Source of the DNA: Desulfosarcina widdelii
Lineage (GTDB): Bacteria; Desulfobacterota; Desulfobacteria; Desulfobacterales; Desulfosarcinaceae
Reading direction: 5' to 3'
DNA: 64,000 nt
Assembly (NCBI RefSeq): GCF_009688965.1
Contig: NZ_AP021875.1
Location: forward strand, 5,642,001 to 5,706,000
Every line of letters begins with the position of its first letter. Within the stretch, counting starts at the first letter, position 1. The notes below the pieces were generated by a model. That model searched no databases and had not been told where the DNA came from. It was given only the letters and a program-made list of their open reading frames with translations. This document shows, one piece after another, positions 1-64,000 of this stretch. The position numbers were made by a program, and so were the translations under genes.

Positions 1-294
1 CCGCCGGAGAAGTGGATTGAGATAAATGAGAAGAATATGCAAACAATTCCAAATACGGAAGGTGTTTTACAGCTGTTCGACGGAGATAAAAACTTACTCT
101 GCATTAAGGGTACAATGAATCTGGCCATGGAGCTTGAAGATCTGTCGGGACGGTTGGAAAAAGCAAGCTATCTTATCTGGGAAGAGGAAACCATGTATAG
201 CAAAAGGGAAAGCGAGCTGCTGCAGCAGTACATGCAAAATCATGGAGGATTGCCAGAGGGAAATACCACGGAGCTGGATGACGATCTTTACTAA
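1..294 (+). CDS. C-terminal part of a protein cut by the window start, GIY-YIG-like
   Basis: The reading frame is open from base 1 and ends at TAA 292-294, so the true start lies upstream; an internal ATG at 37 has no ribosome binding site. What remains (97 codons) resembles the UvrC-type GIY-YIG layout. A GVLQLFDGDKNLL segment is followed by CIKGTMNL where active members have YVGKAxNL, and a conserved-looking KRESELLQQYMQ segment and an acidic DDDLY end follow. The GIY and YIG residues are not intact, so I infer a non-catalytic relative rather than a nuclease. It sits 33 bp before the reductase subunits on the same strand and is probably in their operon. The family call is tentative and no role is known to me. 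Confidence 0.45.
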   Translation, partial: PPEKWIEINEKNMQTIPNTEGVLQLFDGDKNLLCIKGTMNLAMELEDLSGRLEKASYLIWEEETMYSKRESELLQQYMQNHGGLPEGNTTELDDDLY

Positions 295-327
295 ATCTAA
301 ACCAGGGTAAAAGGAGTTGAATACAAA

Positions 328-1470
328 ATGGGAGCCATTGAAAAGTTTCAGGAGATTTATGAAAACAGAGGCGATTATATAAGGGGTTGGAAAGAAAAAA
401 ATCCCGATGGGAAGGTCATCGGCTGTTTCTGCACCTATGTGCCGGAAGAGATCGCTTATGCCGGGGGGGTGCTGACAACGCGACTTTTAGGGAGTCACGA
501 AATCGAGGATGCCACAGCGCCTCATATATTCGGCATGTTTTGTCCTTTCTGCCGTGATGTTTTGGCACAGGGACTCAAAGGACGAGCGAATTACCTGGAT
601 GGGATCTGTGATGCCAATTGCTGTATGCATCTGCTTCAGGCGTTTGAGGCATGGGCTCTCAATGTAAAACCGGAACCGAAGGTGTTCCGCGTGGATATGC
701 CATGCCAGGTTCAAAACCCCCATGCCATCCAATTCCTAACGGGGGAAGCGGAATGTTTCAAAAAGGATATCGAGGAATGGATGGGGAAAAAGATAACGAA
801 TGACGATCTTGATCGTGCAATAGATGTGTTTAACGAAAACCGGCGGTTGATGAAGCAGATATATGAATTGAGAAAAGCCGACAACCCGCCTATCACCGGT
901 CTCGAGTGTATGTACATGGTGGTGTCGGGGCAGCTGATGGACAAAAAGGACCACAACGTATTGCTGAAGGAAGCGCTGAAGGAACTGAAAAACCGCAAGT
1001 TGGACAGGGATCCTGGCACTCGATTGATGATTATCGGGAGCGAAAACGACGATGTAGAGTTTATTTCAATGCTGGAGAGCGGCATGACGTTGCCGTCAAC
1101 CGTTGTAATCGATGAAATGTGCACAGGCACGCGAGCCTTTTGGGAAGAAGTGATTCCTAAAGAGAACCGCATGGAGGCGATTGCTGAAAGGTACATCAAT
1201 CGAACACCGTGCCCGGCAAAAGACTTTCCCAATCGCATCCGGTTTCAAAGGGCCTTGAAATTTGCCAAAGAGTGGAATGTAGAGGGTGTGCTCACGCTGC
1301 AGCAAAAATTCTGCGACCCCCATGAGCTGGATATACCTTCTTTGAGAAAGTTTTTTGAAGAGAACGGTTTAAAGACCTATTTTCTCGAGCTCGACGTAAC
1401 CGTTCCGGTGGGCCAGTTTTCAACCCGGGTTGAGGCATTTATAGAGTCACTTATGTTAGACATTATATAA
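328..1470 (+). CDS. bcrC: Benzoyl-CoA reductase-type subunit C (BcrC/BzdN-like, HgdB superfamily)
   Basis: This 380-aa protein belongs to the 2-hydroxyacyl-CoA dehydratase D / benzoyl-CoA reductase BC superfamily, and its length matches BcrC/BzdN. Cysteines that could ligate an Fe-S cluster occur early (GCFC near residues 32-35, then FCPFC and DANCC). In class I reductases BcrB and BcrC form the module that binds the aryl-CoA and reduces the ring, driven by the ATPase subunits BcrA/D, which are not visible in this window. A ribosome binding site (aaaaggag) precedes ATG 328. The next gene starts 23 bp downstream and encodes the partner subunit. Had and Oah follow, so a benzoyl-CoA-like ring reduction is the natural reading. 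A related substrate such as tetrahydro-2-naphthoyl-CoA is possible and cannot be excluded. Confidence 0.82.
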   Translation: MGAIEKFQEIYENRGDYIRGWKEKNPDGKVIGCFCTYVPEEIAYAGGVLTTRLLGSHEIEDATAPHIFGMFCPFCRDVLAQGLKGRANYLDGICDANCCMHLLQAFEAWALNVKPEPKVFRVDMPCQVQNPHAIQFLTGEAECFKKDIEEWMGKKITNDDLDRAIDVFNENRRLMKQIYELRKADNPPITGLECMYMVVSGQLMDKKDHNVLLKEALKELKNRKLDRDPGTRLMIIGSENDDVEFISMLESGMTLPSTVVIDEMCTGTRAFWEEVIPKENRMEAIAERYINRTPCPAKDFPNRIRFQRALKFAKEWNVEGVLTLQQKFCDPHELDIPSLRKFFEENGLKTYFLELDVTVPVGQFSTRVEAFIESLMLDII

Positions 1471-1493
1471 AAGCTTACTTTAGGAGATGTAAA

Positions 1494-2846
1494 ATGACCG
1501 GAATAAAAAAATACCCTACAAAACAGTTTGATTGTTGGGGTCTGGCAAAAGAATTGCGGATGGATATCTATCGAAAACTCGGGCAAAAGGCGACTGGTGA
1601 GAAGGATTGGTTGGTTGTCAGCGGCGGTACCGAGGGCCTGATCGGACTTCCCGCGGGATTGGGGGAGGATTACGTCCCTTTTGGCGGAGAACCTTATGGC
1701 GCATCAACAGGGGCTTTGGGAAAATCCGTCGAAATGATGGGATATTGCGAGAAGAAAGGGTATGCCAGGGATTTATGCGGATATTGCCGCAATTATCTGG
1801 GTTCCACTTTCGGCGATAGTTATACTTTCGGCGGAAAATATCCCCATCCGGATCTGTATTTTCAGCTTCATTTCTGCGACACCCACGGGAAATGGTATCA
1901 ACCGGCGGCTGAATTTACAGACAAACCTTATTTTGTCATCGATATCGGCGCCATGTACCGATGGCCGAAATGGAATGAGAGCGAAGAAAGAAAAAAGTAT
2001 AAATTCGACTACCTACTGAAGCAAATGCATGATTCCATCGATTGGATGACCGAAAAAACCGGCAGGGAATACAATGATGAGCTGCTTGGCGATGCTGTTT
2101 ACAATGAAATTATGTGTACTTCAAAATGGGCCAAGTGCTGCGAGCTCAATAAGAACATTCCCGCCCCCATGGACGAGAAATCCATGTTTGCCTTCTACGT
2201 GATCCATGTGCTGAGAAGACATACCAAGGAAGCCCTCCAATTCTTTGATATTCTTTATGATGAACTTACGGATCGGATTGATAAGGGAATTGCAGGGGTC
2301 GAATATGAAAGATTCCGAATGATCCACAACAGTCAGCCTCCCTGGCATTCTCTGGATATATTCAGATACATGGAGAAGTTCGGGGTGGCTTGCGTGGGCA
2401 GTCAGTATGATTTCATGCTGTCCGGGGGTTGGGATTACTATTATGACGAAAAGGATGTGCCACACATTAAAGCGGCGGAACCGCCTTCCGACCTTAAAGA
2501 ACAGATCAAAACCAGAGATGGTGCCCTGAGGGCTTTGACAGCATGGCTTCTTGATTATGGTATCCAGGGGAGAAGCTTTCGTTTTCCGATGATAGAAAGA
2601 AGAAATATCGATTCTGTCATAGCAAGGGATTGGAATTGCCAGGGTGCCATGATGCATCTTAACCGCGGATGCGAAGGATGGGCGGTTGGCCAGCTGGAAG
2701 TGCGCAGGTGTCTTGTTGAAAACGGCTTTCCCGTTCTCTCTTATGAAGGAAACGTTGCCGATCCACGTGAATTCGACAGGGGTAAAACCTATGCCAGGAT
2801 TGATTCGTTTATGGAAGCGAATCAACTCAAGAAACTCGTGGATTAG
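1494..2846 (+). CDS. bcrB: Benzoyl-CoA reductase-type subunit B (BcrB/BzdO-like)
   Basis: This 450-aa protein is of the same HgdB-type superfamily as its neighbour, and its length matches BzdO/BcrB (about 440-450 aa). Visible features are a YCRNYLG cysteine segment near residue 97, a CxxN-type CCELN segment, and a C-terminal NRGCEGW followed by a long terminal helix, as in dehydratase/reductase beta subunits. With the preceding gene it would form the heterodimer that carries the substrate and the electron-accepting cluster. A gggag-type ribosome binding site precedes ATG 1494, and the had-like gene follows after 23 bp. No ASKHA ATPase subunit (BcrA/D) follows, unlike the Thauera bcrCBAD order; those genes may lie upstream of the window. 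Confidence 0.82.
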   Translation: MTGIKKYPTKQFDCWGLAKELRMDIYRKLGQKATGEKDWLVVSGGTEGLIGLPAGLGEDYVPFGGEPYGASTGALGKSVEMMGYCEKKGYARDLCGYCRNYLGSTFGDSYTFGGKYPHPDLYFQLHFCDTHGKWYQPAAEFTDKPYFVIDIGAMYRWPKWNESEERKKYKFDYLLKQMHDSIDWMTEKTGREYNDELLGDAVYNEIMCTSKWAKCCELNKNIPAPMDEKSMFAFYVIHVLRRHTKEALQFFDILYDELTDRIDKGIAGVEYERFRMIHNSQPPWHSLDIFRYMEKFGVACVGSQYDFMLSGGWDYYYDEKDVPHIKAAEPPSDLKEQIKTRDGALRALTAWLLDYGIQGRSFRFPMIERRNIDSVIARDWNCQGAMMHLNRGCEGWAVGQLEVRRCLVENGFPVLSYEGNVADPREFDRGKTYARIDSFMEANQLKKLVD

Positions 2847-2869
2847 TACAACATAGAGGAAATATAAAA

Positions 2870-3979
2870 ATGGTGGACATACCAAAAGAGATCAAAACAT
2901 GGCAAATGGTAACGCCGTACGGCAAGAATGGTAAAACAGGGGAAATTCTAACCGGAAAGATTGAAAAAACCACCATTCCCGTTCCCGATTTAAAGGAAGG
3001 GGAAGTTTTGGTGGAAATCGCCGGGTGTGGCGTCTGCCATACGGACCTAGGTTTTTTTTACGATAGCGTACCAACCGTTAACAAACCTCCCCTAACGCTT
3101 GGTCATGAAATAAGTGGCAAGGTTGTTTCGGGAGACAGCAAATGGGTAGGCAAGGAAGTAATTATCCCGGCCGCTATGCCGTGTTGGAATTGCGCATTAT
3201 GCAAAACAGGAAGGGGAAATCGCTGCCTGGCACAAAAGATGCCGGGAAACAGCATGGGAATATATGGCGGTTTTTCATCTCATATACCCGTTCCTTCCAC
3301 TGATCTCTGTGAGGTCAAAGAAAGGGGAAAGACACCCTTATCATGTCTCGCGGTGATAGCCGATGCGGCCGTGACACCCTATCAGGCAGCCAAAAGAGCA
3401 AATCTTCAACCTGGTGACAACGTCATCGTCATTGGCTGCACGGGAGGTGTCGGACAGTATCAACTTCAGGAAGTAAAAGCCCTCGGTGCCAAAACGGTTA
3501 TCGGAATAGATATAAACAGTGAACGATTGCAAAAATCCCTAAATTACGGTGCAGATTTTATCATAAACTCAATGGGCAAGAGCCCCAAAGAAGTGACAGG
3601 GGAATTTAAAGATATCTGTAGGAGTACTGGCCTTGTGAGTTATGGTTGGAAAATATTTGAGGTCAGTGGTTCAAAACCCGGCCAAGAGATTGGCCTATCT
3701 TTATTGGGATTTACAGGGAAATTGATTATCGTAGGATTCAATACGGCAAAAGTGGAGTATTCCATAAGCAGACTAATGGCATTTGATGCGGAAATCATCG
3801 GCACCTGGGGTTCTTTTCCCGGATATTATCCCATTGTCATGGATATGGCTCTTTCCGGTAGAATTAACATAGATAATTTTGTCGAAACACGTCCCATGAG
3901 CAGCATTGTTGAGACATTCGATGAAATCCACCATACCGGTTCGCCCGAAAAACGCATCGTATTAATACCGGATTTTTAA
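2870..3979 (+). CDS. had: 6-hydroxycyclohex-1-ene-1-carbonyl-CoA dehydrogenase (Had-like)
   Basis: This 369-aa protein is a zinc-dependent medium-chain dehydrogenase. Catalytic-zinc residues appear as VCHTD (Cys56) and GHE (His79). The structural zinc motif is Cys105, Cys108, Cys111 and Cys119. A GCTGGVGQ nucleotide-binding loop follows around residue 188. In the benzoyl-CoA pathway Had oxidises the hydrated dienoyl-CoA to 6-oxocyclohex-1-enecarbonyl-CoA with NAD+. Its position directly between the reductase subunits and oah is the order expected for consecutive steps, as in bzdXY. The start has a gaggaa ribosome binding site 8-10 bp upstream. Assignment over a generic alcohol dehydrogenase rests on this context and on the N-terminal KTWQMVTPYGKN segment. 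Confidence 0.85.
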   Translation: MVDIPKEIKTWQMVTPYGKNGKTGEILTGKIEKTTIPVPDLKEGEVLVEIAGCGVCHTDLGFFYDSVPTVNKPPLTLGHEISGKVVSGDSKWVGKEVIIPAAMPCWNCALCKTGRGNRCLAQKMPGNSMGIYGGFSSHIPVPSTDLCEVKERGKTPLSCLAVIADAAVTPYQAAKRANLQPGDNVIVIGCTGGVGQYQLQEVKALGAKTVIGIDINSERLQKSLNYGADFIINSMGKSPKEVTGEFKDICRSTGLVSYGWKIFEVSGSKPGQEIGLSLLGFTGKLIIVGFNTAKVEYSISRLMAFDAEIIGTWGSFPGYYPIVMDMALSGRINIDNFVETRPMSSIVETFDEIHHTGSPEKRIVLIPDF

Positions 3980-4000
3980 ATTAATATAAAGGAGAAAGCC

Positions 4001-5134
4001 ATGCCGCTTAATTTTCTAGAGAGGGACAACAAGCTAAAGAACCATAATTTATTCGGCGATGAGCATTTCGGCTCCAGCCCGCCCTGCACCATGTACGAAA
4101 AAAAGGCTCTTATCGATCCGGACGGGAATGAAGTTGATGGGTTGCACACTGCATGGATTACGCTAAACAACCCTGAACAGTATGGATCCTACACAACGGA
4201 TATGATCAAGGGCGTCATCGCAGGGATGCACAAGGCGTCCATGAGCAGGGATGTGGTAGCTACGATTTTTACCGGAACGGGAGACAGGGCTTTTTGCACA
4301 GGCGGAAATGTGAAGGAATATGCCGAATATTATACCAAACGGCCTAAGGAATATGCGGACTATGTGGATCTGTTTTCCGGTATGGTGGACGCCATTCTTA
4401 AATGCCGGACACCGGTGATCTGCCGCTCCAACGGAATGCGGATCGCGGGAGGGCAGGAGATCGGGCAGGCATGTGATTTAACCGTAGCGGCCGATACCGC
4501 TAACTTCGGTCAAGCCGGAACCCGTCACGGATCTGTTCCCGACGGCGGTTCAACTGATTTTTTGCCTTGGAATCTGAGCATGGAACAGGCAATGTGGAAC
4601 TGCATTTCCAATGAACAATGGAGCGCCTATAAGATGGAAAGGCTGGGCCTGATTACCAAAGCAGTTCCCATTAAAAAAGATTCTGGTGGAAACTGGGTTC
4701 CGAATCCTTTCGTAATCACGGACACCTATGCAAAAGATGGACAGATTGTATACGGCGAATTTAAAAACGGGAAAGAGGCTGGCGAAGCAAAGGCGCTGTT
4801 TAAAACACTTACCACGGATTTCAGCTGGCTTGATGATTATATCAATAAAATGGTTTGGACCTTGGCCAACCTGTTTCCGTTGTGTCTGATGAAAAGCGTG
4901 GAGACGATCCGTATAAAAAAACGATTTTTCTGGGATGCCAATAAAATTTCAGGCATTTACGGATTGGGAGCCAATATGAACGCTGAGGCGTATCTGGGAT
5001 TTAACGCCTTTAACAGTCAGAAAGTTACAGGATCGGATGTAATAGATTTTCTTGAACTTCGCCGCCAGTATGCCAAGGGGCATATTTTTGACGACGAACT
5101 GGCTGAAATGGTGTTTTATCCCCCGAAAAAATAA
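4001..5134 (+). CDS. oah: 6-oxocyclohex-1-ene-1-carbonyl-CoA hydrolase (Oah/BamA/BzdY)
   Basis: This 377-aa crotonase-superfamily protein is much longer than ordinary enoyl-CoA hydratases (about 260 aa), which is typical of Oah/BamA. The N-terminal extension (LFGDEHFGSSPPCTMYEKK), the FCTGGNVKEYAEYY oxyanion region and the GQAGTRHGSVPDGGSTDFLP segment are characteristic of this ring-opening hydrolase. It adds two waters to the cyclic enone and cleaves the ring to 3-hydroxypimeloyl-CoA. A clear aaaggag ribosome binding site lies 6 bp before ATG 4001. The gene follows had by 21 bp. BamA/Oah is a widely used marker for anaerobic aromatic degradation, so this is one of the most secure calls here. 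A homologous bicyclic substrate is possible if the pathway is for naphthoyl-CoA. Confidence 0.9.
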   Translation: MPLNFLERDNKLKNHNLFGDEHFGSSPPCTMYEKKALIDPDGNEVDGLHTAWITLNNPEQYGSYTTDMIKGVIAGMHKASMSRDVVATIFTGTGDRAFCTGGNVKEYAEYYTKRPKEYADYVDLFSGMVDAILKCRTPVICRSNGMRIAGGQEIGQACDLTVAADTANFGQAGTRHGSVPDGGSTDFLPWNLSMEQAMWNCISNEQWSAYKMERLGLITKAVPIKKDSGGNWVPNPFVITDTYAKDGQIVYGEFKNGKEAGEAKALFKTLTTDFSWLDDYINKMVWTLANLFPLCLMKSVETIRIKKRFFWDANKISGIYGLGANMNAEAYLGFNAFNSQKVTGSDVIDFLELRRQYAKGHIFDDELAEMVFYPPKK

Positions 5135-5246
5135 AAATATCAACATCAAGGGTAAGTGAATACCTATTGGTTATGGGATTGAAAGTGGATGCTAAACTTA
5201 CCCGATGGATATTATGCGCCGAAATGAGCTCAAGCAGAGAGGTGAC

Positions 5247-6029
5247 ATGAATTTTGAGACTATTTCATTAATTAGAGAGGATAAGATAGGGATTATCACC
5301 ATTGACCGTCCAGATCGGTATAATGCTTTGGACCTGCAAACCGAAATCGAAATCGGATCAGCTATGGATGAGCTGGATGATGAGAGCATAAAGGGTGTAA
5401 TGATAACCGGTGAGGGGGAGAAGGCCTTTTCAGCCGGGGCCGATATTGTTCCTTATCTAGAGATGAATCTCGTTAAATCCATTCCATACATGAAGAAATT
5501 GAAAGAGGTCTTGTGGAAAATCGAGAATTTTAATAAGCCCGTGTTGGCCGCAATTAATGGTTTCTGTTTGGGAGGCGGTCTCGAGTTGGCGCTGGCGTGC
5601 CATTTCAGAATTGCTTCCGATAAATCCGTCTTTGGATTTCCTGAAATCGATGTGGGTGTCTTCCCTGGAAATGGCGGAAGCCAAAGGCTTGCCAGATTGA
5701 TAGGTAAGGGAAGGGCTTTATGGTATGTAGCCACCGGGGATCAAATAAAGGCTGAAGATGCGCTTGCACTGGGTATTGTTCACAAAATTGTTCCCCGTGC
5801 TACTCTCTTGGACAGTTGCAAAGATTTCTTATTGAATAATCTATTCAAAAAACCTCCCATCGCTCTTTATGCCGCCATTACCTCCATTAATAAAGGGGTA
5901 GAGATGGACCTAGATTCCGCATGCCAGTTGGATTTGGATTTGGCCTCGTTATGCATGGGAACGGAAGATTTTAAAGAGGGCGTAAAAGCATTCGTGGAGA
6001 AACGGAAGCCTAAGTTTAAAGGCGTTTGA
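5247..6029 (+). CDS. Enoyl-CoA hydratase/isomerase family protein
   Basis: This 260-aa crotonase has the oxyanion-hole segment FSAGADI near residue 65. Both positions carrying the catalytic glutamates of typical hydratases are occupied (GGGLELALAC and PEIDVGVFPGNGGSQ), so a water-adding or isomerising activity is likely. I start at ATG 5247, preceded by agagaggtg, rather than at the in-frame ATG 5205, which would add a 14-residue tail outside the family alignment. It follows oah by 112 bp and precedes an SDR dehydrogenase and a thiolase. That order suggests beta-oxidation of the pimeloyl-CoA-type product of ring opening. The dienoyl-CoA hydratase role fits the crotonase at 21567 better. Confidence 0.8.
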   Translation: MNFETISLIREDKIGIITIDRPDRYNALDLQTEIEIGSAMDELDDESIKGVMITGEGEKAFSAGADIVPYLEMNLVKSIPYMKKLKEVLWKIENFNKPVLAAINGFCLGGGLELALACHFRIASDKSVFGFPEIDVGVFPGNGGSQRLARLIGKGRALWYVATGDQIKAEDALALGIVHKIVPRATLLDSCKDFLLNNLFKKPPIALYAAITSINKGVEMDLDSACQLDLDLASLCMGTEDFKEGVKAFVEKRKPKFKGV

Positions 6030-6065
6030 CTAAGATAATGTTCTATGGGGACAAGGTAGGCAAAT

Positions 6066-6815
6066 ATGAGACTTAAAGATAAGAAGGCTATAATTACCGG
6101 AGCGGGAAGAGGTATCGGCAGAGCTATTGCCATTGCCTTCGCCAAAGAAGGCGCCGACGTAGCAATTAATTATCACAGCAATGACAAGGCCGCGAGGGAA
6201 GTGGTGAAAAAAATATCAGAGATGGGGCGGAAGGCCATTGCCGTGAAAACGGATGTAAGCGACTACCGGGACGTTCATGCCATGGTCGATAGAACTGTTA
6301 ATGAACTCGGCGGTGTGGATATCTTGGTAAACAATGCCGGTATTTCCCAGCCTGCGATGCTTTTAAAGATGACTGAAAAATCCTGGGATAAGATTATCAG
6401 CATACACTTGAAGGGCACGTTTAATTGTACTCAGGCCGCTGCAAAGTATATGAAAGAAAAAAAATACGGCAAAATCATTAATGTGATATCTACGGCCGGC
6501 GTATTTGGTACTGTGGGGCAGATCAATTATGCATCCGCCAAAGCCGGTGTCATCGGGTTTACTAAATCTGCTTCCAGGGAATTGGGGAGATACGCAATTA
6601 ATGTTAATGCAATTTGTCCCGGTGTTACGGCCACAGAGATGACCAACAAGGTGAGAAGCGATGAGAAACTAAAACAAATCTATCTTTCAAGGATTCAACT
6701 GGCGCGATTTGGGGAACCTGAGGAAGTTGCAGCCGCTATTCTGTTTCTTGCATCCGATGATGCCAGCTATGTTACCGGTCAGGTGCTGTCGGTAGATGGC
6801 GGATATATCGGATAG
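6066..6815 (+). CDS. SDR oxidoreductase, FabG-like (probable 3-hydroxyacyl-CoA dehydrogenase)
   Basis: This 249-aa classical short-chain dehydrogenase has TGAGRGIG at residues 11-18 (cofactor binding) and NNAG at 89-92. Ser142, Tyr155 and Lys159 (YASAK) complete an intact catalytic set, and the end reads VTGQVLSVDGGYIG. By its place between an enoyl-CoA hydratase and a thiolase it probably oxidises a 3-hydroxyacyl-CoA (3-hydroxypimeloyl-CoA or an analogue) rather than serving fatty-acid synthesis. This is inferred from context. The start is supported by a weak aggtag site 5-7 bp upstream, 36 bp after the preceding stop. Confidence 0.82.
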   Translation: MRLKDKKAIITGAGRGIGRAIAIAFAKEGADVAINYHSNDKAAREVVKKISEMGRKAIAVKTDVSDYRDVHAMVDRTVNELGGVDILVNNAGISQPAMLLKMTEKSWDKIISIHLKGTFNCTQAAAKYMKEKKYGKIINVISTAGVFGTVGQINYASAKAGVIGFTKSASRELGRYAINVNAICPGVTATEMTNKVRSDEKLKQIYLSRIQLARFGEPEEVAAAILFLASDDASYVTGQVLSVDGGYIG

Positions 6816-6919
6816 TTTCCAGATATGCGCGAAATGGCAGCAGTGGTTAGGCAAAAAGCGGCCCGGATGGGCGAAGATGGTTCTCGAGTATGGAATATAT
6901 AAACGAGGAAGGGGGTGTA

Positions 6920-8110
6920 ATGAAAATAAGTGATATTGTATGCATAAGTGCATGCCGGACGGCAATGGGAAGATTCGGAGGCAAATTAAAAGATCTGAAC
7001 GTTCGGGAATTGGGAACAATAGCCATGTCAGGGGCTTTAGAGCGTGTCGGAATTAAAGGCGATATCATCGATGAGGTAATAGCGGGACATTGCCGTCAGG
7101 CGGGCAATGGCCCCAACCCCGCGAAAATTTCATCGGTTCTGGCGGGTATCCCCCAGGAAGTTCATGCCGTGACGATTAATTGTGCATGCCCGTCCGGCCT
7201 GAAAGCAGGAATCCTGGGTGCTCAAAGCATTCTCCTAAAAGAAAGGGATACCGTAATGGTTGCGGGTATGGAGAGTATGAGCACTATCCCCTATTTGTTG
7301 AAGAATGGCAGATGGAATGGATTCAGAATGGGAGATCAGGTACTGCTGGACGGGTGGAACGATACCCGGGATGTTGTCTGCGATATGATGATGGGCGAAA
7401 CCGCGGAAAATCTGGTGGAAAAATATAATATTTCAAGAGAGGAACAAGATGAATTCGCATTGAACAGCCATAAAAAAGCCGCCAGGGCTTCCGATGAAGG
7501 GTGGTTCGATGATGAAATCGTGCCCATAACGATTCCGGGGAGCAAAAAGAAGCCTGAAGAAATTTTCGTTAAGGACGAACCCATACGAGGCGATACGACT
7601 TTGGAAAAAATGGCAAAACTGCCGGCTGTTTTCAAAAAGGGCGGATCGGTGACAGCCGGAAATTCATGCGGGTTAAGTGACGGCGCCAGCGCCATGATTC
7701 TGATGACAAGGGAAAAGGCGGAATCATTGGGACTGAAACCGTTGTTTTCATTAACAGGCTATTCTTCGATCGGTGTTGAGAACGCCTATATGGGAGATGG
7801 GCCATCGATTGCCATACCGGAGGCCCTGTCGAAAGCCGGTTTGAAACTTGACGATATGGATCTTATTGAAGTTAATGAAGCCTTTGCCAGTCAGATTATT
7901 GCGAATGAGAGGGTGTTGTCCTGGGATCGTTCAAAACTGAATATCCATGGGGGTGCGATTGCTTTGGGACATCCGACGGGAGAAAGCGGTGTGAGAATTT
8001 TGGTGACCCTTTACCATGCGTTAAAGCGGGTTGGAAAAGAACTTGGTGTAGCGAGCATATGCGGAGGCACGGGCGTTGCATGCGCTATGGTAATTAAGAG
8101 GGAAAAATAG
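6920..8110 (+). CDS. Thiolase (acetyl-CoA acyltransferase)
   Basis: This 396-aa thiolase of the degradative/biosynthetic type has its nucleophilic Cys90 in NCACPSG, the catalytic histidine in GGAIALGHPTG, and the second active-site cysteine near the end in ICGGTGVACAM. I use ATG 6920, preceded by gaggaaggggg, instead of the in-frame ATG 6890. It is the last gene of the first operon and would split the 3-oxoacyl-CoA made by the upstream SDR into acetyl-CoA plus a shortened acyl-CoA (glutaryl-CoA if the substrate is 3-oxopimeloyl-CoA). The next 227 bp contain two hairpins and a change in base composition, so the transcript probably ends there. Confidence 0.88.
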   Translation: MKISDIVCISACRTAMGRFGGKLKDLNVRELGTIAMSGALERVGIKGDIIDEVIAGHCRQAGNGPNPAKISSVLAGIPQEVHAVTINCACPSGLKAGILGAQSILLKERDTVMVAGMESMSTIPYLLKNGRWNGFRMGDQVLLDGWNDTRDVVCDMMMGETAENLVEKYNISREEQDEFALNSHKKAARASDEGWFDDEIVPITIPGSKKKPEEIFVKDEPIRGDTTLEKMAKLPAVFKKGGSVTAGNSCGLSDGASAMILMTREKAESLGLKPLFSLTGYSSIGVENAYMGDGPSIAIPEALSKAGLKLDDMDLIEVNEAFASQIIANERVLSWDRSKLNIHGGAIALGHPTGESGVRILVTLYHALKRVGKELGVASICGGTGVACAMVIKREK

Positions 8111-8195
8111 AAAAATAAATTTTATGATTGAAAGGATGTGCTGAATAAGTGACATTCCCATTTCGTGTGGTTTAGATTTAAAGCATCTTTCATGA

Positions 8196-8241
8196 AAGTT
8201 CCTCCTTTGTGAATTTGAGCGGTTCACTTTAGGAGGAACTT
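8196..8241. repeat. Long imperfect hairpin with Shine-Dalgarno-like arms
   Basis: The arms AAGTTCCTCCT (8196-8206) and AGGAGGAACTT (8231-8241) pair perfectly. GTGAA/TTCAC extends the stem after a small internal mismatch. It lies between the thiolase stop and the next hairpin. No U-run follows, so it is not a classic terminator; it may be an mRNA-stabilising structure or the end of a small decayed mobile element. Confidence 0.5.
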
Positions 8242-8278
8242 CCATTTATTCCCGTAAATGTCAAACTTTGATGAGTCG

Positions 8279-8299
8279 CCCGGCATAGCCGGGGGTTTT
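8279..8299 (+). terminator. Rho-independent-type terminator or attenuator
   Basis: CCCGGC-ATA-GCCGGG forms a 6-bp GC-rich stem with a 3-nt loop, followed by GGTTTT. It lies after the thiolase operon and 39 bp before the AT-rich ligase gene. It fits termination of the upstream operon; the short U-run makes it only moderately convincing. Confidence 0.5.
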
Positions 8300-8337
8300 C
8301 CTTGGAGAAATAAAAAAGAAAGGGGGTATATTATAGC

Positions 8338-9870
8338 ATGCATTTAAAAACAGCTTTATATTTAGCCATACAAAGACACCCAGACCAAAAAGCCGTAATA
8401 GAGGGGGATAAAGAATATACATATACTCAGTGGGGAGAAAGAATATACAGGATAGCCAATTCATTGAGGCGAATTGGTGTTAAAAAGGGAGATAAGATAG
8501 CAATTGCATTAAAAAATCACGAACAGACAGTTACGGCAATGATGGCAATTCAGATCATTGGTGGAATTGCCGTGATGTGTAACCCCAAAAGCATTTCAGA
8601 CCGGATTAAATATTTTTTAAAAAATTCAGATGCAAAAGGAATTATTTTCGAAAAAGATACAGCCAAAGTTGCAAGTAGCGCTTTAAAAAATTCTCCAAAA
8701 TGCCGCCTCCATATCAGTATCGATACGGATGATTTAACTATAGACAATACGATTCTTTTTGAGAAGTTGGTAGAAGACGGTAATTCTGAAGAACCAGAAA
8801 GTCAGGTAAAAGAAGATGACGTAGGTATTATCATATATACTTCAGGTACTACCGGGGAACCAAAAGGAGTGCCGATTACGCATAAGATGACTTTTCATAG
8901 AGCAATAGCTAATGCAATAAGCGCAGGGATTAATAAAGAAGATAATCATAAAGTTATAGGGCTTATGCCGCTATTTCACACAATAGGAATTCATGGTTCC
9001 TTTATATTTTCTATACTTTATGACGGAACATATTTTCCCGTCGCTGATTTTATTCCAGACGATGTCATCTCTTTGATTAAAAAGGAAAAAATTACTCACG
9101 TATTTGCATCACCAACGCATTATCATATGATTTTAAGTTCGGAAAAATGGGAAAAAGAATCAGGGGAATGTATTAAGTATGCCATGTATGCAGGCGCGCC
9201 GATGGAAACATCATTAATAGAAAAATGTTGCAAAGAAATTACAGAAAATTTAGTTCATATTTATGGAAGTTCTGAAATGTATCTTATGGGATGTCTTCAA
9301 AATTGCAAAAAATATCCAGGGGCAATAAAGAAAACACTATTTCAGAATATAAGAGTTATTAAGTTTATGGGAAATCCTGAAGATACTGTTAAGTATGGTG
9401 AAGAGGGTGAGGTAATTGCTGATCTTAGATCTCCAGAGGCTTTTTCAGGATATCTTAATTATAAAAAAACAAAAACTGAGAAAGCTTGTAAGAATGGATG
9501 GTTTTACACCGGGGATATAGCAAGATTGGAACGTGGACCGCTAATATACGTTAGTGGGAGATCTGATGATATGATTATTTCTGGTGCGGAAAATATTCAT
9601 CCAGCAGAGGTAGAAGATGTCCTGCTAATGCATCCGGATGTTTCAGAGGCGGCCGTCATAGGGGTACCGGATGAACGATGGGGTGAGATTGTAATGGCAT
9701 TTATTGTTTCACCAAAGGATTCATTAAAAGTTGAGGAACTTGATGAGTTTTTTAAAAAGAATCAAAAGATAGAAAATTGGAAACGACCCAAAAAATATAG
9801 GTTCGTTCAAACACTCCCAAAGAATGAAAGCGGAAAATTGCAACGGTTTATACTGAGAGAAATGAAATAG
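8338..9870 (+). CDS. AMP-dependent acyl-CoA synthetase/ligase (AT-rich, probably acquired)
   Basis: This 510-aa protein of the ANL adenylate-forming family has YTSGTTGEPKG (P-loop, near residue 166), the hinge region GRSDDMIISGAENIHPAEVE, and the C-terminal PKNESGKLQR carrying the adenylation lysine. It should activate a carboxylate as an acyl-AMP and then an acyl-CoA; the substrate cannot be read from sequence. The gene is visibly more AT-rich than its neighbours and uses many AAA, AAT and ATA codons, which suggests independent acquisition. A terminator-like hairpin precedes it and about 240 bp without a gene follow it, so it is probably transcribed alone. A purine-rich gaaaggggg ribosome binding site lies about 11 bp upstream. 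Confidence 0.85.
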   Translation: MHLKTALYLAIQRHPDQKAVIEGDKEYTYTQWGERIYRIANSLRRIGVKKGDKIAIALKNHEQTVTAMMAIQIIGGIAVMCNPKSISDRIKYFLKNSDAKGIIFEKDTAKVASSALKNSPKCRLHISIDTDDLTIDNTILFEKLVEDGNSEEPESQVKEDDVGIIIYTSGTTGEPKGVPITHKMTFHRAIANAISAGINKEDNHKVIGLMPLFHTIGIHGSFIFSILYDGTYFPVADFIPDDVISLIKKEKITHVFASPTHYHMILSSEKWEKESGECIKYAMYAGAPMETSLIEKCCKEITENLVHIYGSSEMYLMGCLQNCKKYPGAIKKTLFQNIRVIKFMGNPEDTVKYGEEGEVIADLRSPEAFSGYLNYKKTKTEKACKNGWFYTGDIARLERGPLIYVSGRSDDMIISGAENIHPAEVEDVLLMHPDVSEAAVIGVPDERWGEIVMAFIVSPKDSLKVEELDEFFKKNQKIENWKRPKKYRFVQTLPKNESGKLQRFILREMK

Positions 9871-10110
9871 TAAATAGAGCCAATTTCAAAACGTTTTGTT
9901 AAATGTTAATTCAACAAGCGATGAGGAACAATAGTCTTTCAAACAGGCTATTTAAAATATGGGCCTATCCGGATTTCCCAAAGACCCTAATGCACAGAAA
10001 GTATAGGACAAACAAAAAAATAATAAAACTGGTTGATAGGGCTTAGCCGATGCCCGATTGTAAGGCAAATGGCGTAGGCCTCCATTACAAATAGAAAAAA
10101 GGAGAATATC

Positions 10111-10290
10111 ATGGATCCGGAAGTTAAATGTGCCTGGTGTGCGGAGATAACGACACCCGTATTAAAAGTTGAAAAAAAACAGGCAGGCGTTGTCAAGGAG
10201 AGAAGGTGCGGTAATTGTGGTAAAATTCTGGCTGCATATCTCGATGATGAGGGCGATTTTATTAAAGGCATTCGAAAGTTTGAAAATTAA
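10111..10290 (+). CDS. Small zinc-ribbon protein, 59 aa
   Basis: A short frame starts at ATG 10111 with an aaaaaaggag ribosome binding site 6-7 bp upstream and ends at TAA 10288-10290. The product begins MDPEVKCAWCAEITTP and has two CxxC pairs (CAWC and CGNC) 23 residues apart, a typical zinc or Fe-S ribbon, then an acidic-basic tail. It lies 38 bp before the hotdog hydratase gene in the same direction and is likely co-transcribed with it. I do not recognise a named family. It could be a small structural subunit or a redox or metal accessory protein. The 240 bp before it (9871-10110) hold no other gene that I can support. Confidence 0.6.
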   Translation: MDPEVKCAWCAEITTPVLKVEKKQAGVVKERRCGNCGKILAAYLDDEGDFIKGIRKFEN

Positions 10291-10328
10291 ATAACAAGCG
10301 GATTTATTAATATTTATTGGAGGGGCAT

Positions 10329-11564
10329 ATGGCGGAACAAATCAAGCAGGAAGAGCAGATAGCGCAGTTGGCAGAGGCGACATTGACCGATGAATGGGTC
10401 ACGGAGTGGGAAGATCGAATTGGGCTGGATCTTCGGGTTGGAAATACGTTTAATAGCAATGCCTCATACGAGGCCATCAGAAATTTTGCAAACGGTATTG
10501 GGGATTCAAACCCACTTTATAGAAATGAGCAATATGCCGGGAATACAAAATACGGAGCCTTGACGGCGTCTCCCAGTTGGGTCGCCAGCGTATTTCCGCA
10601 CTGGGTCTTGCAAGGCCTCCCAGGCGTTCATGCCGATCATTCAGCATCGGATTGGGAGTTTTTGAGGCCGGTATACATCAATGACCGGATCACCCCAAAG
10701 TGTAAATTCGTGGGATTCGACACAAAAACCAGCAAATTTGCCGGAAAAACCGTGTTTGAATATCAAAAATTTGAGTACTGGAATCAGAGAGATGAACTTG
10801 TTTCTCAAGGATATAACCTGCTTGTAAGGTATGAGCGGCAGACAGCAAAAAAACAGACATCCGAGGGAAAGGGAAAATATGATCATATTCAGTTGCCGCA
10901 CCCCTGGACGCCGGAGGAACAAGAAAAAGTAGATCAGGACTGCCTGGCGGAGGAAATACGAGGTTCAAAGACACGTTACTGGGAAGATGTGAACGTCGGT
11001 GACCAACTCAAACCGGTCGTAAAAGGGGTATTCGGGCTAACCGATATGATCGCTTATTGTGTGGGCGCGGCCCCTGTCCAGCTAGCCGCGCACGGCACTC
11101 AGTTGCGAACCTACAAAAGCCATCCTGCATGGGCTTTTCGTGACCCGCTCCTTGGCTCATGGGAACCGGTTTATGGGGTACATTATCTGGTGTCGGCGGC
11201 AAAGGGCGTGGGTGCAGCCTATGCCTATGACGTCGGTGTTCAGAGGAACTGCTGGATGGTGAATTTATTTACCAACTGGATGGGGGATGAGGGCTGGTTG
11301 AAGTCCTGTTCTTCCCAGTACCGTCAGTTTGTTTATCTTTCCGATTCAGTATGGTTTAAGGGAAAGGTAACCAAAAAGTACGAAGATGAAAGCGGTGAGT
11401 ACTGTGTCGATATCGAAGCTCACGGAGTCAATCAGAGGGGTGATGACACGATTCCTACAACTGCAACCGTTATTCTTCCATCGAAAGAGCATGGAACATC
11501 CCCCGTTGAAAAAAGACTGCCCGATAAAGAATACCGGGGAACCGGAAAAGGAGTGTTTTTCTAA
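10329..11564 (+). CDS. Double-hotdog acyl dehydratase-like protein (MaoC family)
   Basis: This 411-aa protein carries two MaoC/FAS1-dehydratase-type hotdog segments. The N-terminal half has YEAIRNFANGIGDSNPLYRN and HADHSASDWEFLRPV, and the C-terminal half has YWEDVNVGDQL followed by a second fold unit. Such proteins hydrate or dehydrate 2-enoyl-CoA esters. The canonical D-x4-H dyad of single-domain hydratases is not obvious, so the exact reaction is open. I use ATG 10329, with GGAGGGG 5 bp upstream, rather than a TTG 12 bp earlier. It follows the zinc-ribbon gene and is followed immediately by IS200-like sequence, so its downstream operon context has been lost. Confidence 0.72.
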   Translation: MAEQIKQEEQIAQLAEATLTDEWVTEWEDRIGLDLRVGNTFNSNASYEAIRNFANGIGDSNPLYRNEQYAGNTKYGALTASPSWVASVFPHWVLQGLPGVHADHSASDWEFLRPVYINDRITPKCKFVGFDTKTSKFAGKTVFEYQKFEYWNQRDELVSQGYNLLVRYERQTAKKQTSEGKGKYDHIQLPHPWTPEEQEKVDQDCLAEEIRGSKTRYWEDVNVGDQLKPVVKGVFGLTDMIAYCVGAAPVQLAAHGTQLRTYKSHPAWAFRDPLLGSWEPVYGVHYLVSAAKGVGAAYAYDVGVQRNCWMVNLFTNWMGDEGWLKSCSSQYRQFVYLSDSVWFKGKVTKKYEDESGEYCVDIEAHGVNQRGDDTIPTTATVILPSKEHGTSPVEKRLPDKEYRGTGKGVFF

Positions 11565-11623
11565 TTCGAAGGAATAAACCACTGGCATGCCAGTGGTATG
11601 AACAATGGCTATGCCATTGATTA

Positions 11624-12556
11624 GAAGCCATTTCAAAACCTAATCAATTGTGGTCGATTTAATACCAGCAACAATATACAGTATGTTAACAATCTAGACT
11701 TTCATAGTGTTTTTGTGTATTAAGCTATTGGAGGTGATACAATGGCCGAATACACTCGATTCATAAATGATGAGCAATGGAAACTGTTGAAACCACTGCT
11801 CCCAAAGCCCAAAACTAATCCAAAAGGAGGACAGCCCGCAATAGACAACCGGCAAGTCCTGGAAGGCATATTATGGGTTCTGCGTACCGGGGCCAGATGG
11901 CAAGATCTACCGGATCGATATCCAAGCCCGACCACATGTTGGAGGCGACTGCGTCTATGGGAAGACCAGGGCGTGTGGCTGGACGTATGGCGTAAATTCT
12001 TGTCCATGCTGGATTCAGATGGGTTGCTGGACTGGGAAGAAGCCTTTATCGACGGCAGCTTCGCACCAGCAAAAAAGGGGGCGCTTGTGTCGGAAAAACC
12101 AAAAAAGGAAAAGGAACGAAGTGGATGGTGGTGGTCGACGGCCAAGGTATTCTTCTGGGAAGCATCCTTGCCTCGGCATCCCCGGCGGAAGTAAAGTTGG
12201 CTGAAAAAACCCTTGATACAATCAACGTTCCTCGGGCTGGTCGAGGCCGACCGAAAAAGCGCCCCAAAAGGCTTATCGCCGATAAAGGGTATGACAGTGA
12301 TCCGCTTCGAAAACGGCTTAAACGCTTGTAGATTGATATGATTGTGCCACATAGACGCAATCGAACGAAGAACAAAAAGCAAGATGGTAGAAAGCTGAGA
12401 AGATACCGAAAACGTTGGAAAGTGGAGCGCACGTTCGCATGGCTCGGTAATTTTAGACGCTTGGTGGTCAGATATGAGCGCCATATTAAGATGTATCAAG
12501 CTTTCTTTCACCTTGCCTGCCTTATGATTGTGTTAAACAGGTTTTGAAATGGCTTC
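11624..12556 (+). mobile_element. IS5-family (IS427-group-like) insertion sequence, 933 bp
   Basis: Terminal inverted repeats GAAGCCATTTCAAAACCT (11624 on) and its reverse complement ending at 12556 match over 18 bp. They are flanked on both sides by TA (11622-11623 and 12557-12558), the expected 2-bp target duplication. One transposase in two frames lies inside. The element sits within the left part of an IS200-like element. Confidence 0.85.
11742..12547 (+). pseudogene. IS5/IS427-type transposase with programmed -1 frameshift site and an in-frame TAG
   Basis: Frame A starts at ATG 11742 after ggaggtgat and encodes the N-terminal DDE transposase part (RTGARWQDLP, FIDGSFAPAKK). At 12071-12077 the zero frame reads A-AAA-AAG, the classic bacterial -1 slippery heptamer. 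The -1 frame continues with VVVDGQG, ADKGYDSD and then the C-terminal RRYRKRWKVERTFAWLGNFRR (DDE glutamate region). The shift is therefore probably programmed, as known for this IS group. However, TAG at 12329-12331 interrupts the -1 frame between KRL and IDMIVPH, leaving the last third untranslated unless the stop is read through. I call it a pseudogene for that reason. Confidence 0.75.
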
Positions 12557-12622
12557 TAGTGACGAGAAAAAAGAAATCTCCTACAATGAGAGCGCCAACT
12601 ACTCAGTGAAGGAGATTTCAAG

Positions 12623-13047
12623 ATGGAACGTTTCCATAGGTTATCACATTCAATTTGGGATTTTAAGTATCATATCGTTTGGATTCCGAAATACCGTCGT
12701 AAAGAGCTATATGGAAAAAAGAGACGGATAGTGGTCAACACAATCAAACAATGGGCTCGAATCAAGGGGATAGAGATCATCGAAGGCCAAGCGATGCCGG
12801 ATCATATTCACCTTTGCCTTTCGATCCCACCCAAATATTCAGTGGCCCACACCATTGGTCTTTTGAAAGGCAAGAGTGCATCGGAAGTGATGAGTTTTGG
12901 GAGCAAAACAGCCGAATGGTAAGGGGCCGGACATTTTGGGCACGCGGTTTCTGTTTTAGCACAGTAGGTCTTGATGAAGAAAAGATACGGGAATATATCA
13001 GAAATCAAGAACATATGGATAAACTCGGCGAGGAACCAGAACTTTAA
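12623..13047 (+). pseudogene. IS200-type Y1 transposase TnpA, frameshifted
   Basis: The first frame (from ATG 12623) begins MERFHRLSHSIWDFKYHIVW, a standard TnpA start, and includes the HUH motif in PDHIHLCL. After about 12885 the homology moves to another frame (FWARGFCFSTVGLDEEKIREY), which supplies the catalytic tyrosine helix and ends at 13047. A single indel near 12885-12895 explains this. The protein is otherwise full length, so the element was recently active but this copy is probably dead. Confidence 0.75.
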
Positions 13048-13156
13048 ATTAAGCTGAAAGAGTGGTTGGTATGAGACCCCCCTTTCAGGGGGTCTCACGA
13101 TACCACCAGTTTACTGGTGGTATTCATTTATATTAAATTCAAAGGAAACTGTTAAA

Positions 13157-14707
13157 ATGCGGCTAGAATATAAAACGTTTGAAGACGCAAAGAATAAATT
13201 CAAATGGAGTGAAAGGTGGGAGGTTTTTGATAAGGATCGGTCAAATTTAAATATAGCCTATGAATGCGTGGACCGGCATATCAAGGATAAAACTGCAATA
13301 AGGTTGAAGAATAGCGATGGTTCGATAGAGTCATATACGTTTAGTGAGCTCTCAGACTTGACGTCGAAGTTTGCAAATATGTTAGGAAGGCAAGGTGTAA
13401 ATGCAGGGGACAGGGTTGGTATTGTTCTGAATCCTTCCATTGAGTATTATGTCAGCTTTTTTGGAACCCTGAAGAGAGGTGCAGTGGCCGTACCATGTTA
13501 TTCTCTTCTCGGTCCGGAAGGACTGGGATACAGGCTTGGAGACTCGAATGCCAAAATCGCTATAATAAGCAGGGACAGGGCAGGCGTCATACCATCAGGG
13601 TTGGTATCAACAGTGATTCACTCCGAAGAATTGATAGAAACGATTCAAAAAGAAAAAGCTGTATACGAACCCAGGACATCTGCCGATACACTGGCATTGA
13701 TACAGTTTTCCAGCGGTACTACCGGCCAACCCAAGCAGGTACTTTACAATCATTCTGCAATGTCGGTGGCAGCCGTATTTACGAGGTTTTGGCTGGGGCT
13801 GAAAGAAGGTGACCGCTATATCTGCACCTCTTCACCGGCATGGGGCCATGGCATATGGTATGGAACGGTAGGCCCTTTAATATACGGAAATGGAATTGGG
13901 GCCTTTTCGGGAAAATTCAATCCTGAAATGCTGCTGGAGGCCTTTGAGCAGTTTGAGGTTACGGTGACTTCAAACATTCCCAGAGTATATAAGATGATAA
14001 TGGAGTGCGATAAAATCGACAATTACGATTTGAAGCTCAGAAGGCTCACTTATACCGGAGACGGAATAGAAAAAGAGGTGGTAACCTATTTCCAGAAGAA
14101 ATTGGGTTTATATATTGGAAGTACATATGGAAATACTGAATCTGGGCCTATAGTTCTTGATTATGCTTTCGATGACTGGAAACCAAGATTGGGAAGTGCT
14201 GGAAAAGCAATCTTGGGAGTGAAGATCGGCATACTCGACGAAGATGGAAACCTCTTGCCGGCGGGAAAAATCGGTCAGGCGGCCGTATGGAGAAAGAATG
14301 AATGGAACGGAATCGGTGATTACGGATATCTCGATGAAGATGACTACTTCTGGCCAAAGGGAAGGAGTGATGATGTGATCAAGTCGTCAGGGTATCGGAT
14401 CGGTCCTTTTGAGATTGAAAACGTACTTGAAAAGCATAAGGCGGTTGAAAGATCGGCCGTAATAGGAAGCCCCGATAAAGAACGCGGAGAGATAGTCAAG
14501 GCATTCATCGTAGCTGTCCCTAACGTCGATAAAACAGAAGAGTTAAAAAAAGACATACAGGAGTTCGTAAAGAGCGTATTAAGCTTCCACGAATATCCAA
14601 AAGAGATAGAATTCGTCGATGATCTACCTCAAACACCTGACGGCAAATTGAAAAGAAAAGCCCTAAAAGCATTGGAATATGAAAGAAAAGGCAAAAAACT
14701 GAAGTAG
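13157..14707 (+). CDS. AMP-dependent acyl-CoA synthetase (acetyl/medium-chain-like)
   Basis: This 516-aa ANL-family ligase has QFSSGTTGQPKQ near residue 184, the TYGNTESG adenine-binding region, DYGYLDEDDYFWPKGRSDD with the hinge aspartate, and PQTPDGKLKRK at the C-terminus with the adenylation lysine. The N-terminal lid and the GYRIGPFEIE segment resemble acetyl-CoA synthetase-like medium-chain or aryl ligases. The substrate is not readable. A gaaact-type upstream region and aaagg (about 12 bp) precede ATG 13157. The next gene, 23 bp downstream, is a GNAT acetyltransferase. Such pairs often mean post-translational control of the ligase by acetylation of that lysine. Confidence 0.85.
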   Translation: MRLEYKTFEDAKNKFKWSERWEVFDKDRSNLNIAYECVDRHIKDKTAIRLKNSDGSIESYTFSELSDLTSKFANMLGRQGVNAGDRVGIVLNPSIEYYVSFFGTLKRGAVAVPCYSLLGPEGLGYRLGDSNAKIAIISRDRAGVIPSGLVSTVIHSEELIETIQKEKAVYEPRTSADTLALIQFSSGTTGQPKQVLYNHSAMSVAAVFTRFWLGLKEGDRYICTSSPAWGHGIWYGTVGPLIYGNGIGAFSGKFNPEMLLEAFEQFEVTVTSNIPRVYKMIMECDKIDNYDLKLRRLTYTGDGIEKEVVTYFQKKLGLYIGSTYGNTESGPIVLDYAFDDWKPRLGSAGKAILGVKIGILDEDGNLLPAGKIGQAAVWRKNEWNGIGDYGYLDEDDYFWPKGRSDDVIKSSGYRIGPFEIENVLEKHKAVERSAVIGSPDKERGEIVKAFIVAVPNVDKTEELKKDIQEFVKSVLSFHEYPKEIEFVDDLPQTPDGKLKRKALKALEYERKGKKLK

Positions 14708-14730
14708 ATCGTAAATGGGGAGGTTGCAGA

Positions 14731-15189
14731 ATGGGTACTATAGATTTAAAAAAACTTAAAATACGGTCGCTGAAAGAAGGTGATGTGGGTAGCGTCGTTA
14801 AAATCGATGCAGAAGTACTAGGGCAGGAACGGACTGAATTTTATCAAAGAAAGTGTAAAGGTGCGACTGACAGTTCGGACCAATTGGTAACATCTTTGGT
14901 GGCAGAATACGAAGGACAAATCATTGGCTTTGTCATGGGTAATTTATACTTGGGAGAGTATGGCATACCGGAGAAAACGGCTTCCTTGGATACGATAGGG
15001 GTGAGTCCTGATTACCAGAAAAAGGGAATCGGTTCAGAGCTGATAAAAACGTACATTGAAAAATTAAGAAAAGCAGGGGTAGAGAAAATTTATGGAATGA
15101 TTGAATGGAACGATTGGAGCATGTTTATGTTATTTGAAAAGTGCGGGTTTGTTCCTTCGAGAACGATTAATTTAGAGCTTAAGGTCTAA
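14731..15189 (+). CDS. GNAT-family N-acetyltransferase
   Basis: This 152-aa protein has the GNAT acetyl-CoA binding motif A as VSPDYQKKGIGSELI, preceded by the beta-4 strand TASLDTIG, and a C-terminal FEKCGFVPSRT as in RimI-type enzymes. A ggggagg ribosome binding site precedes ATG 14731. It is 23 bp behind an acyl-CoA ligase and likely in the same transcript. In Rhodopseudomonas palustris, GNAT enzymes near aromatic-degradation genes modify CoA ligases or regulatory inputs; that role here is inferred from context only. Confidence 0.8.
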   Translation: MGTIDLKKLKIRSLKEGDVGSVVKIDAEVLGQERTEFYQRKCKGATDSSDQLVTSLVAEYEGQIIGFVMGNLYLGEYGIPEKTASLDTIGVSPDYQKKGIGSELIKTYIEKLRKAGVEKIYGMIEWNDWSMFMLFEKCGFVPSRTINLELKV

Positions 15190-15353
15190 AAGTCGGTGAC
15201 AATGCCGAATGTTTCGGAGGGAGCGATCCTAACCGCCATCTGTACCGCCGAGGGAGAAAGGCAGCCCCGCAGGGGCGGAGGGCGGACGATGCCAATCAGG
15301 TGGACGCCGCCTTCGGTAAGTTTGGCGAGTATATCCTATCAAAGAGGAAGCTT

Positions 15354-16145
15354 ATGAGTTATGAAAACATTATTTTAGACGTATCCGAAGGCATCGGTAC
15401 TATCACATTCAATCGACCCAAGGCGTTGAACGCCCTCAACCAAGCGCTGCTGAAAGAGTTTTCGGATGCACTCGATGCCGTTTCCCGGGATGAGGAGATT
15501 CGCGTTCTGGTTCTGACCGGGGCCGGAGAGAAAGCCTTCGTGGCCGGTGCGGACATCACAGACCTGGCGACCTTCAACGCACTCTCCGCCCGCTATTTTT
15601 CGGGAACCGGCCACGGTGTTATCGGGAAGCTTCAGGAACTGGCAATTCCCGTGGTCGCGGCCGTCAACGGTTTTGCCCTGGGCGGCGGCAGCGAGATCGC
15701 CCTCGCCTGTGATTTTATCTATGCCTCGGAAACCGCCACGCTGGGGCTGCCGGAAATCACGCTGGGTATCATTCCCGGTTTCGGGGGGACCCAGCGCCTG
15801 CCCAGACTAATCGGCAGGAACATGGCCAAGGAGCTTATATTTACGGGCCGGATGATCACCGCCGAGGAGGCCATGACGATCGGCATGGTGAACCGCGTAT
15901 GCCCCCCCGAGGCATTGATGGGGGAGGTTATGGAAACGGCGCGGAAGATGGCTTCAATGGGCAAGGTCGCCCTGAGGGCCGCCAAGATGGCAGTCGGGAG
16001 GGGGCTTGACGTGAGCCTGGCCAATGGTTGCGCCCTGGAGATCGATGCGTTTTCGCTCTGCTTTGCCAGTGAAGACGCCGGAGAGGGCACCACGGCTTTC
16101 CTCGAGAAACGCAAGGCCGTATTCAAGGCTCCTCTGAACAGGTAA
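15354..16145 (+). CDS. Enoyl-CoA hydratase/isomerase family protein (GC-rich island)
   Basis: This 263-aa crotonase has FVAGADIT (oxyanion hole), ALGGGSEIALACD and PEITLGIIPGFGGTQRL with both catalytic glutamate positions filled, close to short-chain enoyl-CoA hydratases of the crotonase type. The start is ATG 15354 after aaagaggaag; an in-frame ATG at 15300 would add an 18-residue extension outside the family. The gene and its upstream 160 bp are clearly more GC-rich than the genes on either side, with C/G in most third codon positions. This suggests a separate origin. A decayed IS200-like element follows. Confidence 0.86.
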   Translation: MSYENIILDVSEGIGTITFNRPKALNALNQALLKEFSDALDAVSRDEEIRVLVLTGAGEKAFVAGADITDLATFNALSARYFSGTGHGVIGKLQELAIPVVAAVNGFALGGGSEIALACDFIYASETATLGLPEITLGIIPGFGGTQRLPRLIGRNMAKELIFTGRMITAEEAMTIGMVNRVCPPEALMGEVMETARKMASMGKVALRAAKMAVGRGLDVSLANGCALEIDAFSLCFASEDAGEGTTAFLEKRKAVFKAPLNR

Positions 16146-16250
16146 GCCGGGGTGGTGGTAGCGAACCGCACCGGAAGGATCGCCTGCCGCATCCGCAGAG
16201 GTCTGTGCTTATCGAAGCTTATCGGTTTGAGATCAGTGAAAAACTGAAAA

Positions 16251-16766
16251 CTACCGGCTGGAAGCCGGTAGGTTCAAAAGTCGGCTGAAAGCCCGACTAG
16301 GGGTCTTTAACTTTGAATTCTTCATCTTCTTTTGCAAGATCTTGGGATTCTATGTACTCCATAATCATTTCATCGGTAATATTACCGGAACTTGCTACAA
16401 AAAAGCCACGCGCCCACAGATGCCGACCCCAACACCGGCGCTTCAAATGGCTGTATTCCTATAACAATTTCCTCGAACTCTTTCCTTTGATGCGCTGCAT
16501 CATCTGACTGGAGGATATATGCGCAGGACACGAAACAAACAGATGCACATGTTCTTTCCCTATGTGCCCTCTTATTATCTCAACTTCCAATTCGGCGCAT
16601 ATATCTCTCACGATCTGCCGAAGCCGCAAGGCAACCTCGCCCCGAAGCAACTGCTTCCTGTACTTCGTGATCCAGACCAAATGATATTTGATGTCGAATC
16701 GGGTATGAGCGGTGCGCCTGTAGTGTTCCATACCCCTTTCTTACTAAAGTTGTCGCCTGAAGGCGA
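16251..16766 (-). mobile_element. IS200/IS605-like element, second type
   Basis: A TnpA gene on the minus strand is bordered by hairpins. CTACCGGCT/AGCCGGTAG is at 16251-16271, with another hairpin, AGTCGGCT/AGCCCGACT, just inside it. On the transposase 5' side TCGCCTGAAGGCGA lies at 16753-16766. Limits are approximate. Confidence 0.5.
16297..16731 (-). pseudogene. IS200-type Y1 transposase with one in-frame TAG
   Basis: Read from 16731 leftwards the frame encodes a complete 144-aa TnpA. It has MEHYRRTAHTRFDIKYHLVW, the HUH motif as EHVHLFVS, and KGKSSRKLL. A TAG codon (16459-16461) then interrupts, and after it the same frame continues with EYSHLKRRCWGRHLWARGFF and MIMEYIESQ (tyrosine helix) to the stop at 16297-16299. 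Only this amber codon breaks it, so the loss of function is a point nonsense change unless the codon is read through. Confidence 0.75.
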
Positions 16767-16812
16767 GGGATTTAATATCCCAAAACGAGACTATTAATTT
16801 GATAAATTGAAC

Positions 16813-18219
16813 CACTGCTGTCCAAAATAATCCGGAAATCCGGAATCGCTCTTTGACATTTCAACCGTTTAGTATTTGAAAACCGTCAAATTCAGAATCA
16901 GGTTCCCATTCTCAGTTGATGCTGTCCAAGACCTTTGAAGGGAAGTAGATTTTGGACAGACTCGGGCCTTATCGGAAAAACATCGAAGGGGTGATCAATC
17001 CAGCCCCATAAATCCCGGTAAGTAAACAGATTCCAGCGGAGAAAGGCCACCAGGTTCGACAGCGACCAGCCGAATTTGGCCTTGAAGCTGAGATACTTGA
17101 TCAGCAGCATGGCGATCAATGCTGTCCAAATCTGGATGAACAGCGCATTCTCAGTGGTCCCGACAAAGGTTTTCACTTTCAGATTCTGCTTGAGGGCCTT
17201 GAAAAACAGTTCGATCTGCCAGCGGTCTTTGTAGATGGCCGATATGGTTGTGGCGCCCAAATCCATGTGGTTGGTCAAAAGGATGATCTCCCGATTCTGC
17301 TCCTTGTCCCAGACCACCACCTTACGCAGGAGGTGCGGGCATCTTTTCTGGGCATAGTAGCCGTTGAACCGGATCAGTTCATCGGCAAGAATATTGCGGT
17401 TGTAGGGCACACTGCGTGTCTCGACGACGGTGTAATCGGCGTTGTCCTTTAAGCGGGTAACGAAAAAGATCTGGTTTTCCGTCCAGTAGGCAAACAGCTG
17501 GTAGTCATTGTACCCCCGGTCCATGGCCACGATGGAGTAAGGGGACAGCGGGACCTGGCGGGCGATGGTGACATCGTGCTTCTTACCGTTGGAAATGTAC
17601 GCGTATGTGGGCAGATATCCATCATGATCCAACAGCAGATGGAGTTTCACGGCACCTTTGGTACGGCGAAACTTGGCCCACGGAAACAAGGACAGGCACA
17701 GCGAGATGGTGGAACTGTCCAGCGACAGGAGCTTGTTTTTGAAACGGAAGCGATGTTTGCCCGGCCCCGCCATCTTGCAGGTGTCAAGGGTCTGGTAAAA
17801 CAGGTCGCGGTACAACTGCCAGGGGCGATGGGCATTGGCATAGGATAAGGTGGATTTGTTGGGAGCCTTTTTGACGCCCAAGTGACGGAGTTTTCCCAGG
17901 CAGCAGGACAGCCCGCCGCAGATTTCGCGTAAACTCTTAGCTTGGGCAAGTTGGCAGAAAAGCATGGCTACGAAATGATCCCAGCTGCTGAAGCCTTTGG
18001 CATACCGCTCGGCTTGATGACGATAAACCAGGTTGAAAAATTGTCCGCGATGAAACAAAGCCACCAGTTGACTGAACAGACTTGCCTGTCGTACCATCGG
18101 TCTGCCTCCTTGTTTTGGCTAACGGTTTTTTGTCGCGATTAAACCATGCCTCACAAGGGGGCTTTTTTTCAAGTGCTCAGTGAACTACTTCCGCTTAGAA
18201 CTTATTTTGGACAAGAGTG
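16813..18219 (-). mobile_element. IS4-family insertion sequence, copy 1 (1407 bp)
   Basis: The ends are CACTGCTGTCCAAAATAA at 16813 and, at 18219, the complement of CACTCTTGTCCAAAATAA; these are 18-bp inverted repeats with two mismatches. Both sides are flanked by AAATTGAAC (16804-16812 and 18220-18228), a perfect 9-bp target duplication. A copy of the same length lies at 33784-35190 in the opposite orientation, with an identical protein. Confidence 0.9.
16898..18097 (-). CDS. IS4-family transposase, copy 1
   Basis: This 399-aa DDE transposase has the first catalytic region LLSLDSSTISL, the second as IVAMDRGYND, and the family signature with the catalytic glutamate in RWQIELFFKALKQNL. The N-terminal SLFSQLVALFHRGQF segment is typical of the DUF4372-containing IS4 subgroup. 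An aggaggcag ribosome binding site lies before the start. The frame is intact and identical in protein sequence to the copy at 33906, so this element was recently mobile. Confidence 0.92.
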   Translation of the reverse strand: MVRQASLFSQLVALFHRGQFFNLVYRHQAERYAKGFSSWDHFVAMLFCQLAQAKSLREICGGLSCCLGKLRHLGVKKAPNKSTLSYANAHRPWQLYRDLFYQTLDTCKMAGPGKHRFRFKNKLLSLDSSTISLCLSLFPWAKFRRTKGAVKLHLLLDHDGYLPTYAYISNGKKHDVTIARQVPLSPYSIVAMDRGYNDYQLFAYWTENQIFFVTRLKDNADYTVVETRSVPYNRNILADELIRFNGYYAQKRCPHLLRKVVVWDKEQNREIILLTNHMDLGATTISAIYKDRWQIELFFKALKQNLKVKTFVGTTENALFIQIWTALIAMLLIKYLSFKAKFGWSLSNLVAFLRWNLFTYRDLWGWIDHPFDVFPIRPESVQNLLPFKGLGQHQLRMGT

Positions 18220-18228
18220 AAATTGAAC

Positions 18229-19076
18229 TATACCCATCGCCTGTGAAATTCGTCCGAAGAGAGAGGAGAGAACTAATCTAATACTGAATGCTGTTCATAA
18301 ATTAGAAAAGAGAAAAGAAAAACATATGTGGCCACGACGGTTGGCGGTGGCTGTATTCTGGGTGCCGATGTTTCAAGAGACGCTGATGAACAAGCGTTAA
18401 CGGATGCATATCAGACCTACAAGAATGAAGCCCGGAATTTAAATCCGGCCATTCACCTGAGACCGTGAATATGGATGGCTGGAAAGCTACCCGAAAGGCC
18501 TGGAAATCGCTTTTCCCAGCGGTGGTTATCATTTGTTGTTTTTTACATGTGTTCATCAAAATTCGTGACCGTGCCAAAAAGAAATACCGGGATATCTACG
18601 AGAATGTCGTCGCCTCCAAACTATGGGATTGTTACCGTGCCAAAAGCAAGGGATCGTTTGGTCAAAGAATAAGAAGACTGATCGAATGGTGCGAAAGCAA
18701 CGATGCACCATCCGTAATCATCGGCCCCTTAACGAAACTACGGAAAAACATTGCTTCCTACCGGGTGGCCCATGACCATCCGAAAGCCCATCGAACCAGT
18801 AATATGGTCGATCGGTTAATGCAACGGATGGATCGCCACCTGTATAGTACCCAATATTTTCATGGATCAGCGGATTCAGCCCAGTTGAGTATTCGAGGTT
18901 GGACTCTGATCAACAACTTTGCTCCGTTCAATCCTCGAACCGCAAATGTCTTCAATGGATTGAAAAGCCCGGCTGAACGGTTAAACCAATTCAGATATCA
19001 CGATAACTGGCTGCAAAATTTGTACGTTTCGGCTTCTTTGGGTGGGTACCGGAGCCCTCCCCAAAATCCGATATAA
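18229..19076 (+). pseudogene. Decayed transposase remnant (unclassified family)
   Basis: One frame from about 18330 reads ATTVGGGCILGADVSRDADE and then LNPAIHLRP. A shift near 18462 moves the apparent coding to the frame starting MNMDGWKATRKAW, which continues for 200 codons to 19076 (RIRRLIEWC, LINNFAPFNPRT, HDNWLQNLYVSASLGG). The aromatic-rich C-terminus and the DGWKATRKAW segment look like a DDE transposase tail. I cannot name the family. IS4 copy 1 lies immediately upstream (target duplication 18220-18228) and may have cut its 5' part. No other gene is visible in this stretch. Confidence 0.5.
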
Positions 19077-19111
19077 TCAGAATAAAAATTATATCTCGAA
19101 TTAGGTGCTAT

Positions 19112-19765
19112 ATGGAAATTAAAATACTTGGAATCTCGGGCAGCCCGGTAGCAGATGGAAATGCTGAGGTATTTTTAAACAATATCCTTGATTTTGCGGA
19201 AAAGTATGACGTGCCGTTCGATGTGCGAACGGAGGCTGTTTATCTATCAACGTATGAAGTTGAAGATTGTATCCATTGCAACTTCTGCCTTACTAAGCAA
19301 ATACCGGGAAAATACTGTTCGATTAATGATGAGATGCAGGAAATTTACGAAAAAGTTGCACATGCGGATATCATTTTATTGTTAAGTCCTGTTTATTTCA
19401 TGCGCACCAGCGGCAGGATGGCCGCTTTTATTGACAGGCTAAGGGTCTTTATTTTCGGAAATATTACGGGCGGAATGCTGAAAAACAAAATAGGAGTGAG
19501 CGCAGCGGTTGCCTGGTTGAGGAACGGCGGATTTGAAACAACACACATGTCGCATCATTTTGCATTTCTGACCCTTGAAATGATACCGGCCAGCGCGCAC
19601 AACTGCATCAGCCCCATGGGAGCCTCTGCTTATTCGAGTCCTGATGGAACCGGAATGTTCGATAAAAAAATACGGCTGGGAGTTGAGCATGATACGGCCG
19701 GGCTGGAATCCGGGAGAATGATTATGAAGCGCGCCATTGAACTTTCCTGCTTGGTTAAAAAATAA
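19112..19765 (+). CDS. NAD(P)H-dependent FMN reductase / flavodoxin-fold protein
   Basis: This 217-aa flavodoxin-like protein has the phosphate loop GISGSPVADGNAEVFL at residues 7-22, a cysteine cluster CIHCNFC after VED (as in iron-sulfur flavoproteins and related reductases), and LLSPVYFMRTSGRMAAFIDR, the flavin-binding core of the NADPH-dependent FMN reductase family. It could pass electrons from NAD(P)H to a flavin or to an oxidoreductase in the cluster. The start ATG 19112 has a weak upstream site (taggtg). The next SDR gene follows 52 bp after the stop, so they are probably co-transcribed. Confidence 0.8.
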   Translation: MEIKILGISGSPVADGNAEVFLNNILDFAEKYDVPFDVRTEAVYLSTYEVEDCIHCNFCLTKQIPGKYCSINDEMQEIYEKVAHADIILLLSPVYFMRTSGRMAAFIDRLRVFIFGNITGGMLKNKIGVSAAVAWLRNGGFETTHMSHHFAFLTLEMIPASAHNCISPMGASAYSSPDGTGMFDKKIRLGVEHDTAGLESGRMIMKRAIELSCLVKK

Positions 19766-19817
19766 GATAAGAAATAGGAAAGAAAAGTCTGGAAAGCAAC
19801 TGAAAGAGAGATGGGGA

Positions 19818-20609
19818 ATGGAATTAAATTTAGCAGGGAAGGTCGCCGTAATTACGGGAGGTTCTTCAGGTATCGGTAGAGAGATAAGCCTCAGCTTTGC
19901 AACGGAGGGCGTACACATCGCAATTATAGCCAATGATCAACATAAGGGCGATAAAGTAGTAACTGAATGTAGAAACCGGGGTGTTGACGCTGTTTTTATT
20001 GGGTGTGACGTATCTGACGAAAGCAGTTTGCAAGCCGCGGTTAACGATGCAATATTGGAAAAGTTCGGAAAAATCGATATCTTGATTAACAGCGCAGCTC
20101 CATATGTCAGGACAGGAGGTCAAATTAATACTATTCTTGAACAAAAACCTGAGATTTCAGAAAGGTTCATTGATGTAATATTGAAAGGGGCCATCCACTC
20201 TACGCGTACAGTGCTACCATTCATGATGAGTCAATCTTGGGGCAGAATTATTTACATTGGATCGGATGTCGGAAGGACCGGGGATAGCCATCAACCGGTA
20301 TATGCCGCTTCCAAGGCTGGGGTTGTAGGACTCATGAAATCGATTGCACAATTTGCGGGACCCCATAATATCATGGTTAATTGTGTAAGTCCGGCCCTTA
20401 CCCTGACTGAGGAGGATGAGGAGCTTCTTGTAAAAAATTATGGATGGGGAACGGAAGAAGGAAAGAAAAAGCTGACCGGAGCTTATCCCACCCGAAAACT
20501 GGCTGTTGCCGAAGACATTGCCAACATGGTGGTTTTTCTCTGCTCGGATCGTGCTTCCGACCTGACCGGTCAAGTTATCAGCGTTAACGGCGGATTCTGT
20601 ATGATGTGA
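19818..20609 (+). CDS. SDR family oxidoreductase
   Basis: A 263-aa short-chain dehydrogenase with TGGSSGIG near residues 14-21, an NSAA segment in place of NNAG, Ser in IYIGSDVG, and YAASK giving the Tyr/Lys pair. The C-terminal LTGQVISVNGG is typical. I use ATG 19818 (agagatgggga upstream); the longer in-frame start at 19737 would overlap the flavoprotein gene. Given the neighbours (dienoyl-CoA hydratase, amidohydrolases, hydroxyacyl-CoA dehydrogenase) it probably oxidises a hydroxylated alicyclic or acyl-CoA intermediate; the exact substrate is unknown. Confidence 0.8.
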   Translation: MELNLAGKVAVITGGSSGIGREISLSFATEGVHIAIIANDQHKGDKVVTECRNRGVDAVFIGCDVSDESSLQAAVNDAILEKFGKIDILINSAAPYVRTGGQINTILEQKPEISERFIDVILKGAIHSTRTVLPFMMSQSWGRIIYIGSDVGRTGDSHQPVYAASKAGVVGLMKSIAQFAGPHNIMVNCVSPALTLTEEDEELLVKNYGWGTEEGKKKLTGAYPTRKLAVAEDIANMVVFLCSDRASDLTGQVISVNGGFCMM

Positions 20610-20619
20610 TAAGGGGGGG

Positions 20620-21477
20620 ATGATGATTATAGACGCTCACACACATATCATGCCCCAACGCAGGCTTAATGGGCTATCTTATTGGCTTGGAAAGGTATTT
20701 GCTGATCACCCCATGGCCGGCCAGTGTTTTACAGAGGATACGATTGTTGAGGATCTATCTCGTAAAGGTACTGATTACATATTTAATTACGTTTTTTCGT
20801 TAAGAGAAAGCGAAACAGAGGAGTTAAATCTCTTCAATAAGTATTTGAGCGAAAAGTTTGCTTCCGTTATTCCCTTTGGTTGCATACATGCTGAAAATAG
20901 GAATATACAAGCGATCATTGATTTATGCATTAAAACATTTGGCTTTAGGGGATTCAAACTGCATCCATACGTTCAGGGATTTTCTCCTGATGATGAAAGG
21001 TTATTTCCAGCGTATGAAAGAATGGAGGAGCTCGGTGTGATGGTGAATATTCACACCGGATTCGATGAGTATTATCCCCAAAAGGAAAAAACCATTACCC
21101 TTTCCATGATCGAAGGTCTGATCTGCAGATTTCCCTCACTTGATTTCATTTTATCCCATATGTTTTACCCGAGACTGGATGAAGCCGTATACTTGGTGGA
21201 AAATTTTAATAACGTGATTTTGGATACGACCAATGTATTTTCCGCAATTATCCAGGATGAAGAAAAAGGTTTAACGATGGATAAGGAAAGGGAACTCCTT
21301 TCAGGAGCTTTGAAAAAATGGAGCCAACGGATGGTGTTCGGTACTGATTATCCTGCAGGAATGAGCACCCTTGACGGTATTTACAGAGATCTATGTGCAT
21401 TCGGTTTAAGCAAGAATGTGAAACAGGATATATTGTGCAGTACGGCCGAAAACCTTGTCAAAGGAAAAAACGTTTGA
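20620..21477 (+). CDS. Amidohydrolase family 2 protein
   Basis: A 285-aa TIM-barrel metal-dependent hydrolase. DAHTH at residues 5-9 gives the first metal histidines, FKLHPYVQ and VNIHTG follow, and VFGTDYPAG holds the barrel aspartate. The family includes decarboxylases and C-C or lactone hydrolases of aromatic acids (ACMSD and gamma-resorcylate decarboxylase types). It starts 10 bp after the SDR stop with aagggggg as ribosome binding site, so it is in the same operon. A second, divergent member lies at 22335, with the dienoyl-CoA hydratase between them. Ring or CoA-ester hydrolysis is a plausible but unproven role. Confidence 0.8.
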   Translation: MMIIDAHTHIMPQRRLNGLSYWLGKVFADHPMAGQCFTEDTIVEDLSRKGTDYIFNYVFSLRESETEELNLFNKYLSEKFASVIPFGCIHAENRNIQAIIDLCIKTFGFRGFKLHPYVQGFSPDDERLFPAYERMEELGVMVNIHTGFDEYYPQKEKTITLSMIEGLICRFPSLDFILSHMFYPRLDEAVYLVENFNNVILDTTNVFSAIIQDEEKGLTMDKERELLSGALKKWSQRMVFGTDYPAGMSTLDGIYRDLCAFGLSKNVKQDILCSTAENLVKGKNV

Positions 21478-21566
21478 CAAGGAATAATGCAATCTGAACA
21501 AAAAAGGCAAAGATGTTGGCTTGAATAATCGGCATATTATAAAAAGCTGGACAAAGGAGAGTAAAT

Positions 21567-22331
21567 ATGGATCATCAGTATATACGGGCAGGCCTGGATG
21601 ACGGAATCGCTACAATCATACTTCACCGCAAACCACTAAATGTCCTAAATATTGCCATGATGGAAGAGATAAATGTGGCTTTGAAAGCGTTCATGGAAAG
21701 TAAGGTCAAACTCTTAGTTTTCAGGGCGGAGGGAAAGGCCTTCAGCGCCGGTGTGGAAGTCTCGGAGCATATGGGGGGGCAGGCTGAAAGGATGATTGAG
21801 GTTTTCCATGGCATGTTTCGGCTCATGGATAAGCTGAGTGTGCCATCTATTGCCGTTATAAACGGTATGGCTTTGGGTGGCGGGTGCGAGTTGGCGATTT
21901 ATTGCGATATGGCCATTGCTTCTGAAAAGGCCACGATTGGTCAACCCGAAATTCAAGTCGGCGTCTTTCCGCCTATTGCCGCTCTGGTTATGCCGCATAT
22001 CATGGGCAGGAAAAAGGCAATGGAGTTGTTGCTGTCAGGTGATATTATATCTGCGCGGGAGGCAATGGAACTGGGGCTGATAAACAAAGTTGTGGATCAT
22101 AAAGAGCTGGAAGCTGAAGCTGCGGCCTTTATAAAGAAATTTGCGAAAAACAGCGGTATCGTTCTCAAATTTACCCGCTCAGCACTTATGGAAAGAACCA
22201 TCGAAAAACAAGGGAAAGATTTGGTATCCATCGAAGATATATATTTCAACAAACTAATGAAAACCCACGACGCAAATGAGGGCCTCCGGGCTTTCATCGA
22301 CAAAAGAAAGCCGAAGTGGGAAGACAAATAA
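21567..22331 (+). CDS. dch: Cyclohexa-1,5-diene-1-carbonyl-CoA hydratase (Dch/BzdW-like)
   Basis: This 254-aa crotonase has features I associate with dienoyl-CoA hydratases of the benzoyl-CoA pathway. The N-terminal KPLNVLNIAMMEEIN replaces the usual RPxxxNAL, and FSAGVEVSEHMG with MIEVFHGMFRLMDKL follows. The GGGCELAIYCD glutamate and QPEIQVGVFPP are present. The enzyme adds water to the conjugated dienoyl-CoA made by benzoyl-CoA reductase, giving 6-hydroxycyclohex-1-enecarbonyl-CoA, the substrate of Had (2870). An aaggag ribosome binding site precedes ATG 21567. It is separated from bcrCB-had-oah by 16 kb of accessory genes and mobile elements, an unusual arrangement. Confidence 0.72.
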   Translation: MDHQYIRAGLDDGIATIILHRKPLNVLNIAMMEEINVALKAFMESKVKLLVFRAEGKAFSAGVEVSEHMGGQAERMIEVFHGMFRLMDKLSVPSIAVINGMALGGGCELAIYCDMAIASEKATIGQPEIQVGVFPPIAALVMPHIMGRKKAMELLLSGDIISAREAMELGLINKVVDHKELEAEAAAFIKKFAKNSGIVLKFTRSALMERTIEKQGKDLVSIEDIYFNKLMKTHDANEGLRAFIDKRKPKWEDK

Positions 22332-22334
22332 AAA

Positions 22335-23231
22335 ATGATGATTTATGACGCTCACATTCATTTTCTCTTTAAATGCGCTTCCTCTAAACTGAAATGTAAA
22401 TTCGCATACCTAAATGAAATAGGTGTCGGGGGTTTTGATGCTTTGATCATTCCCGAATATCCTGCCGTACTAAAGACCGTTCGTCACATGGTCCCTGAAA
22501 TCTATCATAAGGAGGTGGATCTGGAAATCCTTCACAGACAGAAGGACAGTATCCATATATTAAAAAAAGAAAAGGGTACTGCGATCGTACCATTTCTAGA
22601 TGCCCGGTATATTGAAACGGATATTGAGAGAAAGTTCAGGATGTATCATGAACAGGGTTTCAGGGGGCTGAAGTTGCTATATGTCCCGGAAGAAGACAAG
22701 GTGTCGAAATTCGGCGGTATGGAAAATGCCTTCGGAAGATCCCTTGCCCAATCGGAAAAGGTCACCTCAATGCTTGTCGATTGCGCCTCTTATTATGGTA
22801 TGCCGGTTTTAATGCATGTTGATTTAAGACGGTATGCTGAATTCACTGAGAACCTGCTGAAAAACCATCCTCGAACTAGTTTTAATATCGCCCATTTTGG
22901 TTTTTCCAGGAGGAAAATCGCTCCATTGCTGGATCGGTATCCGAATTGCTACACCGATATGGCTTCGCTGGTGCCTTATATCAAAAAACAACCATCGGCA
23001 TACCTGGATTTTGTAAAACACTACCGGGAGCGGATTCTCTACGGCAGCGATGGTTTAATCGGCCGTCCTGAAATCATTCTAAAGACATCAAGATTTGTTA
23101 TCGGCTGGTTGAATGGCATGGGAATATCTGGAAAAATATTTTATGAAAATTATATGGATTACCATAAAAAGAACACTGAACCATATCCAGTTGCGGCTCG
23201 CTCACCATTAAAGGGGAAAAAGTCCAATTAA
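22335..23231 (+). CDS. Amidohydrolase family 2 protein, second copy
   Basis: A 298-aa member of the amidohydrolase-2 superfamily. DAHIHF at residues 5-10 has the metal-binding HxH, with further metal candidates in LMHVDL and NIAHFGF, and LYGSDGLIG carries the C-terminal aspartate. It is only distantly similar to the protein at 20620, so it is not a recent duplicate. It starts 4 bp after the dienoyl-CoA hydratase stop, indicating tight coupling. It might act on a carboxylated or ring-opened intermediate; no function is assigned. Confidence 0.78.
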   Translation: MMIYDAHIHFLFKCASSKLKCKFAYLNEIGVGGFDALIIPEYPAVLKTVRHMVPEIYHKEVDLEILHRQKDSIHILKKEKGTAIVPFLDARYIETDIERKFRMYHEQGFRGLKLLYVPEEDKVSKFGGMENAFGRSLAQSEKVTSMLVDCASYYGMPVLMHVDLRRYAEFTENLLKNHPRTSFNIAHFGFSRRKIAPLLDRYPNCYTDMASLVPYIKKQPSAYLDFVKHYRERILYGSDGLIGRPEIILKTSRFVIGWLNGMGISGKIFYENYMDYHKKNTEPYPVAARSPLKGKKSN

Positions 23232-23268
23232 GTCATTTGATGAACAGGATAGTGATATGTGAAAAGGA

Positions 23269-23877
23269 ATGGGTATGAATGATCCAGGAAATGAAAAACC
23301 GGCGCTTTTAATTATCGACATGGTTAAAGATACATTTAAGGAAGCTGGAAAGCTTCCCATAACCCCGTTGGCAGAACGGCTCATCTATCCTATTAACCGA
23401 CTTATCGGTGGCTTCCGGGTAAATAACTGGCCCATTGTTTTTTCCACGGATGCATTCAATGAAGATGATTTTATTTTTAAGGCGAAAATGAAGCCCCATT
23501 CGTTGGCAGGAACAAAAGGGGCGGAAGTGATTGATGAATTGGATCGTAAGGAAGATGATCTTTGGTTGCCAAAGCCGCGGTTTTCCGCTTTTTTTAAAAC
23601 CGGGCTTGAACATTGGCTTCGTGATAGGGAGGTGACACTCTGTGCGGTCACCGGCATTGCAACCAATTTTTGCATATTGACGACCGCTCTTGACGCGGTT
23701 TGCCATGATTTTAAAACTGCTCTTGTAGAAGACTGCACCGCCGCTTCATCGGAAAAAATTCATCGCCGAACATTGGATAACTATCGCAGAAACCCGATAT
23801 ATCCTTTATTAAGAGTAACTGCATCCAAAGAACTGATGCGGGAATTAACCGGGAAAGGCGAGATTGAGTATGGATAA
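23269..23877 (+). CDS. Isochorismatase/nicotinamidase-like cysteine hydrolase
   Basis: This 202-aa protein has all three catalytic positions of the isochorismatase-like hydrolases: Asp in LLIIDMVKD, Lys in PKPRFSAFF, and Cys in GIATNFCILTTALDA with the preceding cis-peptide region. Members hydrolyse amides or vinyl ethers. It follows the amidohydrolase by 37 bp in the same direction, with an aaaagga ribosome binding site before ATG 23269. A link to an N- or O-containing aromatic substrate would be speculation. Confidence 0.8.
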   Translation: MGMNDPGNEKPALLIIDMVKDTFKEAGKLPITPLAERLIYPINRLIGGFRVNNWPIVFSTDAFNEDDFIFKAKMKPHSLAGTKGAEVIDELDRKEDDLWLPKPRFSAFFKTGLEHWLRDREVTLCAVTGIATNFCILTTALDAVCHDFKTALVEDCTAASSEKIHRRTLDNYRRNPIYPLLRVTASKELMRELTGKGEIEYG

Positions 23878-23939
23878 CCTTGTCCCTGACGGGATAAGAT
23901 ATTTTTTAAGGTCATAGCTTATGAAAGGAGTCGGATGTT

Positions 23940-24800
23940 ATGGAGATCAAAAATGTATGTATACTTGGTAGCGGGCTGATGGGAAGCGGAATTGCGCAGG
24001 TTTGCGCACAGGCCGGTTATTCCGTTGCCTTATATGATATTGAACAGCGATTTATTGATAATGGATTGAAAATTATCAATAAAAACTTAACCCGAAATGT
24101 GGAAAAGGGTAAGCTGTCCCAAAGTGAAGTCGATGATATTTTGGGCCGGATTGCTCCGACATTGGAATTAAAAGCTGCCGCCGGCAATGCGGATATCGTC
24201 GTTGAGGTGGTAATTGAAGTTATGGATGTTAAAAAAAAACTGTTTGTCGAACTCGACAACATTGTTCCGGGTCATTGCCTCTTTTTTACCAATACATCCG
24301 GTTTAAGTATCACTGAACTGGCTGCCATGACCCAAAGGCCTGATCGTTTTATCGGTACACATTTCTTTAATCCTGTTCCGGTTATGCGGCTTTTAGAGAT
24401 CATCAAAGGCTACGAAACTTCAGATGAAACCCTAGAAATAGCCATGGAATGGGGCAAAAAGATCGGCAAGGAAGCGATAGTTGTAAACGAGGCTCCCGCT
24501 TTTGCGGTTAACCGCCTGCTATGCGTCATGCTGAATGAAGCGTTTTTTGCACTGGATGAGGGCGTTGCCACCGCTGAGGATATCGATAAGGGTATGAGTC
24601 TGGGTTGCAACCATCCAATCGGACCGTTGGGATTATCCGATCTTATCGGATTGGATACGTTACTCCATATTATGGAAGGGCTCAACAAAGAAATAGGTGA
24701 TAAATACAGGCCGGCACCTCTTCTTAAGAAACTGGTAAGGGCGGGCCGTTTCGGCAGAAAGAGCGGGAAGGGTGTCTATGAGTATTCAAAGAAACAATGA
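23940..24800 (+). CDS. 3-hydroxyacyl-CoA dehydrogenase (3-hydroxybutyryl-CoA dehydrogenase type)
   Basis: A 286-aa single-function dehydrogenase of the Hbd/PaaH type. [11 protein letters not shown] at residues 10-20 binds [15 protein letters not shown] holds the catalytic serine region, and [16 protein letters not shown] has the catalytic histidine. The C-terminal dimerisation domain ends in [10 protein letters not shown]. It oxidises (S)-3-hydroxyacyl-CoA esters to 3-oxoacyl-CoA. An aaaggag ribosome binding site lies 8 bp before ATG 23940. It can serve beta-oxidation of dicarboxylyl-CoA intermediates made after ring opening, alongside the thiolase genes. Confidence 0.88.
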
Positions 24801-24859
24801 AAAATCATGTGTATCCCGTGTATTGATTTCAATACGCTATTTCGTTATGAGGATCGAAA

Positions 24860-26395
24860 ATGAAATGGAGCGTCGGCAAGATTATTAGCAAGTGGGCAAT
24901 GCTGGCCCCTGAGCGTATTGCCCTCATATATGAAGGCACACCCATAACTTACCGTGCTTTGAACCGTGACGTAAACAAGGTTGCGCGTTTTTTCAAGAAC
25001 AAAGGTCTTAAAAAGGGGGATCGCGTTGCGGTTGATCTGTTCAATTGCCCTGAATTTCTGGCCTGTTATTTTGCTGCGGCAAAGCTTGGGCTAATATTTG
25101 TTCCACTGAATTATCGACTTGTGCCGCGCGAACTGGAATACCAGATAAATAGGTGCGGTACGCGTCTACTTGTATTTCATGATAACGTCTTGCAGCACAT
25201 TGAAAAGATCCGCTCTTCAGTATGTGTGGAAGATGATAAATTTATTTTCCTGAAAACCAACAATATTGAGCGCTCTGATTGTCCCGGCTGGGCCAATGAC
25301 TATCACGACTGCATACAGAACCGTTCGGTTGCCGAACCAATACTTGAAGAGCCTGTAGATCTGGATGACCCACTTTTGATTCTTTATACATCCGGTGTTA
25401 CCGGTAATCCAAAAGGGGCGGTAATATCTCATTGCCAAACATATTTTAAAAACTTTCAGATTATTAATTATACGGATATGAGACAGGATGATATGTTTCT
25501 ATTCCAGTCTCCGCTTTGCCATTCAGCAGGCCTTTGCGCAGCAGCCACGCCCTGTTTTTGCCGGGGTGCTACTCTTCTAATGAGGATGAAATTTGATCCC
25601 GTGATTTTTTGCCGGGATATTGAAAAATACAGGGCGACAATAGTGTTCGGATTTACTACGATGTTCAGGTTTATACTTCAGGCGAAGATACTTGATAAAG
25701 TCGGTGTGAGCAGTGTCCGAATGCTGTTCGGCGGGGGTGAAAAAACATCCCTGAACATTCTGAAGGCATTCGAGCGAAAGGGACTCTACCTGCAGAGTGG
25801 ATATGGCCAGACGGAAAATTCCGGCATGGTATTAAGACCACGGGAGTTGCTAAACCGAAAGCCGGATTCATGCGGGCTCCCCAATTTTTTCAGTGAAGTA
25901 TGGGTACAAGGCCGAAATGGGAAGGAACTTCCCCCCGGGGAAGTTGGTGAATTAGTGGCCACAGGCCCGAATGTGATGAGCGGCTACTGGGATGCTCCCG
26001 AGGAGACAGAGAAAGCGATTGTTGACGGGGTGCTTTACACGGGCGATTTGGGATATAAGGATGAAGAGGGTTTCATCTACATTGTCGACCGTGCAAAAGA
26101 TATGTACCGGAGTGGTGCGGAAAACGTCTACCCGGCGGAAGTTGAAAGCGTTTTATCCGATCACCCAAAGATTGAAAAGGTTGCGATTATCGGGGTTGCG
26201 GATGAGACATGGGGGGAGACGGGAAAGGCGTTCATTGTGTGTAATAAAGGTGAAACCATTACAAAGGAAGAAGTTGTCGAGTTTCTTTCCGGGAAGGTTG
26301 CCAAGTACAAAATACCCAGGCATATTGAACATATAGACGCGCTTCCTACAACACTAACCGGGAAAATTATAAAAAAGCGGTTAAAACAAATGTGA
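24860..26395 (+). CDS. AMP-dependent acyl-CoA ligase
   Basis: This 511-aa ANL ligase has YTSGVTGNPKGAVIS near residue 177 (phosphate loop), GYGQTENSG (adenine site), YTGDLGYKDEEGFIYIVDR with the hinge, and TTLTGKIIKKR with the adenylation lysine. It is of the fatty-acyl/aryl-CoA ligase type; the substrate is not defined by sequence. It starts 59 bp after the dehydrogenase and is the last gene of this operon before IS1595 copy A. It is the third acyl-CoA ligase in the window and only distantly similar to the other two. Confidence 0.87.
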   Translation: MKWSVGKIISKWAMLAPERIALIYEGTPITYRALNRDVNKVARFFKNKGLKKGDRVAVDLFNCPEFLACYFAAAKLGLIFVPLNYRLVPRELEYQINRCGTRLLVFHDNVLQHIEKIRSSVCVEDDKFIFLKTNNIERSDCPGWANDYHDCIQNRSVAEPILEEPVDLDDPLLILYTSGVTGNPKGAVISHCQTYFKNFQIINYTDMRQDDMFLFQSPLCHSAGLCAAATPCFCRGATLLMRMKFDPVIFCRDIEKYRATIVFGFTTMFRFILQAKILDKVGVSSVRMLFGGGEKTSLNILKAFERKGLYLQSGYGQTENSGMVLRPRELLNRKPDSCGLPNFFSEVWVQGRNGKELPPGEVGELVATGPNVMSGYWDAPEETEKAIVDGVLYTGDLGYKDEEGFIYIVDRAKDMYRSGAENVYPAEVESVLSDHPKIEKVAIIGVADETWGETGKAFIVCNKGETITKEEVVEFLSGKVAKYKIPRHIEHIDALPTTLTGKIIKKRLKQM

Positions 26396-26493
26396 TTGTG
26401 TGGAGTGCTATGGGAGAATGAGGAATCAACTTATAAAGACCATAGCGGAATGGTCAAGAAATCGAAAAGGCTTGGTTTTTGCATATTCAATTA

Positions 26494-27598
26494 CCTGGTT
26501 ATCCATAAAACTAAAGTGATGATTTTTACTTTTATTAGACCACCTGTGACCGCATCTGTCACAGGCTCAAGTTATACTGGCCTCATCCATAACCAAAGGA
26601 GGCCAATTATGACAGATTTTTTCATCGACGAAGACTTCCCCTGCAGCCAGGTCGAATTTGACAAACGGTTTAGTACCGAACAAGCTTGCCGAGACTACCT
26701 GATCGATATGAAATGGCCAGATGGTTTCAACTGCCCAAAGTGCGGGCATAAAGAATACTGGATCAGTGCAAAGGGTTTATACATATGCACTCGCTGCGAA
26801 TCGCCCCATTCGCTGACAGCCGGTACCGTGATGCATGGAACCAAAAAACCATTGACCTACTGGTTCAAAGCTATGTGGTGGTTTACAACCCGAAAATCCG
26901 GGGTTAACGCTATCAATCTAAAGGACCTGCTGGGTTTGGGAAGCTATCAGACTGCTTGGTCCTGGCTGCACAAACTCAGGCGTTGTACGATACGACAGGG
27001 CCGTGAACGACTTTCAGGCACTGTTGAAGTTGACGAATTCGTTATCGGCGGTCAAAAGCCCGGCAAACGTGGCCGCGGTGCCGATGGCAAAACCATCGTG
27101 GTTGCGGCGGTTGAGAAAAAGGGCAAAAAACTTGGCCGTATCCGATTGCAAGTGGTGCCGGATTGCTCCGGCGATGTTTTAGATCAATTCGTATCCACCA
27201 ACGTTGACCCTGGCAGCACAACGATCACCGATGGTTGGAAAGGCTACAACTTCCTTGATGACAGCAGCTACACGCACCATCCGATTGTGGCATCCCGAAC
27301 CTCAGACAAGGACAGCGTCTTGCCGGGTGTTCATTTGGTGGCATCCTTAGTAAAACGATTAATCCTTGGTACTTTCCAGGGCCGGTTCGGACCCGAACAT
27401 CTTCAGAGTTATTTGGACGAATATGTGTTTAGGTTTAACCGTCGAACATCCCGTAACATTGGGAAAAAGTTCATGCGAATGGCTCAACAGATAACCTCTT
27501 CGACCAAATCAACTTACAAACAAATCAGAGGCGGTACTACTCAATATTTTCTCTTGGCCAATTAAAACTTTGTCACTTTAGCTTTATGGATAACCAGG
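26494..27598 (+). mobile_element. IS1595-family insertion sequence, copy A (1105 bp)
   Basis: The ends CCTGGTTATCCATAAA (26494 on) and its complement ending at 27598 are imperfect inverted repeats of about 26 bp. Flanks TTCAATTA (26486-26493) and TTCAATTT (27599-27606) match at 7 of 8, an almost intact 8-bp target duplication. Copies B and C have the same length. Confidence 0.9.
26609..27565 (+). CDS. IS1595-family transposase, copy A
   Basis: A 318-aa transposase starting at ATG 26609 after aaaggaggcc; the longer open frame upstream runs into the IS end and flank and is not used. An N-terminal zinc ribbon (CPKCGH and CTRCES) is followed by the ISXO2-like DDE domain, with Asp in VEVDEFVIGG, Asp in TITDGWKGY, and a C-terminal EYVFRFNRR region. 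The product is identical to copy C. Confidence 0.93.
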   Translation: MTDFFIDEDFPCSQVEFDKRFSTEQACRDYLIDMKWPDGFNCPKCGHKEYWISAKGLYICTRCESPHSLTAGTVMHGTKKPLTYWFKAMWWFTTRKSGVNAINLKDLLGLGSYQTAWSWLHKLRRCTIRQGRERLSGTVEVDEFVIGGQKPGKRGRGADGKTIVVAAVEKKGKKLGRIRLQVVPDCSGDVLDQFVSTNVDPGSTTITDGWKGYNFLDDSSYTHHPIVASRTSDKDSVLPGVHLVASLVKRLILGTFQGRFGPEHLQSYLDEYVFRFNRRTSRNIGKKFMRMAQQITSSTKSTYKQIRGGTTQYFLLAN

Positions 27599-27626
27599 TT
27601 CAATTTTTTAAAGGAAAGGCGGTGTA

Positions 27627-28895
27627 ATGAGTAAGGTAAGTATAATCGGTGTTTATAACACGAAGTTTGGTGCTTTTGTCAAAAAAGATAGAGAAACTGG
27701 TGAAATTACAGACACCAAATCATACTATGAACTTATCATAGAGTCGGGCGAGGGAGCCCTAAGGGATGCAGGCCTGGAGCCGAGAGATATAGACGGAATT
27801 TGGATCGGCTCCTGTTCACCGTCACTGTTTATAAATCAGGAGCACGTTGCACCTCTTGGAATAGAAATTGCCCCCGATGAATTCAGAATGATACCCACAA
27901 CAAGGACGGAAGGCGCGTGCGCATCCTCTTCCATTGCATTGTACAATGCTATTTACGGGATTGAGTCAGGAAGATTCAATAAGGTTCTTGTCATCGGTGT
28001 TGAAAAGATGAATCTTTTAAGCACAAAAGAGATGACCCGCACCCTCGCATGCTCTTCGCACTGGCCGACGGAGGGGAGTCTTGGCGTTACATTTCCAGGA
28101 CTGTTTGCAGAATATGCAAAAGGGTATCGTGAATATTATAGATTGACCGAGGAAGAAATGCAGAGGATGTTTGCATATATTTCAGCGCTTTGCTACAAAA
28201 ACGCATTAAAGAATCCCCTTGCTCACTTCGGTAAGGGAAGTCCGCCCGACAAACTCGGGCTGACAAGCCCTGATGCTATTTTAACTCTTCCCGATGAAGG
28301 GAAAGGAAGCAACCCGATGATTGCGCCTCCACTTAGACTTCATGACTGCTCTCTTGTTACGGACGGAGCTGCTGCACTTGTGCTTACCACAACAGAAGAA
28401 GCCAAATCGGTGAGCAGCAGAGTGGTCGAAATTTCGGGCGTGGGCCAGGCCACCGAGAGGCTTGCCGAAAATGTAAGGCCAAATATGCATGAACTGATGG
28501 CTGCAAAAAAGGCGGTTAAAGATTCTTTTAGTGAAGCAGGAATAACCATTCAAGATGTCGATTTGGCGGAAGTTCATGATTGTTTTACCATAAACCAGAT
28601 ACTGTGCACAGAAGCGTTAGGCCTTTCGGAAGACGGCAGAGGGGGATGGGACTATATTGAAGGAAAATATACCGTAGAAGATGAATGCCCCGTAAACCTT
28701 TCAGGAGGGCTTAAAGCCAAAGGCCATCCAGTGGGTGCAACCGGCGCTTCCATGCATGCCCTTGTTTATAAACAGCTTGTCGGTGAACCCATCGGCCTGT
28801 CCCCCCAAAAAGGAGTTCCTGAAATCGGAGTGGTTTTAAATGTCGGAGGATCGGCTGTGACAAATTGTGCCACCACTCTTAAAAGGATTAAATAG
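27627..28895 (+). CDS. Thiolase-like protein (SCP2/BbsB type)
   Basis: This 422-aa thiolase-superfamily protein has Cys98 in EGACASS at the nucleophile position, a conserved VHDCFTINQ segment, and the catalytic histidine in LKAKGHPVGATG. It is of the SCP2-thiolase type that includes BbsB, which normally works with a small DUF35 zinc-ribbon partner; no such partner gene is next to it. An aaaggaaagg ribosome binding site precedes ATG 27627. Only 20 bp separate the IS1595 copy A target duplication from the start, and copy B begins 4 bp after the stop. It is therefore isolated from its former operon and may depend on read-through or on the IS for transcription. Confidence 0.85.
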   Translation: MSKVSIIGVYNTKFGAFVKKDRETGEITDTKSYYELIIESGEGALRDAGLEPRDIDGIWIGSCSPSLFINQEHVAPLGIEIAPDEFRMIPTTRTEGACASSSIALYNAIYGIESGRFNKVLVIGVEKMNLLSTKEMTRTLACSSHWPTEGSLGVTFPGLFAEYAKGYREYYRLTEEEMQRMFAYISALCYKNALKNPLAHFGKGSPPDKLGLTSPDAILTLPDEGKGSNPMIAPPLRLHDCSLVTDGAAALVLTTTEEAKSVSSRVVEISGVGQATERLAENVRPNMHELMAAKKAVKDSFSEAGITIQDVDLAEVHDCFTINQILCTEALGLSEDGRGGWDYIEGKYTVEDECPVNLSGGLKAKGHPVGATGASMHALVYKQLVGEPIGLSPQKGVPEIGVVLNVGGSAVTNCATTLKRIK

Positions 28896-30476
28896 TTAAC
28901 CTGGTTATCCATAAAACTAAAGTGATGATTTTTACTTTTATTAGACCACCTGTGACCGCATCTGTCACAGGCTCAAGTTATACTGGCCTCATCCATAACC
29001 AAAGGAGGCCAATTATGACAGATTTTTTCATCGACGAAGACTTCCCCTGCAGCCAGGTCGAATTTGACAAACGGTTTAGTACCGAACAAGCTTGCCGAGA
29101 CTACCTGATCGATATGAAATGGCCAGATGGTTTCAACTGCCCAAAGTGCGGGCATAAAGAATACTGGATCAGTGCAAAGGGTTTATACATATGCACTCGC
29201 TGCGAATCGCCCCATTCGCTGACAGCCGGTACCGTGATGCATGGAACCAAAAAACCATTGACCTACTGGTTCAAAGCTATGTGGTGGTTTACAACCCGAA
29301 AATCCGGGGTTAACGCTATCAATCTAAAGGACCTGCTGGGTTTGGGAAGCTATCAGACTGCTTGGTCCTGGCTGCACAAACTCAGGCGTTGTACGATACG
29401 ACAGGGCCGTGAACGACTTTCAGGCACTGTTGAAGTTGACGAATTCGTTATCGGCGGTCAAAAGCCCGGCAAACGTGGCCGCGGTGCCGATGGCAAAACC
29501 ATCGTGGTTGCGGCGGTTGAGAAAAAGGGCAAAAAACTTGGCCGTATCCGATTGCAAGTGGTGCCGGATTGCTCCGGCGATGTTTTAGATCAATTCGTAT
29601 CCACCAACGTTGACCCTGGCAGCACAACGATCACCGATGGTTGGAAAGGCTACAACTTCCTTGATGACAGCAGCTACACGCACCATCCGATTGTGGCATC
29701 CCGAACCTCAGACAAGGACAGCGTCTTGCCGGGTGTTCATTTGGTGGCATCCTTAGTAAAACGATTAATCCTTGGTACTTTCCAGGGCCGGTTCGGACCC
29801 GAACATCTTCAGAGTTATTTGGACGAATATGTGTTTAGGTTTAACCGTCGAACATCCCGTAACATTGGGAAAAAGTTCATGCGAATGGCTCAACAGATAA
29901 CCTCGGCGATGGACCCTAAAGGTTGGACAACCTGACGTATTGGATAAGCTCTGAGCCGATTCGTTAAGGGAGGCATCAGGCCGCCTCCGCGAATGGATAA
30001 GGTAGACCATAATAAACCTCATCCGGGGTTAGGTTGTCAAGTGTCTGGTGGAATCGCTCCCGGTTGTAAAAAGAGAACCAGCCGCGCAGCCCCTTCCGAA
30101 GATCGGCACCGTTGTTAAAAGAGCGGAGGTAGATATAGTTGTACTTCAGCGTCCACCATAGTCTTTCGATGAAGATGTTGTCCTGGGCACGACCTCTGCC
30201 GTCCATACTGATGGCAATGCCATGCTCCTTGAGTACGCCGGTAAAATCCTCACTGGTAAACTGGGAGCCCTGGTCGGTGTTGAAAATTTCCGGGGTCCCG
30301 TAGCGGCGGATCGCCTCTTCTAACGCCTCAACACAAAAGTCAGTTTCCATGGTGCGTATTCCGCTCAAACTGACCAGTCATTCCGGAGGAAAGTGACCAC
30401 CCGTTCCGCTTTATTGTGACCAGTTGTTCCGCTGCAAACTGTCCACCTCATCGGAGCGAAGCGACGCCGGTTTTCC

Positions 30477-31235
30477 CTACCTTCCAGACTTGGCGGATTT
30501 CGTCAAGGACGAGCGGATTTTTCGCATGGATTCTCCTTTCAAATTTATCTTGTGGGCGTTGTGAACGAGGCGGTCCAAAATGGCATCGGCCAGGGTGGGA
30601 TCGCCGATATGCTCGATCCAGTTTTCGACGGGAACCTGGGTGGCGATGATGGTGGAGGAGATCGACTGGCGATCCTCCAGCACCTCTAAAAGATCCCGAC
30701 GTTCCGGGTCGGTCATCGGGGCGATACAAAAATCGTCGATGATCAGGACCTTGACCTTTGACAACTTGTTCATCAGTTTCGGATAGGAGCCATCGGCCCG
30801 GGCAATGGCAACTTCCTGGTAAAGTCGCGGTGCCCGCTTGTACATGGAGGCAAAGCCGTTGCGGCAGGTGCTGTTGGCGATAGCACAGGCCAGATAGGTT
30901 TTGCCGACACCGGTGGGCCCGAGGACGATCGCGTTCTGGGCTTTCTTGATCCAGTCGCTGCCGGAGAGCCTGACCACCAGGGATTTGTCCAGGGCGCGGG
31001 GCGTCTTGAAGTCGATATTCTCGATGCAGGCGCTGTCCCGGAGCCTGGCAGTTCTTAGCAGCCGGGTCATGCGCCGGTCCTCTTTAAAGGTCCATTGCCG
31101 GTCCACCAGCATGGCGAAGCGGTCTTCAAAACTCAGTTCATTCAGGTCCGGCTGCCCCAACTGCTCGGTAAAGGCGTTGGCCATGGCGGCCAGCTTCATA
31201 TCGTGCAGCTTGTCCAGCGTCTGTTGCGTCAGCAT
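30477..31235 (-). CDS. istB: IS21 helper ATPase IstB
   Basis: A 252-aa AAA+ helper of IS21 transposition. The Walker A motif is GPTGVGKT and the Walker B is VLIIDDF. The N-terminal MLTQQTLDKLHDMKLAAMA helix and the C-terminal NAHKINLKGESMR are typical. It starts at 31235 with aaggagga upstream and overlaps the end of istA by 7 bp, consistent with translational coupling. The protein is intact. Confidence 0.95.
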   Translation of the reverse strand: MLTQQTLDKLHDMKLAAMANAFTEQLGQPDLNELSFEDRFAMLVDRQWTFKEDRRMTRLLRTARLRDSACIENIDFKTPRALDKSLVVRLSGSDWIKKAQNAIVLGPTGVGKTYLACAIANSTCRNGFASMYKRAPRLYQEVAIARADGSYPKLMNKLSKVKVLIIDDFCIAPMTDPERRDLLEVLEDRQSISSTIIATQVPVENWIEHIGDPTLADAILDRLVHNAHKINLKGESMRKIRSSLTKSAKSGR

Positions 31236-32794
31236 GAGCGGTCCTCCTTCTGCCGGTAATAATGAGGTCCTCTGATATTGGGATGGACGGCAGCCGGGCG
31301 CCGATTTCCTGGTGTTGTCAGCGGCTGCCGGTCAAGCCCGTTCTTCAGGATCGATTCGACATTTTTAAACGTATAGGCGCCGATGGCCACCGCCCGTTCA
31401 CAGGCCTTTTCAAGGCGCTGGGGGGTATAGCGTTTGCCCAGGCGCATCACCCCCAGACAAGATCGAAAGCCCTGTTCCGGATGCTGTTTACGCTCCATAA
31501 TCTCCGTGACCACGCGCTGGGTGCATGGGCCGGTCTTCCCCGCCCAATGGATAATCCGTGAAGGGGTCCACTGCAGGTGTCGCTGGTGGGCCTTGGGCAT
31601 GTGTTCGGCAAGGGTGGTGTGACCGTATTTGCGGTGGCTTCTGGCATGACTGGCGACCCGGCGGTTTTTATGGAAGATCGCGATGGTGGTGGCAGTCATG
31701 CTCACGTCGAGTTTCTTGCCCCGCAGCTGGTAAGGCACGCTGTAATAGTGCCGGTCCATCTCCACGTGATAATCGATATTGACGGTCGCTTTTTTCCATT
31801 GGGCGAACTCGTAGGGGTGGACAGGCAACGCGGCCAGCGCCGGACGGTCGATGGTTTCGAAAAGGTGCTCCCGGGAGACTTTCATTTTCTGCAAGGGGCG
31901 CTGATTGAATATAATCAACTTCTCACTTATCGCCTGATTGAGTTCTGCCAATGAGAAGAAACGGTGGTTCCTCAATGCCGCCAGTATCCAGCGTTCGACG
32001 ATCAATACCGACGACTCCACCTTGGCCTTGTCTTTGGGTTTTCCGGGCCTTGCCGGAATGACCGTGATGCCATAGTGCCGGGCCAGGTCCAGGTAGGTGG
32101 GATTGACGTCGGGTTCGTAGCGGCACGGGTGGGTGACGCCGCTTTTCAGGTTGTCGGGCACCAGGATCTGGGGAACCCCGCCGAAGAACTCCAGGGCGCG
32201 GATGTGGGATTTGATCCAGTCGGGCAGTTTCTGGGAAGCCGTGGCTTCGGCATAACTGTAGTTGCTGGCCCCCAGGGTGGCGATGAAAACCTGGGCTTCC
32301 AAATCAACCTTGCCGGCATCCGGGTTATAGATGGGAACCGTCTGACCGGCATAATCGATGAAAGCCTTTTCCCCGGCGCGATGCTCCTGGCGCAGGCTGA
32401 CATCCAATTGCTTGCGCCACTTTTGATACAGTTCGCAAAAATAGCTGTACTGGTATCCGTCGGGGTTGTTCTGTTTGTATTCGTACCACAGCAGCTGCAA
32501 GGTGACGTGCTTCTTTTTGAGTTCCTTGAACAGGTAATGCATGGGCGGCATGACCGACTTGTCAGATGCCGCCTGGGGGGCGTTGGCATAAAGGCGTTGT
32601 TCAAGACGGGCGTCATCGATGTCATCGGGAAGCGGCCAGGTGATCCCGGCCTGCCTGGCCATCTCCAGGTACTTTCCCACAGTGACGTGGGAGATGGCGC
32701 AGCTTTTGGCGATATTGCGGTTAGTCAGCTGGTGGTCGAATTTGAGCCTGAGCACTTCTTTGAGTTTTCGCATGGATAATCGGTCCTTTGCCAT
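31229..32794 (-). CDS. istA: IS21 transposase IstA
   Basis: A 521-aa IS21 transposase. The N-terminal HTH includes LTNRNIAKSCAISHVTVGKY. The rve/DDE core has FIDYAGQTVPIY (first Asp), ILVPDNLKSGV (second Asp) and KDKAKVESSV (Glu). A Mu-type C-terminal domain follows (HYYSVPYQLRGKKLDV). A ggaggatca ribosome binding site lies directly before ATG at 32794. The frame is intact. Confidence 0.95.
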   Translation of the reverse strand: MAKDRLSMRKLKEVLRLKFDHQLTNRNIAKSCAISHVTVGKYLEMARQAGITWPLPDDIDDARLEQRLYANAPQAASDKSVMPPMHYLFKELKKKHVTLQLLWYEYKQNNPDGYQYSYFCELYQKWRKQLDVSLRQEHRAGEKAFIDYAGQTVPIYNPDAGKVDLEAQVFIATLGASNYSYAEATASQKLPDWIKSHIRALEFFGGVPQILVPDNLKSGVTHPCRYEPDVNPTYLDLARHYGITVIPARPGKPKDKAKVESSVLIVERWILAALRNHRFFSLAELNQAISEKLIIFNQRPLQKMKVSREHLFETIDRPALAALPVHPYEFAQWKKATVNIDYHVEMDRHYYSVPYQLRGKKLDVSMTATTIAIFHKNRRVASHARSHRKYGHTTLAEHMPKAHQRHLQWTPSRIIHWAGKTGPCTQRVVTEIMERKQHPEQGFRSCLGVMRLGKRYTPQRLEKACERAVAIGAYTFKNVESILKNGLDRQPLTTPGNRRPAAVHPNIRGPHYYRQKEDRSC

Positions 32795-33472
32795 TGATCC
32801 TCCCCAAAATAGAAATGGGAAGGATTACCGAAAAAAGTTCGATTGATCCAGCGTCGGCTCACCCGATGAAGGTGGTCACAATGAAGCGGAATCGGTGGTC
32901 ACAATGTTCCGGAATGGGTGGTCACAATCCAGCGGAATCGATGGACAGTTTGCAGCGGAATGAGTGGTCACAATGCGGCGGAATACGCACCATGGTGTTG
33001 GACAGCCGCCAGGAAAGCACCTTGCGGCTGTGCCAATCCATGATGGCGACCAGGTACATGAACCCACGGTTCATGGGGATATAGGTCAAATCTGTACACC
33101 ACACCTGGTTCGGTCGTTCGATGGTCAGGTTCCTTAACAGGTATGGGTATACCTTATGCTCCGGATGCGGCCGGCTGGTTTTAGGCCGGGGATAAATAGC
33201 CTCCAGGCCCATCAGTCGCATCAGCCGTTGAACATGTTTTCGGTTGATTTTATAGCCCAGCCTGCGCAGATGGTTTCTCATCGACCGTGAGCCCCAGGTG
33301 GGCGTCTTCAGGTACTGTTCGTCGATGAGCCGCATCAACTCCAGGTCCTTAGCCTTAATCGGCTTGGGCCTGTAGTAATGCGAGGATCGTTGGATATTCA
33401 GCAGCCGACACTGCCTGGCAATGCTCAGGTTCGGCGCCTTGGGGTCCACCATCTGCTTCCGCTGCTTGCTGC

Positions 33473-33754
33473 TTAAAGACTGAGCTTTTTGGACAAAAAA
33501 TCGTTTTCGACTTTCAGCTGTCCGATCTGCCGGAATAAATTATCAACCTGGGCTTCATTTTGTTTTCGTGACTTATGGCCTTTGTCGAAAATGTCAGGAG
33601 CGCTGTCAATCAGGGCCCGCCTCCAGTTGTTGATCATCGTTGGATGAATCCCAAACCGGGCAGCCAGTTCAGCAATAGGTTCATTGTTTTGCAGGGCCGC
33701 TAAGGCCACCTTGGCTTTGAACTGTGGAGAATAATTTCTGCGCTTCGTGCTCAT
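33473..33754 (-). CDS. IS3-family orfA (HTH protein)
   Basis: A 93-aa protein starting at 33754 (aaaggagctgatc upstream): MSTKRRNYSPQFKAKVALAA, then a helix-turn-helix with ELAARFGIHPTMINNWRR and a leucine-zipper-like end LFRQIGQLKVENDFLSKKLS. It is the DNA-binding part of the IS3 transposase. The IS4 insertion point lies 29 bp upstream of the start, so its original promoter at the IS3 end is displaced. Confidence 0.88.
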   Translation of the reverse strand: MSTKRRNYSPQFKAKVALAALQNNEPIAELAARFGIHPTMINNWRRALIDSAPDIFDKGHKSRKQNEAQVDNLFRQIGQLKVENDFLSKKLSL

Positions 33755-33783
33755 GATCAGCTCCTTTAAATTTTGGCTGACTC

Positions 33784-35190
33784 CACTCTTGTCCAAAATA
33801 AGTTCTAAGCGGAAGTAGTTCACTGAGCACTTGAAAAAAAGCCCCCTTGTGAGGCATGGTTTAATCGCGACAAAAAACCGTTAGCCAAAACAAGGAGGCA
33901 GACCGATGGTACGACAGGCAAGTCTGTTCAGTCAACTGGTGGCTTTGTTTCATCGCGGACAATTTTTCAACCTGGTTTATCGTCATCAAGCCGAGCGGTA
34001 TGCCAAAGGCTTCAGCAGCTGGGATCATTTCGTAGCCATGCTTTTCTGCCAACTTGCCCAAGCTAAGAGTTTACGCGAAATCTGCGGCGGGCTGTCCTGC
34101 TGCCTGGGAAAACTCCGTCACTTGGGCGTCAAAAAGGCTCCCAACAAATCCACCTTATCCTATGCCAATGCCCATCGCCCCTGGCAGTTGTACCGCGACC
34201 TGTTTTACCAGACCCTTGACACCTGCAAGATGGCGGGGCCGGGCAAACATCGCTTCCGTTTCAAAAACAAGCTCCTGTCGCTGGACAGTTCCACCATCTC
34301 GCTGTGCCTGTCCTTGTTTCCGTGGGCCAAGTTTCGCCGTACCAAAGGTGCCGTGAAACTCCATCTGCTGTTGGATCATGATGGATATCTGCCCACATAC
34401 GCGTACATTTCCAACGGTAAGAAGCACGATGTCACCATCGCCCGCCAGGTCCCGCTGTCCCCTTACTCCATCGTGGCCATGGACCGGGGGTACAATGACT
34501 ACCAGCTGTTTGCCTACTGGACGGAAAACCAGATCTTTTTCGTTACCCGCTTAAAGGACAACGCCGATTACACCGTCGTCGAGACACGCAGTGTGCCCTA
34601 CAACCGCAATATTCTTGCCGATGAACTGATCCGGTTCAACGGCTACTATGCCCAGAAAAGATGCCCGCACCTCCTGCGTAAGGTGGTGGTCTGGGACAAG
34701 GAGCAGAATCGGGAGATCATCCTTTTGACCAACCACATGGATTTGGGCGCCACAACCATATCGGCCATCTACAAAGACCGCTGGCAGATCGAACTGTTTT
34801 TCAAGGCCCTCAAGCAGAATCTGAAAGTGAAAACCTTTGTCGGGACCACTGAGAATGCGCTGTTCATCCAGATTTGGACAGCATTGATCGCCATGCTGCT
34901 GATCAAGTATCTCAGCTTCAAGGCCAAATTCGGCTGGTCGCTGTCGAACCTGGTGGCCTTTCTCCGCTGGAATCTGTTTACTTACCGGGATTTATGGGGC
35001 TGGATTGATCACCCCTTCGATGTTTTTCCGATAAGGCCCGAGTCTGTCCAAAATCTACTTCCCTTCAAAGGTCTTGGACAGCATCAACTGAGAATGGGAA
35101 CCTGATTCTGAATTTGACGGTTTTCAAATACTAAACGGTTGAAATGTCAAAGAGCGATTCCGGATTTCCGGATTATTTTGGACAGCAGTG
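33784..35190 (+). mobile_element. IS4-family insertion sequence, copy 2 (1407 bp)
   Basis: It has the same length and ends as copy 1 (16813-18219) in the opposite orientation. It is flanked by GGCTGACTC on both sides (33775-33783 and 35191-35199), a perfect 9-bp target duplication, and lies inside the IS3 element just upstream of orfA. Confidence 0.92.
33906..35105 (+). CDS. IS4-family transposase, copy 2
   Basis: A 399-aa intact DDE transposase with protein sequence identical to copy 1, including LLSLDSSTISL, IVAMDRGYND and RWQIELFFKALKQNL. An aggaggcag ribosome binding site lies upstream. Sequence identity of the two copies indicates recent transposition within the genome. Confidence 0.92.
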   Translation: MVRQASLFSQLVALFHRGQFFNLVYRHQAERYAKGFSSWDHFVAMLFCQLAQAKSLREICGGLSCCLGKLRHLGVKKAPNKSTLSYANAHRPWQLYRDLFYQTLDTCKMAGPGKHRFRFKNKLLSLDSSTISLCLSLFPWAKFRRTKGAVKLHLLLDHDGYLPTYAYISNGKKHDVTIARQVPLSPYSIVAMDRGYNDYQLFAYWTENQIFFVTRLKDNADYTVVETRSVPYNRNILADELIRFNGYYAQKRCPHLLRKVVVWDKEQNREIILLTNHMDLGATTISAIYKDRWQIELFFKALKQNLKVKTFVGTTENALFIQIWTALIAMLLIKYLSFKAKFGWSLSNLVAFLRWNLFTYRDLWGWIDHPFDVFPIRPESVQNLLPFKGLGQHQLRMGT

Positions 35191-35430
35191 GGCTGACTCA
35201 GAGCTTATCATACTGTCCAGTTTTTTGGGACCACCGCCCTCTTCGACCAAATCAACTTACAAACAAATCAGAGGCGGTACTACTCAATATTTTCTCTTGG
35301 CCAATTAAAACTTTGTCACTTTAGCTTTATGGATAACCAGGATAGATAAAATTCGGATGATATTCATGGGGCGATGGCAATGAACAACGGACATTTACAA
35401 CTCGTGGGGAATATCCGGAACGTCTGGTTT

Positions 35431-36801
35431 TCATTTTAACGGATTGGCACATAACTCCATGAGTTCGCTGATTTCAGCCAGATCTTCAAGACCTTTAATT
35501 GCATAAAATATCTGTCTGGTGTTATCCCTTGACAGAACCGGATAGACCAATCCCTTGAATTTGTTTTTCATTTCCCCAAATGTCATGGGGTTTTCCGGAG
35601 ACCCCTTGGGAACAGGTATCAATCTTTCAAAATTTCTGCCATCTGTTGCGGTGACTGTCACCTTTGTTTCAAAAAGTTTGAAATCGGGATTCAATTTTGT
35701 TTCAACCTTTTTTCTGAAATCGCATAACTGCGGATCATTCAATTTTTCCTCAGTAAACATATGCTGGCCAGCGGAACCGAAAATAAAGGCAAGGGCCGCA
35801 CAGTGGTAAATGCTGAATTTCGCCTCCAATGGGCGTTTAGGTTCCCGGTTGTCTATCACGCTTAAGGGGAGTTCCCCGAGTTCGATCTCTATTTTATGAA
35901 CGTCATCGGCGGTTAAGCGCTCCTTTTCTTTTATCTCTTTTATCGCTTCAATGGTGGAATGCGTAGCCAGGGCCGAGGCATAACGCTTGAAGGCCACATT
36001 GACAATCAGATAATCTGTGCCCAGGCCATACAGCAACTTGTTTTTGTCCGAATCCGGAGCAAAAACATGCGCAAATCCATACCGTCCTTCCAAAATCAAA
36101 TCGGAACTGTCAAATCCCCTTTTTGCCAGGCAGGCCGCCATTACCCCGTCCATTGCGGCTTTTCCCGCGTGAAAGGGCTTGCACATCGTACCAAAGACCT
36201 GGCGCAATCCCGCAATCTGTGTGCCGGCAATTCCAACGGCATTTACGATTTCAGAAAAGTTCAGCTTCAGAAGTTTTGCAGCAGCCGCTGCCGCACCGAA
36301 ACGACCGATGGTTGCCGTCGCATGCCAACCGCGTTGATAGTGTGATAACCCGGCAGCCGCGCCTATCCTCGCTGCGATTTCAAACCCGACCGCAAAGGCG
36401 GCAATAACATCTTTCCCGCTTGCTGCTGCATATTCTCCGGCAGCCATTACTGCGGGTGCGATGCAAACACTCGGATGGATTGAGGATCCGGTAAGCGTAT
36501 CGTCAAAATCGAGTGCGTGTGACATGGAACCGTTGATCAGAGCGGCAAGCACAATATTTGTTCTGACTTGTCTGCCGATAATCGTTGCCTGTTCTTCTCC
36601 TCCCATTTCGCGGATAAAGTCGTAAAGAATCGTACTTATCTCTTCGGTCGACCCGCCCAATGTGACGCCCAACCAATCGAAAATACAAAACTTGACATAC
36701 CTGATAACCTGGGGGGAAAGTTCGGAAAAAGATGTGTTGAAAATGAATCTTGAAAGTTGTCTCGATAGGGTGGTATCCATATTTGGGTGGTTCATGGCCA
36801 T
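35431..36801 (-). CDS. MmgE/PrpD family protein
   Basis: This 456-aa protein is of the 2-methylcitrate dehydratase/cis-aconitate decarboxylase fold. The N-terminal helical part reads VKFCIFDWLGVTLGG, NGSMSHALDFDDT follows (family signature near residue 95), and HPSVCIAPAVMA and GWHATATIGRFGAAAA are the active-site region. I use ATG 36801 (gatgagga upstream); a TTG 27 bp earlier is the only alternative. It is the last gene on the minus strand after the bss accessory genes, 98 bp from the cNMP-binding gene. It might act on a dicarboxylate or tricarboxylate such as fumarate precursors or substituted succinates; this is a guess from family chemistry. Confidence 0.8.
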   Translation of the reverse strand: MAMNHPNMDTTLSRQLSRFIFNTSFSELSPQVIRYVKFCIFDWLGVTLGGSTEEISTILYDFIREMGGEEQATIIGRQVRTNIVLAALINGSMSHALDFDDTLTGSSIHPSVCIAPAVMAAGEYAAASGKDVIAAFAVGFEIAARIGAAAGLSHYQRGWHATATIGRFGAAAAAAKLLKLNFSEIVNAVGIAGTQIAGLRQVFGTMCKPFHAGKAAMDGVMAACLAKRGFDSSDLILEGRYGFAHVFAPDSDKNKLLYGLGTDYLIVNVAFKRYASALATHSTIEAIKEIKEKERLTADDVHKIEIELGELPLSVIDNREPKRPLEAKFSIYHCAALAFIFGSAGQHMFTEEKLNDPQLCDFRKKVETKLNPDFKLFETKVTVTATDGRNFERLIPVPKGSPENPMTFGEMKNKFKGLVYPVLSRDNTRQIFYAIKGLEDLAEISELMELCANPLK

Positions 36802-36899
36802 CCGATCCTCATCCCTTATTGAAACCAACGCTCAATGCAAGGCGTCTTTTGTTCGCCGTTGCGGGAGACAACGGGCTTTCCCGCAAGGCGCCATCCTCG

Positions 36900-37361
36900 T
36901 TATTGATCGGAGGACGGGTGTGTCACCGGATATGTTAACTTCCGGAGCCGTTTGATCGCGTTCTGAGCGATATTTCTCATGGCGTAAAATCCCATTTCGA
37001 AATCGCTGTAAAACAACTGATTCAGGGCATCGGTCGGTATGCGGACCAGCTTTAATGGTGTCAATGCCTTTGCCTCGGCCTGATATTTCCTTCGGGGGAC
37101 GTTCATCAGCGCGGAGTAGCCGATGATCTCGCCGGGCCCGATGATTTCAGATTTAGCCCTGTTACCGGTGATGCCAGGTACTTCCAGGCTGACCATGCCT
37201 TCCATAATGACAAAGAGGTGAGAAGCTGTGCTTTTCTTTATCGTCACAGATTCTCCCGCATTGTACTCTTTGAATTCAGCTATGGATGATATTTTTTCGC
37301 GCATCGTAGAAGAAAAATCGCCAAAAATATCTATCTGGTTTAAAAAATCCGTTTCGATCAT
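36900..37361 (-). CDS. Cyclic-nucleotide-binding domain protein without HTH
   Basis: This 153-aa protein has one Crp/Fnr-like beta-roll: EYNAGESVTIKKS, HLFVIMEGMVSLEV and IIGPGEIIGYSALM, followed by the C-helix region. It ends after about 150 residues and has no DNA-binding helix-turn-helix, so it cannot be a standard Crp-type regulator. I start at ATG 37361 with aaagga 8 bp upstream, rather than 24 bp earlier. It lies 61 bp after the DUF4125 gene in the bss transcription direction. A sensory or structural subunit of the accessory module is a reasonable inference. The conserved Arg/Ser of true cAMP-binding sites is not evident. Confidence 0.75.
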   Translation of the reverse strand: MIETDFLNQIDIFGDFSSTMREKISSIAEFKEYNAGESVTIKKSTASHLFVIMEGMVSLEVPGITGNRAKSEIIGPGEIIGYSALMNVPRRKYQAEAKALTPLKLVRIPTDALNQLFYSDFEMGFYAMRNIAQNAIKRLRKLTYPVTHPSSDQ

Positions 37362-37422
37362 TTTAAGGTCCTTTATTATCGGCAATCAAGGGATCGGACA
37401 GCGGGGGTAACCCTTTTTCTCT

Positions 37423-37995
37423 TTATCGAATCTTCTGAAAATTGTTTTCAGCTTGGGCAAGATCGCTGTACCCACCCTTTTTCATCAATTCTAAGAGTGA
37501 TTCCAAAGACAGATTTCGTCTTTTTTTCCATGCCTGTTTTACATGCCGGTAGTAGAGTTCTATTGTGTTGTTGCTGTAAGTTTCGAGTTCGCACTTCAGA
37601 TAAACGGCGAAGTAGCTCCCGTCTTTGGAAGGGTCCATACTGCGCCCCAAACGGCTATATACAGCCGGATACAGATTTCGAATTTCCTCCTGCCATTCTG
37701 TTTCGATGAGGACAATTTCATCTATTAAAGGATTTAAATTCAAAGGCGGGATTAAATCGTCCATCCGAGTATACTTTAGGGTAAGAAGGTTGCGGCCTTT
37801 TGCAAAAGCAATTTTCAAATCCTTCAGGTAGGATCGCAGCATCCGGACCGACCATGTCTCAAAAATACTACTCCGGATCTTTTGGAATTTATCCGGTGAT
37901 GTCTGACAGGAAGCGGGTGTGGCACTTTTCACCTTTTGGAACATGGCCCATTCAATTTCCAATATCTTGTTTATGGTATCTCCGGATTCACCCAT
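37423..37995 (-). CDS. DUF4125-like protein
   Basis: A 190-aa protein starting at ATG 37995, one base after the stop of the VWA gene, so the two are translationally coupled. It has the segment ILEIEWAMFQKVKS, then ASCQTSPDKF and IFETWSVRMLRSYLKDL, which I recognise as the conserved core of the DUF4125 family. The rest is helical and charged (YRHVKQAWKKRRNLS). No function is established for the family to my knowledge. Its location inside a benzylsuccinate synthase operon, after the ATPase/VWA pair, is the interesting part. Confidence 0.65.
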   Translation of the reverse strand: MGESGDTINKILEIEWAMFQKVKSATPASCQTSPDKFQKIRSSIFETWSVRMLRSYLKDLKIAFAKGRNLLTLKYTRMDDLIPPLNLNPLIDEIVLIETEWQEEIRNLYPAVYSRLGRSMDPSKDGSYFAVYLKCELETYSNNTIELYYRHVKQAWKKRRNLSLESLLELMKKGGYSDLAQAENNFQKIR

Positions 37996-37996
37996 A

Positions 37997-39715
37997 TCAA
38001 TTCCACCGGGCATGATTGAGCAGGGACCTGAAGAAATGCGGCAGGTGGTGAACATTATCGACAAACTGGACCAACTTTCCGTATTCCTTCCTTAACGAAC
38101 GCTTATCATCGGGACCGCATCCGATGCCTATCGTCAGGAGGTGAATCTTTTTTCTGATGCAGAATTTCAGTGCTTCGTTCACACCGCAACCCCAATTGGA
38201 TGCACCATCGGTGATATGGATAATAAGTGGTTTCTTACGGGTTTTTTTTAATCTGGTCCCTGTAGCGATAATGGCTTCCCCTGAGGCTGTTTTCCCATGA
38301 GGCAAAACCGTATAAAACCTGCCGTCCGTGTAAAGTTCGGTAAGCAGGCATCGGTCCCGGACTTCGTTGTAGGCGAATATCCGGGCATTTTTATTAAATG
38401 TTTTAGCTACCGAAAATAACGTCTGGTGTATTGTTTCAGTTTGATCCCATTTTGTCGGCTCAGCCATGGAGCCTGACGCGTCCACCAATAATACGATATC
38501 GTTTGCTAGTTCAAATTGATTTTTTTTAAGCTGAAATACCGTACCGGTTGTTGCGGCCCTGTAGAGTTTTCTGCGGTCGATTTTGCCGGCCTTCAATCCC
38601 CGATTGTGAATTGTTTTCCTCTGGGCAGCGGTTTTGATAATCATCTTTAGGCGTTGAAGGAGTTTTTTGTCTACTTTATCCCTTGCCTGCAGAACAATAT
38701 CGCTGCCCTCAACGGTTACAACCTCGTCGGTCTTTTTTACGTTCGACCGGACGGTTTCCGTGAAATCCGAATTTTTTTTCCTAATCGCCTTTTCGATCAG
38801 ATCCTGAAAACTATGAATGACGCTGTTGGCCTCCTGCCCATTGTCATCGGCGTCGCACTCCTCAATATCCTGCCGGGATTCAGGAGACTGGCGAAGCATA
38901 TCCGCACGATCCATGGGCCAGAAACGGATCATTTCGAACAAATTCGGCCAAATCGATGCATAGAGATCCAGGCGGAATTGCCCGCGCTCGGTGACACCGT
39001 TGATTTTGGGGCAGTCTTTTATAAGCCGGTCAGCAATGGAGTTCAACAAGTTCAGGGGTTCTTTGTAAAAGGTTTCAAGTGACACTCCCCGGATCGAAGC
39101 TCCAACGGACGTGTCTTTATATTCATCCCTATATTTTGTTCCGCTTCTATCGGCTGCGATCGCCCACCATATGTAGAGAAGCTCGACAAGTGTCGGCGGC
39201 TGCCAGAATTCTTTGGATTTTTCGGATATTTCCCATTCCCGCGCTTTTTCGGCATAGCGCCCCAGCACGCTCCGGTTCGCGATGGCATCTACATACACTT
39301 TTTCGCAGGTATCGAAAAACAGATCGAAAAACTCGATCTTTGCATGTGTAGTCGATTCCTGAAACCGCAATCCTGCCAACTGCTTGAATCTCTCACTCCA
39401 TTCGGTTTTTATATAAGCGCTCCGGACGGCTTGGCCCACTATAATGTCGGTTTTATAAGCGGGCAGGGGGTATCTGCCTAAGATAGGTCCGGCATCAATT
39501 CCGATCCCATCCTCATAATTCATACCGGCCCAATAGATATTGCCTACGTTCGGTCCGATATAGGAAGCAATCTTTCTTATGGCTACCAGTACTTTTGCAA
39601 GTTCGAGCGCCTCAACGGGGGATTTGTCCCTTCTCCAGAAAGAGGAATACCCGCCCTCCCGTGCAAATCGGAATCTATCTATAACGTCCCTTATATCTGA
39701 ACAAGTTGGGGCCAT
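37997..39715 (-). CDS. VWA-domain protein, NorD/CbbO-like partner of the BssE ATPase
   Basis: A 572-aa protein with a long helical N-terminal region, an acidic stretch (QDIEECDADDNGQEAN) and a C-terminal von Willebrand A domain. The MIDAS motif DASGS starts at Asp412, with Thr/Asp contributions from HGKTASGEA and HITDGASNWG. It starts 3 bp after the bssE stop. MoxR-type ATPase plus VWA protein pairs (NorQ/NorD, CbbQ/CbbO) remodel or activate metalloenzymes and Rubisco. By analogy this pair may assemble, repair or unload the glycyl-radical enzyme; that is inference. Confidence 0.78.
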   Translation of the reverse strand: MAPTCSDIRDVIDRFRFAREGGYSSFWRRDKSPVEALELAKVLVAIRKIASYIGPNVGNIYWAGMNYEDGIGIDAGPILGRYPLPAYKTDIIVGQAVRSAYIKTEWSERFKQLAGLRFQESTTHAKIEFFDLFFDTCEKVYVDAIANRSVLGRYAEKAREWEISEKSKEFWQPPTLVELLYIWWAIAADRSGTKYRDEYKDTSVGASIRGVSLETFYKEPLNLLNSIADRLIKDCPKINGVTERGQFRLDLYASIWPNLFEMIRFWPMDRADMLRQSPESRQDIEECDADDNGQEANSVIHSFQDLIEKAIRKKNSDFTETVRSNVKKTDEVVTVEGSDIVLQARDKVDKKLLQRLKMIIKTAAQRKTIHNRGLKAGKIDRRKLYRAATTGTVFQLKKNQFELANDIVLLVDASGSMAEPTKWDQTETIHQTLFSVAKTFNKNARIFAYNEVRDRCLLTELYTDGRFYTVLPHGKTASGEAIIATGTRLKKTRKKPLIIHITDGASNWGCGVNEALKFCIRKKIHLLTIGIGCGPDDKRSLRKEYGKLVQFVDNVHHLPHFFRSLLNHARWN

Positions 39716-39718
39716 GAT

Positions 39719-40618
39719 CTATTTGCCTTGCTGTTTTTCCGAAACCATTTTTTTTGTAAAGCGTAAGTAATCGAAAGTGTCTTCCGACAAATAGCCTTTT
39801 CCCAAATGTAGGGCAAGAAGGATCGATTCGAGCATTTCCGGATTGGTCTGGAGGCTTGCCGCAACCGCCTGTCTCAAACTTGCTCCAGCGGCTACCATTT
39901 CCCCGATCATCAGGGACGTTCGGGTCGATACTTCCAGCTGGAATTCCGAGTTGCTTCTCAACACGTTGACGACATCAATGATTTTGTCGGCCTGGTTTTC
40001 GGTTATGTCCGTCTTGCGAAGTAAAACTTCCCTTTCGACGTCATTGGGGATATAATCCATAAGGATGATGTAAAAACGGTCCCGCAGCGCCGGATCGAGC
40101 AATTCTGTTCCGACAAATTCCTCTCCTTCATTGAGTGTTGCAAAAAAGACAACACCCTCGGCCACCTCTAAAAGACCCAGCTCATCCATGTATACTTGCC
40201 TGTCATCCGACAGGATGGAAAAGAGCATATTGAGCGCTTTAGGATGTTCCGGCCTGTTAATTTCCTCTAAATGGATCACACAATTGGGGGTTTGCAGTGC
40301 TTGGGGAAAGAGAAATTGTTTATATTCCGTTTCTCCTTCCCGCAAAACATATTCACCAAAAAGCTGTCCCGGCTCGGAAAGAATACCAACCTGAAACGTG
40401 CCCAACGGTTTGTTGAAGGCAGCGGCATATTGTTTCACAAGAGACGATTTGCCGCAGCCCTGTCTTCCTGTTACCAGAACATTGACAGGATGTTTTTTGG
40501 AAATTTGGTGGATTTTTTTCAGAATATCCAATGTTTCATTATTGATGTAAAAAAACGGATCTTCATTTGGAACTGCCAGGTGGGTGATATTTGATTTCAT
40601 GTTCATTGTTTCAACCAT
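39719..40618 (-). CDS. bssE: BssE-like AAA+ ATPase (MoxR/NorQ family)
   Basis: A 299-aa single-domain AAA+ protein. Walker A is GRQGCGKSS (residues 51-59), Walker B is CVIHLEEIN, sensor 1 is FFATLNEG, and the arginine-finger region is DPALRDRF. This matches MoxR/NorQ-type ATPases, including BssE/TutH found downstream of bssB in toluene degraders. I start at ATG 40618 (MVETMNMKSN); an in-frame ATG at 40663 and others at 40606 and 40600 are possible because no strong ribosome binding site is visible. A perfect hairpin lies upstream (40689-40717). The position immediately after bssDCAB fits bssE. Confidence 0.85.
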   Translation of the reverse strand: MVETMNMKSNITHLAVPNEDPFFYINNETLDILKKIHQISKKHPVNVLVTGRQGCGKSSLVKQYAAAFNKPLGTFQVGILSEPGQLFGEYVLREGETEYKQFLFPQALQTPNCVIHLEEINRPEHPKALNMLFSILSDDRQVYMDELGLLEVAEGVVFFATLNEGEEFVGTELLDPALRDRFYIILMDYIPNDVEREVLLRKTDITENQADKIIDVVNVLRSNSEFQLEVSTRTSLMIGEMVAAGASLRQAVAASLQTNPEMLESILLALHLGKGYLSEDTFDYLRFTKKMVSEKQQGK

Positions 40619-40688
40619 AGATAGAAGGGAAATAATTGCCGTAAACCGGGGGAAACCCTGCACGGTGTCCTTCGGAACGGATAGTGTG

Positions 40689-40717
40689 GTCCCTGGCGGC
40701 TCATAGCCGCCAGGGAC
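40689..40717 (-). promoter_or_regulatory. Intercistronic hairpin between bssB and bssE
   Basis: GTCCCTGGCGGC and GCCGCCAGGGAC form a perfect 12-bp GC-rich stem around the loop TCATA. No U-run follows on either strand, so it is less likely a terminator than a stability or processing element that could keep bssDCAB mRNA more abundant than the downstream accessory genes. Confidence 0.6.
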
Positions 40718-40783
40718 AGGAATGTAATCGCGGTGCGGGAGGCATCGAGATTATGATAATGATACAGATACGAGTGGAATCAG

Positions 40784-41011
40784 TTACACATGATCACGGA
40801 AACTGAGTTCACCTTCATCATATTTCGGACAGGTCATATTATAACGGTCGTTTATCATTCGTTGCCAAATGGCGCCTTCATTGGTACGTGATACCGTGCA
40901 TTGCCCCCTTGAGGGGTCGGTTGGATTGGCTATCTGCCATTTACATTTTACACACGGCTTTTTTGTTCCCTCTTCCAGACGCATTGCGATAGGGGATTTT
41001 GGGAATTCCAT
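40784..41011 (-). CDS. bssB: Benzylsuccinate synthase beta subunit-like Fe-S protein
   Basis: This 75-aa small subunit has four cysteines (Cys20, Cys23, Cys38 and Cys61) in the arrangement CVKCKWQ, GQCTVSRT and NMTCPKYDEG. BssB-type subunits bind one [4Fe-4S] cluster with a HiPIP-like fold and control access to the BssA active site. An aaaggagag ribosome binding site lies 7 bp before the start. It lies 135 bp downstream of bssA on the same strand, the order found in bssDCAB operons. The chain is close to the usual length of about 80 aa. Confidence 0.85.
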   Translation of the reverse strand: MEFPKSPIAMRLEEGTKKPCVKCKWQIANPTDPSRGQCTVSRTNEGAIWQRMINDRYNMTCPKYDEGELSFRDHV

Positions 41012-41146
41012 AAACGATCTCTCCTTTCTTTCGGCCTACAGCCGATTTGAACCTGCAGCCGTGTGCCGCGTCGCCCATCTTAGCTCCGGTTCTTTTGCAT
41101 GGGTTGCCGTCCGGCTGCGAGCAAACGGCTGCTGTTTTTATACGGG

Positions 41147-43726
41147 TTAATTATCGGCAAATTCAACACCCAATTCGTCAAAGTCGTAGGGGCCGAAGGT
41201 CTGCTCGTTTCGGGCGATGATTGTATTTTGACCGTAGGTGGAAACATCCACAAACCGTGCGCTGAAACCAGCGACCCGTACGATCAGATCTCCGTGTTTT
41301 TCAGGCTCTTTCTGCGCGGCTCTCATTTCTTCCGTACTGACGCAATTGAACTGGACATGATCACACTTCAGATCGCACCATGTTTTCATGTAGGCATGCC
41401 AGATATCGAAACCATGTGTACTTCTCATCAACGGAACCGATAGACGCTGATTGAGCAAGTTAAACTTTTGGGTTTCTGAATCAACTTTGGATACGGACTT
41501 GATAACCGCAGTGGGTCCCTTTGTATCCGTGCCCGCCATGGGTGAAATACCGCCGTCATCGCATGCCTCGCCGCCGTATCTTCCGTCGGGCGTCGGGCCG
41601 GTGCGGGCACCGATGAACAGATAGGCGCCAACGGCCTGGCCGCCCGGCATGGGATGGGCACCGGAATAGTTGGTGATTTCTTTGAATTTTCCGGCGAAAA
41701 TCTCCTCGTATACCCGTTTTACTATTTCATCCGCATAATCATCGTCATTGCCCCATTTCGGCGCATCCTTGAAGTCTTTATGCATCTCCTCATAACCTTC
41801 CCAGTTTGCGTGCAGGGCTTCGATCAATTCGTCCATGGTGTATTTCTTGTCGTCATAGATCAATTTTTTGCATGCGATGAGAGAGTTGCAGGCAACGATA
41901 TTGGTCATGCAGTTGTGCCAGGGATTGGCGAGTTCGCTCAAGACCATGGCATCGACGCCCTTTTCCATACACCCGTCATCAAGGCTGGATACGAAAGGCA
42001 ACTGGCAGTAATGGCCCTGAAAATGGCGGGTGACGTCCTTGGCTCTCCATACCAGATCCGAGCAATAACCAAACTGAGTTTTAAACGCCTCAAAAAGTTC
42101 TTCAAAAGTCTGAAACTCTCTCGGGTCTCCCGTTTTGGGTCCCAGCTGCATGTCCGAATGTGACCAGTCATACCCGTCGCTGAGCGTAATCTCAAACATC
42201 TTGGCGGGCAACAGGGATCCGCCGCCCTCGGTTCTGGCCTTTTGGGTCTTTCTGCGCCCGACATGTCCCGGAGACATGCAGAGCTGGAGGGCCCAGTCCC
42301 TGGCTTCCTCCAGAGTGGCACCGAAATTTTTCTGAAGTTGCTCTATGGCAATTTCATCGTTCTTTATGGACGGATAGCCCAGTCCGTCCCGCACGCATTC
42401 AAACACCTTCCGCTTGGTTTTTTCCCTGCCGATTTTGTTCCACCGAAATCCTATGGAAGGTTCCGTCGTACGGATGTTTTTGGCGGCATCCAAGATTGCG
42501 TCGGTCATGTCGTTGCATCCATCCGTGCCATCAACATTCACCCCACCGAGGGTCAGAATGAAAAGGTCGTTCGACCCCGGAAAGGCCTCTCTGTAAGCCC
42601 GGTTTTTACCGCAACCATGCTCGGAGACCTTCAACCTTTCACACTCAACGAGTTCAACCGCATCTTCGTATGTCATGGGTTGGAAGGATTTGTCGATCAC
42701 ACTCGTTTTGTAATAGGGGTACAGGAGCTTATCCTCTTTATGGGCGTATCCGCTGGCATAATTTTCCAGTGAATGGCTTATCAGGTAGGTAAACCATTTT
42801 GCCTGCATGGCGTCTCTCAATCCTTTCGCCGGTTCAGCGGGCATACGGTGGCAGATGCCGGCGATCTCAATCAGTTCTTCTTGACGCTTGGGATCGGTCT
42901 CAAAATTCTCGGCTACGATCTTACAGAGCCGACCGTGCCTTCTGGCCCATGAGATCACAGCCTTGTCTGCGATGATCATTGCGTCCCAATTGTCGATTTT
43001 TTCCATTAGTGGAAGCCGTTGTGGCGCGTTCCAGGCGGGCGACTGCATTTCATTCATTGCATTTTGCTTGTTTTGTTCCGCAATTTCAATTCGTTTGAGC
43101 AAGCCGTCTTCGAGAACGGTCTCGTAAGGCGGGCATACGCTGTTGTAGGCATTGGCGAAAGCCGGCGGTTCCATGGTGGTAAATTGGTACATCTGCAACA
43201 ACTCTTCCTGGGTAAAATAGCGTTGACCCAACGCCTGAATGCTGTGGTCTTTCCAATATTCGTTGTATTCAATGGCTTCTTCCTTTTCTTCGGGACAGTT
43301 TCGGCTTTGGATATAATCCGCTACGGTCATGTATGATGTCTCGGGATACAGCGGGATTTTATCCGGATGCTCCGCGTTGAAGCCGACAATGAATTCATCC
43401 TCTTGAAGCACCAGTGTGCACTTGTTCAGAAGGTTTGCCAGCGCATGCGCCCTACGGATTGCGTTGGGCATCCCCACGGTTTGCTTGTGGGACTCGGTAA
43501 AGTAGCGCATCCGTTCAATACCAGCTTTAAGATTCGGATCGACAAATTCACCGGCGGCTGTATGTTTGAAGCGGCACCGAGCCTTTAATCGCTTCGTCCT
43601 CTCAGTGCTGGGCCGACTGAGCGTTTCGCACAACTCTTCCGTAGGAACGTTTAGTTCTTCCGGATATTCGGGCGGGAATTCAATTACTTTCCCCTTGTAT
43701 TCAATTGCTTCTGCAACTCTTGCCAT
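41147..43726 (-). CDS. bssA: Benzylsuccinate synthase-type glycyl radical enzyme, alpha subunit
   Basis: An 859-aa glycyl-radical enzyme. The active-site cysteine is Cys483 in LCMSPGHVGRRKTQKARTEG, which is the benzylsuccinate/alkylsuccinate synthase form and not the pyruvate formate-lyase form. The radical glycine is Gly820 in RVAGFSARFVDVS. The spacing of 337 residues agrees with known BssA proteins. It adds a methyl or benzylic carbon to fumarate. The start has aaaggaggc upstream. bssC lies upstream and bssB downstream. The substrate could be toluene, a xylene or cresol, or 2-methylnaphthalene (NmsA); phylogeny would be needed to decide. Confidence 0.93.
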   Translation of the reverse strand: MARVAEAIEYKGKVIEFPPEYPEELNVPTEELCETLSRPSTERTKRLKARCRFKHTAAGEFVDPNLKAGIERMRYFTESHKQTVGMPNAIRRAHALANLLNKCTLVLQEDEFIVGFNAEHPDKIPLYPETSYMTVADYIQSRNCPEEKEEAIEYNEYWKDHSIQALGQRYFTQEELLQMYQFTTMEPPAFANAYNSVCPPYETVLEDGLLKRIEIAEQNKQNAMNEMQSPAWNAPQRLPLMEKIDNWDAMIIADKAVISWARRHGRLCKIVAENFETDPKRQEELIEIAGICHRMPAEPAKGLRDAMQAKWFTYLISHSLENYASGYAHKEDKLLYPYYKTSVIDKSFQPMTYEDAVELVECERLKVSEHGCGKNRAYREAFPGSNDLFILTLGGVNVDGTDGCNDMTDAILDAAKNIRTTEPSIGFRWNKIGREKTKRKVFECVRDGLGYPSIKNDEIAIEQLQKNFGATLEEARDWALQLCMSPGHVGRRKTQKARTEGGGSLLPAKMFEITLSDGYDWSHSDMQLGPKTGDPREFQTFEELFEAFKTQFGYCSDLVWRAKDVTRHFQGHYCQLPFVSSLDDGCMEKGVDAMVLSELANPWHNCMTNIVACNSLIACKKLIYDDKKYTMDELIEALHANWEGYEEMHKDFKDAPKWGNDDDYADEIVKRVYEEIFAGKFKEITNYSGAHPMPGGQAVGAYLFIGARTGPTPDGRYGGEACDDGGISPMAGTDTKGPTAVIKSVSKVDSETQKFNLLNQRLSVPLMRSTHGFDIWHAYMKTWCDLKCDHVQFNCVSTEEMRAAQKEPEKHGDLIVRVAGFSARFVDVSTYGQNTIIARNEQTFGPYDFDELGVEFADN

Positions 43727-43824
43727 GGTATGTGCCTCCTTTTGGTTATTCGGGATATCAGTATTAAACTAAGGTGTTGGAAAGCCAAACTTCAAGGCTT
43801 CTCTCCAGCCTGACGATTGATCCA

Positions 43825-44001
43825 TTATCCTCTTTGTGAATAGCTTTTGCACGCCTCGCCGGCCCCATACACAGGTTTTGAAAGCCAAAACTTCCCCTTT
43901 TCGTCTTTGTGTTCAGTAACGCAGTCACCCTTATCGGGCTCATAATCGTCGGCATCATTCGGAACAGCAAAAAATTGGGAACATTTTTTACACGTAGCCA
44001 T
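43825..44001 (-). CDS. bssC: Benzylsuccinate synthase gamma subunit-like Fe-S protein
   Basis: A 58-aa protein starting at ATG 44001 with an excellent gaggaggaaatt ribosome binding site; an in-frame start 57 bp upstream has none and would add a tail not found in the family. Four cysteines (Cys4, Cys7, Cys27 and Cys51), with MATCKKCSQFF at the N-terminus and GEACKSY near the end, provide one [4Fe-4S] site. BssC binds BssA distantly from the active site and is thought to be needed for stable assembly. The length equals the 58-60 aa of known BssC. Its place between bssD and bssA is the standard order. Confidence 0.85.
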   Translation of the reverse strand: MATCKKCSQFFAVPNDADDYEPDKGDCVTEHKDEKGKFWLSKPVYGAGEACKSYSQRG

Positions 44002-44102
44002 AATTTCCTCCTCTAATTTAAATACGGTTTGGTAAATAATTGATCGGAATTCACGCATTTTAAGATGCCTCCCGTGTGATACGGCGGCATTCGATTAAGA
44101 AT

Positions 44103-45092
44103 TTAGAGCACCACCTCCTTTTTAAATGATTTTTTATGTCCATCACCACCGATACCGACCAATCCGCCAACAGTAAGATTTGGAACTCCCGTTTTCTTTA
44201 AGCTGTTGATCAGAGGCCACAGATCCTTCCCGGGAATTTGCCCAATATCCTTAAATTTGTAGGTATCATAACTATTAAGAGCCGAATATTTCGCTTCTCC
44301 ATATACATGATAGGGCAGAACATCTATTCCTGTGAGATTTTTTGCAAACTTTCCCAGATATGATACGTAAGCCTCAAAATCTTCCGTGGAATTGTTAAAC
44401 CCTGGAATGATCGGCAAGTGGATTCGGATGTTTGCGTTGGATTTTATTAGGGTTTCAATGTTTTGCAAGATAGGTTTCAGCTGCCATCCGAGGACGTCTT
44501 TATGTTTTTGGGGATTCAGTGATTTGATGTCCACAAGAAATAAATCGACATACGGCAACAGCGGTTCGATTTTTTCCCATTTCTGAAAGCAGCTTGTTTC
44601 GAGGCCGACGTGGATCTTTTCAGCCTTTAACCGCTTTGTTATTTCAAGGGTGAACTCCGGAAAAAGCAATGGGTCGCCACCACTGAGGGTAACTCCGCCC
44701 CCGCTGTTTTTAAAAAAAGGCAAATCGGCCGCGGCTTCCTTGATAATTGCATCCATCGGCAGGTCTTTCCCGACCGTGACTCTGGCACCGGGTATACATG
44801 CGTCAACACATTTAAGGCATCTGTTACATTTAGACCGGTCAAGTTTCAAGACAGGTTCATTCTGAGGACCGGTTATCATGACCGATGCCCCTGTCGGGCA
44901 CACCTCGACGCACCGGCCACAGCTAACGCACTTGTCGGCATAGAAATAAAACTCTTTTTCGCGATTCTGGGTTTCCGGGTTGTGGCACCACGGACAGTGC
45001 AACGGACAACCCTTGACGAATATCGTAGTCCGGATGCCCGGGCCATCTTGCAGGGAGAATCGTTGAATTTCCGTTATGAGGGGAGTTTGCAT
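44103..45092 (-). CDS. bssD: Benzylsuccinate synthase activase (radical SAM glycyl-radical-activating enzyme)
   Basis: A 329-aa radical SAM activase. CxxxCxxC is formed by Cys29, Cys33 and Cys36 in KGCPLHCPWCHN. The two inserted ferredoxin-type sites are Cys55/58/61/65 and Cys89/92/95/99, as in activases of glycyl-radical decarboxylases and BSS. TLSGGDPLLFPE is the SAM-binding GGE-like motif. I use ATG 45092 because the open frame further upstream (to 45290) runs through a good promoter (45161-45190) and has no homology to activases. It generates the radical on Gly820 of BssA. Confidence 0.9.
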   Translation of the reverse strand: MQTPLITEIQRFSLQDGPGIRTTIFVKGCPLHCPWCHNPETQNREKEFYFYADKCVSCGRCVEVCPTGASVMITGPQNEPVLKLDRSKCNRCLKCVDACIPGARVTVGKDLPMDAIIKEAAADLPFFKNSGGGVTLSGGDPLLFPEFTLEITKRLKAEKIHVGLETSCFQKWEKIEPLLPYVDLFLVDIKSLNPQKHKDVLGWQLKPILQNIETLIKSNANIRIHLPIIPGFNNSTEDFEAYVSYLGKFAKNLTGIDVLPYHVYGEAKYSALNSYDTYKFKDIGQIPGKDLWPLINSLKKTGVPNLTVGGLVGIGGDGHKKSFKKEVVL

Positions 45093-45160
45093 GGAAATCA
45101 CCGTGACGAGACAATCCTGAAGACTATATGAGGCCACATAAACCAATAAAACTGAATTAT

Positions 45161-45190
45161 ATTCTAGTCCTATAAGGCTGGCGCTGTCAA
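45161..45190 (-). promoter_or_regulatory. Predicted promoter of the bss operon
   Basis: On the minus strand TTGACA (45190-45185), an 18-bp spacer, and TAGAAT (45166-45161) give a near-consensus sigma-70-type promoter. The start of transcription would be near 45154, about 60 bases before the bssD ATG. It supports the short bssD start. Confidence 0.6.
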
Positions 45191-45479
45191 GCAAAATTTT
45201 GTTGAAATAAATTGACCAATTTAAATGAAATTCGTTCAATTTATAGTGATTAACTGGAATGTAATTTAGTAACCATAGAATATATTGCAATAACAGTATA
45301 TTAGTGTAGCTCCTTGTTTTTCCTGTGGGTTGGGTCGTTCAAAATCAATAGAGAGGCAATGAACATTGCAGGCCATAATCCCCCTGTGAGTCATAAAAAA
45401 ACCGCTCGAAGCCGGCAATGGTTTCTATAGAATTATATTAAGATAAGGACGGGAATATAAAAAAAATCAAGTCAATGCG
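45191..45479. promoter_or_regulatory. Divergent AT-rich regulatory region between bss and the tandem-TetR gene
   Basis: About 290 bp without a gene. It contains imperfect inverted motifs such as AAATGAA-ATTCG-TTCAATTT (45223 on) and AAATTGACCAATTT (45210 region), which could be operators for the adjacent TetR-type regulator. No single perfect palindrome stands out. Confidence 0.35.
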
Positions 45480-45509
45480 TTGACATATTTAGGTCCGCTT
45501 GGGTATATT
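45480..45509 (+). promoter_or_regulatory. Predicted promoter of the tandem-TetR operon
   Basis: TTGACA (45480-45485), an 18-bp spacer and TATATT (45504-45509) point towards the regulator gene, whose ATG is 53 bp downstream. The geometry is the same as the divergent bss promoter, including the 18-bp spacer. Confidence 0.6.
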
Positions 45510-45561
45510 CAAACAAAAAGGGTATTACAATCAGCAACAGAGCGCGGACAGGAGAAGCTAA

Positions 45562-46815
45562 ATGACTGATAATGGGAAGCGGGAAAAAATACTATTGGCT
45601 GCAAGAGAAATACTGACGGCAAAAGGCCTTAAGGACTCGACTATTTCTGAGATAGCCAGGGAAGCGGGGGTCGTTGACTCCCTTATATATCATTATTTCA
45701 AAAATAAGGAAGATTTGCTTTTTTATACAGTCGAGCGGGAGTTTGAAGCCGTCAATAGGGAGCTAAGCTTCCAATTTAAGGGGATCATAGGTCCTGTCTC
45801 AAAACTGGGTAAAATGATATGGTTCCATCTTTCCCTGAATGATGAGCACGATCAAAAAGTCCGAATTCTGAAGAATTTGCTGTTTGAGAGCCGGTCATAC
45901 AAGAATTTTTACAATCACGAAGGCTATCAGTCGCTTAGAAGATATATAAAGGTATTGGTTAATATTATCAGGCAAGGCATCGAGGAGGGCTTTTTTGAGG
46001 AAAATTTAAATATTACGGTCGTAAGGGACATGATATTTGGATTACTGGATGAGGAATCCATTAGTTGTATCGGATGTGGAGATGTAGAAAAAACATTACC
46101 TGATTTTGACGATATCATGAAACTGGTTCTCAGCATGATTGTCCGAATTCCGAAAATACCGGTAAGAGTCAGCAATAAACGTCATAAGGCTCGGTCCATT
46201 CTGTATGCTTCCAAGGATGTTTTTGCGAAAAAGGGCTTCAACAGTTCCACTGTAGGAGAAATTGCCAGTCTTTCCGACGTATCAGAGGGCACGATTTACG
46301 AATATTACAAGAATAAAGATGATCTTCTTTTCAGTATTTCGGAATATTTCATCAAGAACCAATACATGGATTTCGAGGACCTATTTAAAAAGGATGATCC
46401 GCTATTGAGATTTAAATGCTTCACGGGATATTATTTTTATTCATTTCTCCAGGACCCCCAGTTTCTAACAATTTATCTTCGTGATATAAGACTAAACAAA
46501 AAATTTCTCTCTGATTATTATTACAAAAATTTCAGATCCCACGTTAACTACCTGGAAAAAATTTTGGATGACGGCAAATCGAGAGGTCATTTTAAACCGG
46601 AAATCAACAATAGAATTTTTATAAACCTTTTTATCGGAGCATTTACTCATATCGCGATGAGATGGTTGAATCTGGGCCGAACGGGTGCTATTGAAATGTT
46701 CGTTGAGCTGAACCAGCTGACGACGCTTCTTACCCGTGCGCTTACTGCCGAGAGCCAGCCGTTAAAAATGGGAGATAGATTGATAAATAATCAGGAGGAG
46801 ATGCTTGCTCAATAG
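45562..46815 (+). CDS. Tandem (double) TetR-family transcriptional regulator
   Basis: A 417-aa protein made of two complete TetR units. The first DNA-binding domain (residues 5-55) has TISEIAREAGVVDSLIYHYF. The second (about 207-255) has TVGEIASLSDVSEGTIYEYY. Each is followed by a helical ligand-type domain. Normal TetR proteins are about 200 aa and dimerise, so this is a fused pair that could act as a single-chain pseudo-dimer or bind two sites. An acaggagaag ribosome binding site precedes ATG 45562. Divergent from bssD, it is the obvious candidate regulator of the bss and bbs operons; the ligand (CoA ester or aromatic acid) is unknown. Confidence 0.88.
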   Translation: MTDNGKREKILLAAREILTAKGLKDSTISEIAREAGVVDSLIYHYFKNKEDLLFYTVEREFEAVNRELSFQFKGIIGPVSKLGKMIWFHLSLNDEHDQKVRILKNLLFESRSYKNFYNHEGYQSLRRYIKVLVNIIRQGIEEGFFEENLNITVVRDMIFGLLDEESISCIGCGDVEKTLPDFDDIMKLVLSMIVRIPKIPVRVSNKRHKARSILYASKDVFAKKGFNSSTVGEIASLSDVSEGTIYEYYKNKDDLLFSISEYFIKNQYMDFEDLFKKDDPLLRFKCFTGYYFYSFLQDPQFLTIYLRDIRLNKKFLSDYYYKNFRSHVNYLEKILDDGKSRGHFKPEINNRIFINLFIGAFTHIAMRWLNLGRTGAIEMFVELNQLTTLLTRALTAESQPLKMGDRLINNQEEMLAQ

Positions 46816-46908
46816 GCTCCCATTAAGAATCAAATAATTTCAGTTGAATATATCCGATATCAATCCTGATAAACACATATTGGAAAATCTTAACGGAGGG
46901 TTGTGCAG

Positions 46909-47442
46909 GTGATTATTGACGAATTGGCTTCATGGTATGTTTTTATTTTCTGTAAGGAATATTTTGATCGTCCAGCAGACCCAGGATCCTATATTATGTA
47001 TAATAATAAGAGGCTTACAAATAAGGAGTATCTTGAGCACTGGGGTAAGTGGGTATTTCTCGTTCATACGGAAAATGTTAGGGAAATGGCTGATAAGCTC
47101 GATCCCTATGTGGAGAATAAGTCGATTCCGTGTATCAAATATGACCGTAAACCACAGAAGTTTTTCAGGCTAGAGGAATGCGTTTTTTGTGTTTATTGCG
47201 ATGACAGGCAAAGAGATGAAGTGTGGAAAATTATTGAGAGTCAAGGTGTAAAAGGCCGAGCCTGGACGTATGAACGCGAAGTGATCAGTAAATGGATGCC
47301 GGGTGGATTGAACATGGAGCGTTGGCTGAAATATCATAATACTTCAGGAGAAGAAGCAGAAAAGATCAGAAAGGATGCCCGAATGAGGCTTGGACAATTT
47401 TATAACAATCCGGATGACCCCTGTATGGGGTGGGCACAGTAA
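46909..47442 (+). CDS. Unrecognised 177-aa protein with a cysteine cluster
   Basis: I do not recognise the family. I start at GTG 46909, with ggaggg 8 bp upstream; a GTG at 46903 is too close to that site. The protein is rich in aromatic and charged residues (HWGKWVFLVHTENVREMADK), with a CVFCVYCDD segment (three cysteines spaced C-x2-C-x2-C) around residue 105 and a conserved-looking WMPGGLNMERWLKYH near the end. It has no signal peptide or membrane segment. It lies between the tandem TetR gene and a MoaD-like gene (12 bp spacing), so it is probably a partner of the MoaD/E1-like pair in sulfur transfer, protein modification or cofactor work. Confidence 0.7.
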   Translation: MIIDELASWYVFIFCKEYFDRPADPGSYIMYNNKRLTNKEYLEHWGKWVFLVHTENVREMADKLDPYVENKSIPCIKYDRKPQKFFRLEECVFCVYCDDRQRDEVWKIIESQGVKGRAWTYEREVISKWMPGGLNMERWLKYHNTSGEEAEKIRKDARMRLGQFYNNPDDPCMGWAQ

Positions 47443-47454
47443 GGGGATCGATAA

Positions 47455-47727
47455 ATGGCTATCGTCTTGTTTGCAGGTGAATTGCGCAAGCTTGTAAATG
47501 GCCGGGATGAAGTGAGGATTTCAGCCGGTGATATCCAAGCTTGTATTAATATTTTGGCAAAAACTTATCCCCGTGTAAAAAAAACGGTTTATGACAAAAA
47601 CGGCGAATTATCCGACTCGATCAATATCTATATCAATGGTGATAATATCCGCGGACTTAACGGCATTTCGTCTACATTAAGGGAAACGGATGAAGTAAAT
47701 ATTATGTCCGGTTTTGCCGCTGGATGA
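47455..47727 (+). CDS. MoaD/ThiS-like ubiquitin-fold protein
   Basis: A 90-aa beta-grasp protein: IVLFAGELRKLVNG at the N-terminus, SINIYINGDNIRGLNGI, and a C-terminal DEVNIMSGFAAG. The end is typical of sulfur carriers in position and flexibility but reads Ala-Gly instead of Gly-Gly. Family members are adenylated at the C-terminal glycine by an E1-like enzyme and carry thiocarboxylate sulfur (molybdopterin, thiazole, tungsten cofactor) or conjugate to proteins. The next gene encodes such an enzyme. Spacing to the upstream gene is 12 bp (aaggggatcg as ribosome binding site). Confidence 0.82.
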   Translation: MAIVLFAGELRKLVNGRDEVRISAGDIQACINILAKTYPRVKKTVYDKNGELSDSINIYINGDNIRGLNGISSTLRETDEVNIMSGFAAG

Positions 47728-47734
47728 GGATGTC

Positions 47735-48499
47735 GTGATTACCAAGTCCGAAAGAAGAAGATATGATCGGCAGATCAGGCTCTCCGGTTTTGGCATCGGG
47801 GGGCAGGAAAAACTTAAGCAGTCCATTATGTTAATTGCCGGGGCCGGTGGGCTGGGTTCCCCTATGGCAATGTATTTGGCGTCTGCGGGTGTGGGTACTA
47901 TCCGGATTGTCGATGATGATCATATCAAATTAAGCAATTTAAACAGACAGCTTCTTTATACCATTGATGATATCGGAAAGAATAAGGCGGACACCGCAAA
48001 AGAAAAGCTCGTCACAATGAATCGCAGCATTCGAATTGAAGCTGTAAATGCAACGATTTCGAGTCATAATATTCGACAATTGGTTGAGCAATGTGAGCTT
48101 ATTTTGGATGCAACGGACAATTTTCGTGCCAGATATATATTAAATGAGGCTGCGATAAAAACGAAGATTCCTTTTATATATGGCGGCATCTACGGTTTCG
48201 AAGGCGCTCTGACGACAATCATCCCGGGGAAGACCCCCTGCCTAAGGTGTATTTTTAAAAATCATCGGTTATCTCCAGAGACCCCTCCCGTGCTTGGCGT
48301 CGTGCCTGGAGCGATTGGCTGTCTCCAGGCGCTGGAGGCAATTAAATATGCAACAGGAATTGGGAGACTATTAACAAACCGGTTATTGATATTTAACGGT
48401 ATCAGTATGAAATTTAGCGAGTTAAGACTAAAACGCGATCCTGACTGTTCTGATTGTTCCGGAATGACATCATCAGCCGAGGATGCAGCCCTTGGGTAA
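47735..48499 (+). CDS. E1-like adenylyltransferase (ThiF/MoeB/HesA family)
   Basis: A 254-aa E1-like enzyme. The N-terminus has RYDRQIRLSGFGIGGQEKL (family signature). GAGGLGSPMAMYLASAGVG binds nucleotide, DDDHIKLSNLNRQ and ATDNFRARYILNEA form the adenylation site, and two CxxC pairs (PCLRC and CSDC) form the structural zinc site of MoeB/ThiF. The start is uncertain. I choose GTG 47735 just after the MoaD-like stop, with gagga upstream; a TTG at 47714 would overlap that gene. It should adenylate the C-terminus of the preceding protein. It has no rhodanese domain, so a separate sulfur donor would be needed. Confidence 0.85.
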   Translation: MITKSERRRYDRQIRLSGFGIGGQEKLKQSIMLIAGAGGLGSPMAMYLASAGVGTIRIVDDDHIKLSNLNRQLLYTIDDIGKNKADTAKEKLVTMNRSIRIEAVNATISSHNIRQLVEQCELILDATDNFRARYILNEAAIKTKIPFIYGGIYGFEGALTTIIPGKTPCLRCIFKNHRLSPETPPVLGVVPGAIGCLQALEAIKYATGIGRLLTNRLLIFNGISMKFSELRLKRDPDCSDCSGMTSSAEDAALG

Positions 48500-48809
48500 A
48501 AAGGGCTGATGGTCATCGGGTGCTGCTTTCGATCACTCCAAAAGGACCCGGATCAAAATGACTCCAATGTATCACTGGTGTCCAAGCGCATCGGAAGCCG
48601 CGTGAAAATATGCGTGCCGGCACTAGTGATCGGACGGATGGCCGAACGCTCCTTCGATATGCCGTGGCACCGGCACCGAATTCACCGCAGACTGGACAGC
48701 CTTCAGGTCAGAAAGTTTTTCATTTCAATCCGTGTGTGCATTTGCGCAACGAGATCACGGTTGAAACTCGCAACATAAATAGATATTACGCCTAATCTGT
48801 GGCTGATTA
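48500..48809. other. Gene-free stretch before IS66
   Basis: About 310 bp with no frame that has a credible start and homology. It includes related motifs such as GATCACTCC and ATGACTCCA, and a mosaic GC-rich part that could be a decayed mobile-element end. The last 8 bases (48802-48809) are the left IS66 target duplication. Confidence 0.4.
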
Positions 48810-48887
48810 GTAAGTGTCCATTTAACCCCATCTTCACAAAACCGGAAAGGCGTGGCAATATGCTCCTTCAGGAAAGGAGGAGAACAC

Positions 48888-49214
48888 ATGCCGGAAGACT
48901 ACCATCTATTCGATTCCCATCAAAGGCGCAGCTTTTGGGAAAGCCATGTTGAACAATGGCAGAATAGCGACCATAGCCAAGCCGCCTATTGTCGCAGTCA
49001 CAATCTCAAAGCCCACCAGTTTTATCATTGGAGACGGCGGATTTTGGCCCCGCAAAACGAGGTGTCTTTTTTGCCGGTAACGCTATCCGGAACCCTGGCA
49101 CAAAATCATCCAACGGTTCGTATCCGAACGCCCAACGGCTTCACCATTGAAATTGACAACCGACACGGGTTTAACGAAATTAACCAACTCGTGGCCATGG
49201 TTGCTGCTTTATGA
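48888..49214 (+). CDS. tnpA: IS66 accessory protein TnpA
   Basis: A 108-aa protein beginning at ATG 48888 after ggaggag. It has a helix-turn-helix-like start (FWESHVEQWQNSDHSQAAYC, HNLKAHQFYHWRRR), the OrfA type of IS66. It overlaps tnpB by 4 bp (ATGA), indicating translational coupling. Confidence 0.88.
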   Translation: MPEDYHLFDSHQRRSFWESHVEQWQNSDHSQAAYCRSHNLKAHQFYHWRRRILAPQNEVSFLPVTLSGTLAQNHPTVRIRTPNGFTIEIDNRHGFNEINQLVAMVAAL

Positions 49215-49558
49215 TGTTGCCGCACAATCCCAAGCAAGTCTTTCTGGCCGTGGGCAGCACCGACATGCGTAAGTCGATCAACGGTCTGTCAGTGCTGGTG
49301 GAGCAGGCCATGGACCTGAACGCCTTTGCCGGGGATCTGTTCGTTTTCTGCAATCGGCGGCGCAACATGATAAAAATTTTGTACTGGGATAAAAACGGAT
49401 TTGCGCTCTGGCACAAACGACTGGAGAAGCATCGATTCCACTGGCCCACGAGCACCGAACAGGTCGTTTCTTTAGGAGCGAAAGAGCTTGGATGGCTTCT
49501 CGCCGGACTGGATTATTCGCACGCTCATGAGCATTTAAGCTACCGTTTTGCCAGCTGA
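49211..49558 (+). CDS. tnpB: IS66 accessory protein TnpB
   Basis: A 115-aa protein of the IS66 Orf2 family (KQVFLAVGSTDMRKSINGL, LFVFCNRRRNMIKILYWD, GLDYSHAHEHLSYR), full length and intact. It is needed with TnpA for IS66 transposition in characterised elements. Confidence 0.93.
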   Translation: MMLPHNPKQVFLAVGSTDMRKSINGLSVLVEQAMDLNAFAGDLFVFCNRRRNMIKILYWDKNGFALWHKRLEKHRFHWPTSTEQVVSLGAKELGWLLAGLDYSHAHEHLSYRFAS

Positions 49559-49620
49559 AATTTCGACCTAAAATGAAAAATAATATATACAAATCCAGCA
49601 TGTTATGATATACAACGGGC

Positions 49621-51180
49621 ATGGTTTTGGAATCGAATCAACTGCCCGATGACACTGAATCACTCAAGCAGATAATTACTTCTCAGCAGCAACAGATCGA
49701 CCATTTGCAGGAGATGCTGCGTCTGCTCCAGAACGAAATCTTTGGCCGCAAAAGCGAAGTTCGCCCGGCGGTTAATCCCAATCAGCTGCAGTTGTTCACG
49801 CCCCCTGAACCGGTCGAGCCGGTTCATACCGATGAACCCATAGCGATCAAAGGACATACCCGCAAAAAACGGGGGCGCAAGCCGCTGCCTGAGGATCTTC
49901 CCCGGGTTGAGGTTGTCCACGACCTGCCTGAAGAAGAGAAGCAGTGTGCATGTGGGGCAACGCTGAGCCGCATCGGTGAAGAGACCTGCGAAAAGCTCGA
50001 TTACGTTCCGGCCAGGGTTCAGGTGATCCGTCACATCCGCTTCAAGTACGCGTGTAAACGCTGCGAAGGCGTTGAGGATGATGGCCCCACGGTCAAAATT
50101 GCCCCGGTGCCGGTGCAGTTGATCCCCAAAAGCATGGCCACTGAAGGGCTGCTGGCCCACATCGCCGTTTCCAAGTTTGCCGATGCTTTGCCATTGTACC
50201 GCCAGCAAAAGATATTCAACCGGTTGGGGGTTGAGTTGTCACGGGCGACGCTGGCCAACTGGATGATCCAGGCCGCAATGTGTTGCCGGCCGGTCATCGA
50301 CTTGCTGCAACAGGAGATCCGCAGCGGGCCATTGATCAATATCGACGAAAGTCCATTGCAGGTGCTCAAGGAACCGGGCCGCAGCAACACCACCAAGTCG
50401 TTCATGTGGGTGTTTTGCGGCGGGCCGCTATCCAGGCCGGTGGTTTTGTATCAATACCATCCCACGCGCAGTGGACAATTGGCGCTGGGACTTCTGGATG
50501 GCTACCAGGGTTATATCCAAAGCGACGGCTATAGCGGTTATGACCATCTGACCGGGAAACCGGGCATTGCCCATTTGGGTTGTCTGGTGCACGTACGGCG
50601 CAAGTTTGTGGAGGTAGTCAAGGTCCGCAAAAAGGCCCGCGGCAAGCAGGCGGCAACCAGAGGCCTGGCCGACGAAGCACTGGATTATATCGGTGCGTTG
50701 TACCATATCGAAAAGCAGGCCAGTCAAAACGAGTTGTCATTCGAGCAGATCCGGAATCTGCGGCAGCAAGAGGCCAAACCGATACTGGATCGATTCAAAA
50801 CCTGGCTGGAGGTCCATCATCCCCAAGTTCCCCCGAAGAGCCTGCTCGGCAAGGCGATTCAATACGCCTTGAATCAATGGGATAAATTGGTGGTTTACCT
50901 TGAGGCCGGGTTTTTAAAGCCGGACAACAATGTGGCCGAAAATGCCATCCGCCCGTTTGTATTAGGCCGCAAGAACTGGTTGTTTGCCGGAGCCCCCGAC
51001 GGAGCCGAAGCCAGCGCGACGTTCTTCAGCCTGATCGAAACCGCCAAGGCCAATGGTCTGGAACCTTATGCCTATCTTCGCTACCTATTTGAGAAACTTC
51101 CCCTGGCTCATAGCGAACCGGACATTCTCGAACTTCTTCCCAACCGAGTCGGTCAACTCGTCATTGATGCCGCCAGATAG
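49621..51180 (+). CDS. tnpC: IS66 transposase TnpC
   Basis: A 519-aa transposase. An N-terminal coiled-coil region (SQQQQIDHLQEMLRLLQNEI) precedes a zinc-binding part (CACGATLS, CKRCEG). The DDE core has INIDESPLQV, QSDGYSGYD and NNVAENAIRPF, followed by the short IS66 C-terminal domain ending in LPLAHSEPDILELLPN. It is intact. Confidence 0.95.
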   Translation: MVLESNQLPDDTESLKQIITSQQQQIDHLQEMLRLLQNEIFGRKSEVRPAVNPNQLQLFTPPEPVEPVHTDEPIAIKGHTRKKRGRKPLPEDLPRVEVVHDLPEEEKQCACGATLSRIGEETCEKLDYVPARVQVIRHIRFKYACKRCEGVEDDGPTVKIAPVPVQLIPKSMATEGLLAHIAVSKFADALPLYRQQKIFNRLGVELSRATLANWMIQAAMCCRPVIDLLQQEIRSGPLINIDESPLQVLKEPGRSNTTKSFMWVFCGGPLSRPVVLYQYHPTRSGQLALGLLDGYQGYIQSDGYSGYDHLTGKPGIAHLGCLVHVRRKFVEVVKVRKKARGKQAATRGLADEALDYIGALYHIEKQASQNELSFEQIRNLRQQEAKPILDRFKTWLEVHHPQVPPKSLLGKAIQYALNQWDKLVVYLEAGFLKPDNNVAENAIRPFVLGRKNWLFAGAPDGAEASATFFSLIETAKANGLEPYAYLRYLFEKLPLAHSEPDILELLPNRVGQLVIDAAR

Positions 51181-51211
51181 GGAGCGGTTGAGTAGACGCT
51201 TACGCTGATTA

Positions 51212-51814
51212 GCCTCAAAAATCCCCCTAAAGAATAGCCCAAATCTGCCGGCGCACGTTGTCATTTCGTGATTGAAATGCCCGTATAGCAAGGGCTCGCT
51301 CGATTTTGCGCACTTACAAACCGAAAACCCAAAACATACAAGGTAAAAAAGTATTGACAAATCGGCTCCATTAAAGAATAGTGCTCAGAAAAGTGCAAAA
51401 TCATAATAATATTAAGGTCTGTATTTGTTTTTATGGCACACATGGGAATTATATAAAACAAGTAAATCAATGGGATATTAAGTACAATGGAATTATTCAT
51501 GGTGCTGATATAGAATAATATCAACGAATATAGATGTAAAAATAAATATTTTGCAATTGCAGTTTGTTGAGTAAGGTACAGACAGAAAATCGATGGGGTC
51601 TGTTTGTGCCGAAAAGTTCGTCGCTGAAGATTTTACCCCGGTATTGGGCCCAATGATGATGACGGTGCCCGGTAATGAAAATATAAGAGGTGTTTTTTTA
51701 CCTGGACATGGGAATGGTTTTAGATCAATCGATCCATCGCTGATAAGGCGGGATTCCAGAAAAATAGTGCCGGGGTTTGGAAAACAAGAAACCAAATTGT
51801 TAAAGGAGCGAAAA
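51212..51814 (+). promoter_or_regulatory. Leader region of the bbs operon
   Basis: About 600 bp, largely AT-rich. A TTGACA at 51354-51359 followed 17 bp later by AATAGT is a weak promoter candidate. GATAT-AGAATA-ATATC (51507-51522) is a short palindrome that could be an operator. An open frame from 51593 runs in phase into bbsA but has no family similarity and no ribosome binding site, so I do not annotate it. No gene is supported here. Confidence 0.4.
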
Positions 51815-52252
51815 ATGGCAAAAACCCAAAAGAAAAAAGAAAAAGAGCCTGATATTACTTTTTTCCACGATGACCTCTTACATGCACCTGCAGATGGTTC
51901 AGAGGCATTCCTGAAAGGGTGGAAATGCAAAAAATGCGGCCAATTAGATTTTCCGAAACTAACGCCTTGCCCAAACTGCTGGGGCAGCGAATTTGAAATG
52001 GTTCCTTTGAGCCGAACCGGCACGCTATATAGCTGTACTGACATTTATATCGGAGCGCCGGGTATGAAAACTCCCTATATTTTCGGATATATAGACCTTC
52101 CAGAGAACCTGAGGATTTTTGCGCAACTTGAAGGTGAGGTGGATACCTTTAAATGCAACGAGACAGTTGAACTGACAACAGGTACGATAGGAATCAACAA
52201 TGATGGCCTTCCTATTACCAGTTACAAGTTTAAAAAGGTGTCGCAGCAATAG
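51815..52252 (+). CDS. bbsA: BbsA-like DUF35 zinc-ribbon/OB-fold subunit of benzoylsuccinyl-CoA thiolase
   Basis: A 145-aa protein starting at ATG 51815 after taaaggagcg. The rubredoxin-like zinc ribbon CKKCG...CPNC (around residues 47-63) is followed by an OB-fold DUF35 domain (RTGTLYSCTDIYIG, FGYIDLPENLRIFAQLEG). BbsA is the small partner that completes the thiolase BbsB. In the benzylsuccinate pathway the pair cleaves benzoylsuccinyl-CoA to benzoyl-CoA and succinyl-CoA. bbsB follows 126 bp downstream, the standard order. Confidence 0.87.
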   Translation: MAKTQKKKEKEPDITFFHDDLLHAPADGSEAFLKGWKCKKCGQLDFPKLTPCPNCWGSEFEMVPLSRTGTLYSCTDIYIGAPGMKTPYIFGYIDLPENLRIFAQLEGEVDTFKCNETVELTTGTIGINNDGLPITSYKFKKVSQQ

Positions 52253-52378
52253 GGGGGATTACCGATCGAATAAGCTGAGTTACTTTAATTATATCGGCTA
52301 ATGTGGTTGACAATTCTGAACCGGTGAAAATGGACATACACATATAACATGGACACATTATATTAAGGAGCCTTCAAA

Positions 52379-53548
52379 ATGAGGTTAGACCGTGAAGTAT
52401 ATATAGCAGGTGTTGGTGAAACCACTTTCGGTAGACACAAGGTGGATTTCGATGTTTTAGGTCGGCAGGCCGCTCTTCAGGCCATTCAGGCCTCAAATAT
52501 CGATTCGCCTGATGTTATTCAAAGCGCGTTTGTGGGTAATGCAACAAACGGTCTTTGTACCGGACAGCGGGTTTTTAAGGATCTCGGCATGTGTGGGAAC
52601 ATGCCTATCATCAATGTAGAGAGTGCATGTTCAGCGGGTGCCATGGCGATTTACTGTGCGATCAAAGATGTCGCAACGGGCATGACCGACATTTCAATTG
52701 GTGTGGGGGCTGAAAATCACAGCCTTCACCGGGACACCGGCGCAGCTTTTGCGCCGGATATGACGGATATTGAAGCACGCCATGGTGCGGTCATGACTGG
52801 AAAATATTCTTTGAGGGCCAATCGATTCTTGTACGAGACCGGGGCAACGATAGAGGACCTCGCGATGGTTACTGTTAAAAACAGAAAACATGCCACCAAC
52901 AACCCCAATGCATGGTTCAAGGGAAAAATATCGGTTGAAGAGATTGTTAACTCAAGAATGATTGCATATCCTCTTACCCTGCATCAATGTTGTGCCATTT
53001 CTGACGGTGCTGGAGCCGCAGTCGTGTGCTCAAAGGAAATGATTAAGAAATTAAAGATTAATAAACCGATAAAGGTTGCAGGCGCTGCCCTATGTTCAGG
53101 TCCCTATCATAACCGGCCAAGGGACATTGTAGCGGATGATATCACGGAAATGACCTCCGACCTACTTTATGAAGAATCAGGAATCGGACCGGAAGAAGTT
53201 GACATTCTCGAACTGCACGATGCATTTACCATCGCTGAAATACTTTATTACGAGTGCATGAGATTGTGCAAAAAAGGCGATGCACTGAAATTCCTGCGTG
53301 ATGGTCAATCCACCTATGGCGGGCAGTGCGTTGTTAGTCCCCGCGGGGGGATGCTTTCTTACGGCCATCCCATCGGAGCATCCGGCGCTGCTCAAATAGC
53401 CGCAAACGTGAAACAAATCAGAGGCGAGTGCGGGGGGTATCAGGTAGATCCGATACCGAAAGTGGCAATGTCGCATGTTACCGGCGGTGGACTTGCAGGT
53501 ACCGAGCACGCTGCGTGTACAATGCATATGCTGGTTAAAGGATGGTAA
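52379..53548 (+). CDS. bbsB: BbsB-like thiolase (benzoylsuccinyl-CoA thiolase subunit)
   Basis: A 389-aa thiolase of the SCP2/BbsB type. The nucleophile is Cys84 in [19 protein letters not shown] lies in the second half, the catalytic histidine is in [11 protein letters not shown], and the C-terminus has [16 protein letters not shown]. An aaggagcc ribosome binding site lies 7 bp upstream. It should need BbsA for activity. It differs clearly from the thiolases at 6920 and 27627; the latter is of the same broad type. Confidence 0.9.
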
Positions 53549-53702
53549 AAAAATACTCACGTTTCCACCGGAATTGGTCATCGATAAACAATATTGGCAG
53601 TATCTCTTTCCCTAAACTTTATCACGGGATGCGTGCCATGTCGGCCAGTCGTGTCGGGTTAATGAGGTAAACGGCAGAATCACTAAATGTAAGGGGGTAA
53701 TT

Positions 53703-54452
53703 ATGGAAACAGTATCCAGCAGAGTGGCGCTGGTCACCGGTGGTACGAATGAGATCGGTGCGGCTATCGGTTTAAGATTGGGAATGGGTGGCGCAAAAGT
53801 TGCGATTACCGATATTGACAAGGGCAAGGTGGATGAGGTGGTATCACGGATTCAAGATGCTGGCGCAGATGCGATGGGGCGGGTAGCCAACCCCACAAAA
53901 CCTGAAGAAGTCAACAGAACAGTCAATGATGTTATGGAAAAATTCGGCAAGGTCGATATCCTTGTCAACAATATAAATGTTCAGGAAGGTGGTACGATTT
54001 CGGAAATTTCTGATGAGCAGTGGCATAACTGCCTTAAAACGAACCTGGACCCCCTGTTTTTCTTTTGCCGCTATGTCGTACCACAGATGCGGAAGAACAA
54101 ATTTGGACGGGTTATCAATGTGGGGGACCTTATTTATCTTGGATGGCCCGGGAATTCAAGTTACTGTGCATCAAAATCGGCTGTTTTCGGATTCACCCGT
54201 TCTCTGGCCCTTGAATTGGCAAAAGAGTCGATTACCGCAAACTTCGTTGTCAAGGGAGATGTTTCGGGCTCGGATTTGACTGAAGAGGAAACTGCGAAGG
54301 TGGCCGCAGGCCTGCCGGTACAAAAAATCGGAAGTCCTGAAGACATTGCCCAAGCTGTGGGATTCTTTGCCTCGAATGATTCGGGATATGTAACAGGGCA
54401 AACGCTTTTTGTCTGCGGGGGTAAGAGCCTCTATTCTTCCATGTCGGTCTAG
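53703..54452 (+). CDS. bbsC: BbsC-like SDR subunit, degenerate active site
   Basis: A 249-aa SDR with TGGTNEIG at residues 12-19. The NNAG motif is replaced by NNIN (89-92) and the catalytic serine by Asp142. The Tyr154/Lys158 pair (YCASK) remains. In the characterised BbsCD enzyme, an alpha-hydroxybenzylsuccinyl-CoA dehydrogenase, only BbsD is catalytically competent; the substitutions seen here agree with a structural BbsC. An aagggggtaatt ribosome binding site lies upstream. The gene is now separated from bbsD by an IS1595 element. Confidence 0.85.
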   Translation: METVSSRVALVTGGTNEIGAAIGLRLGMGGAKVAITDIDKGKVDEVVSRIQDAGADAMGRVANPTKPEEVNRTVNDVMEKFGKVDILVNNINVQEGGTISEISDEQWHNCLKTNLDPLFFFCRYVVPQMRKNKFGRVINVGDLIYLGWPGNSSYCASKSAVFGFTRSLALELAKESITANFVVKGDVSGSDLTEEETAKVAAGLPVQKIGSPEDIAQAVGFFASNDSGYVTGQTLFVCGGKSLYSSMSV

Positions 54453-54483
54453 TAAGTGGGCTTTTGATAGGGTTAAAATAATA

Positions 54484-55588
54484 CCTGGTTATCCATAAAG
54501 CTAAAGTGACAAAGTTTTAATTGGCCAAGAGAAAATATTGAGTAGTACCGCCTCTGATTTGTTTGTAAGTTGATTTGGTCGAAGAGGTTATCTGTTGAGC
54601 CATTCGCATGAACTTTTTCCCAATGTTACGGGATGTTCGACGGTTAAACCTAAACACATATTCGTCCAAATAACTCTGAAGATGTTCGGGTCCGAACCGG
54701 CCCTGGAAAGTACCAAGGATTAATCGTTTTACTAAGGATGCCACCAAATGAACACCCGGCAAGACGCTGTCCTTGTCTGAGGTTCGGGATGCCACAATCG
54801 GATGGTGCGTGTAGCTGCTGTCATCAAGGAAGTTGTAGCCTTTCCAACCATCGGTGATCGTTGTGCTGCCAGGGTCAACGTTGGTGGATACGAATTGATC
54901 TAAAACATCGCCGGAGCAATCCGGCACCACTTGCAATCGGATACGGCCAAGTTTTTTGCCCTTTTTCTCAACCGCCGCAACCACGATGGTTTTGCCATCG
55001 GCACCGCGGCCACGTTTGCCGGGCTTTTGACCGCCGATAACGAATTCGTCAACTTCAACAGTGCCTGAAAGTCGTTCACGGCCCTGTCGTATCGTACAAC
55101 GCCTGAGTTTGTGCAGCCAGGACCAAGCAGTCTGATAGCTTCCCAAACCCAGCAGGTCCTTTAGATTGATAGCGTTAACCCCGGATTTTCGGGTTGTAAA
55201 CCACCACATAGCTTTGAACCAGTAGGTCAATGGTTTTTTGGTTCCATGCATCACGGTACCGGCTGTCAGCGAATGGGGCGATTCGCAGCGAGTGCATATG
55301 TATAAACCCTTTGCACTGATCCAGTATTCTTTATGCCCGCACTTTGGGCAGTTGAAACCATCTGGCCATTTCATATCGATCAGGTAGTCTCGGCAAGCTT
55401 GTTCGGTACTAAACCGTTTGTCAAATTCGACCTGGCTGCAGGGGAAGTCTTCGTCGATGAAAAAATCTGTCATAATTGGCCTCCTTTGGTTATGGATGAG
55501 GCCAGTATAACTTGAGCCTGTGACAGATGCGGTCACAGGTGGTCTAATAAAAGTAAAAATCATCACTTTAGTTTTATGGATAACCAGG
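54484..55588 (-). mobile_element. IS1595-family insertion sequence, copy C, between bbsC and bbsD
   Basis: It is 1105 bp, the same as copies A and B, in the opposite orientation. The flanks AAATAATA (54476-54483 and 55589-55596) are a perfect 8-bp target duplication. The element leaves both neighbouring genes intact; the bbsD ribosome binding site (ggaggtg) is retained downstream. Confidence 0.94.
54517..55473 (-). CDS. IS1595-family transposase, copy C
   Basis: A 318-aa intact transposase identical in protein sequence to copy A (zinc ribbon CPKCGH/CTRCES, VEVDEFVIGG, TITDGWKGY). It starts at 55473 after aaaggaggcc. It is transcribed against the bbs operon. Confidence 0.94.
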   Translation of the reverse strand: MTDFFIDEDFPCSQVEFDKRFSTEQACRDYLIDMKWPDGFNCPKCGHKEYWISAKGLYICTRCESPHSLTAGTVMHGTKKPLTYWFKAMWWFTTRKSGVNAINLKDLLGLGSYQTAWSWLHKLRRCTIRQGRERLSGTVEVDEFVIGGQKPGKRGRGADGKTIVVAAVEKKGKKLGRIRLQVVPDCSGDVLDQFVSTNVDPGSTTITDGWKGYNFLDDSSYTHHPIVASRTSDKDSVLPGVHLVASLVKRLILGTFQGRFGPEHLQSYLDEYVFRFNRRTSRNIGKKFMRMAQQITSSTKSTYKQIRGGTTQYFLLAN

Positions 55589-55610
55589 AAATAATATATG
55601 GAGGTGTAAT

Positions 55611-56357
55611 ATGGGAATAAAAAATAGAGTTGCCCTAATAACCGGGTCGGCAAGCGGAATGGGAAAGCAGACGGCTCTGAGAATGGCGGAACAGGGGGCC
55701 AAAATCGTAATAAATGATGTCGTAGCTGAAAAAGTTGAGGAGACGGTTGAAGAATTCAACAAAGCCGGTTTTGAGGTTCTCGGACAAGTAGCCGATATTT
55801 GCAATAAAGAGGCGGTCGAAAAGATGGTTAAAACCGCAGTTGATACTTTTGGGGGTATCGATATTCTGGTTAATAATGCCGGACTTGAAAAAGCCGGTCT
55901 TTTACGAAAGTTGAGTGAGGCCGATTGGGATATTACAATTAACGTAAACCTGAAAGGTGCTTTTTTGTGCAGCCAGGCTGTTCATTCTTCCATGATCGAA
56001 AAGAAACACGGTCGTATCATCAATATTGCTTCCCGAGCATGGCTTGGCGGACCGGGACAGGCTCCTTATTCTTCTGCAAAAGCCGGAATGGTAGGATTAA
56101 CAAGAACCCTCGGCATTGAACTGGGCAGGAAGGGTATTACGGCAAACTGTATTGCACCAGGATTGATTCATACCCCCATGTGGGATGAAGCACCGGAAAA
56201 GCTAAAGAAAACGCTATTGGCAAAACAGCCTACCGGAACATTGGGTGAAGTTGATGACATTGCCAATGCTGTGATGTTCTTTGCAGATGATGATACGGAT
56301 TTCATTACAGGTCAGGTGCTGTACATTTGTGGAGGAAGAAGTCTATACGCAGGATGA
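55611..56357 (+). CDS. bbsD: BbsD-like SDR, catalytic subunit of the 2-(alpha-hydroxybenzyl)succinyl-CoA dehydrogenase
   Basis: A 248-aa SDR with an intact active site: TGSASGMG at residues 11-18, NNAG at 88-91, Ser141, Tyr153 and Lys157 (YSSAK). It oxidises the hydroxyacyl-CoA made by BbsH to benzoylsuccinyl-CoA (or the naphthoyl analogue) with NAD+. A ggaggtg ribosome binding site lies 8 bp upstream. bbsE follows after 24 bp. The IS1595 copy directly upstream may alter its expression relative to bbsC, its heteromer partner. Confidence 0.88.
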   Translation: MGIKNRVALITGSASGMGKQTALRMAEQGAKIVINDVVAEKVEETVEEFNKAGFEVLGQVADICNKEAVEKMVKTAVDTFGGIDILVNNAGLEKAGLLRKLSEADWDITINVNLKGAFLCSQAVHSSMIEKKHGRIINIASRAWLGGPGQAPYSSAKAGMVGLTRTLGIELGRKGITANCIAPGLIHTPMWDEAPEKLKKTLLAKQPTGTLGEVDDIANAVMFFADDDTDFITGQVLYICGGRSLYAG

Positions 56358-56381
56358 ACTCATTTTAAGGAGATCATAACT

Positions 56382-57620
56382 ATGGAAACAGACGGGTCTT
56401 TATCGAACTTGAAGATAATCGATTTCACAGGGGAATTAGGACCATATGCAGCAAAACTATATGCCGGTCTTGGAGCCGATGTCATTCATCTTGAGCAGAT
56501 AACCGGAGATCCCCTAAGAAATATCGGGCCTTTTTATAAAAACATTCCTAACCGGGAGGGAAGTCTTCAGTTCCTTTATTACAACGCCGGCAAAAGGGGA
56601 GTGGTCCTTGATCTTAACAATTCAGCAGGAAGAGAGATCTTTATCGAGCTATGCAAAACAGCTGATCTTTTAATAGAAAGCACAACACCAGGCTATCTTG
56701 CGGGGATGGGCCTCTCTTATGATCACCTTAGCGGTGTAAATCCCAAATTGGTTCATACATCGATAACACCTTTCGGTCAATTTGGCCCCTATGCCGAATA
56801 CCCAGGATCTGATTTGACCTGTTCGGCTCTGGGAGGGTTTTTGTATTTAGCCGGCGTCGATAACGATAAACCGGTCAGAGCCCCCGACAACCAAGCGTAT
56901 AGAATGGCCGAAGCATATGCCGCCGTGGGAAGTTCAATCGCTCTGCTTGCCGCAAAGAAGACCGGAATTGGCCAGTTCGTTGATGTGTCATGCATGGAGT
57001 CTGCGGCAATGGCCCTTGAAAATGCAGCACAATACTGGGATCTTGAGGGCGTAATTCGAAGGGGCCGCGGAAAAGAGTCGGGGGCTGGAACGATTCACCC
57101 ATGCAAAGACGGCTTCATTGTCATTGTTGCAATTATGGGTAGCAATAAAGTGATGTGGGATCCTTTCGTAAAGTGGATGGAGGATGAGGGGGTCGAAGAT
57201 TGGAAAGTGCTTGCTGATGACAAGTGGATCGATCCGGGATATAGGCAAACGGATGAAGGATATGAAACGTTTTGCCGTATTTTCGAAAATTATACGATGA
57301 AACACGATAAATTGTATCTATATGAACAGGGCCAGGCCCATAGGGTCGCAGTCTCCCCGGTAAGCAACGGCAAAGATCTCCTTGAAAACCCTCAGCTCAG
57401 ATATAACAACTTCTGGCAGACCCTGCATCATGACAATCTTGACGGAGACATTACCTATGCCGGTGCACCATATGAGCTTGAGAAGATAAATTGGCGATTG
57501 GGGAATCCGGCCCCGGCATTTGGTCAGCACACAACCGAAATTATTGAGGAACTCGGATATAGTGAAAATGAAATAAAGGCCTTTGCGAAGGGGGGGATAG
57601 TCCATGTTGCCGAATCTTAA
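56382..57620 (+). CDS. bbsE: BbsE-like class III CoA-transferase subunit
   Basis: A 412-aa CoA-transferase family III protein. The N-terminus has [28 protein letters not shown] (family start), then [13 protein letters not shown] and the [22 protein letters not shown] region. At the position of the catalytic aspartate the sequence reads [11 protein letters not shown], with Glu instead of Asp. This suggests a non-catalytic or modified partner in the BbsEF heteromer. It overlaps bbsF by 17 bp. The complex moves CoA from succinyl-CoA to the arylsuccinate. Confidence 0.87.
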
Positions 57621-58833
57621 AAAGACGCTCGAGGGAATCGTTGTTTGTGATTTTTCATGGGTGGGTGCAGGCCCGATAACTACAAATATCCTGGGTCAGT
57701 GCGGTGCGGAAATTATCAAAATCGAGAGTAAAAAGAGACCGGACATATTGAGGAAGGGAGGACCTTTTAAGGATGGTATTAACGAGGGGCTGGAGCGTAG
57801 CGGATATTTTGCGAACCGGAATCCCAATAAAAAATGCATTTCATTGAATATGACCCAGCCAAGAGCCCGTGACGTTGCCGTCCGGTTGATAAAAAAGAGT
57901 GATATTATTATCAATAATTTTCGTGTAGGCCAGATGGAAAAATGGAAACTGGGATGGGAGGATGTGCAAAAAATTAATCCGAAAATTATTTATGTAACCA
58001 TGAGTCTCCAGGGAACCGCAGGACCACATAAAGCATATATGGGATACGGAGTGAATCTCAACGCTTTGTGCGGGTTGACCGAAAGGGCATGTTTTCCCGG
58101 GGAAAGGCCCTTTGGTACGGGTACGAATTATACGGATCATGTCATGGTGCCCGGCCACACGCTTTTCGGTATCATGGCGGCCCTCCTTCAGCGGGAAGAA
58201 ACAGGAAAGGGACAGACAGTGGCTGTTTCACAGCTTCAATCAGCTATCAGTATGAAACCGTCGGACGCCTTAACCTTCGCGGCAAATGGCGAGATGTTAG
58301 GCCCCCTGGGATACGGTGATCCAGATGCGGCGCCGCACGGTGTATATACGGCCATTGGTTACCGGAGTTGGATCGCAATCGCCGTTTTCTCTGAAAAGCA
58401 ATGGCAGGCCCTTAAAACCGTGATGGGCAATCCGGCTTGGGCGGAAAATGATAAATTCAGCACGTTTGCGAACCGCAAAGAAAATGAAAATGAATTGAAT
58501 GAGAATATTCAGCAGTGGACCAAAAGCCGCTATGCCGACCTTATGATGGATAAACTGCTTCAAAAGGGAGTTTGCGCTGGTATTGTCAACGATGCACGGG
58601 GTGCCATTGAAGATAACCATCTAAGATCACGTGATTTCTGGGCATATCTCGATCATCCTGTCGTGGGGAGTACGCTTTACAACCGGGGGCCGATGATTTT
58701 TTCCAAAATGCCTCTGGAAATGAAGTCTGCGGCACCGGTTCTCGGTCAGGATACCGAGCAAGTTTTAATGGAACTGTTGGGATATTCGGAGAAAGAAGTG
58801 AATCAACTTAAAGAGGAAGATGTATTAACATGA
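57604..58833 (+). CDS. bbsF: BbsF-like class III CoA-transferase subunit
   Basis: A 409-aa CoA-transferase family III protein. The N-terminus has [24 protein letters not shown], then [35 protein letters not shown] contains the expected catalytic aspartate, which forms the CoA-thioester intermediate in this family. ATG 57604 overlaps the bbsE end, indicating coupled translation. With BbsE it forms succinyl-CoA:arylsuccinate CoA-transferase. Confidence 0.88.
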
Positions 58834-58937
58834 ACATCGCGTATAATCATATATCGTGATGTTAAAAAAGAATAATGCCAGTTTTTCTATGGGGAAGTGC
58901 ATTACCAATTGCCGACTTTTAAACATGGAGGGAAAGA

Positions 58938-60167
58938 ATGGATTTCAGTATATCTGAAGAATATATGATGCTAAAAGAGTCAATGCGTGGGTTTGTAAAA
59001 AGGGAGATGATGCCTCTGGAGAAGACCTTACTTGAGCGCCAATTGGCTCTATGGACGGAGCCCGGCCCTTTGATTCCCGAAAAGGATCATGAAAGACTGA
59101 TGAAAATATCAAAAGATCTTGGTTTCTGGGGCCTCGAGGTAGAAGAGAAGTTCGGCGGTCAAGGACTGGGAATGCTAGCGAAGACCCTGGTAGTAGAGGA
59201 AATGTCAAAATGCCTGGTCGGATTTTCACATCACGCATTTACCCTACCTCCGGATGCACCAAACCTGTACTATTTGAATGACTGCTGTACTGAAAGCCAA
59301 CGGGAAAAATATTTTGCGCCCTACTGCAATGCAGAAATTGAATCGGCCATGGCAGTGACGGAACCGGATGCCGGTTCTGATGTTAGCGGCCTTAAGACAA
59401 AAGCGGTGAGGAAAGGTGATAAATGGATTCTCAACGGAGCGAAAACTTTCATTAGCAAGTGTGATTATCCGGAAGTTTTTTTTATCGTGATTGCGGTTAC
59501 CGATCCCGAGGCGTCCACAAAGGATAGATTTACGGCCTTTCTTGTCGATAGAGAACACCCGGGGGTAAGAATAGGAAGGGAGGTCCCGGTTATCGGTGCA
59601 ATGCCTGTCTGGGATTTCTTTCTTGAAGATGTTGAACTCAGTGACGATGCCGTCCTCGGAGAGGTGGGAAAAGCGTTTATTCCCTTACAAAATCGTTTTG
59701 GGGTTCGTAGAATTGAGTTGGCGTCCCATTGTACCGGAATGGCTGAAAGACTAATTCAGATGATGATTGACCAGGCCAACAACCGAACAACCTTCGGCAA
59801 GCCCTTGGCCAGCCGCCAGACAATTCAGAACTGGATTGCAGATTCAACGCTTGACCTGGAGTCTGTTCGATGGCTGCTTTATTACGCAGCATGGAAGTCC
59901 GATCAGGGGTATAAGGATTTAAGAATAGAGGGCGCAAGTGTGAAAGTAGCCGCAACGGAAATGCTGACCCGCGTTGCAGATAGGGCCATACAGGCACATG
60001 GCGGTATCGGCGTTACACAAGAATTGGGCATTGAATATGTTTCCAGAATGGTGAGGATTTGGAGGATACTGGAAGGCCCATCCGAAATTCACAGATGGCT
60101 GGTTGCAAGACAGTTGCTCAGGCAAAAACAGACTTATGATCCCTTCATATTGGAAAAGGAAGACTGA
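58938..60167 (+). CDS. bbsG: BbsG-like (R)-benzylsuccinyl-CoA dehydrogenase
   Basis: A 409-aa acyl-CoA dehydrogenase, slightly longer than the usual 380. AMAVTEPDAGSDVSGLKTKA is the flavin-binding signature, NGAKTFIS follows, and the C-terminal QAHGGIGVTQELGIEY and RILEGPSEIHR carry the catalytic glutamate. It oxidises the arylsuccinyl-CoA to the E-arylidenesuccinyl-CoA, passing electrons to ETF. The etfBA and Fe-S oxidoreductase genes in the same operon fit this. A ggagggaaag ribosome binding site lies before ATG 58938. Confidence 0.9.
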   Translation: MDFSISEEYMMLKESMRGFVKREMMPLEKTLLERQLALWTEPGPLIPEKDHERLMKISKDLGFWGLEVEEKFGGQGLGMLAKTLVVEEMSKCLVGFSHHAFTLPPDAPNLYYLNDCCTESQREKYFAPYCNAEIESAMAVTEPDAGSDVSGLKTKAVRKGDKWILNGAKTFISKCDYPEVFFIVIAVTDPEASTKDRFTAFLVDREHPGVRIGREVPVIGAMPVWDFFLEDVELSDDAVLGEVGKAFIPLQNRFGVRRIELASHCTGMAERLIQMMIDQANNRTTFGKPLASRQTIQNWIADSTLDLESVRWLLYYAAWKSDQGYKDLRIEGASVKVAATEMLTRVADRAIQAHGGIGVTQELGIEYVSRMVRIWRILEGPSEIHRWLVARQLLRQKQTYDPFILEKED

Positions 60168-60305
60168 AGATTTAAGATCTCGATATTGGTTATCCGACTG
60201 TCCAGCTATGTAACAACTGTGATTTTCAGATAGCCTCTGATTCCAAATATAGAAATTGGCTAAGGGCATCGCTTAGCGGAATTTGAAGTGATAGGGAGGA
60301 TAGAG

Positions 60306-61076
60306 ATGGGGGTTGAATTTAAAAAAGAAGATCATGTAGCTTACATTACCTTAAATAGACCGAAAGCTATGAATTCTTTGGACCCGGAATCGTATGACCG
60401 ATTGATTAATATCTGGAATGAAGTCAAAACAGATCCTGATATCCGTGTTTCCGTTTTGACTGGAACCGGTGAAAAAGCGTTCTCTACAGGTACGGATATG
60501 AAAAAAACTCCGCCTCCGAAAGAATGTATGGCGGCAAGCTATCTAAGAGACGGACAACCGCTGATTCCCCATATGAAAATGTGGAAGCCTATCATTGCGG
60601 CTATTAACGGTTTTGCGATCGGTGGCGGGCTTGAAATGGCGCTGGCGTGTGATATAAGGATTGCGAGCTCTAATGCCAAATTTGCTTTAACGGAATCGAA
60701 GGTAGCGAGCCTGGCGGGATTAAATGGCACCCAGTGTTTACCACGTGCCATTCCGCAAGCGATCGCAATGAAAATGATATTGACCGGCGAGATGATTGAT
60801 GCCCAGGAAGCATACAGGATCGGCCTGATAAGCGATGTCGTGGAGCCGGACGAGTTGATGAACTTGGCCAAGCAATACGCAGAAAAGATCGCAGTCAATG
60901 CGCCATTGAGCGTCAAGGCCGCTAAACAGGCGGTGATGATGGGGCTGGATATGCCCCTGGATCATGGGATTGCGTATGCGCATCTTTTGTGGGGTATCCT
61001 GCGGGATACCGAAGATCGGAAAGAAGGGTTTCGAGCTTTTTCAGAAAAACGGGCCCCCGAATACAAGGGGATATAG
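60306..61076 (+). CDS. bbsH: BbsH-like enoyl-CoA hydratase
   Basis: A 256-aa crotonase with FSTGTDMKKTP (oxyanion region), AIGGGLEMALACDIR and ALTESKVASLAGLNGTQ at the second glutamate position, where the usual PE is replaced by TE. I use ATG 60306 with gggagga 6 bp upstream; an in-frame start at 60288 is possible. It would hydrate E-phenylitaconyl-CoA (or the naphthyl analogue) to the hydroxyacyl-CoA used by BbsCD. The gene order bbsG-bbsH is as in toluene degraders. Confidence 0.87.
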   Translation: MGVEFKKEDHVAYITLNRPKAMNSLDPESYDRLINIWNEVKTDPDIRVSVLTGTGEKAFSTGTDMKKTPPPKECMAASYLRDGQPLIPHMKMWKPIIAAINGFAIGGGLEMALACDIRIASSNAKFALTESKVASLAGLNGTQCLPRAIPQAIAMKMILTGEMIDAQEAYRIGLISDVVEPDELMNLAKQYAEKIAVNAPLSVKAAKQAVMMGLDMPLDHGIAYAHLLWGILRDTEDRKEGFRAFSEKRAPEYKGI

Positions 61077-61169
61077 CCGGAATTATACTCTGATTGCTTG
61101 AAACATTCTATGGGTGCCCGAGACGGATCGGTTGAAACGTTCCATCCGTCCCGAAACAGGAGGTTTGCA

Positions 61170-61928
61170 ATGCATATTGTGGTATTAGCAAAAGTCGTGC
61201 CGGATTACGAAGTCCCAGCCAGCGATTTTGAACTGGCAGATAGCCGAGCACATAAGCGCTACAAGCGGATGATGGGGTTATACGACGAGAACGCAATCGA
61301 ATCGGGCGTGCAATTAAAAGAGAAGTATTCCTCAACTCTTACGATTGTATCTTATGGAAATAAAGACGATATCCCGGTTCTTAGAAAAGCCGTGGCCATG
61401 GGATGCGACAAACTTCTTTTAGTTACGGGAAGTTCTGATGACGCTTCGGTTATCGCGGCAAATCTCAAAATGGCTCTGGACAGTTTGGGAGATGTGGATT
61501 TGGTGCTGGCAGGGCAGCAATCGGCAGATATGGACAGAGGGCTTGTCCATGGAATGTTGGCAGAAAAGTTGGGGTTTGTCTTTATTCCTCAGATTGCCGG
61601 TATTGAGTATCTGGATGGCCAATGGAAAGTGACCCAAAACACGGAAACCGGTATTCGCGAGCTGGAATGTAGGGAAAAGGCCGTATTGTCGATTACAAGT
61701 GTTCCGGAAAATGTTCCCCGAATTCCGGCAGTCAGATCAATTTTTGCGGCGAAAAAGAAGGCAGTGGATATACTTCCGGCAATAGAGGATAAAGCGATGC
61801 CAGTCGATGAAGTTTCGGTAGAAATTCCCAAAATGGAATCTGTATGTGAATTCCTGCCGGCCGAAGATGACATAGCAGAAACTGCTAAAATTTTGTTGAG
61901 AAGGTTGAGGGAGGAGCGGTATATATGA
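61170..61928 (+). CDS. etfB: Electron transfer flavoprotein beta subunit
   Basis: A 252-aa EtfB: MHIVVLAKVVPDYEV at the N-terminus, then RMMGLYDENAIESGVQLKEK, LAGQQSADMDRGLVHGMLAEKLG (the nucleotide-binding signature) and a C-terminal tail. I use ATG 61170 with the excellent aggagg ribosome binding site; a longer frame begins at 61098. It overlaps etfA by 4 bp (ATGA). It is the likely acceptor of electrons from BbsG. Confidence 0.9.
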   Translation: MHIVVLAKVVPDYEVPASDFELADSRAHKRYKRMMGLYDENAIESGVQLKEKYSSTLTIVSYGNKDDIPVLRKAVAMGCDKLLLVTGSSDDASVIAANLKMALDSLGDVDLVLAGQQSADMDRGLVHGMLAEKLGFVFIPQIAGIEYLDGQWKVTQNTETGIRELECREKAVLSITSVPENVPRIPAVRSIFAAKKKAVDILPAIEDKAMPVDEVSVEIPKMESVCEFLPAEDDIAETAKILLRRLREERYI

Positions 61929-62812
61929 AAACATTGATTATTGAAATGATTGAGCCGAAAAGGCTTGGCGAGCTGGTGACAGTGAGCAGGGAATTTTGTG
62001 AGAAACCGGATATTGTTGCCGTGGGATCCGGACAAATTCCCGGATCCTTTGCCAAGGCATACCAGGTCGAGGATACCGTTGCTTCGAATCTGATTTCAGA
62101 TCTTGCTTCATTGATACTGAAGGAGGGCTATGAAATTATCTTATTAAGCGCCTCAACCCTTGGCTCCGGAATTGCGGCCCCGCTTTCCATTAAACTTTCA
62201 GCACCGGTGGTTTCAGAAGTCATCGGAATCAAGCCGGAGCTTGTTGTTGAAAGACCTTTGTATGGCGGAAAAGCGGTTGCAACTTATAAACTCAAAAAAA
62301 TGCCTGCCGTATTGACCATCCGGCGGAAATATTTTGAAGCGGCTGATCTGCAGGGTTTCACTGAATCGAAGCTGCTGGGCTCGGATGGGAAAAAAGTCGA
62401 ACTAATCACCGAGAGAGAGGAAAAGGCGGAGGGGATACCTCTTGAGGATGCGGAAGTTATTGTATCCGGCGGCAGGGGGATTGGTGGCGCGGAAAATTTC
62501 CCTATACTTCAGACCCTGGCCGATTTGTTTAATGGCGCGGTTGGTGCATCGAGAGGCGCCGTTGACGAGGGGTGGGCGAAGCCGACCCAGCAGGTTGGAC
62601 AAACGGGGAAAATTGTAGCTCCGGGGGTTTATTTCGCCGTGGGTATATCTGGAGCCAGCCAGCATCTGGCCGGAATCGCAAATGCCAAATGCGTTGTCGC
62701 AATCAATAAAGATGAAGAGGCCAATATTTTCAAGCGCGCGAGATTCGGCGTTGTCAGCGATTATAAAAAAATCGTCCCTGTGTTGATTGAAACGCTGAAA
62801 GAGGAAGGTTAA
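61925..62812 (+). CDS. etfA: Electron transfer flavoprotein alpha subunit
   Basis: A 295-aa EtfA, with the N-terminal nucleotide-like domain followed by the FAD-binding C-terminal domain. SGGRGIGGAENFP, GASRGAVDEGWAKPTQQVGQTG, YFAVGISGASQHLAGI and CVVAINKDEEANIF are the standard FAD signature segments. It is translationally coupled to etfB. The next gene starts immediately after its TAA. Confidence 0.92.
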   Translation: MKTLIIEMIEPKRLGELVTVSREFCEKPDIVAVGSGQIPGSFAKAYQVEDTVASNLISDLASLILKEGYEIILLSASTLGSGIAAPLSIKLSAPVVSEVIGIKPELVVERPLYGGKAVATYKLKKMPAVLTIRRKYFEAADLQGFTESKLLGSDGKKVELITEREEKAEGIPLEDAEVIVSGGRGIGGAENFPILQTLADLFNGAVGASRGAVDEGWAKPTQQVGQTGKIVAPGVYFAVGISGASQHLAGIANAKCVVAINKDEEANIFKRARFGVVSDYKKIVPVLIETLKEEG

Positions 62813-64000
62813 ATGGAGCGGATACCTTATTGGAACATTAATTTTGGTATTCTTATTGACGTATTAGCCGTGCCGGTGGTCGTCATTTTTGTTTACGGCA
62901 TCTATAAACATTGGATACGCATCCGCCAGGGCAAGGTCAGGGTAAATCCGGAATTGTCAAACACGGCTGGGAAAATTGGCCCGGTTTACGTTCATGCACT
63001 ACTTACAAAAGGTATCCTGGGGACCAAGATCTACAAAAAAATCTATACCGGGGTTGCCCACGGTGGGCTATTTTGGGGAATGTGCATCCTGTTTTTGGGG
63101 ACCGTTCTGGTATTTTTTAACGTGCTATTCGGATTGCCTGTTTTTCGTGGTGAATTTAACCGCTGGTTCATGTCGTTTGCGTTGGATTTTTCAGGATGCG
63201 CTGTTTTGGGCGGCATTGTTTTTTTCCTGGTCAGAAGACTGATATTTCCTCCTGAATGGTTGACCGAACCAAAGTCCCGAAGCGGGTTTGTACCGGCCGT
63301 CGTTCTACTTGGACTGGTGATCATTTCGGGTTTCCTGGTTGAAGGCGCAAGAATTGCCTGCAACGGCCCTGACCCAGGCTCATTCATCGGCAACTACCTG
63401 TCGGCGATGTTTGGTAAGACCGATGGATGGCTTTTGCACCGTTATGCGTGGTGGACACACGGGATTCTTGCTTTGGGCTTTCTGGCATATATCCCATACT
63501 CCCCATTGGTGCATATCTTGCTGGTGCCCGTTAATGCAGCGTTGGCCAATCCGATGCCAGGCACAAAAATGGGCGTGATCGATTTTTCCTCTTTTGAGGA
63601 CGAAGAAAGTGAGGAGATACCCTCGCTGGGAGCCTCCAAATTAACCGATCTCAGCCGTAAACGATTACTCGACTATTCAACGTGCCTGTGGTGTGGGCGA
63701 TGTCATGAGGTCTGTCCCGCGGCCGGGACAGGTAAACCATTGTCACCCAAGGGTGTAATCGTTACGCTTGCGGAGTTTCTGCAAGAATGTAAAGAGGAGG
63801 AAGATTCTCTAATCGATTCAGTAACCAGTGACGCACTCTTTTGTTGCACAACTTGTGCCGCCTGCATGGAGGCATGTCCTGCCTTGATAAATCAGCCGAA
63901 AACGATTCTGAAGCTCAGGCAAAATTTAGTTATGGAACGCTCCGAGATTCCCGAACTGATGGGCAAAGCCAACAACAGCCTTGAACTCAGGGGCCACCCG
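62813..64000 (+). CDS. Membrane Fe-S oxidoreductase (ETF:quinone-type, NarI/HdrD-like fusion), 3' end beyond the window
   Basis: The frame starts at ATG 62813, directly after the etfA stop with gaggaagg upstream, and is open to the last base (396 codons). The N-terminal part has about five membrane segments (for example near residues 10-32 and 95-115) of the nitrate reductase gamma type. Then come two ferredoxin-type motifs, Cys291/294/297/301 (CLWCGRCHEVCP) and Cys345/348/351/355. The C-terminal cysteine-rich CCG domains expected of this family lie outside the window. Such proteins are encoded with etfBA in anaerobes and pass ETF electrons to the quinone pool. It is probably the last step for electrons from BbsG. 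Confidence 0.85.
   Translation, partial: MERIPYWNINFGILIDVLAVPVVVIFVYGIYKHWIRIRQGKVRVNPELSNTAGKIGPVYVHALLTKGILGTKIYKKIYTGVAHGGLFWGMCILFLGTVLVFFNVLFGLPVFRGEFNRWFMSFALDFSGCAVLGGIVFFLVRRLIFPPEWLTEPKSRSGFVPAVVLLGLVIISGFLVEGARIACNGPDPGSFIGNYLSAMFGKTDGWLLHRYAWWTHGILALGFLAYIPYSPLVHILLVPVNAALANPMPGTKMGVIDFSSFEDEESEEIPSLGASKLTDLSRKRLLDYSTCLWCGRCHEVCPAAGTGKPLSPKGVIVTLAEFLQECKEEEDSLIDSVTSDALFCCTTCAACMEACPALINQPKTILKLRQNLVMERSEIPELMGKANNSLELRGHP

Follow-up and report, generated by a model that had tools for sequence, protein, structure and literature searches.

In Desulfosarcina widdelii the bss operon encodes benzylsuccinate synthase (BSS), which opens the anaerobic degradation of toluene. The genes behind bssDCAB in this operon comprise one known remodelling pair, encoded by bssE and bssF, and separately recruited accessories, and not one four-part machine. 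This follows from the distribution of the accessories, since DUF4125 occurs beyond bssEF and the gene of a cNMP-fold protein lies mostly beside bbs genes. On the minus strand of the window (the whole 64,000-nucleotide stretch that was analysed) the genes run in the order bssD-C-A-B, bssE, bssF, DUF4125 (bssG), cNMP-fold gene and MmgE/PrpD gene:

44103..45092, minus strand: bssD, glycyl-radical activating enzyme (radical SAM); TIGR04003, TIGR02494; ATG at 45092
43825..44058, minus strand: bssC, gamma subunit; PF08201 BssC_TutF 7.9e-27; start at 44001 or 44058
41147..43726, minus strand: bssA, catalytic glycyl radical subunit, 859 aa; PF02901 5.4e-161, PF01228 2.4e-25
40784..41011, minus strand: bssB, beta subunit; PF18512 5.3e-37
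40689..40717, minus strand: strong hairpin between bssB and bssE; stem of 13 pairs, loop of 3 bases, not followed by a T run
39719..40600, minus strand: bssE, MoxR/NorQ/CbbQ-type AAA+ ATPase; AAA_5 6.2e-19, CbbQ_C 4.4e-06, NorQ 4.3e-15; start taken at 40600, alternatives 40606 and 40618
37997..39715, minus strand: bssF, VWA protein of 572 aa, MIDAS complete as read from the sequence; PF00092 24.6 bits
37423..37995, minus strand: bssG, DUF4125 protein, 190 aa; PF13526 5.8e-55
36900..37361, minus strand: HTH-less cNMP-fold protein, 153 aa, ATG at 37361; PF00027 6.1e-13
35431..36801, minus strand: MmgE/PrpD-family protein; PF03972 1.5e-74

Minus-strand reading frames and Pfam matches confirm the genes named by a sequence-only reading of this DNA. 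The range it gave, 37423-45092, does hold the named bss genes, but the cNMP gene of its title lies outside; likewise, the four accessory genes it listed are real, but it missed the MmgE/PrpD gene on the same strand, 98 bases behind the cNMP gene. Relatives of this last gene, 53-61% identical, are found at bss/bbs/DUF4125 loci of three other genomes. Family models recognise all four products of bssDCAB: BssC (BssC_TutF, 93.5 bits versus a cut-off of 25), BssA (PFL-like 537.9 bits, Gly_radical 89.5 bits), BssB (BssB_TutG, 126 versus 25.6) and BssD (Radical_SAM 63.9 versus 29.5; TIGR02494 344 versus 174), the last scoring 482 bits with TIGR04003, slightly below the equivalog cut-off of 496. In trees of BssA, BssF and DUF4125 the window proteins sit on long branches outside any well-supported small group, so we draw no inference from them.

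The ATG of bssG (37995) lies one base behind the TGA of bssF. The 120-base gap between bssB and bssE is predicted to fold strongly (MFE -39.2, z -4.0), and the intergenic gaps between bssF and PrpD hold no terminator-like site on the minus strand. This strand has two promoter-like matches, at 38000-37973 and 37389-37360, in a scan that gave 16 in total versus 13.5 expected. For Magnetospirillum 15-1, RT-PCR products spanning all bss intergenic regions are reported (PMC7285207). The bssDCABEFG(H)IJKL operon of Aromatoleum, Azoarcus and Magnetospirillum has bssDCAB, bssE, bssF and bssG in the same order as the window. The genome of the window departs from this operon in having no DUF4037 (bssJ) at E <= 0.001; the Aromatoleum stretches examined held neither a cNMP-fold nor a MmgE/PrpD gene of the kind present in the window.

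The BssE/BssF pair

BssE matches AAA_5 (68.8 bits, cut-off 22) and CbbQ_C (27.3 bits, cut-off 20.6), has a Walker A motif discernible by eye (GRQGCGKS), and finds midasin (2.8e-22), NorQ (4.3e-15) and CbbQ/NorQ (2.7e-11) among PDB sequences. Its partner BssF passes the VWA cut-off of 23.8 only barely, and a search of PDB sequences with its profile gives nothing below E 0.03. Residues D412, S416, T476 and D503 of BssF are invariant in 39/39 BssF sequences; we read them as the MIDAS residues, which upholds the earlier description of an intact MIDAS including Asp412. The top PDB fold match of the BssF model is NorD (9qhg_G, NorQD; E 3.6e-6), and integrin I domains and VWF A3 follow at E 7e-6 to 7e-5; the model has a pTM of 0.51, and the rank of NorD alone is weak because plain VWA domains score nearly as well. 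With NorQ/NorD and CbbQ/CbbO the pair shares AAA_5 and CbbQ_C, a VWA protein with full MIDAS and adjacent genes, and differs from them in the 572-aa length of BssF and in the probable target of the pair, a glycyl radical enzyme.

A BssE match is present in 36/41 stretches around BssF, and every toluene degrader sequenced is described as having both genes (PMC7285207). Disruption of bssF in Azoarcus CIB is reported to abolish growth on toluene, possibly in part by a polar effect on bssG, and BssE is cited as essential by the same source (PMC5874301). The gene list described for the HxN1 mas cluster in PMC12358834 contains no AAA+/VWA pair. Clusters which we here call nms-type (Desulfonema magnum, NaphS2 and others) have an activase-bssE-bssF block with DUF4125 behind it and BssF 51-58% identical; they differ in a mostly shorter glycyl radical enzyme (811-821 aa in clean ORFs), often two activases, and a beta subunit that is absent or reaches merely 22-23 bits. 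Taken together, the Pfam families, the NorQ/CbbQ and NorD matches and the published disruption support the sequence-only suggestion that an ATPase/VWA pair works on the glycyl radical enzyme, and a MoxR/VWA pair with this target is the best reading of these data.

DUF4125, DUF4037 and the cNMP-fold protein

The DUF4125 protein (186.5 bits versus a cut-off of 25 for PF13526) had been presented as a previously undescribed partner. Judged by synteny and primer motifs it is, however, the already named BssG: in Aromatoleum a DUF4125 gene stands directly behind bssF in 6/6 loci, and the published bssG primers encode its motifs MFSQVR and LDEGRN. BssJ is DUF4037, the usual partner of DUF4125. Among 242 genomes of the order, DUF4125 occurs in 21/29 with BssF versus 10/213 others (p 1.4e-16, kinship ignored; 29 remain of 32 after removal of G001, G018 and G165, whose BssF matches have E ~6e-4 to 8e-4). 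It directly follows bssF in 17/41 loci, within 30 bases in 15, and lies elsewhere in the stretch in 8; this adjacency is shared by Pseudomonadota and by lineages that reduce sulfate or iron. The recurrence of accessory genes at such loci is far above chance. Presence of DUF4125 and the cNMP gene at bss in one strain only, which would have spoken against the proposed association, is excluded because both recur at bss loci of other genomes.

DUF4125 is not tied to bssEF as had been supposed. It is neither specific to bssEF nor essential, since in stretches devoid of BssF it adjoins a 4-hydroxyphenylacetate decarboxylase (HPAD) and enzymes of PFL2 type, and since it is missing in 4/5 BssF genomes of the family of Geotalea (five after removal of G306, a weak match of 24.7 bits, from six). 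Whole-genome absence is found in 4/34 BssF carriers, three labelled MAG and one, Geotalea SG265, not (34 genomes from 41 loci, as L110, L125, L126, L127, L130, L136 and L141 are in genomes already counted by accession prefix). A glycyl radical enzyme or activase is present in 7/33 DUF4125 stretches without BssF and in none of the other 26, these stretches being 3.7 to 20 kb long, several cut by contig ends and several from genomes with BssF on another contig; a general role at glycyl radical enzymes is therefore not proven. At L081 a sulfopropanediol-dehydratase-like gene lies ~9 kb off on the other strand; it is inside a count of 5 and is not used as support.

DUF4125 is found in 24/27 DUF4037 genomes, and three genomes (L086-L088) encode both in one ORF; sequence kinship between the two was rejected (hhalign probability 0.1%). 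Disruption of bssJ is reported to leave toluene growth intact (PMC5874301). In the limonene enrichment MAG LiM6, LrcL/LrcM (DUF4125/DUF4037) are expressed from an operon also encoding BssE; unlike the window this is a ring-cleavage operon, and its description in PMC12583861 proposes no function for them. The best PDB match of the DUF4125 fold has E 0.28, short of the E <= 0.001 threshold, and HEPN, the fold of partners of minimal nucleotidyltransferases, is not named among the best 50 of 117 PDB matches. Sequence searches of the PDB with DUF4125 and DUF4037 profiles gave nothing useful, and the plasmid collection yielded one Fusobacterium record without annotation and nothing further.

The cNMP-fold protein (49 bits versus 27.5 for PF00027) has no DNA-binding part, as described earlier: no HTH family was matched in the copies of the window, L107, L136, L187 and L190. 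Matches to the cNMP domain occur in 217/242 and 43/48 genomes, counts that mean little alone because most must be ordinary CRP-type domains. Close orthologues, set apart by score gaps (190 to 124 bits and 148 to 62 bits, thresholds chosen post hoc), occur only with bss/nms-type BssF in both genome sets (5/7 and 4/5). The gene is thus a tight pathway marker, but not the companion of bssEF that had been expected, since it adjoins bbs genes in 8/12 copies. Its ORF is intact in 12/12 copies (window, L190, L107, L136, L186-L189, L114, L210, L211, L214), and the second copy of the window's genome is a 149-aa ORF with TAA at its end. Cyclic-nucleotide receptors such as CRP and PKA have Glu and Arg in the phosphate-binding cassette, in PKA with PRA. 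In 9/9 cNMP copies the position of this Glu holds F, Y, I or V, and no Arg is conserved across the nine, the window copy having PRRK near the place of the PRA of PKA. The cNMP-domain protein 3mdp (1.1e-07), presumably Gmet_1532 of Geobacter metallireducens, heads the PDB sequence matches of the window's copy. This structure aligns end to end (E 9e-76) with the Geotalea copy, which adjoins bbs genes and shares 28% identity with the window protein; we found no literature tying 3mdp to bss.

Remodelling and its alternatives

It is plausible, if somewhat short of probable, that the operon carries three layers behind bssDCAB: a remodelling pair acting on BSS, the auxiliary bssG and a pathway-specific effector sensor with cNMP fold. 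As a MoxR AAA+/VWA pair of the NorQD/CbbQO kind, BssE/BssF would act on BSS itself, pulling the alpha subunit or prising off beta so that BssD reaches the buried glycine; the beta subunit would afterwards return for catalysis. The beta subunit is reported to inhibit activation yet to be required for catalysis (PMC10239695), a conflict of the kind that a remodeller driven by ATP could resolve in vivo. BssG, predicted to be all-helical, would assist several glycyl radical enzymes, here perhaps as a substrate adaptor encoded right behind bssF, and is often paired, sometimes fused, with the nucleotidyltransferase-like DUF4037. The cNMP-fold protein, with no DNA-binding part and without the usual cyclic-nucleotide contacts, may sense a compound of the pathway and act by protein contact. 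Weighing against this three-layer reading are the weak rank of NorD, the production of BSS in E. coli with TutH (BssE) in an account that names no BssF or BssG (PMC10239695), the HxN1 mas cluster, the BssF genomes that lack DUF4125, the few DUF4125 stretches with a glycyl radical enzyme or activase where BssF is missing, and the intact toluene growth after bssJ disruption.

It is somewhat unlikely that BssE/BssF instead load BssB and BssC with their [4Fe-4S] clusters or mend these, with BssG aiding the apo-subunits, in the manner of NorQD iron insertion into NO reductase. NorQD is reported to drive metal insertion (PMC13036017), NorD is the top fold match of BssF, and both small subunits carry such clusters (PMC10239695). 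However, BSS produced in E. coli with TutH (BssE) is described there as activatable and active in vitro in an account that names neither BssF nor BssG, so BssF seems not strictly needed for cluster insertion in that host. That BssE/BssF/BssG rescue BSS damaged by oxygen or radicals, extracting cleaved or inhibited subunits, appears improbable. The CbbQ_C match of BssE and the position of DUF4125 beside other glycyl radical enzymes are consistent with it. A comparable role is ascribed to CbbQO for Rubisco. According to PMC7285207, oxygen cleaves active BSS where the radical sits, but the block of anaerobic toluene growth upon bssF disruption (PMC5874301) suggests that the pair is needed at all times and not just for repair.

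For the accessories, we consider it quite unlikely that DUF4125 and DUF4037, as a nucleotidyltransferase-type pair found in anaerobes, do something that has no bearing on glycyl radical enzymes and are present at bss through shared gene islands. The faithful pairing with DUF4037, the fusions, the dispensable bssJ (PMC5874301) and the 26 stretches lacking enzyme and activase, several of them cut by contig ends, would fit this, but the placement directly behind bssF across the lineages named above and beside HPAD and PFL2-type enzymes argues against it. It is very improbable that the cNMP-fold protein is what remains of a CRP-type regulator in decay, with its HTH lost and no function of its own here: missing HTH and unconserved contact residues agree with decay, but the ORF is kept in every copy and its bss/bbs linkage is tight in both genome sets.

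The question addressed is how BSS, whose beta subunit both blocks activation and serves catalysis, is switched on in the cell. bssE and bssF are already known genes, and the remodelling reading would explain their role. BssG as DUF4125 and BssJ as DUF4037, both also found beside other glycyl radical enzymes, become specific, testable proteins, and 3mdp gives the pathway-bound cNMP-fold protein a relative of solved structure. More broadly, and doubtfully, DUF4125, alone or with DUF4037, might be a general maintenance system with a new fold, serving benzylsuccinate-type synthases, HPAD and PFL2-type enzymes and coupled to a NorQD-like motor in hydrocarbon degraders, with the HTH-less cNMP-fold protein, devoid of cyclic-nucleotide binding, as a dedicated sensor of benzylsuccinate-pathway metabolites in sulfate- and iron-reducing bacteria. 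The accessories identified here may be useful for producing such enzymes in other hosts.

Layout of the bss operon and its neighbours

The bss genes and their accessory genes lie on the minus strand of the window, which is part of a 7.3-Mb single-contig genome, and a bbs-type operon lies on the plus strand.

Features of the bss and bbs regions
45092 (bssD ATG) to 35431 (end), minus strand: bssD, bssC, bssA, bssB, bssE, bssF, DUF4125, cNMP-fold and MmgE/PrpD genes, in that order
40689-40717, minus strand: strong hairpin in the bssB-bssE gap, 13-pair stem, z -4.0, without a T run
51593-62812 and beyond, plus strand: bbs-type operon (by Pfam)

Each gene from bssD to MmgE/PrpD matches a Pfam family above its cut-off, the VWA match of BssF barely so (24.6 versus 23.8 bits), and BssD scores 482 bits against its NCBIfam equivalog, slightly below the cut-off of 496. 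The sequence-only reading had described bssDCAB continued by an ATPase, a VWA protein, DUF4125 and an HTH-less cNMP-type protein; all of these are found on the minus strand with family matches, and the single base claimed between the bssF stop and the DUF4125 start is confirmed. The cNMP gene is present, but it falls outside the range 37423-45092 assigned to the set. It starts 61 bases behind the DUF4125 stop, and PrpD starts 98 bases further. No terminator-like sites were found on the minus strand in the bssF-DUF4125-cNMP-PrpD gaps, and promoter-like matches on that strand between bssF and PrpD are not more numerous than expected by chance. The hairpin between bssB and bssE may have a role in processing or stability.

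Pfam assigns to the bbs-type operon an OB/zinc-ribbon protein and a thiolase, two members each of the short-chain dehydrogenase and family III CoA-transferase families, an acyl-CoA dehydrogenase, an enoyl-CoA hydratase and an ETF gene. Its last gene, 62813, is cut by the window end and has no Pfam match in the part inside the window.

The MmgE/PrpD protein (35431-36801, minus strand) has relatives, 53-61% identical, at bss, bbs or DUF4125 loci of three other genomes: between bssF and DUF4125 in NaphS2 (61%, L118), directly behind the gene-62813 homologue and two genes before DUF4037-DUF4125 in Desulfotignum (54%, L228), and near bssD in Desulfosarcina cetonica (53%, L110). The MmgE/PrpD family includes dehydratases and an epimerase of succinate derivatives. 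The gene is a candidate for an overlooked pathway gene, and our guess is that its product acts on benzylsuccinate-type compounds.

Facing bssD, a divergent gene (45562-46815, plus strand) encodes a 417-aa regulator that contains two TetR_N stretches; relatives are found in D. cetonica (50% identical, L110 2819-4066, between PrpD and bssD) and Desulfonema magnum (43%, L186 1-810). Further along the plus strand, 46903-48499 holds a gene for a 179-aa protein that matches no Pfam family, a small ORF that by eye resembles MoaD/ThiS, and a gene of the ThiF family. Relatives of the 179-aa protein (41%) and of the ThiF protein are adjacent in another D. cetonica stretch (L136), immediately before the cNMP gene.

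Recurrence of the cNMP-fold protein

A cNMP profile was built from four copies (window, two from D. cetonica, Geotalea) and run over the 242 genomes of the order. Five genomes carry copies above 190 bits, the next match being at 124 bits, and all five are among the seven whose BssF is at least 49% identical to that of the window (hypergeometric p 3e-9, rising to 1e-7 when the window's own genome is left out, with the threshold set post hoc and kinship not corrected). In the four of these genomes other than the window's the cNMP gene is on the same strand as the gene-62813 homologue, directly or one gene behind it. On the contigs fetched for D. cetonica, each of the two copies has a bssF within 5 kb; one copy is on the opposite strand (L107), the other behind DUF4125 and DUF4037 (L136). 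Among the 48 genomes of the Geotalea SG265 family, copies above 148 bits occur in four (next match 62 bits), all among the five genomes with BssF (p 3e-5, or 2e-4 when the genome that contributed to the profile is left out). There the cNMP gene is 1.5-3.5 kb from bssF and adjoins a homologue of bbs gene 55611. The fifth BssF genome of this family has no cNMP copy, and it is the only one of the five with DUF4125. No copy was found in the Aromatoleum stretches at this level. The gene that the sequence-only reading had placed beside bss thus recurs near bssF or bbs genes in two genome sets.

The Geotalea copy matches PDB 3mdp over the full length (E 9e-76); we take this structure to be that of Gmet_1532. 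The bbsABCD genes are numbered Gmet_1528-1531 (PMC1924859). If both assignments hold, the 3mdp gene would adjoin bbsABCD. An alignment of nine copies shows other residues in place of the usual Glu and no conserved cassette Arg, although the window copy has PRRK near that place, so, judging from the alignment, a ligand other than a cyclic nucleotide is likely. Our literature search, made partly by title, found no description linking 3mdp/Gmet_1532 or a cyclic nucleotide-binding protein to the benzylsuccinate pathway, and no earlier printed statement of the tie between the HTH-less protein and this pathway.

The window's genome has a second HTH-less cNMP copy 9.7 kb beyond the window end, an intact 149-aa ORF (L190 9743-10192) that follows genes for a FadL/TodX porin, a TRAP transporter and DJ-1/PfpI.

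DUF4125, DUF4037 and glycyl radical enzymes

A BssF profile scan of GTDB species genomes gave 41 loci. DUF4125 is immediately behind bssF at 17 of them, elsewhere in the fetched stretch at eight, and absent from the stretch at 16, each with more than 3 kb behind bssF. The spacing is within 30 bases in 15 of the 17; it is 213 bases in a Geobacteraceae MAG (L113), and at L112 the called DUF4125 ORF begins inside bssF, its start position being uncertain. These direct loci comprise all six Aromatoleum, Herminiimonas sp. CN, three other proteobacterial MAGs, L113 and six of sulfate-reducer type. The gene behind bssF in Azoarcus/Aromatoleum is named bssG (PMC7285207, PMC5874301). Translated in one frame each, the published Magnetospirillum 15-1 primers read MFSQVR and LDEGRN for bssG, near DUF4125 motifs, and VGVFE and APYFKW for bssJ, which are DUF4037 motifs; other frames score lower, or similarly for one primer. 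BssJ has 307 aa (PMC5874301), as has DUF4037 in L139 and L140. By Aromatoleum gene order and primer motifs, bssG is therefore DUF4125, and by primer motifs, in agreement with the length, bssJ is DUF4037. DUF4125 is accordingly not the undescribed partner it had been taken for, the gene being already named. Disruption of bssJ did not stop growth on toluene (PMC5874301). Our literature search found no earlier printed statement of either identity, or of both genes beside other glycyl radical enzymes (GREs).

Of the 242 genomes, 29 encode BssF-like proteins (E <= 1e-20) and 31 encode DUF4125; the 21 that encode both are spread over 11 of the 14 BssF-bearing families; DUF4125 is missing from 8 of the 29 and present in 10 of the 213 without BssF (Fisher p 1.4e-16, kinship not corrected). 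DUF4037 is found in 27 genomes, and 24 of these have DUF4125 as well. The 41 loci come from 34 genomes, of which 30 have DUF4125 and 26 have DUF4037. The Geotalea SG265 family counts against a tight bond, since DUF4125 accompanies only one of its five full BssF (G303, on another contig) and occurs in three genomes without BssF.

Insertion sequences are numerous at 28922-35105 and 49621-51180 of the window (an IS4-family transposase at 33906-35105 by family model, the rest by eye). DUF4037 was not found in the window's genome, which has DUF4125; this may be due to the insertion-sequence-rich region.

The fetched set includes 33 DUF4125 stretches that lack BssF. DUF4037 accompanies DUF4125 in 18 of them, sharing one ORF with it in three; five hold a GRE large subunit and two an activase alone. 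Of the five, one (L089) has a 4-hydroxyphenylacetate decarboxylase, scoring 1580 bits against a cut-off of 1150, together with an activase; two (L216, L217) have PFL2-type enzymes above the TIGR01774 cut-off with activase and DUF4037-DUF4125; in L226 DUF4125 is flanked by two PFL2-like enzymes, both below all cut-offs. The fifth, L081, has its sulfopropanediol-dehydratase-like gene on the opposite strand at a distance of about 9 kb and was not used as support. DUF4125 thus recurs directly behind bssF, but also beside GREs without BssEF, so it is better described as an accessory common to some GREs than as a component of the BssEF machine. A rival reading is that DUF4125/DUF4037 have a task unrelated to GREs: neither GRE nor activase was found in 26 of the 33 stretches, including all five from Bacillota (L218, L220, L222, L223, L224), so the accessory role is not the whole story. 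In a limonene enrichment MAG, DUF4125 and DUF4037 proteins are expressed from an operon in which BssE is encoded as well (PMC12583861).

In L089 (7558-9082, plus strand), from a genome without a BssF match, the ORF called as DUF4125 shares bases with the end of the decarboxylase activase ORF.

The DUF4125 model is all-helical (mean pLDDT 95.4). Thirteen positions are invariant in 40 sequences, including E15, R41, N69, K74, Y75, P110, Y132 and E136, and C30-Q31 is nearly so. The model has no PDB structure match at E <= 0.001 (best E 0.28), and no PDB sequence falls below E 0.1. DUF4037 has an invariant G-S...D-H-D stretch, which is consistent with the nucleotidyltransferase signature. In a published survey, DUF4037 is listed together with the C-terminal, HEPN-like portion of aminoglycoside nucleotidyltransferases (PMC3710099). 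What DUF4125 and DUF4037 do together is a matter of inference.

The BssE/BssF pair and a layered model

BssE and BssF make up a MoxR/VWA pair. By Pfam, BssE belongs to AAA_5 and CbbQ_C, and its PDB matches are midasin, NorQ, CbbQ/NorQ and CobS. The MIDAS, proposed to be intact, is so: D412, S416, T476 and D503 are kept in 39 of 39 homologues. For the BssF AlphaFold model (mean pLDDT 79.9, pTM 0.51) NorD of the NorQD complex ranks first (E 3.6e-6), narrowly ahead of integrin I and VWF A domains, so this rank backs the VWA fold more than kinship to NorD. The bssDCABEF genes are described as common to all sequenced toluene degraders, with BssE and BssF as AAA+ and VWA proteins of uncertain function (PMC7285207). 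BssE is cited as essential, and bssF disruption abolished growth on toluene, with the caveat of downstream genes including bssG (PMC5874301). The idea of an accessory set serving the enzyme is partly supported, but the motor pair and bssG are genes already known.

In two Syntrophobacteraceae bss clusters (L105, L106) the bssF-bssE order is swapped, with DUF4125 apart. In genome G307 (L214 10236-15819, minus strand) bssA, bssE and bssF are each broken into two or three ORFs, which may reflect decay or an assembly error.

The anatomy of the operon, the recurrence of its genes and their identities are observed; the layered model that we build on them is proposed. BssEF might insert a metal or serve in repair, both rivals to the reading that we propose, in which BssEF would be an ATP-driven remodeller of benzylsuccinate synthase, resolving the clash between its activation and beta-subunit binding (PMC10239695). 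BssG would be a GRE auxiliary recruited to BssEF, and the cNMP-fold protein would be a pathway sensor working without DNA.
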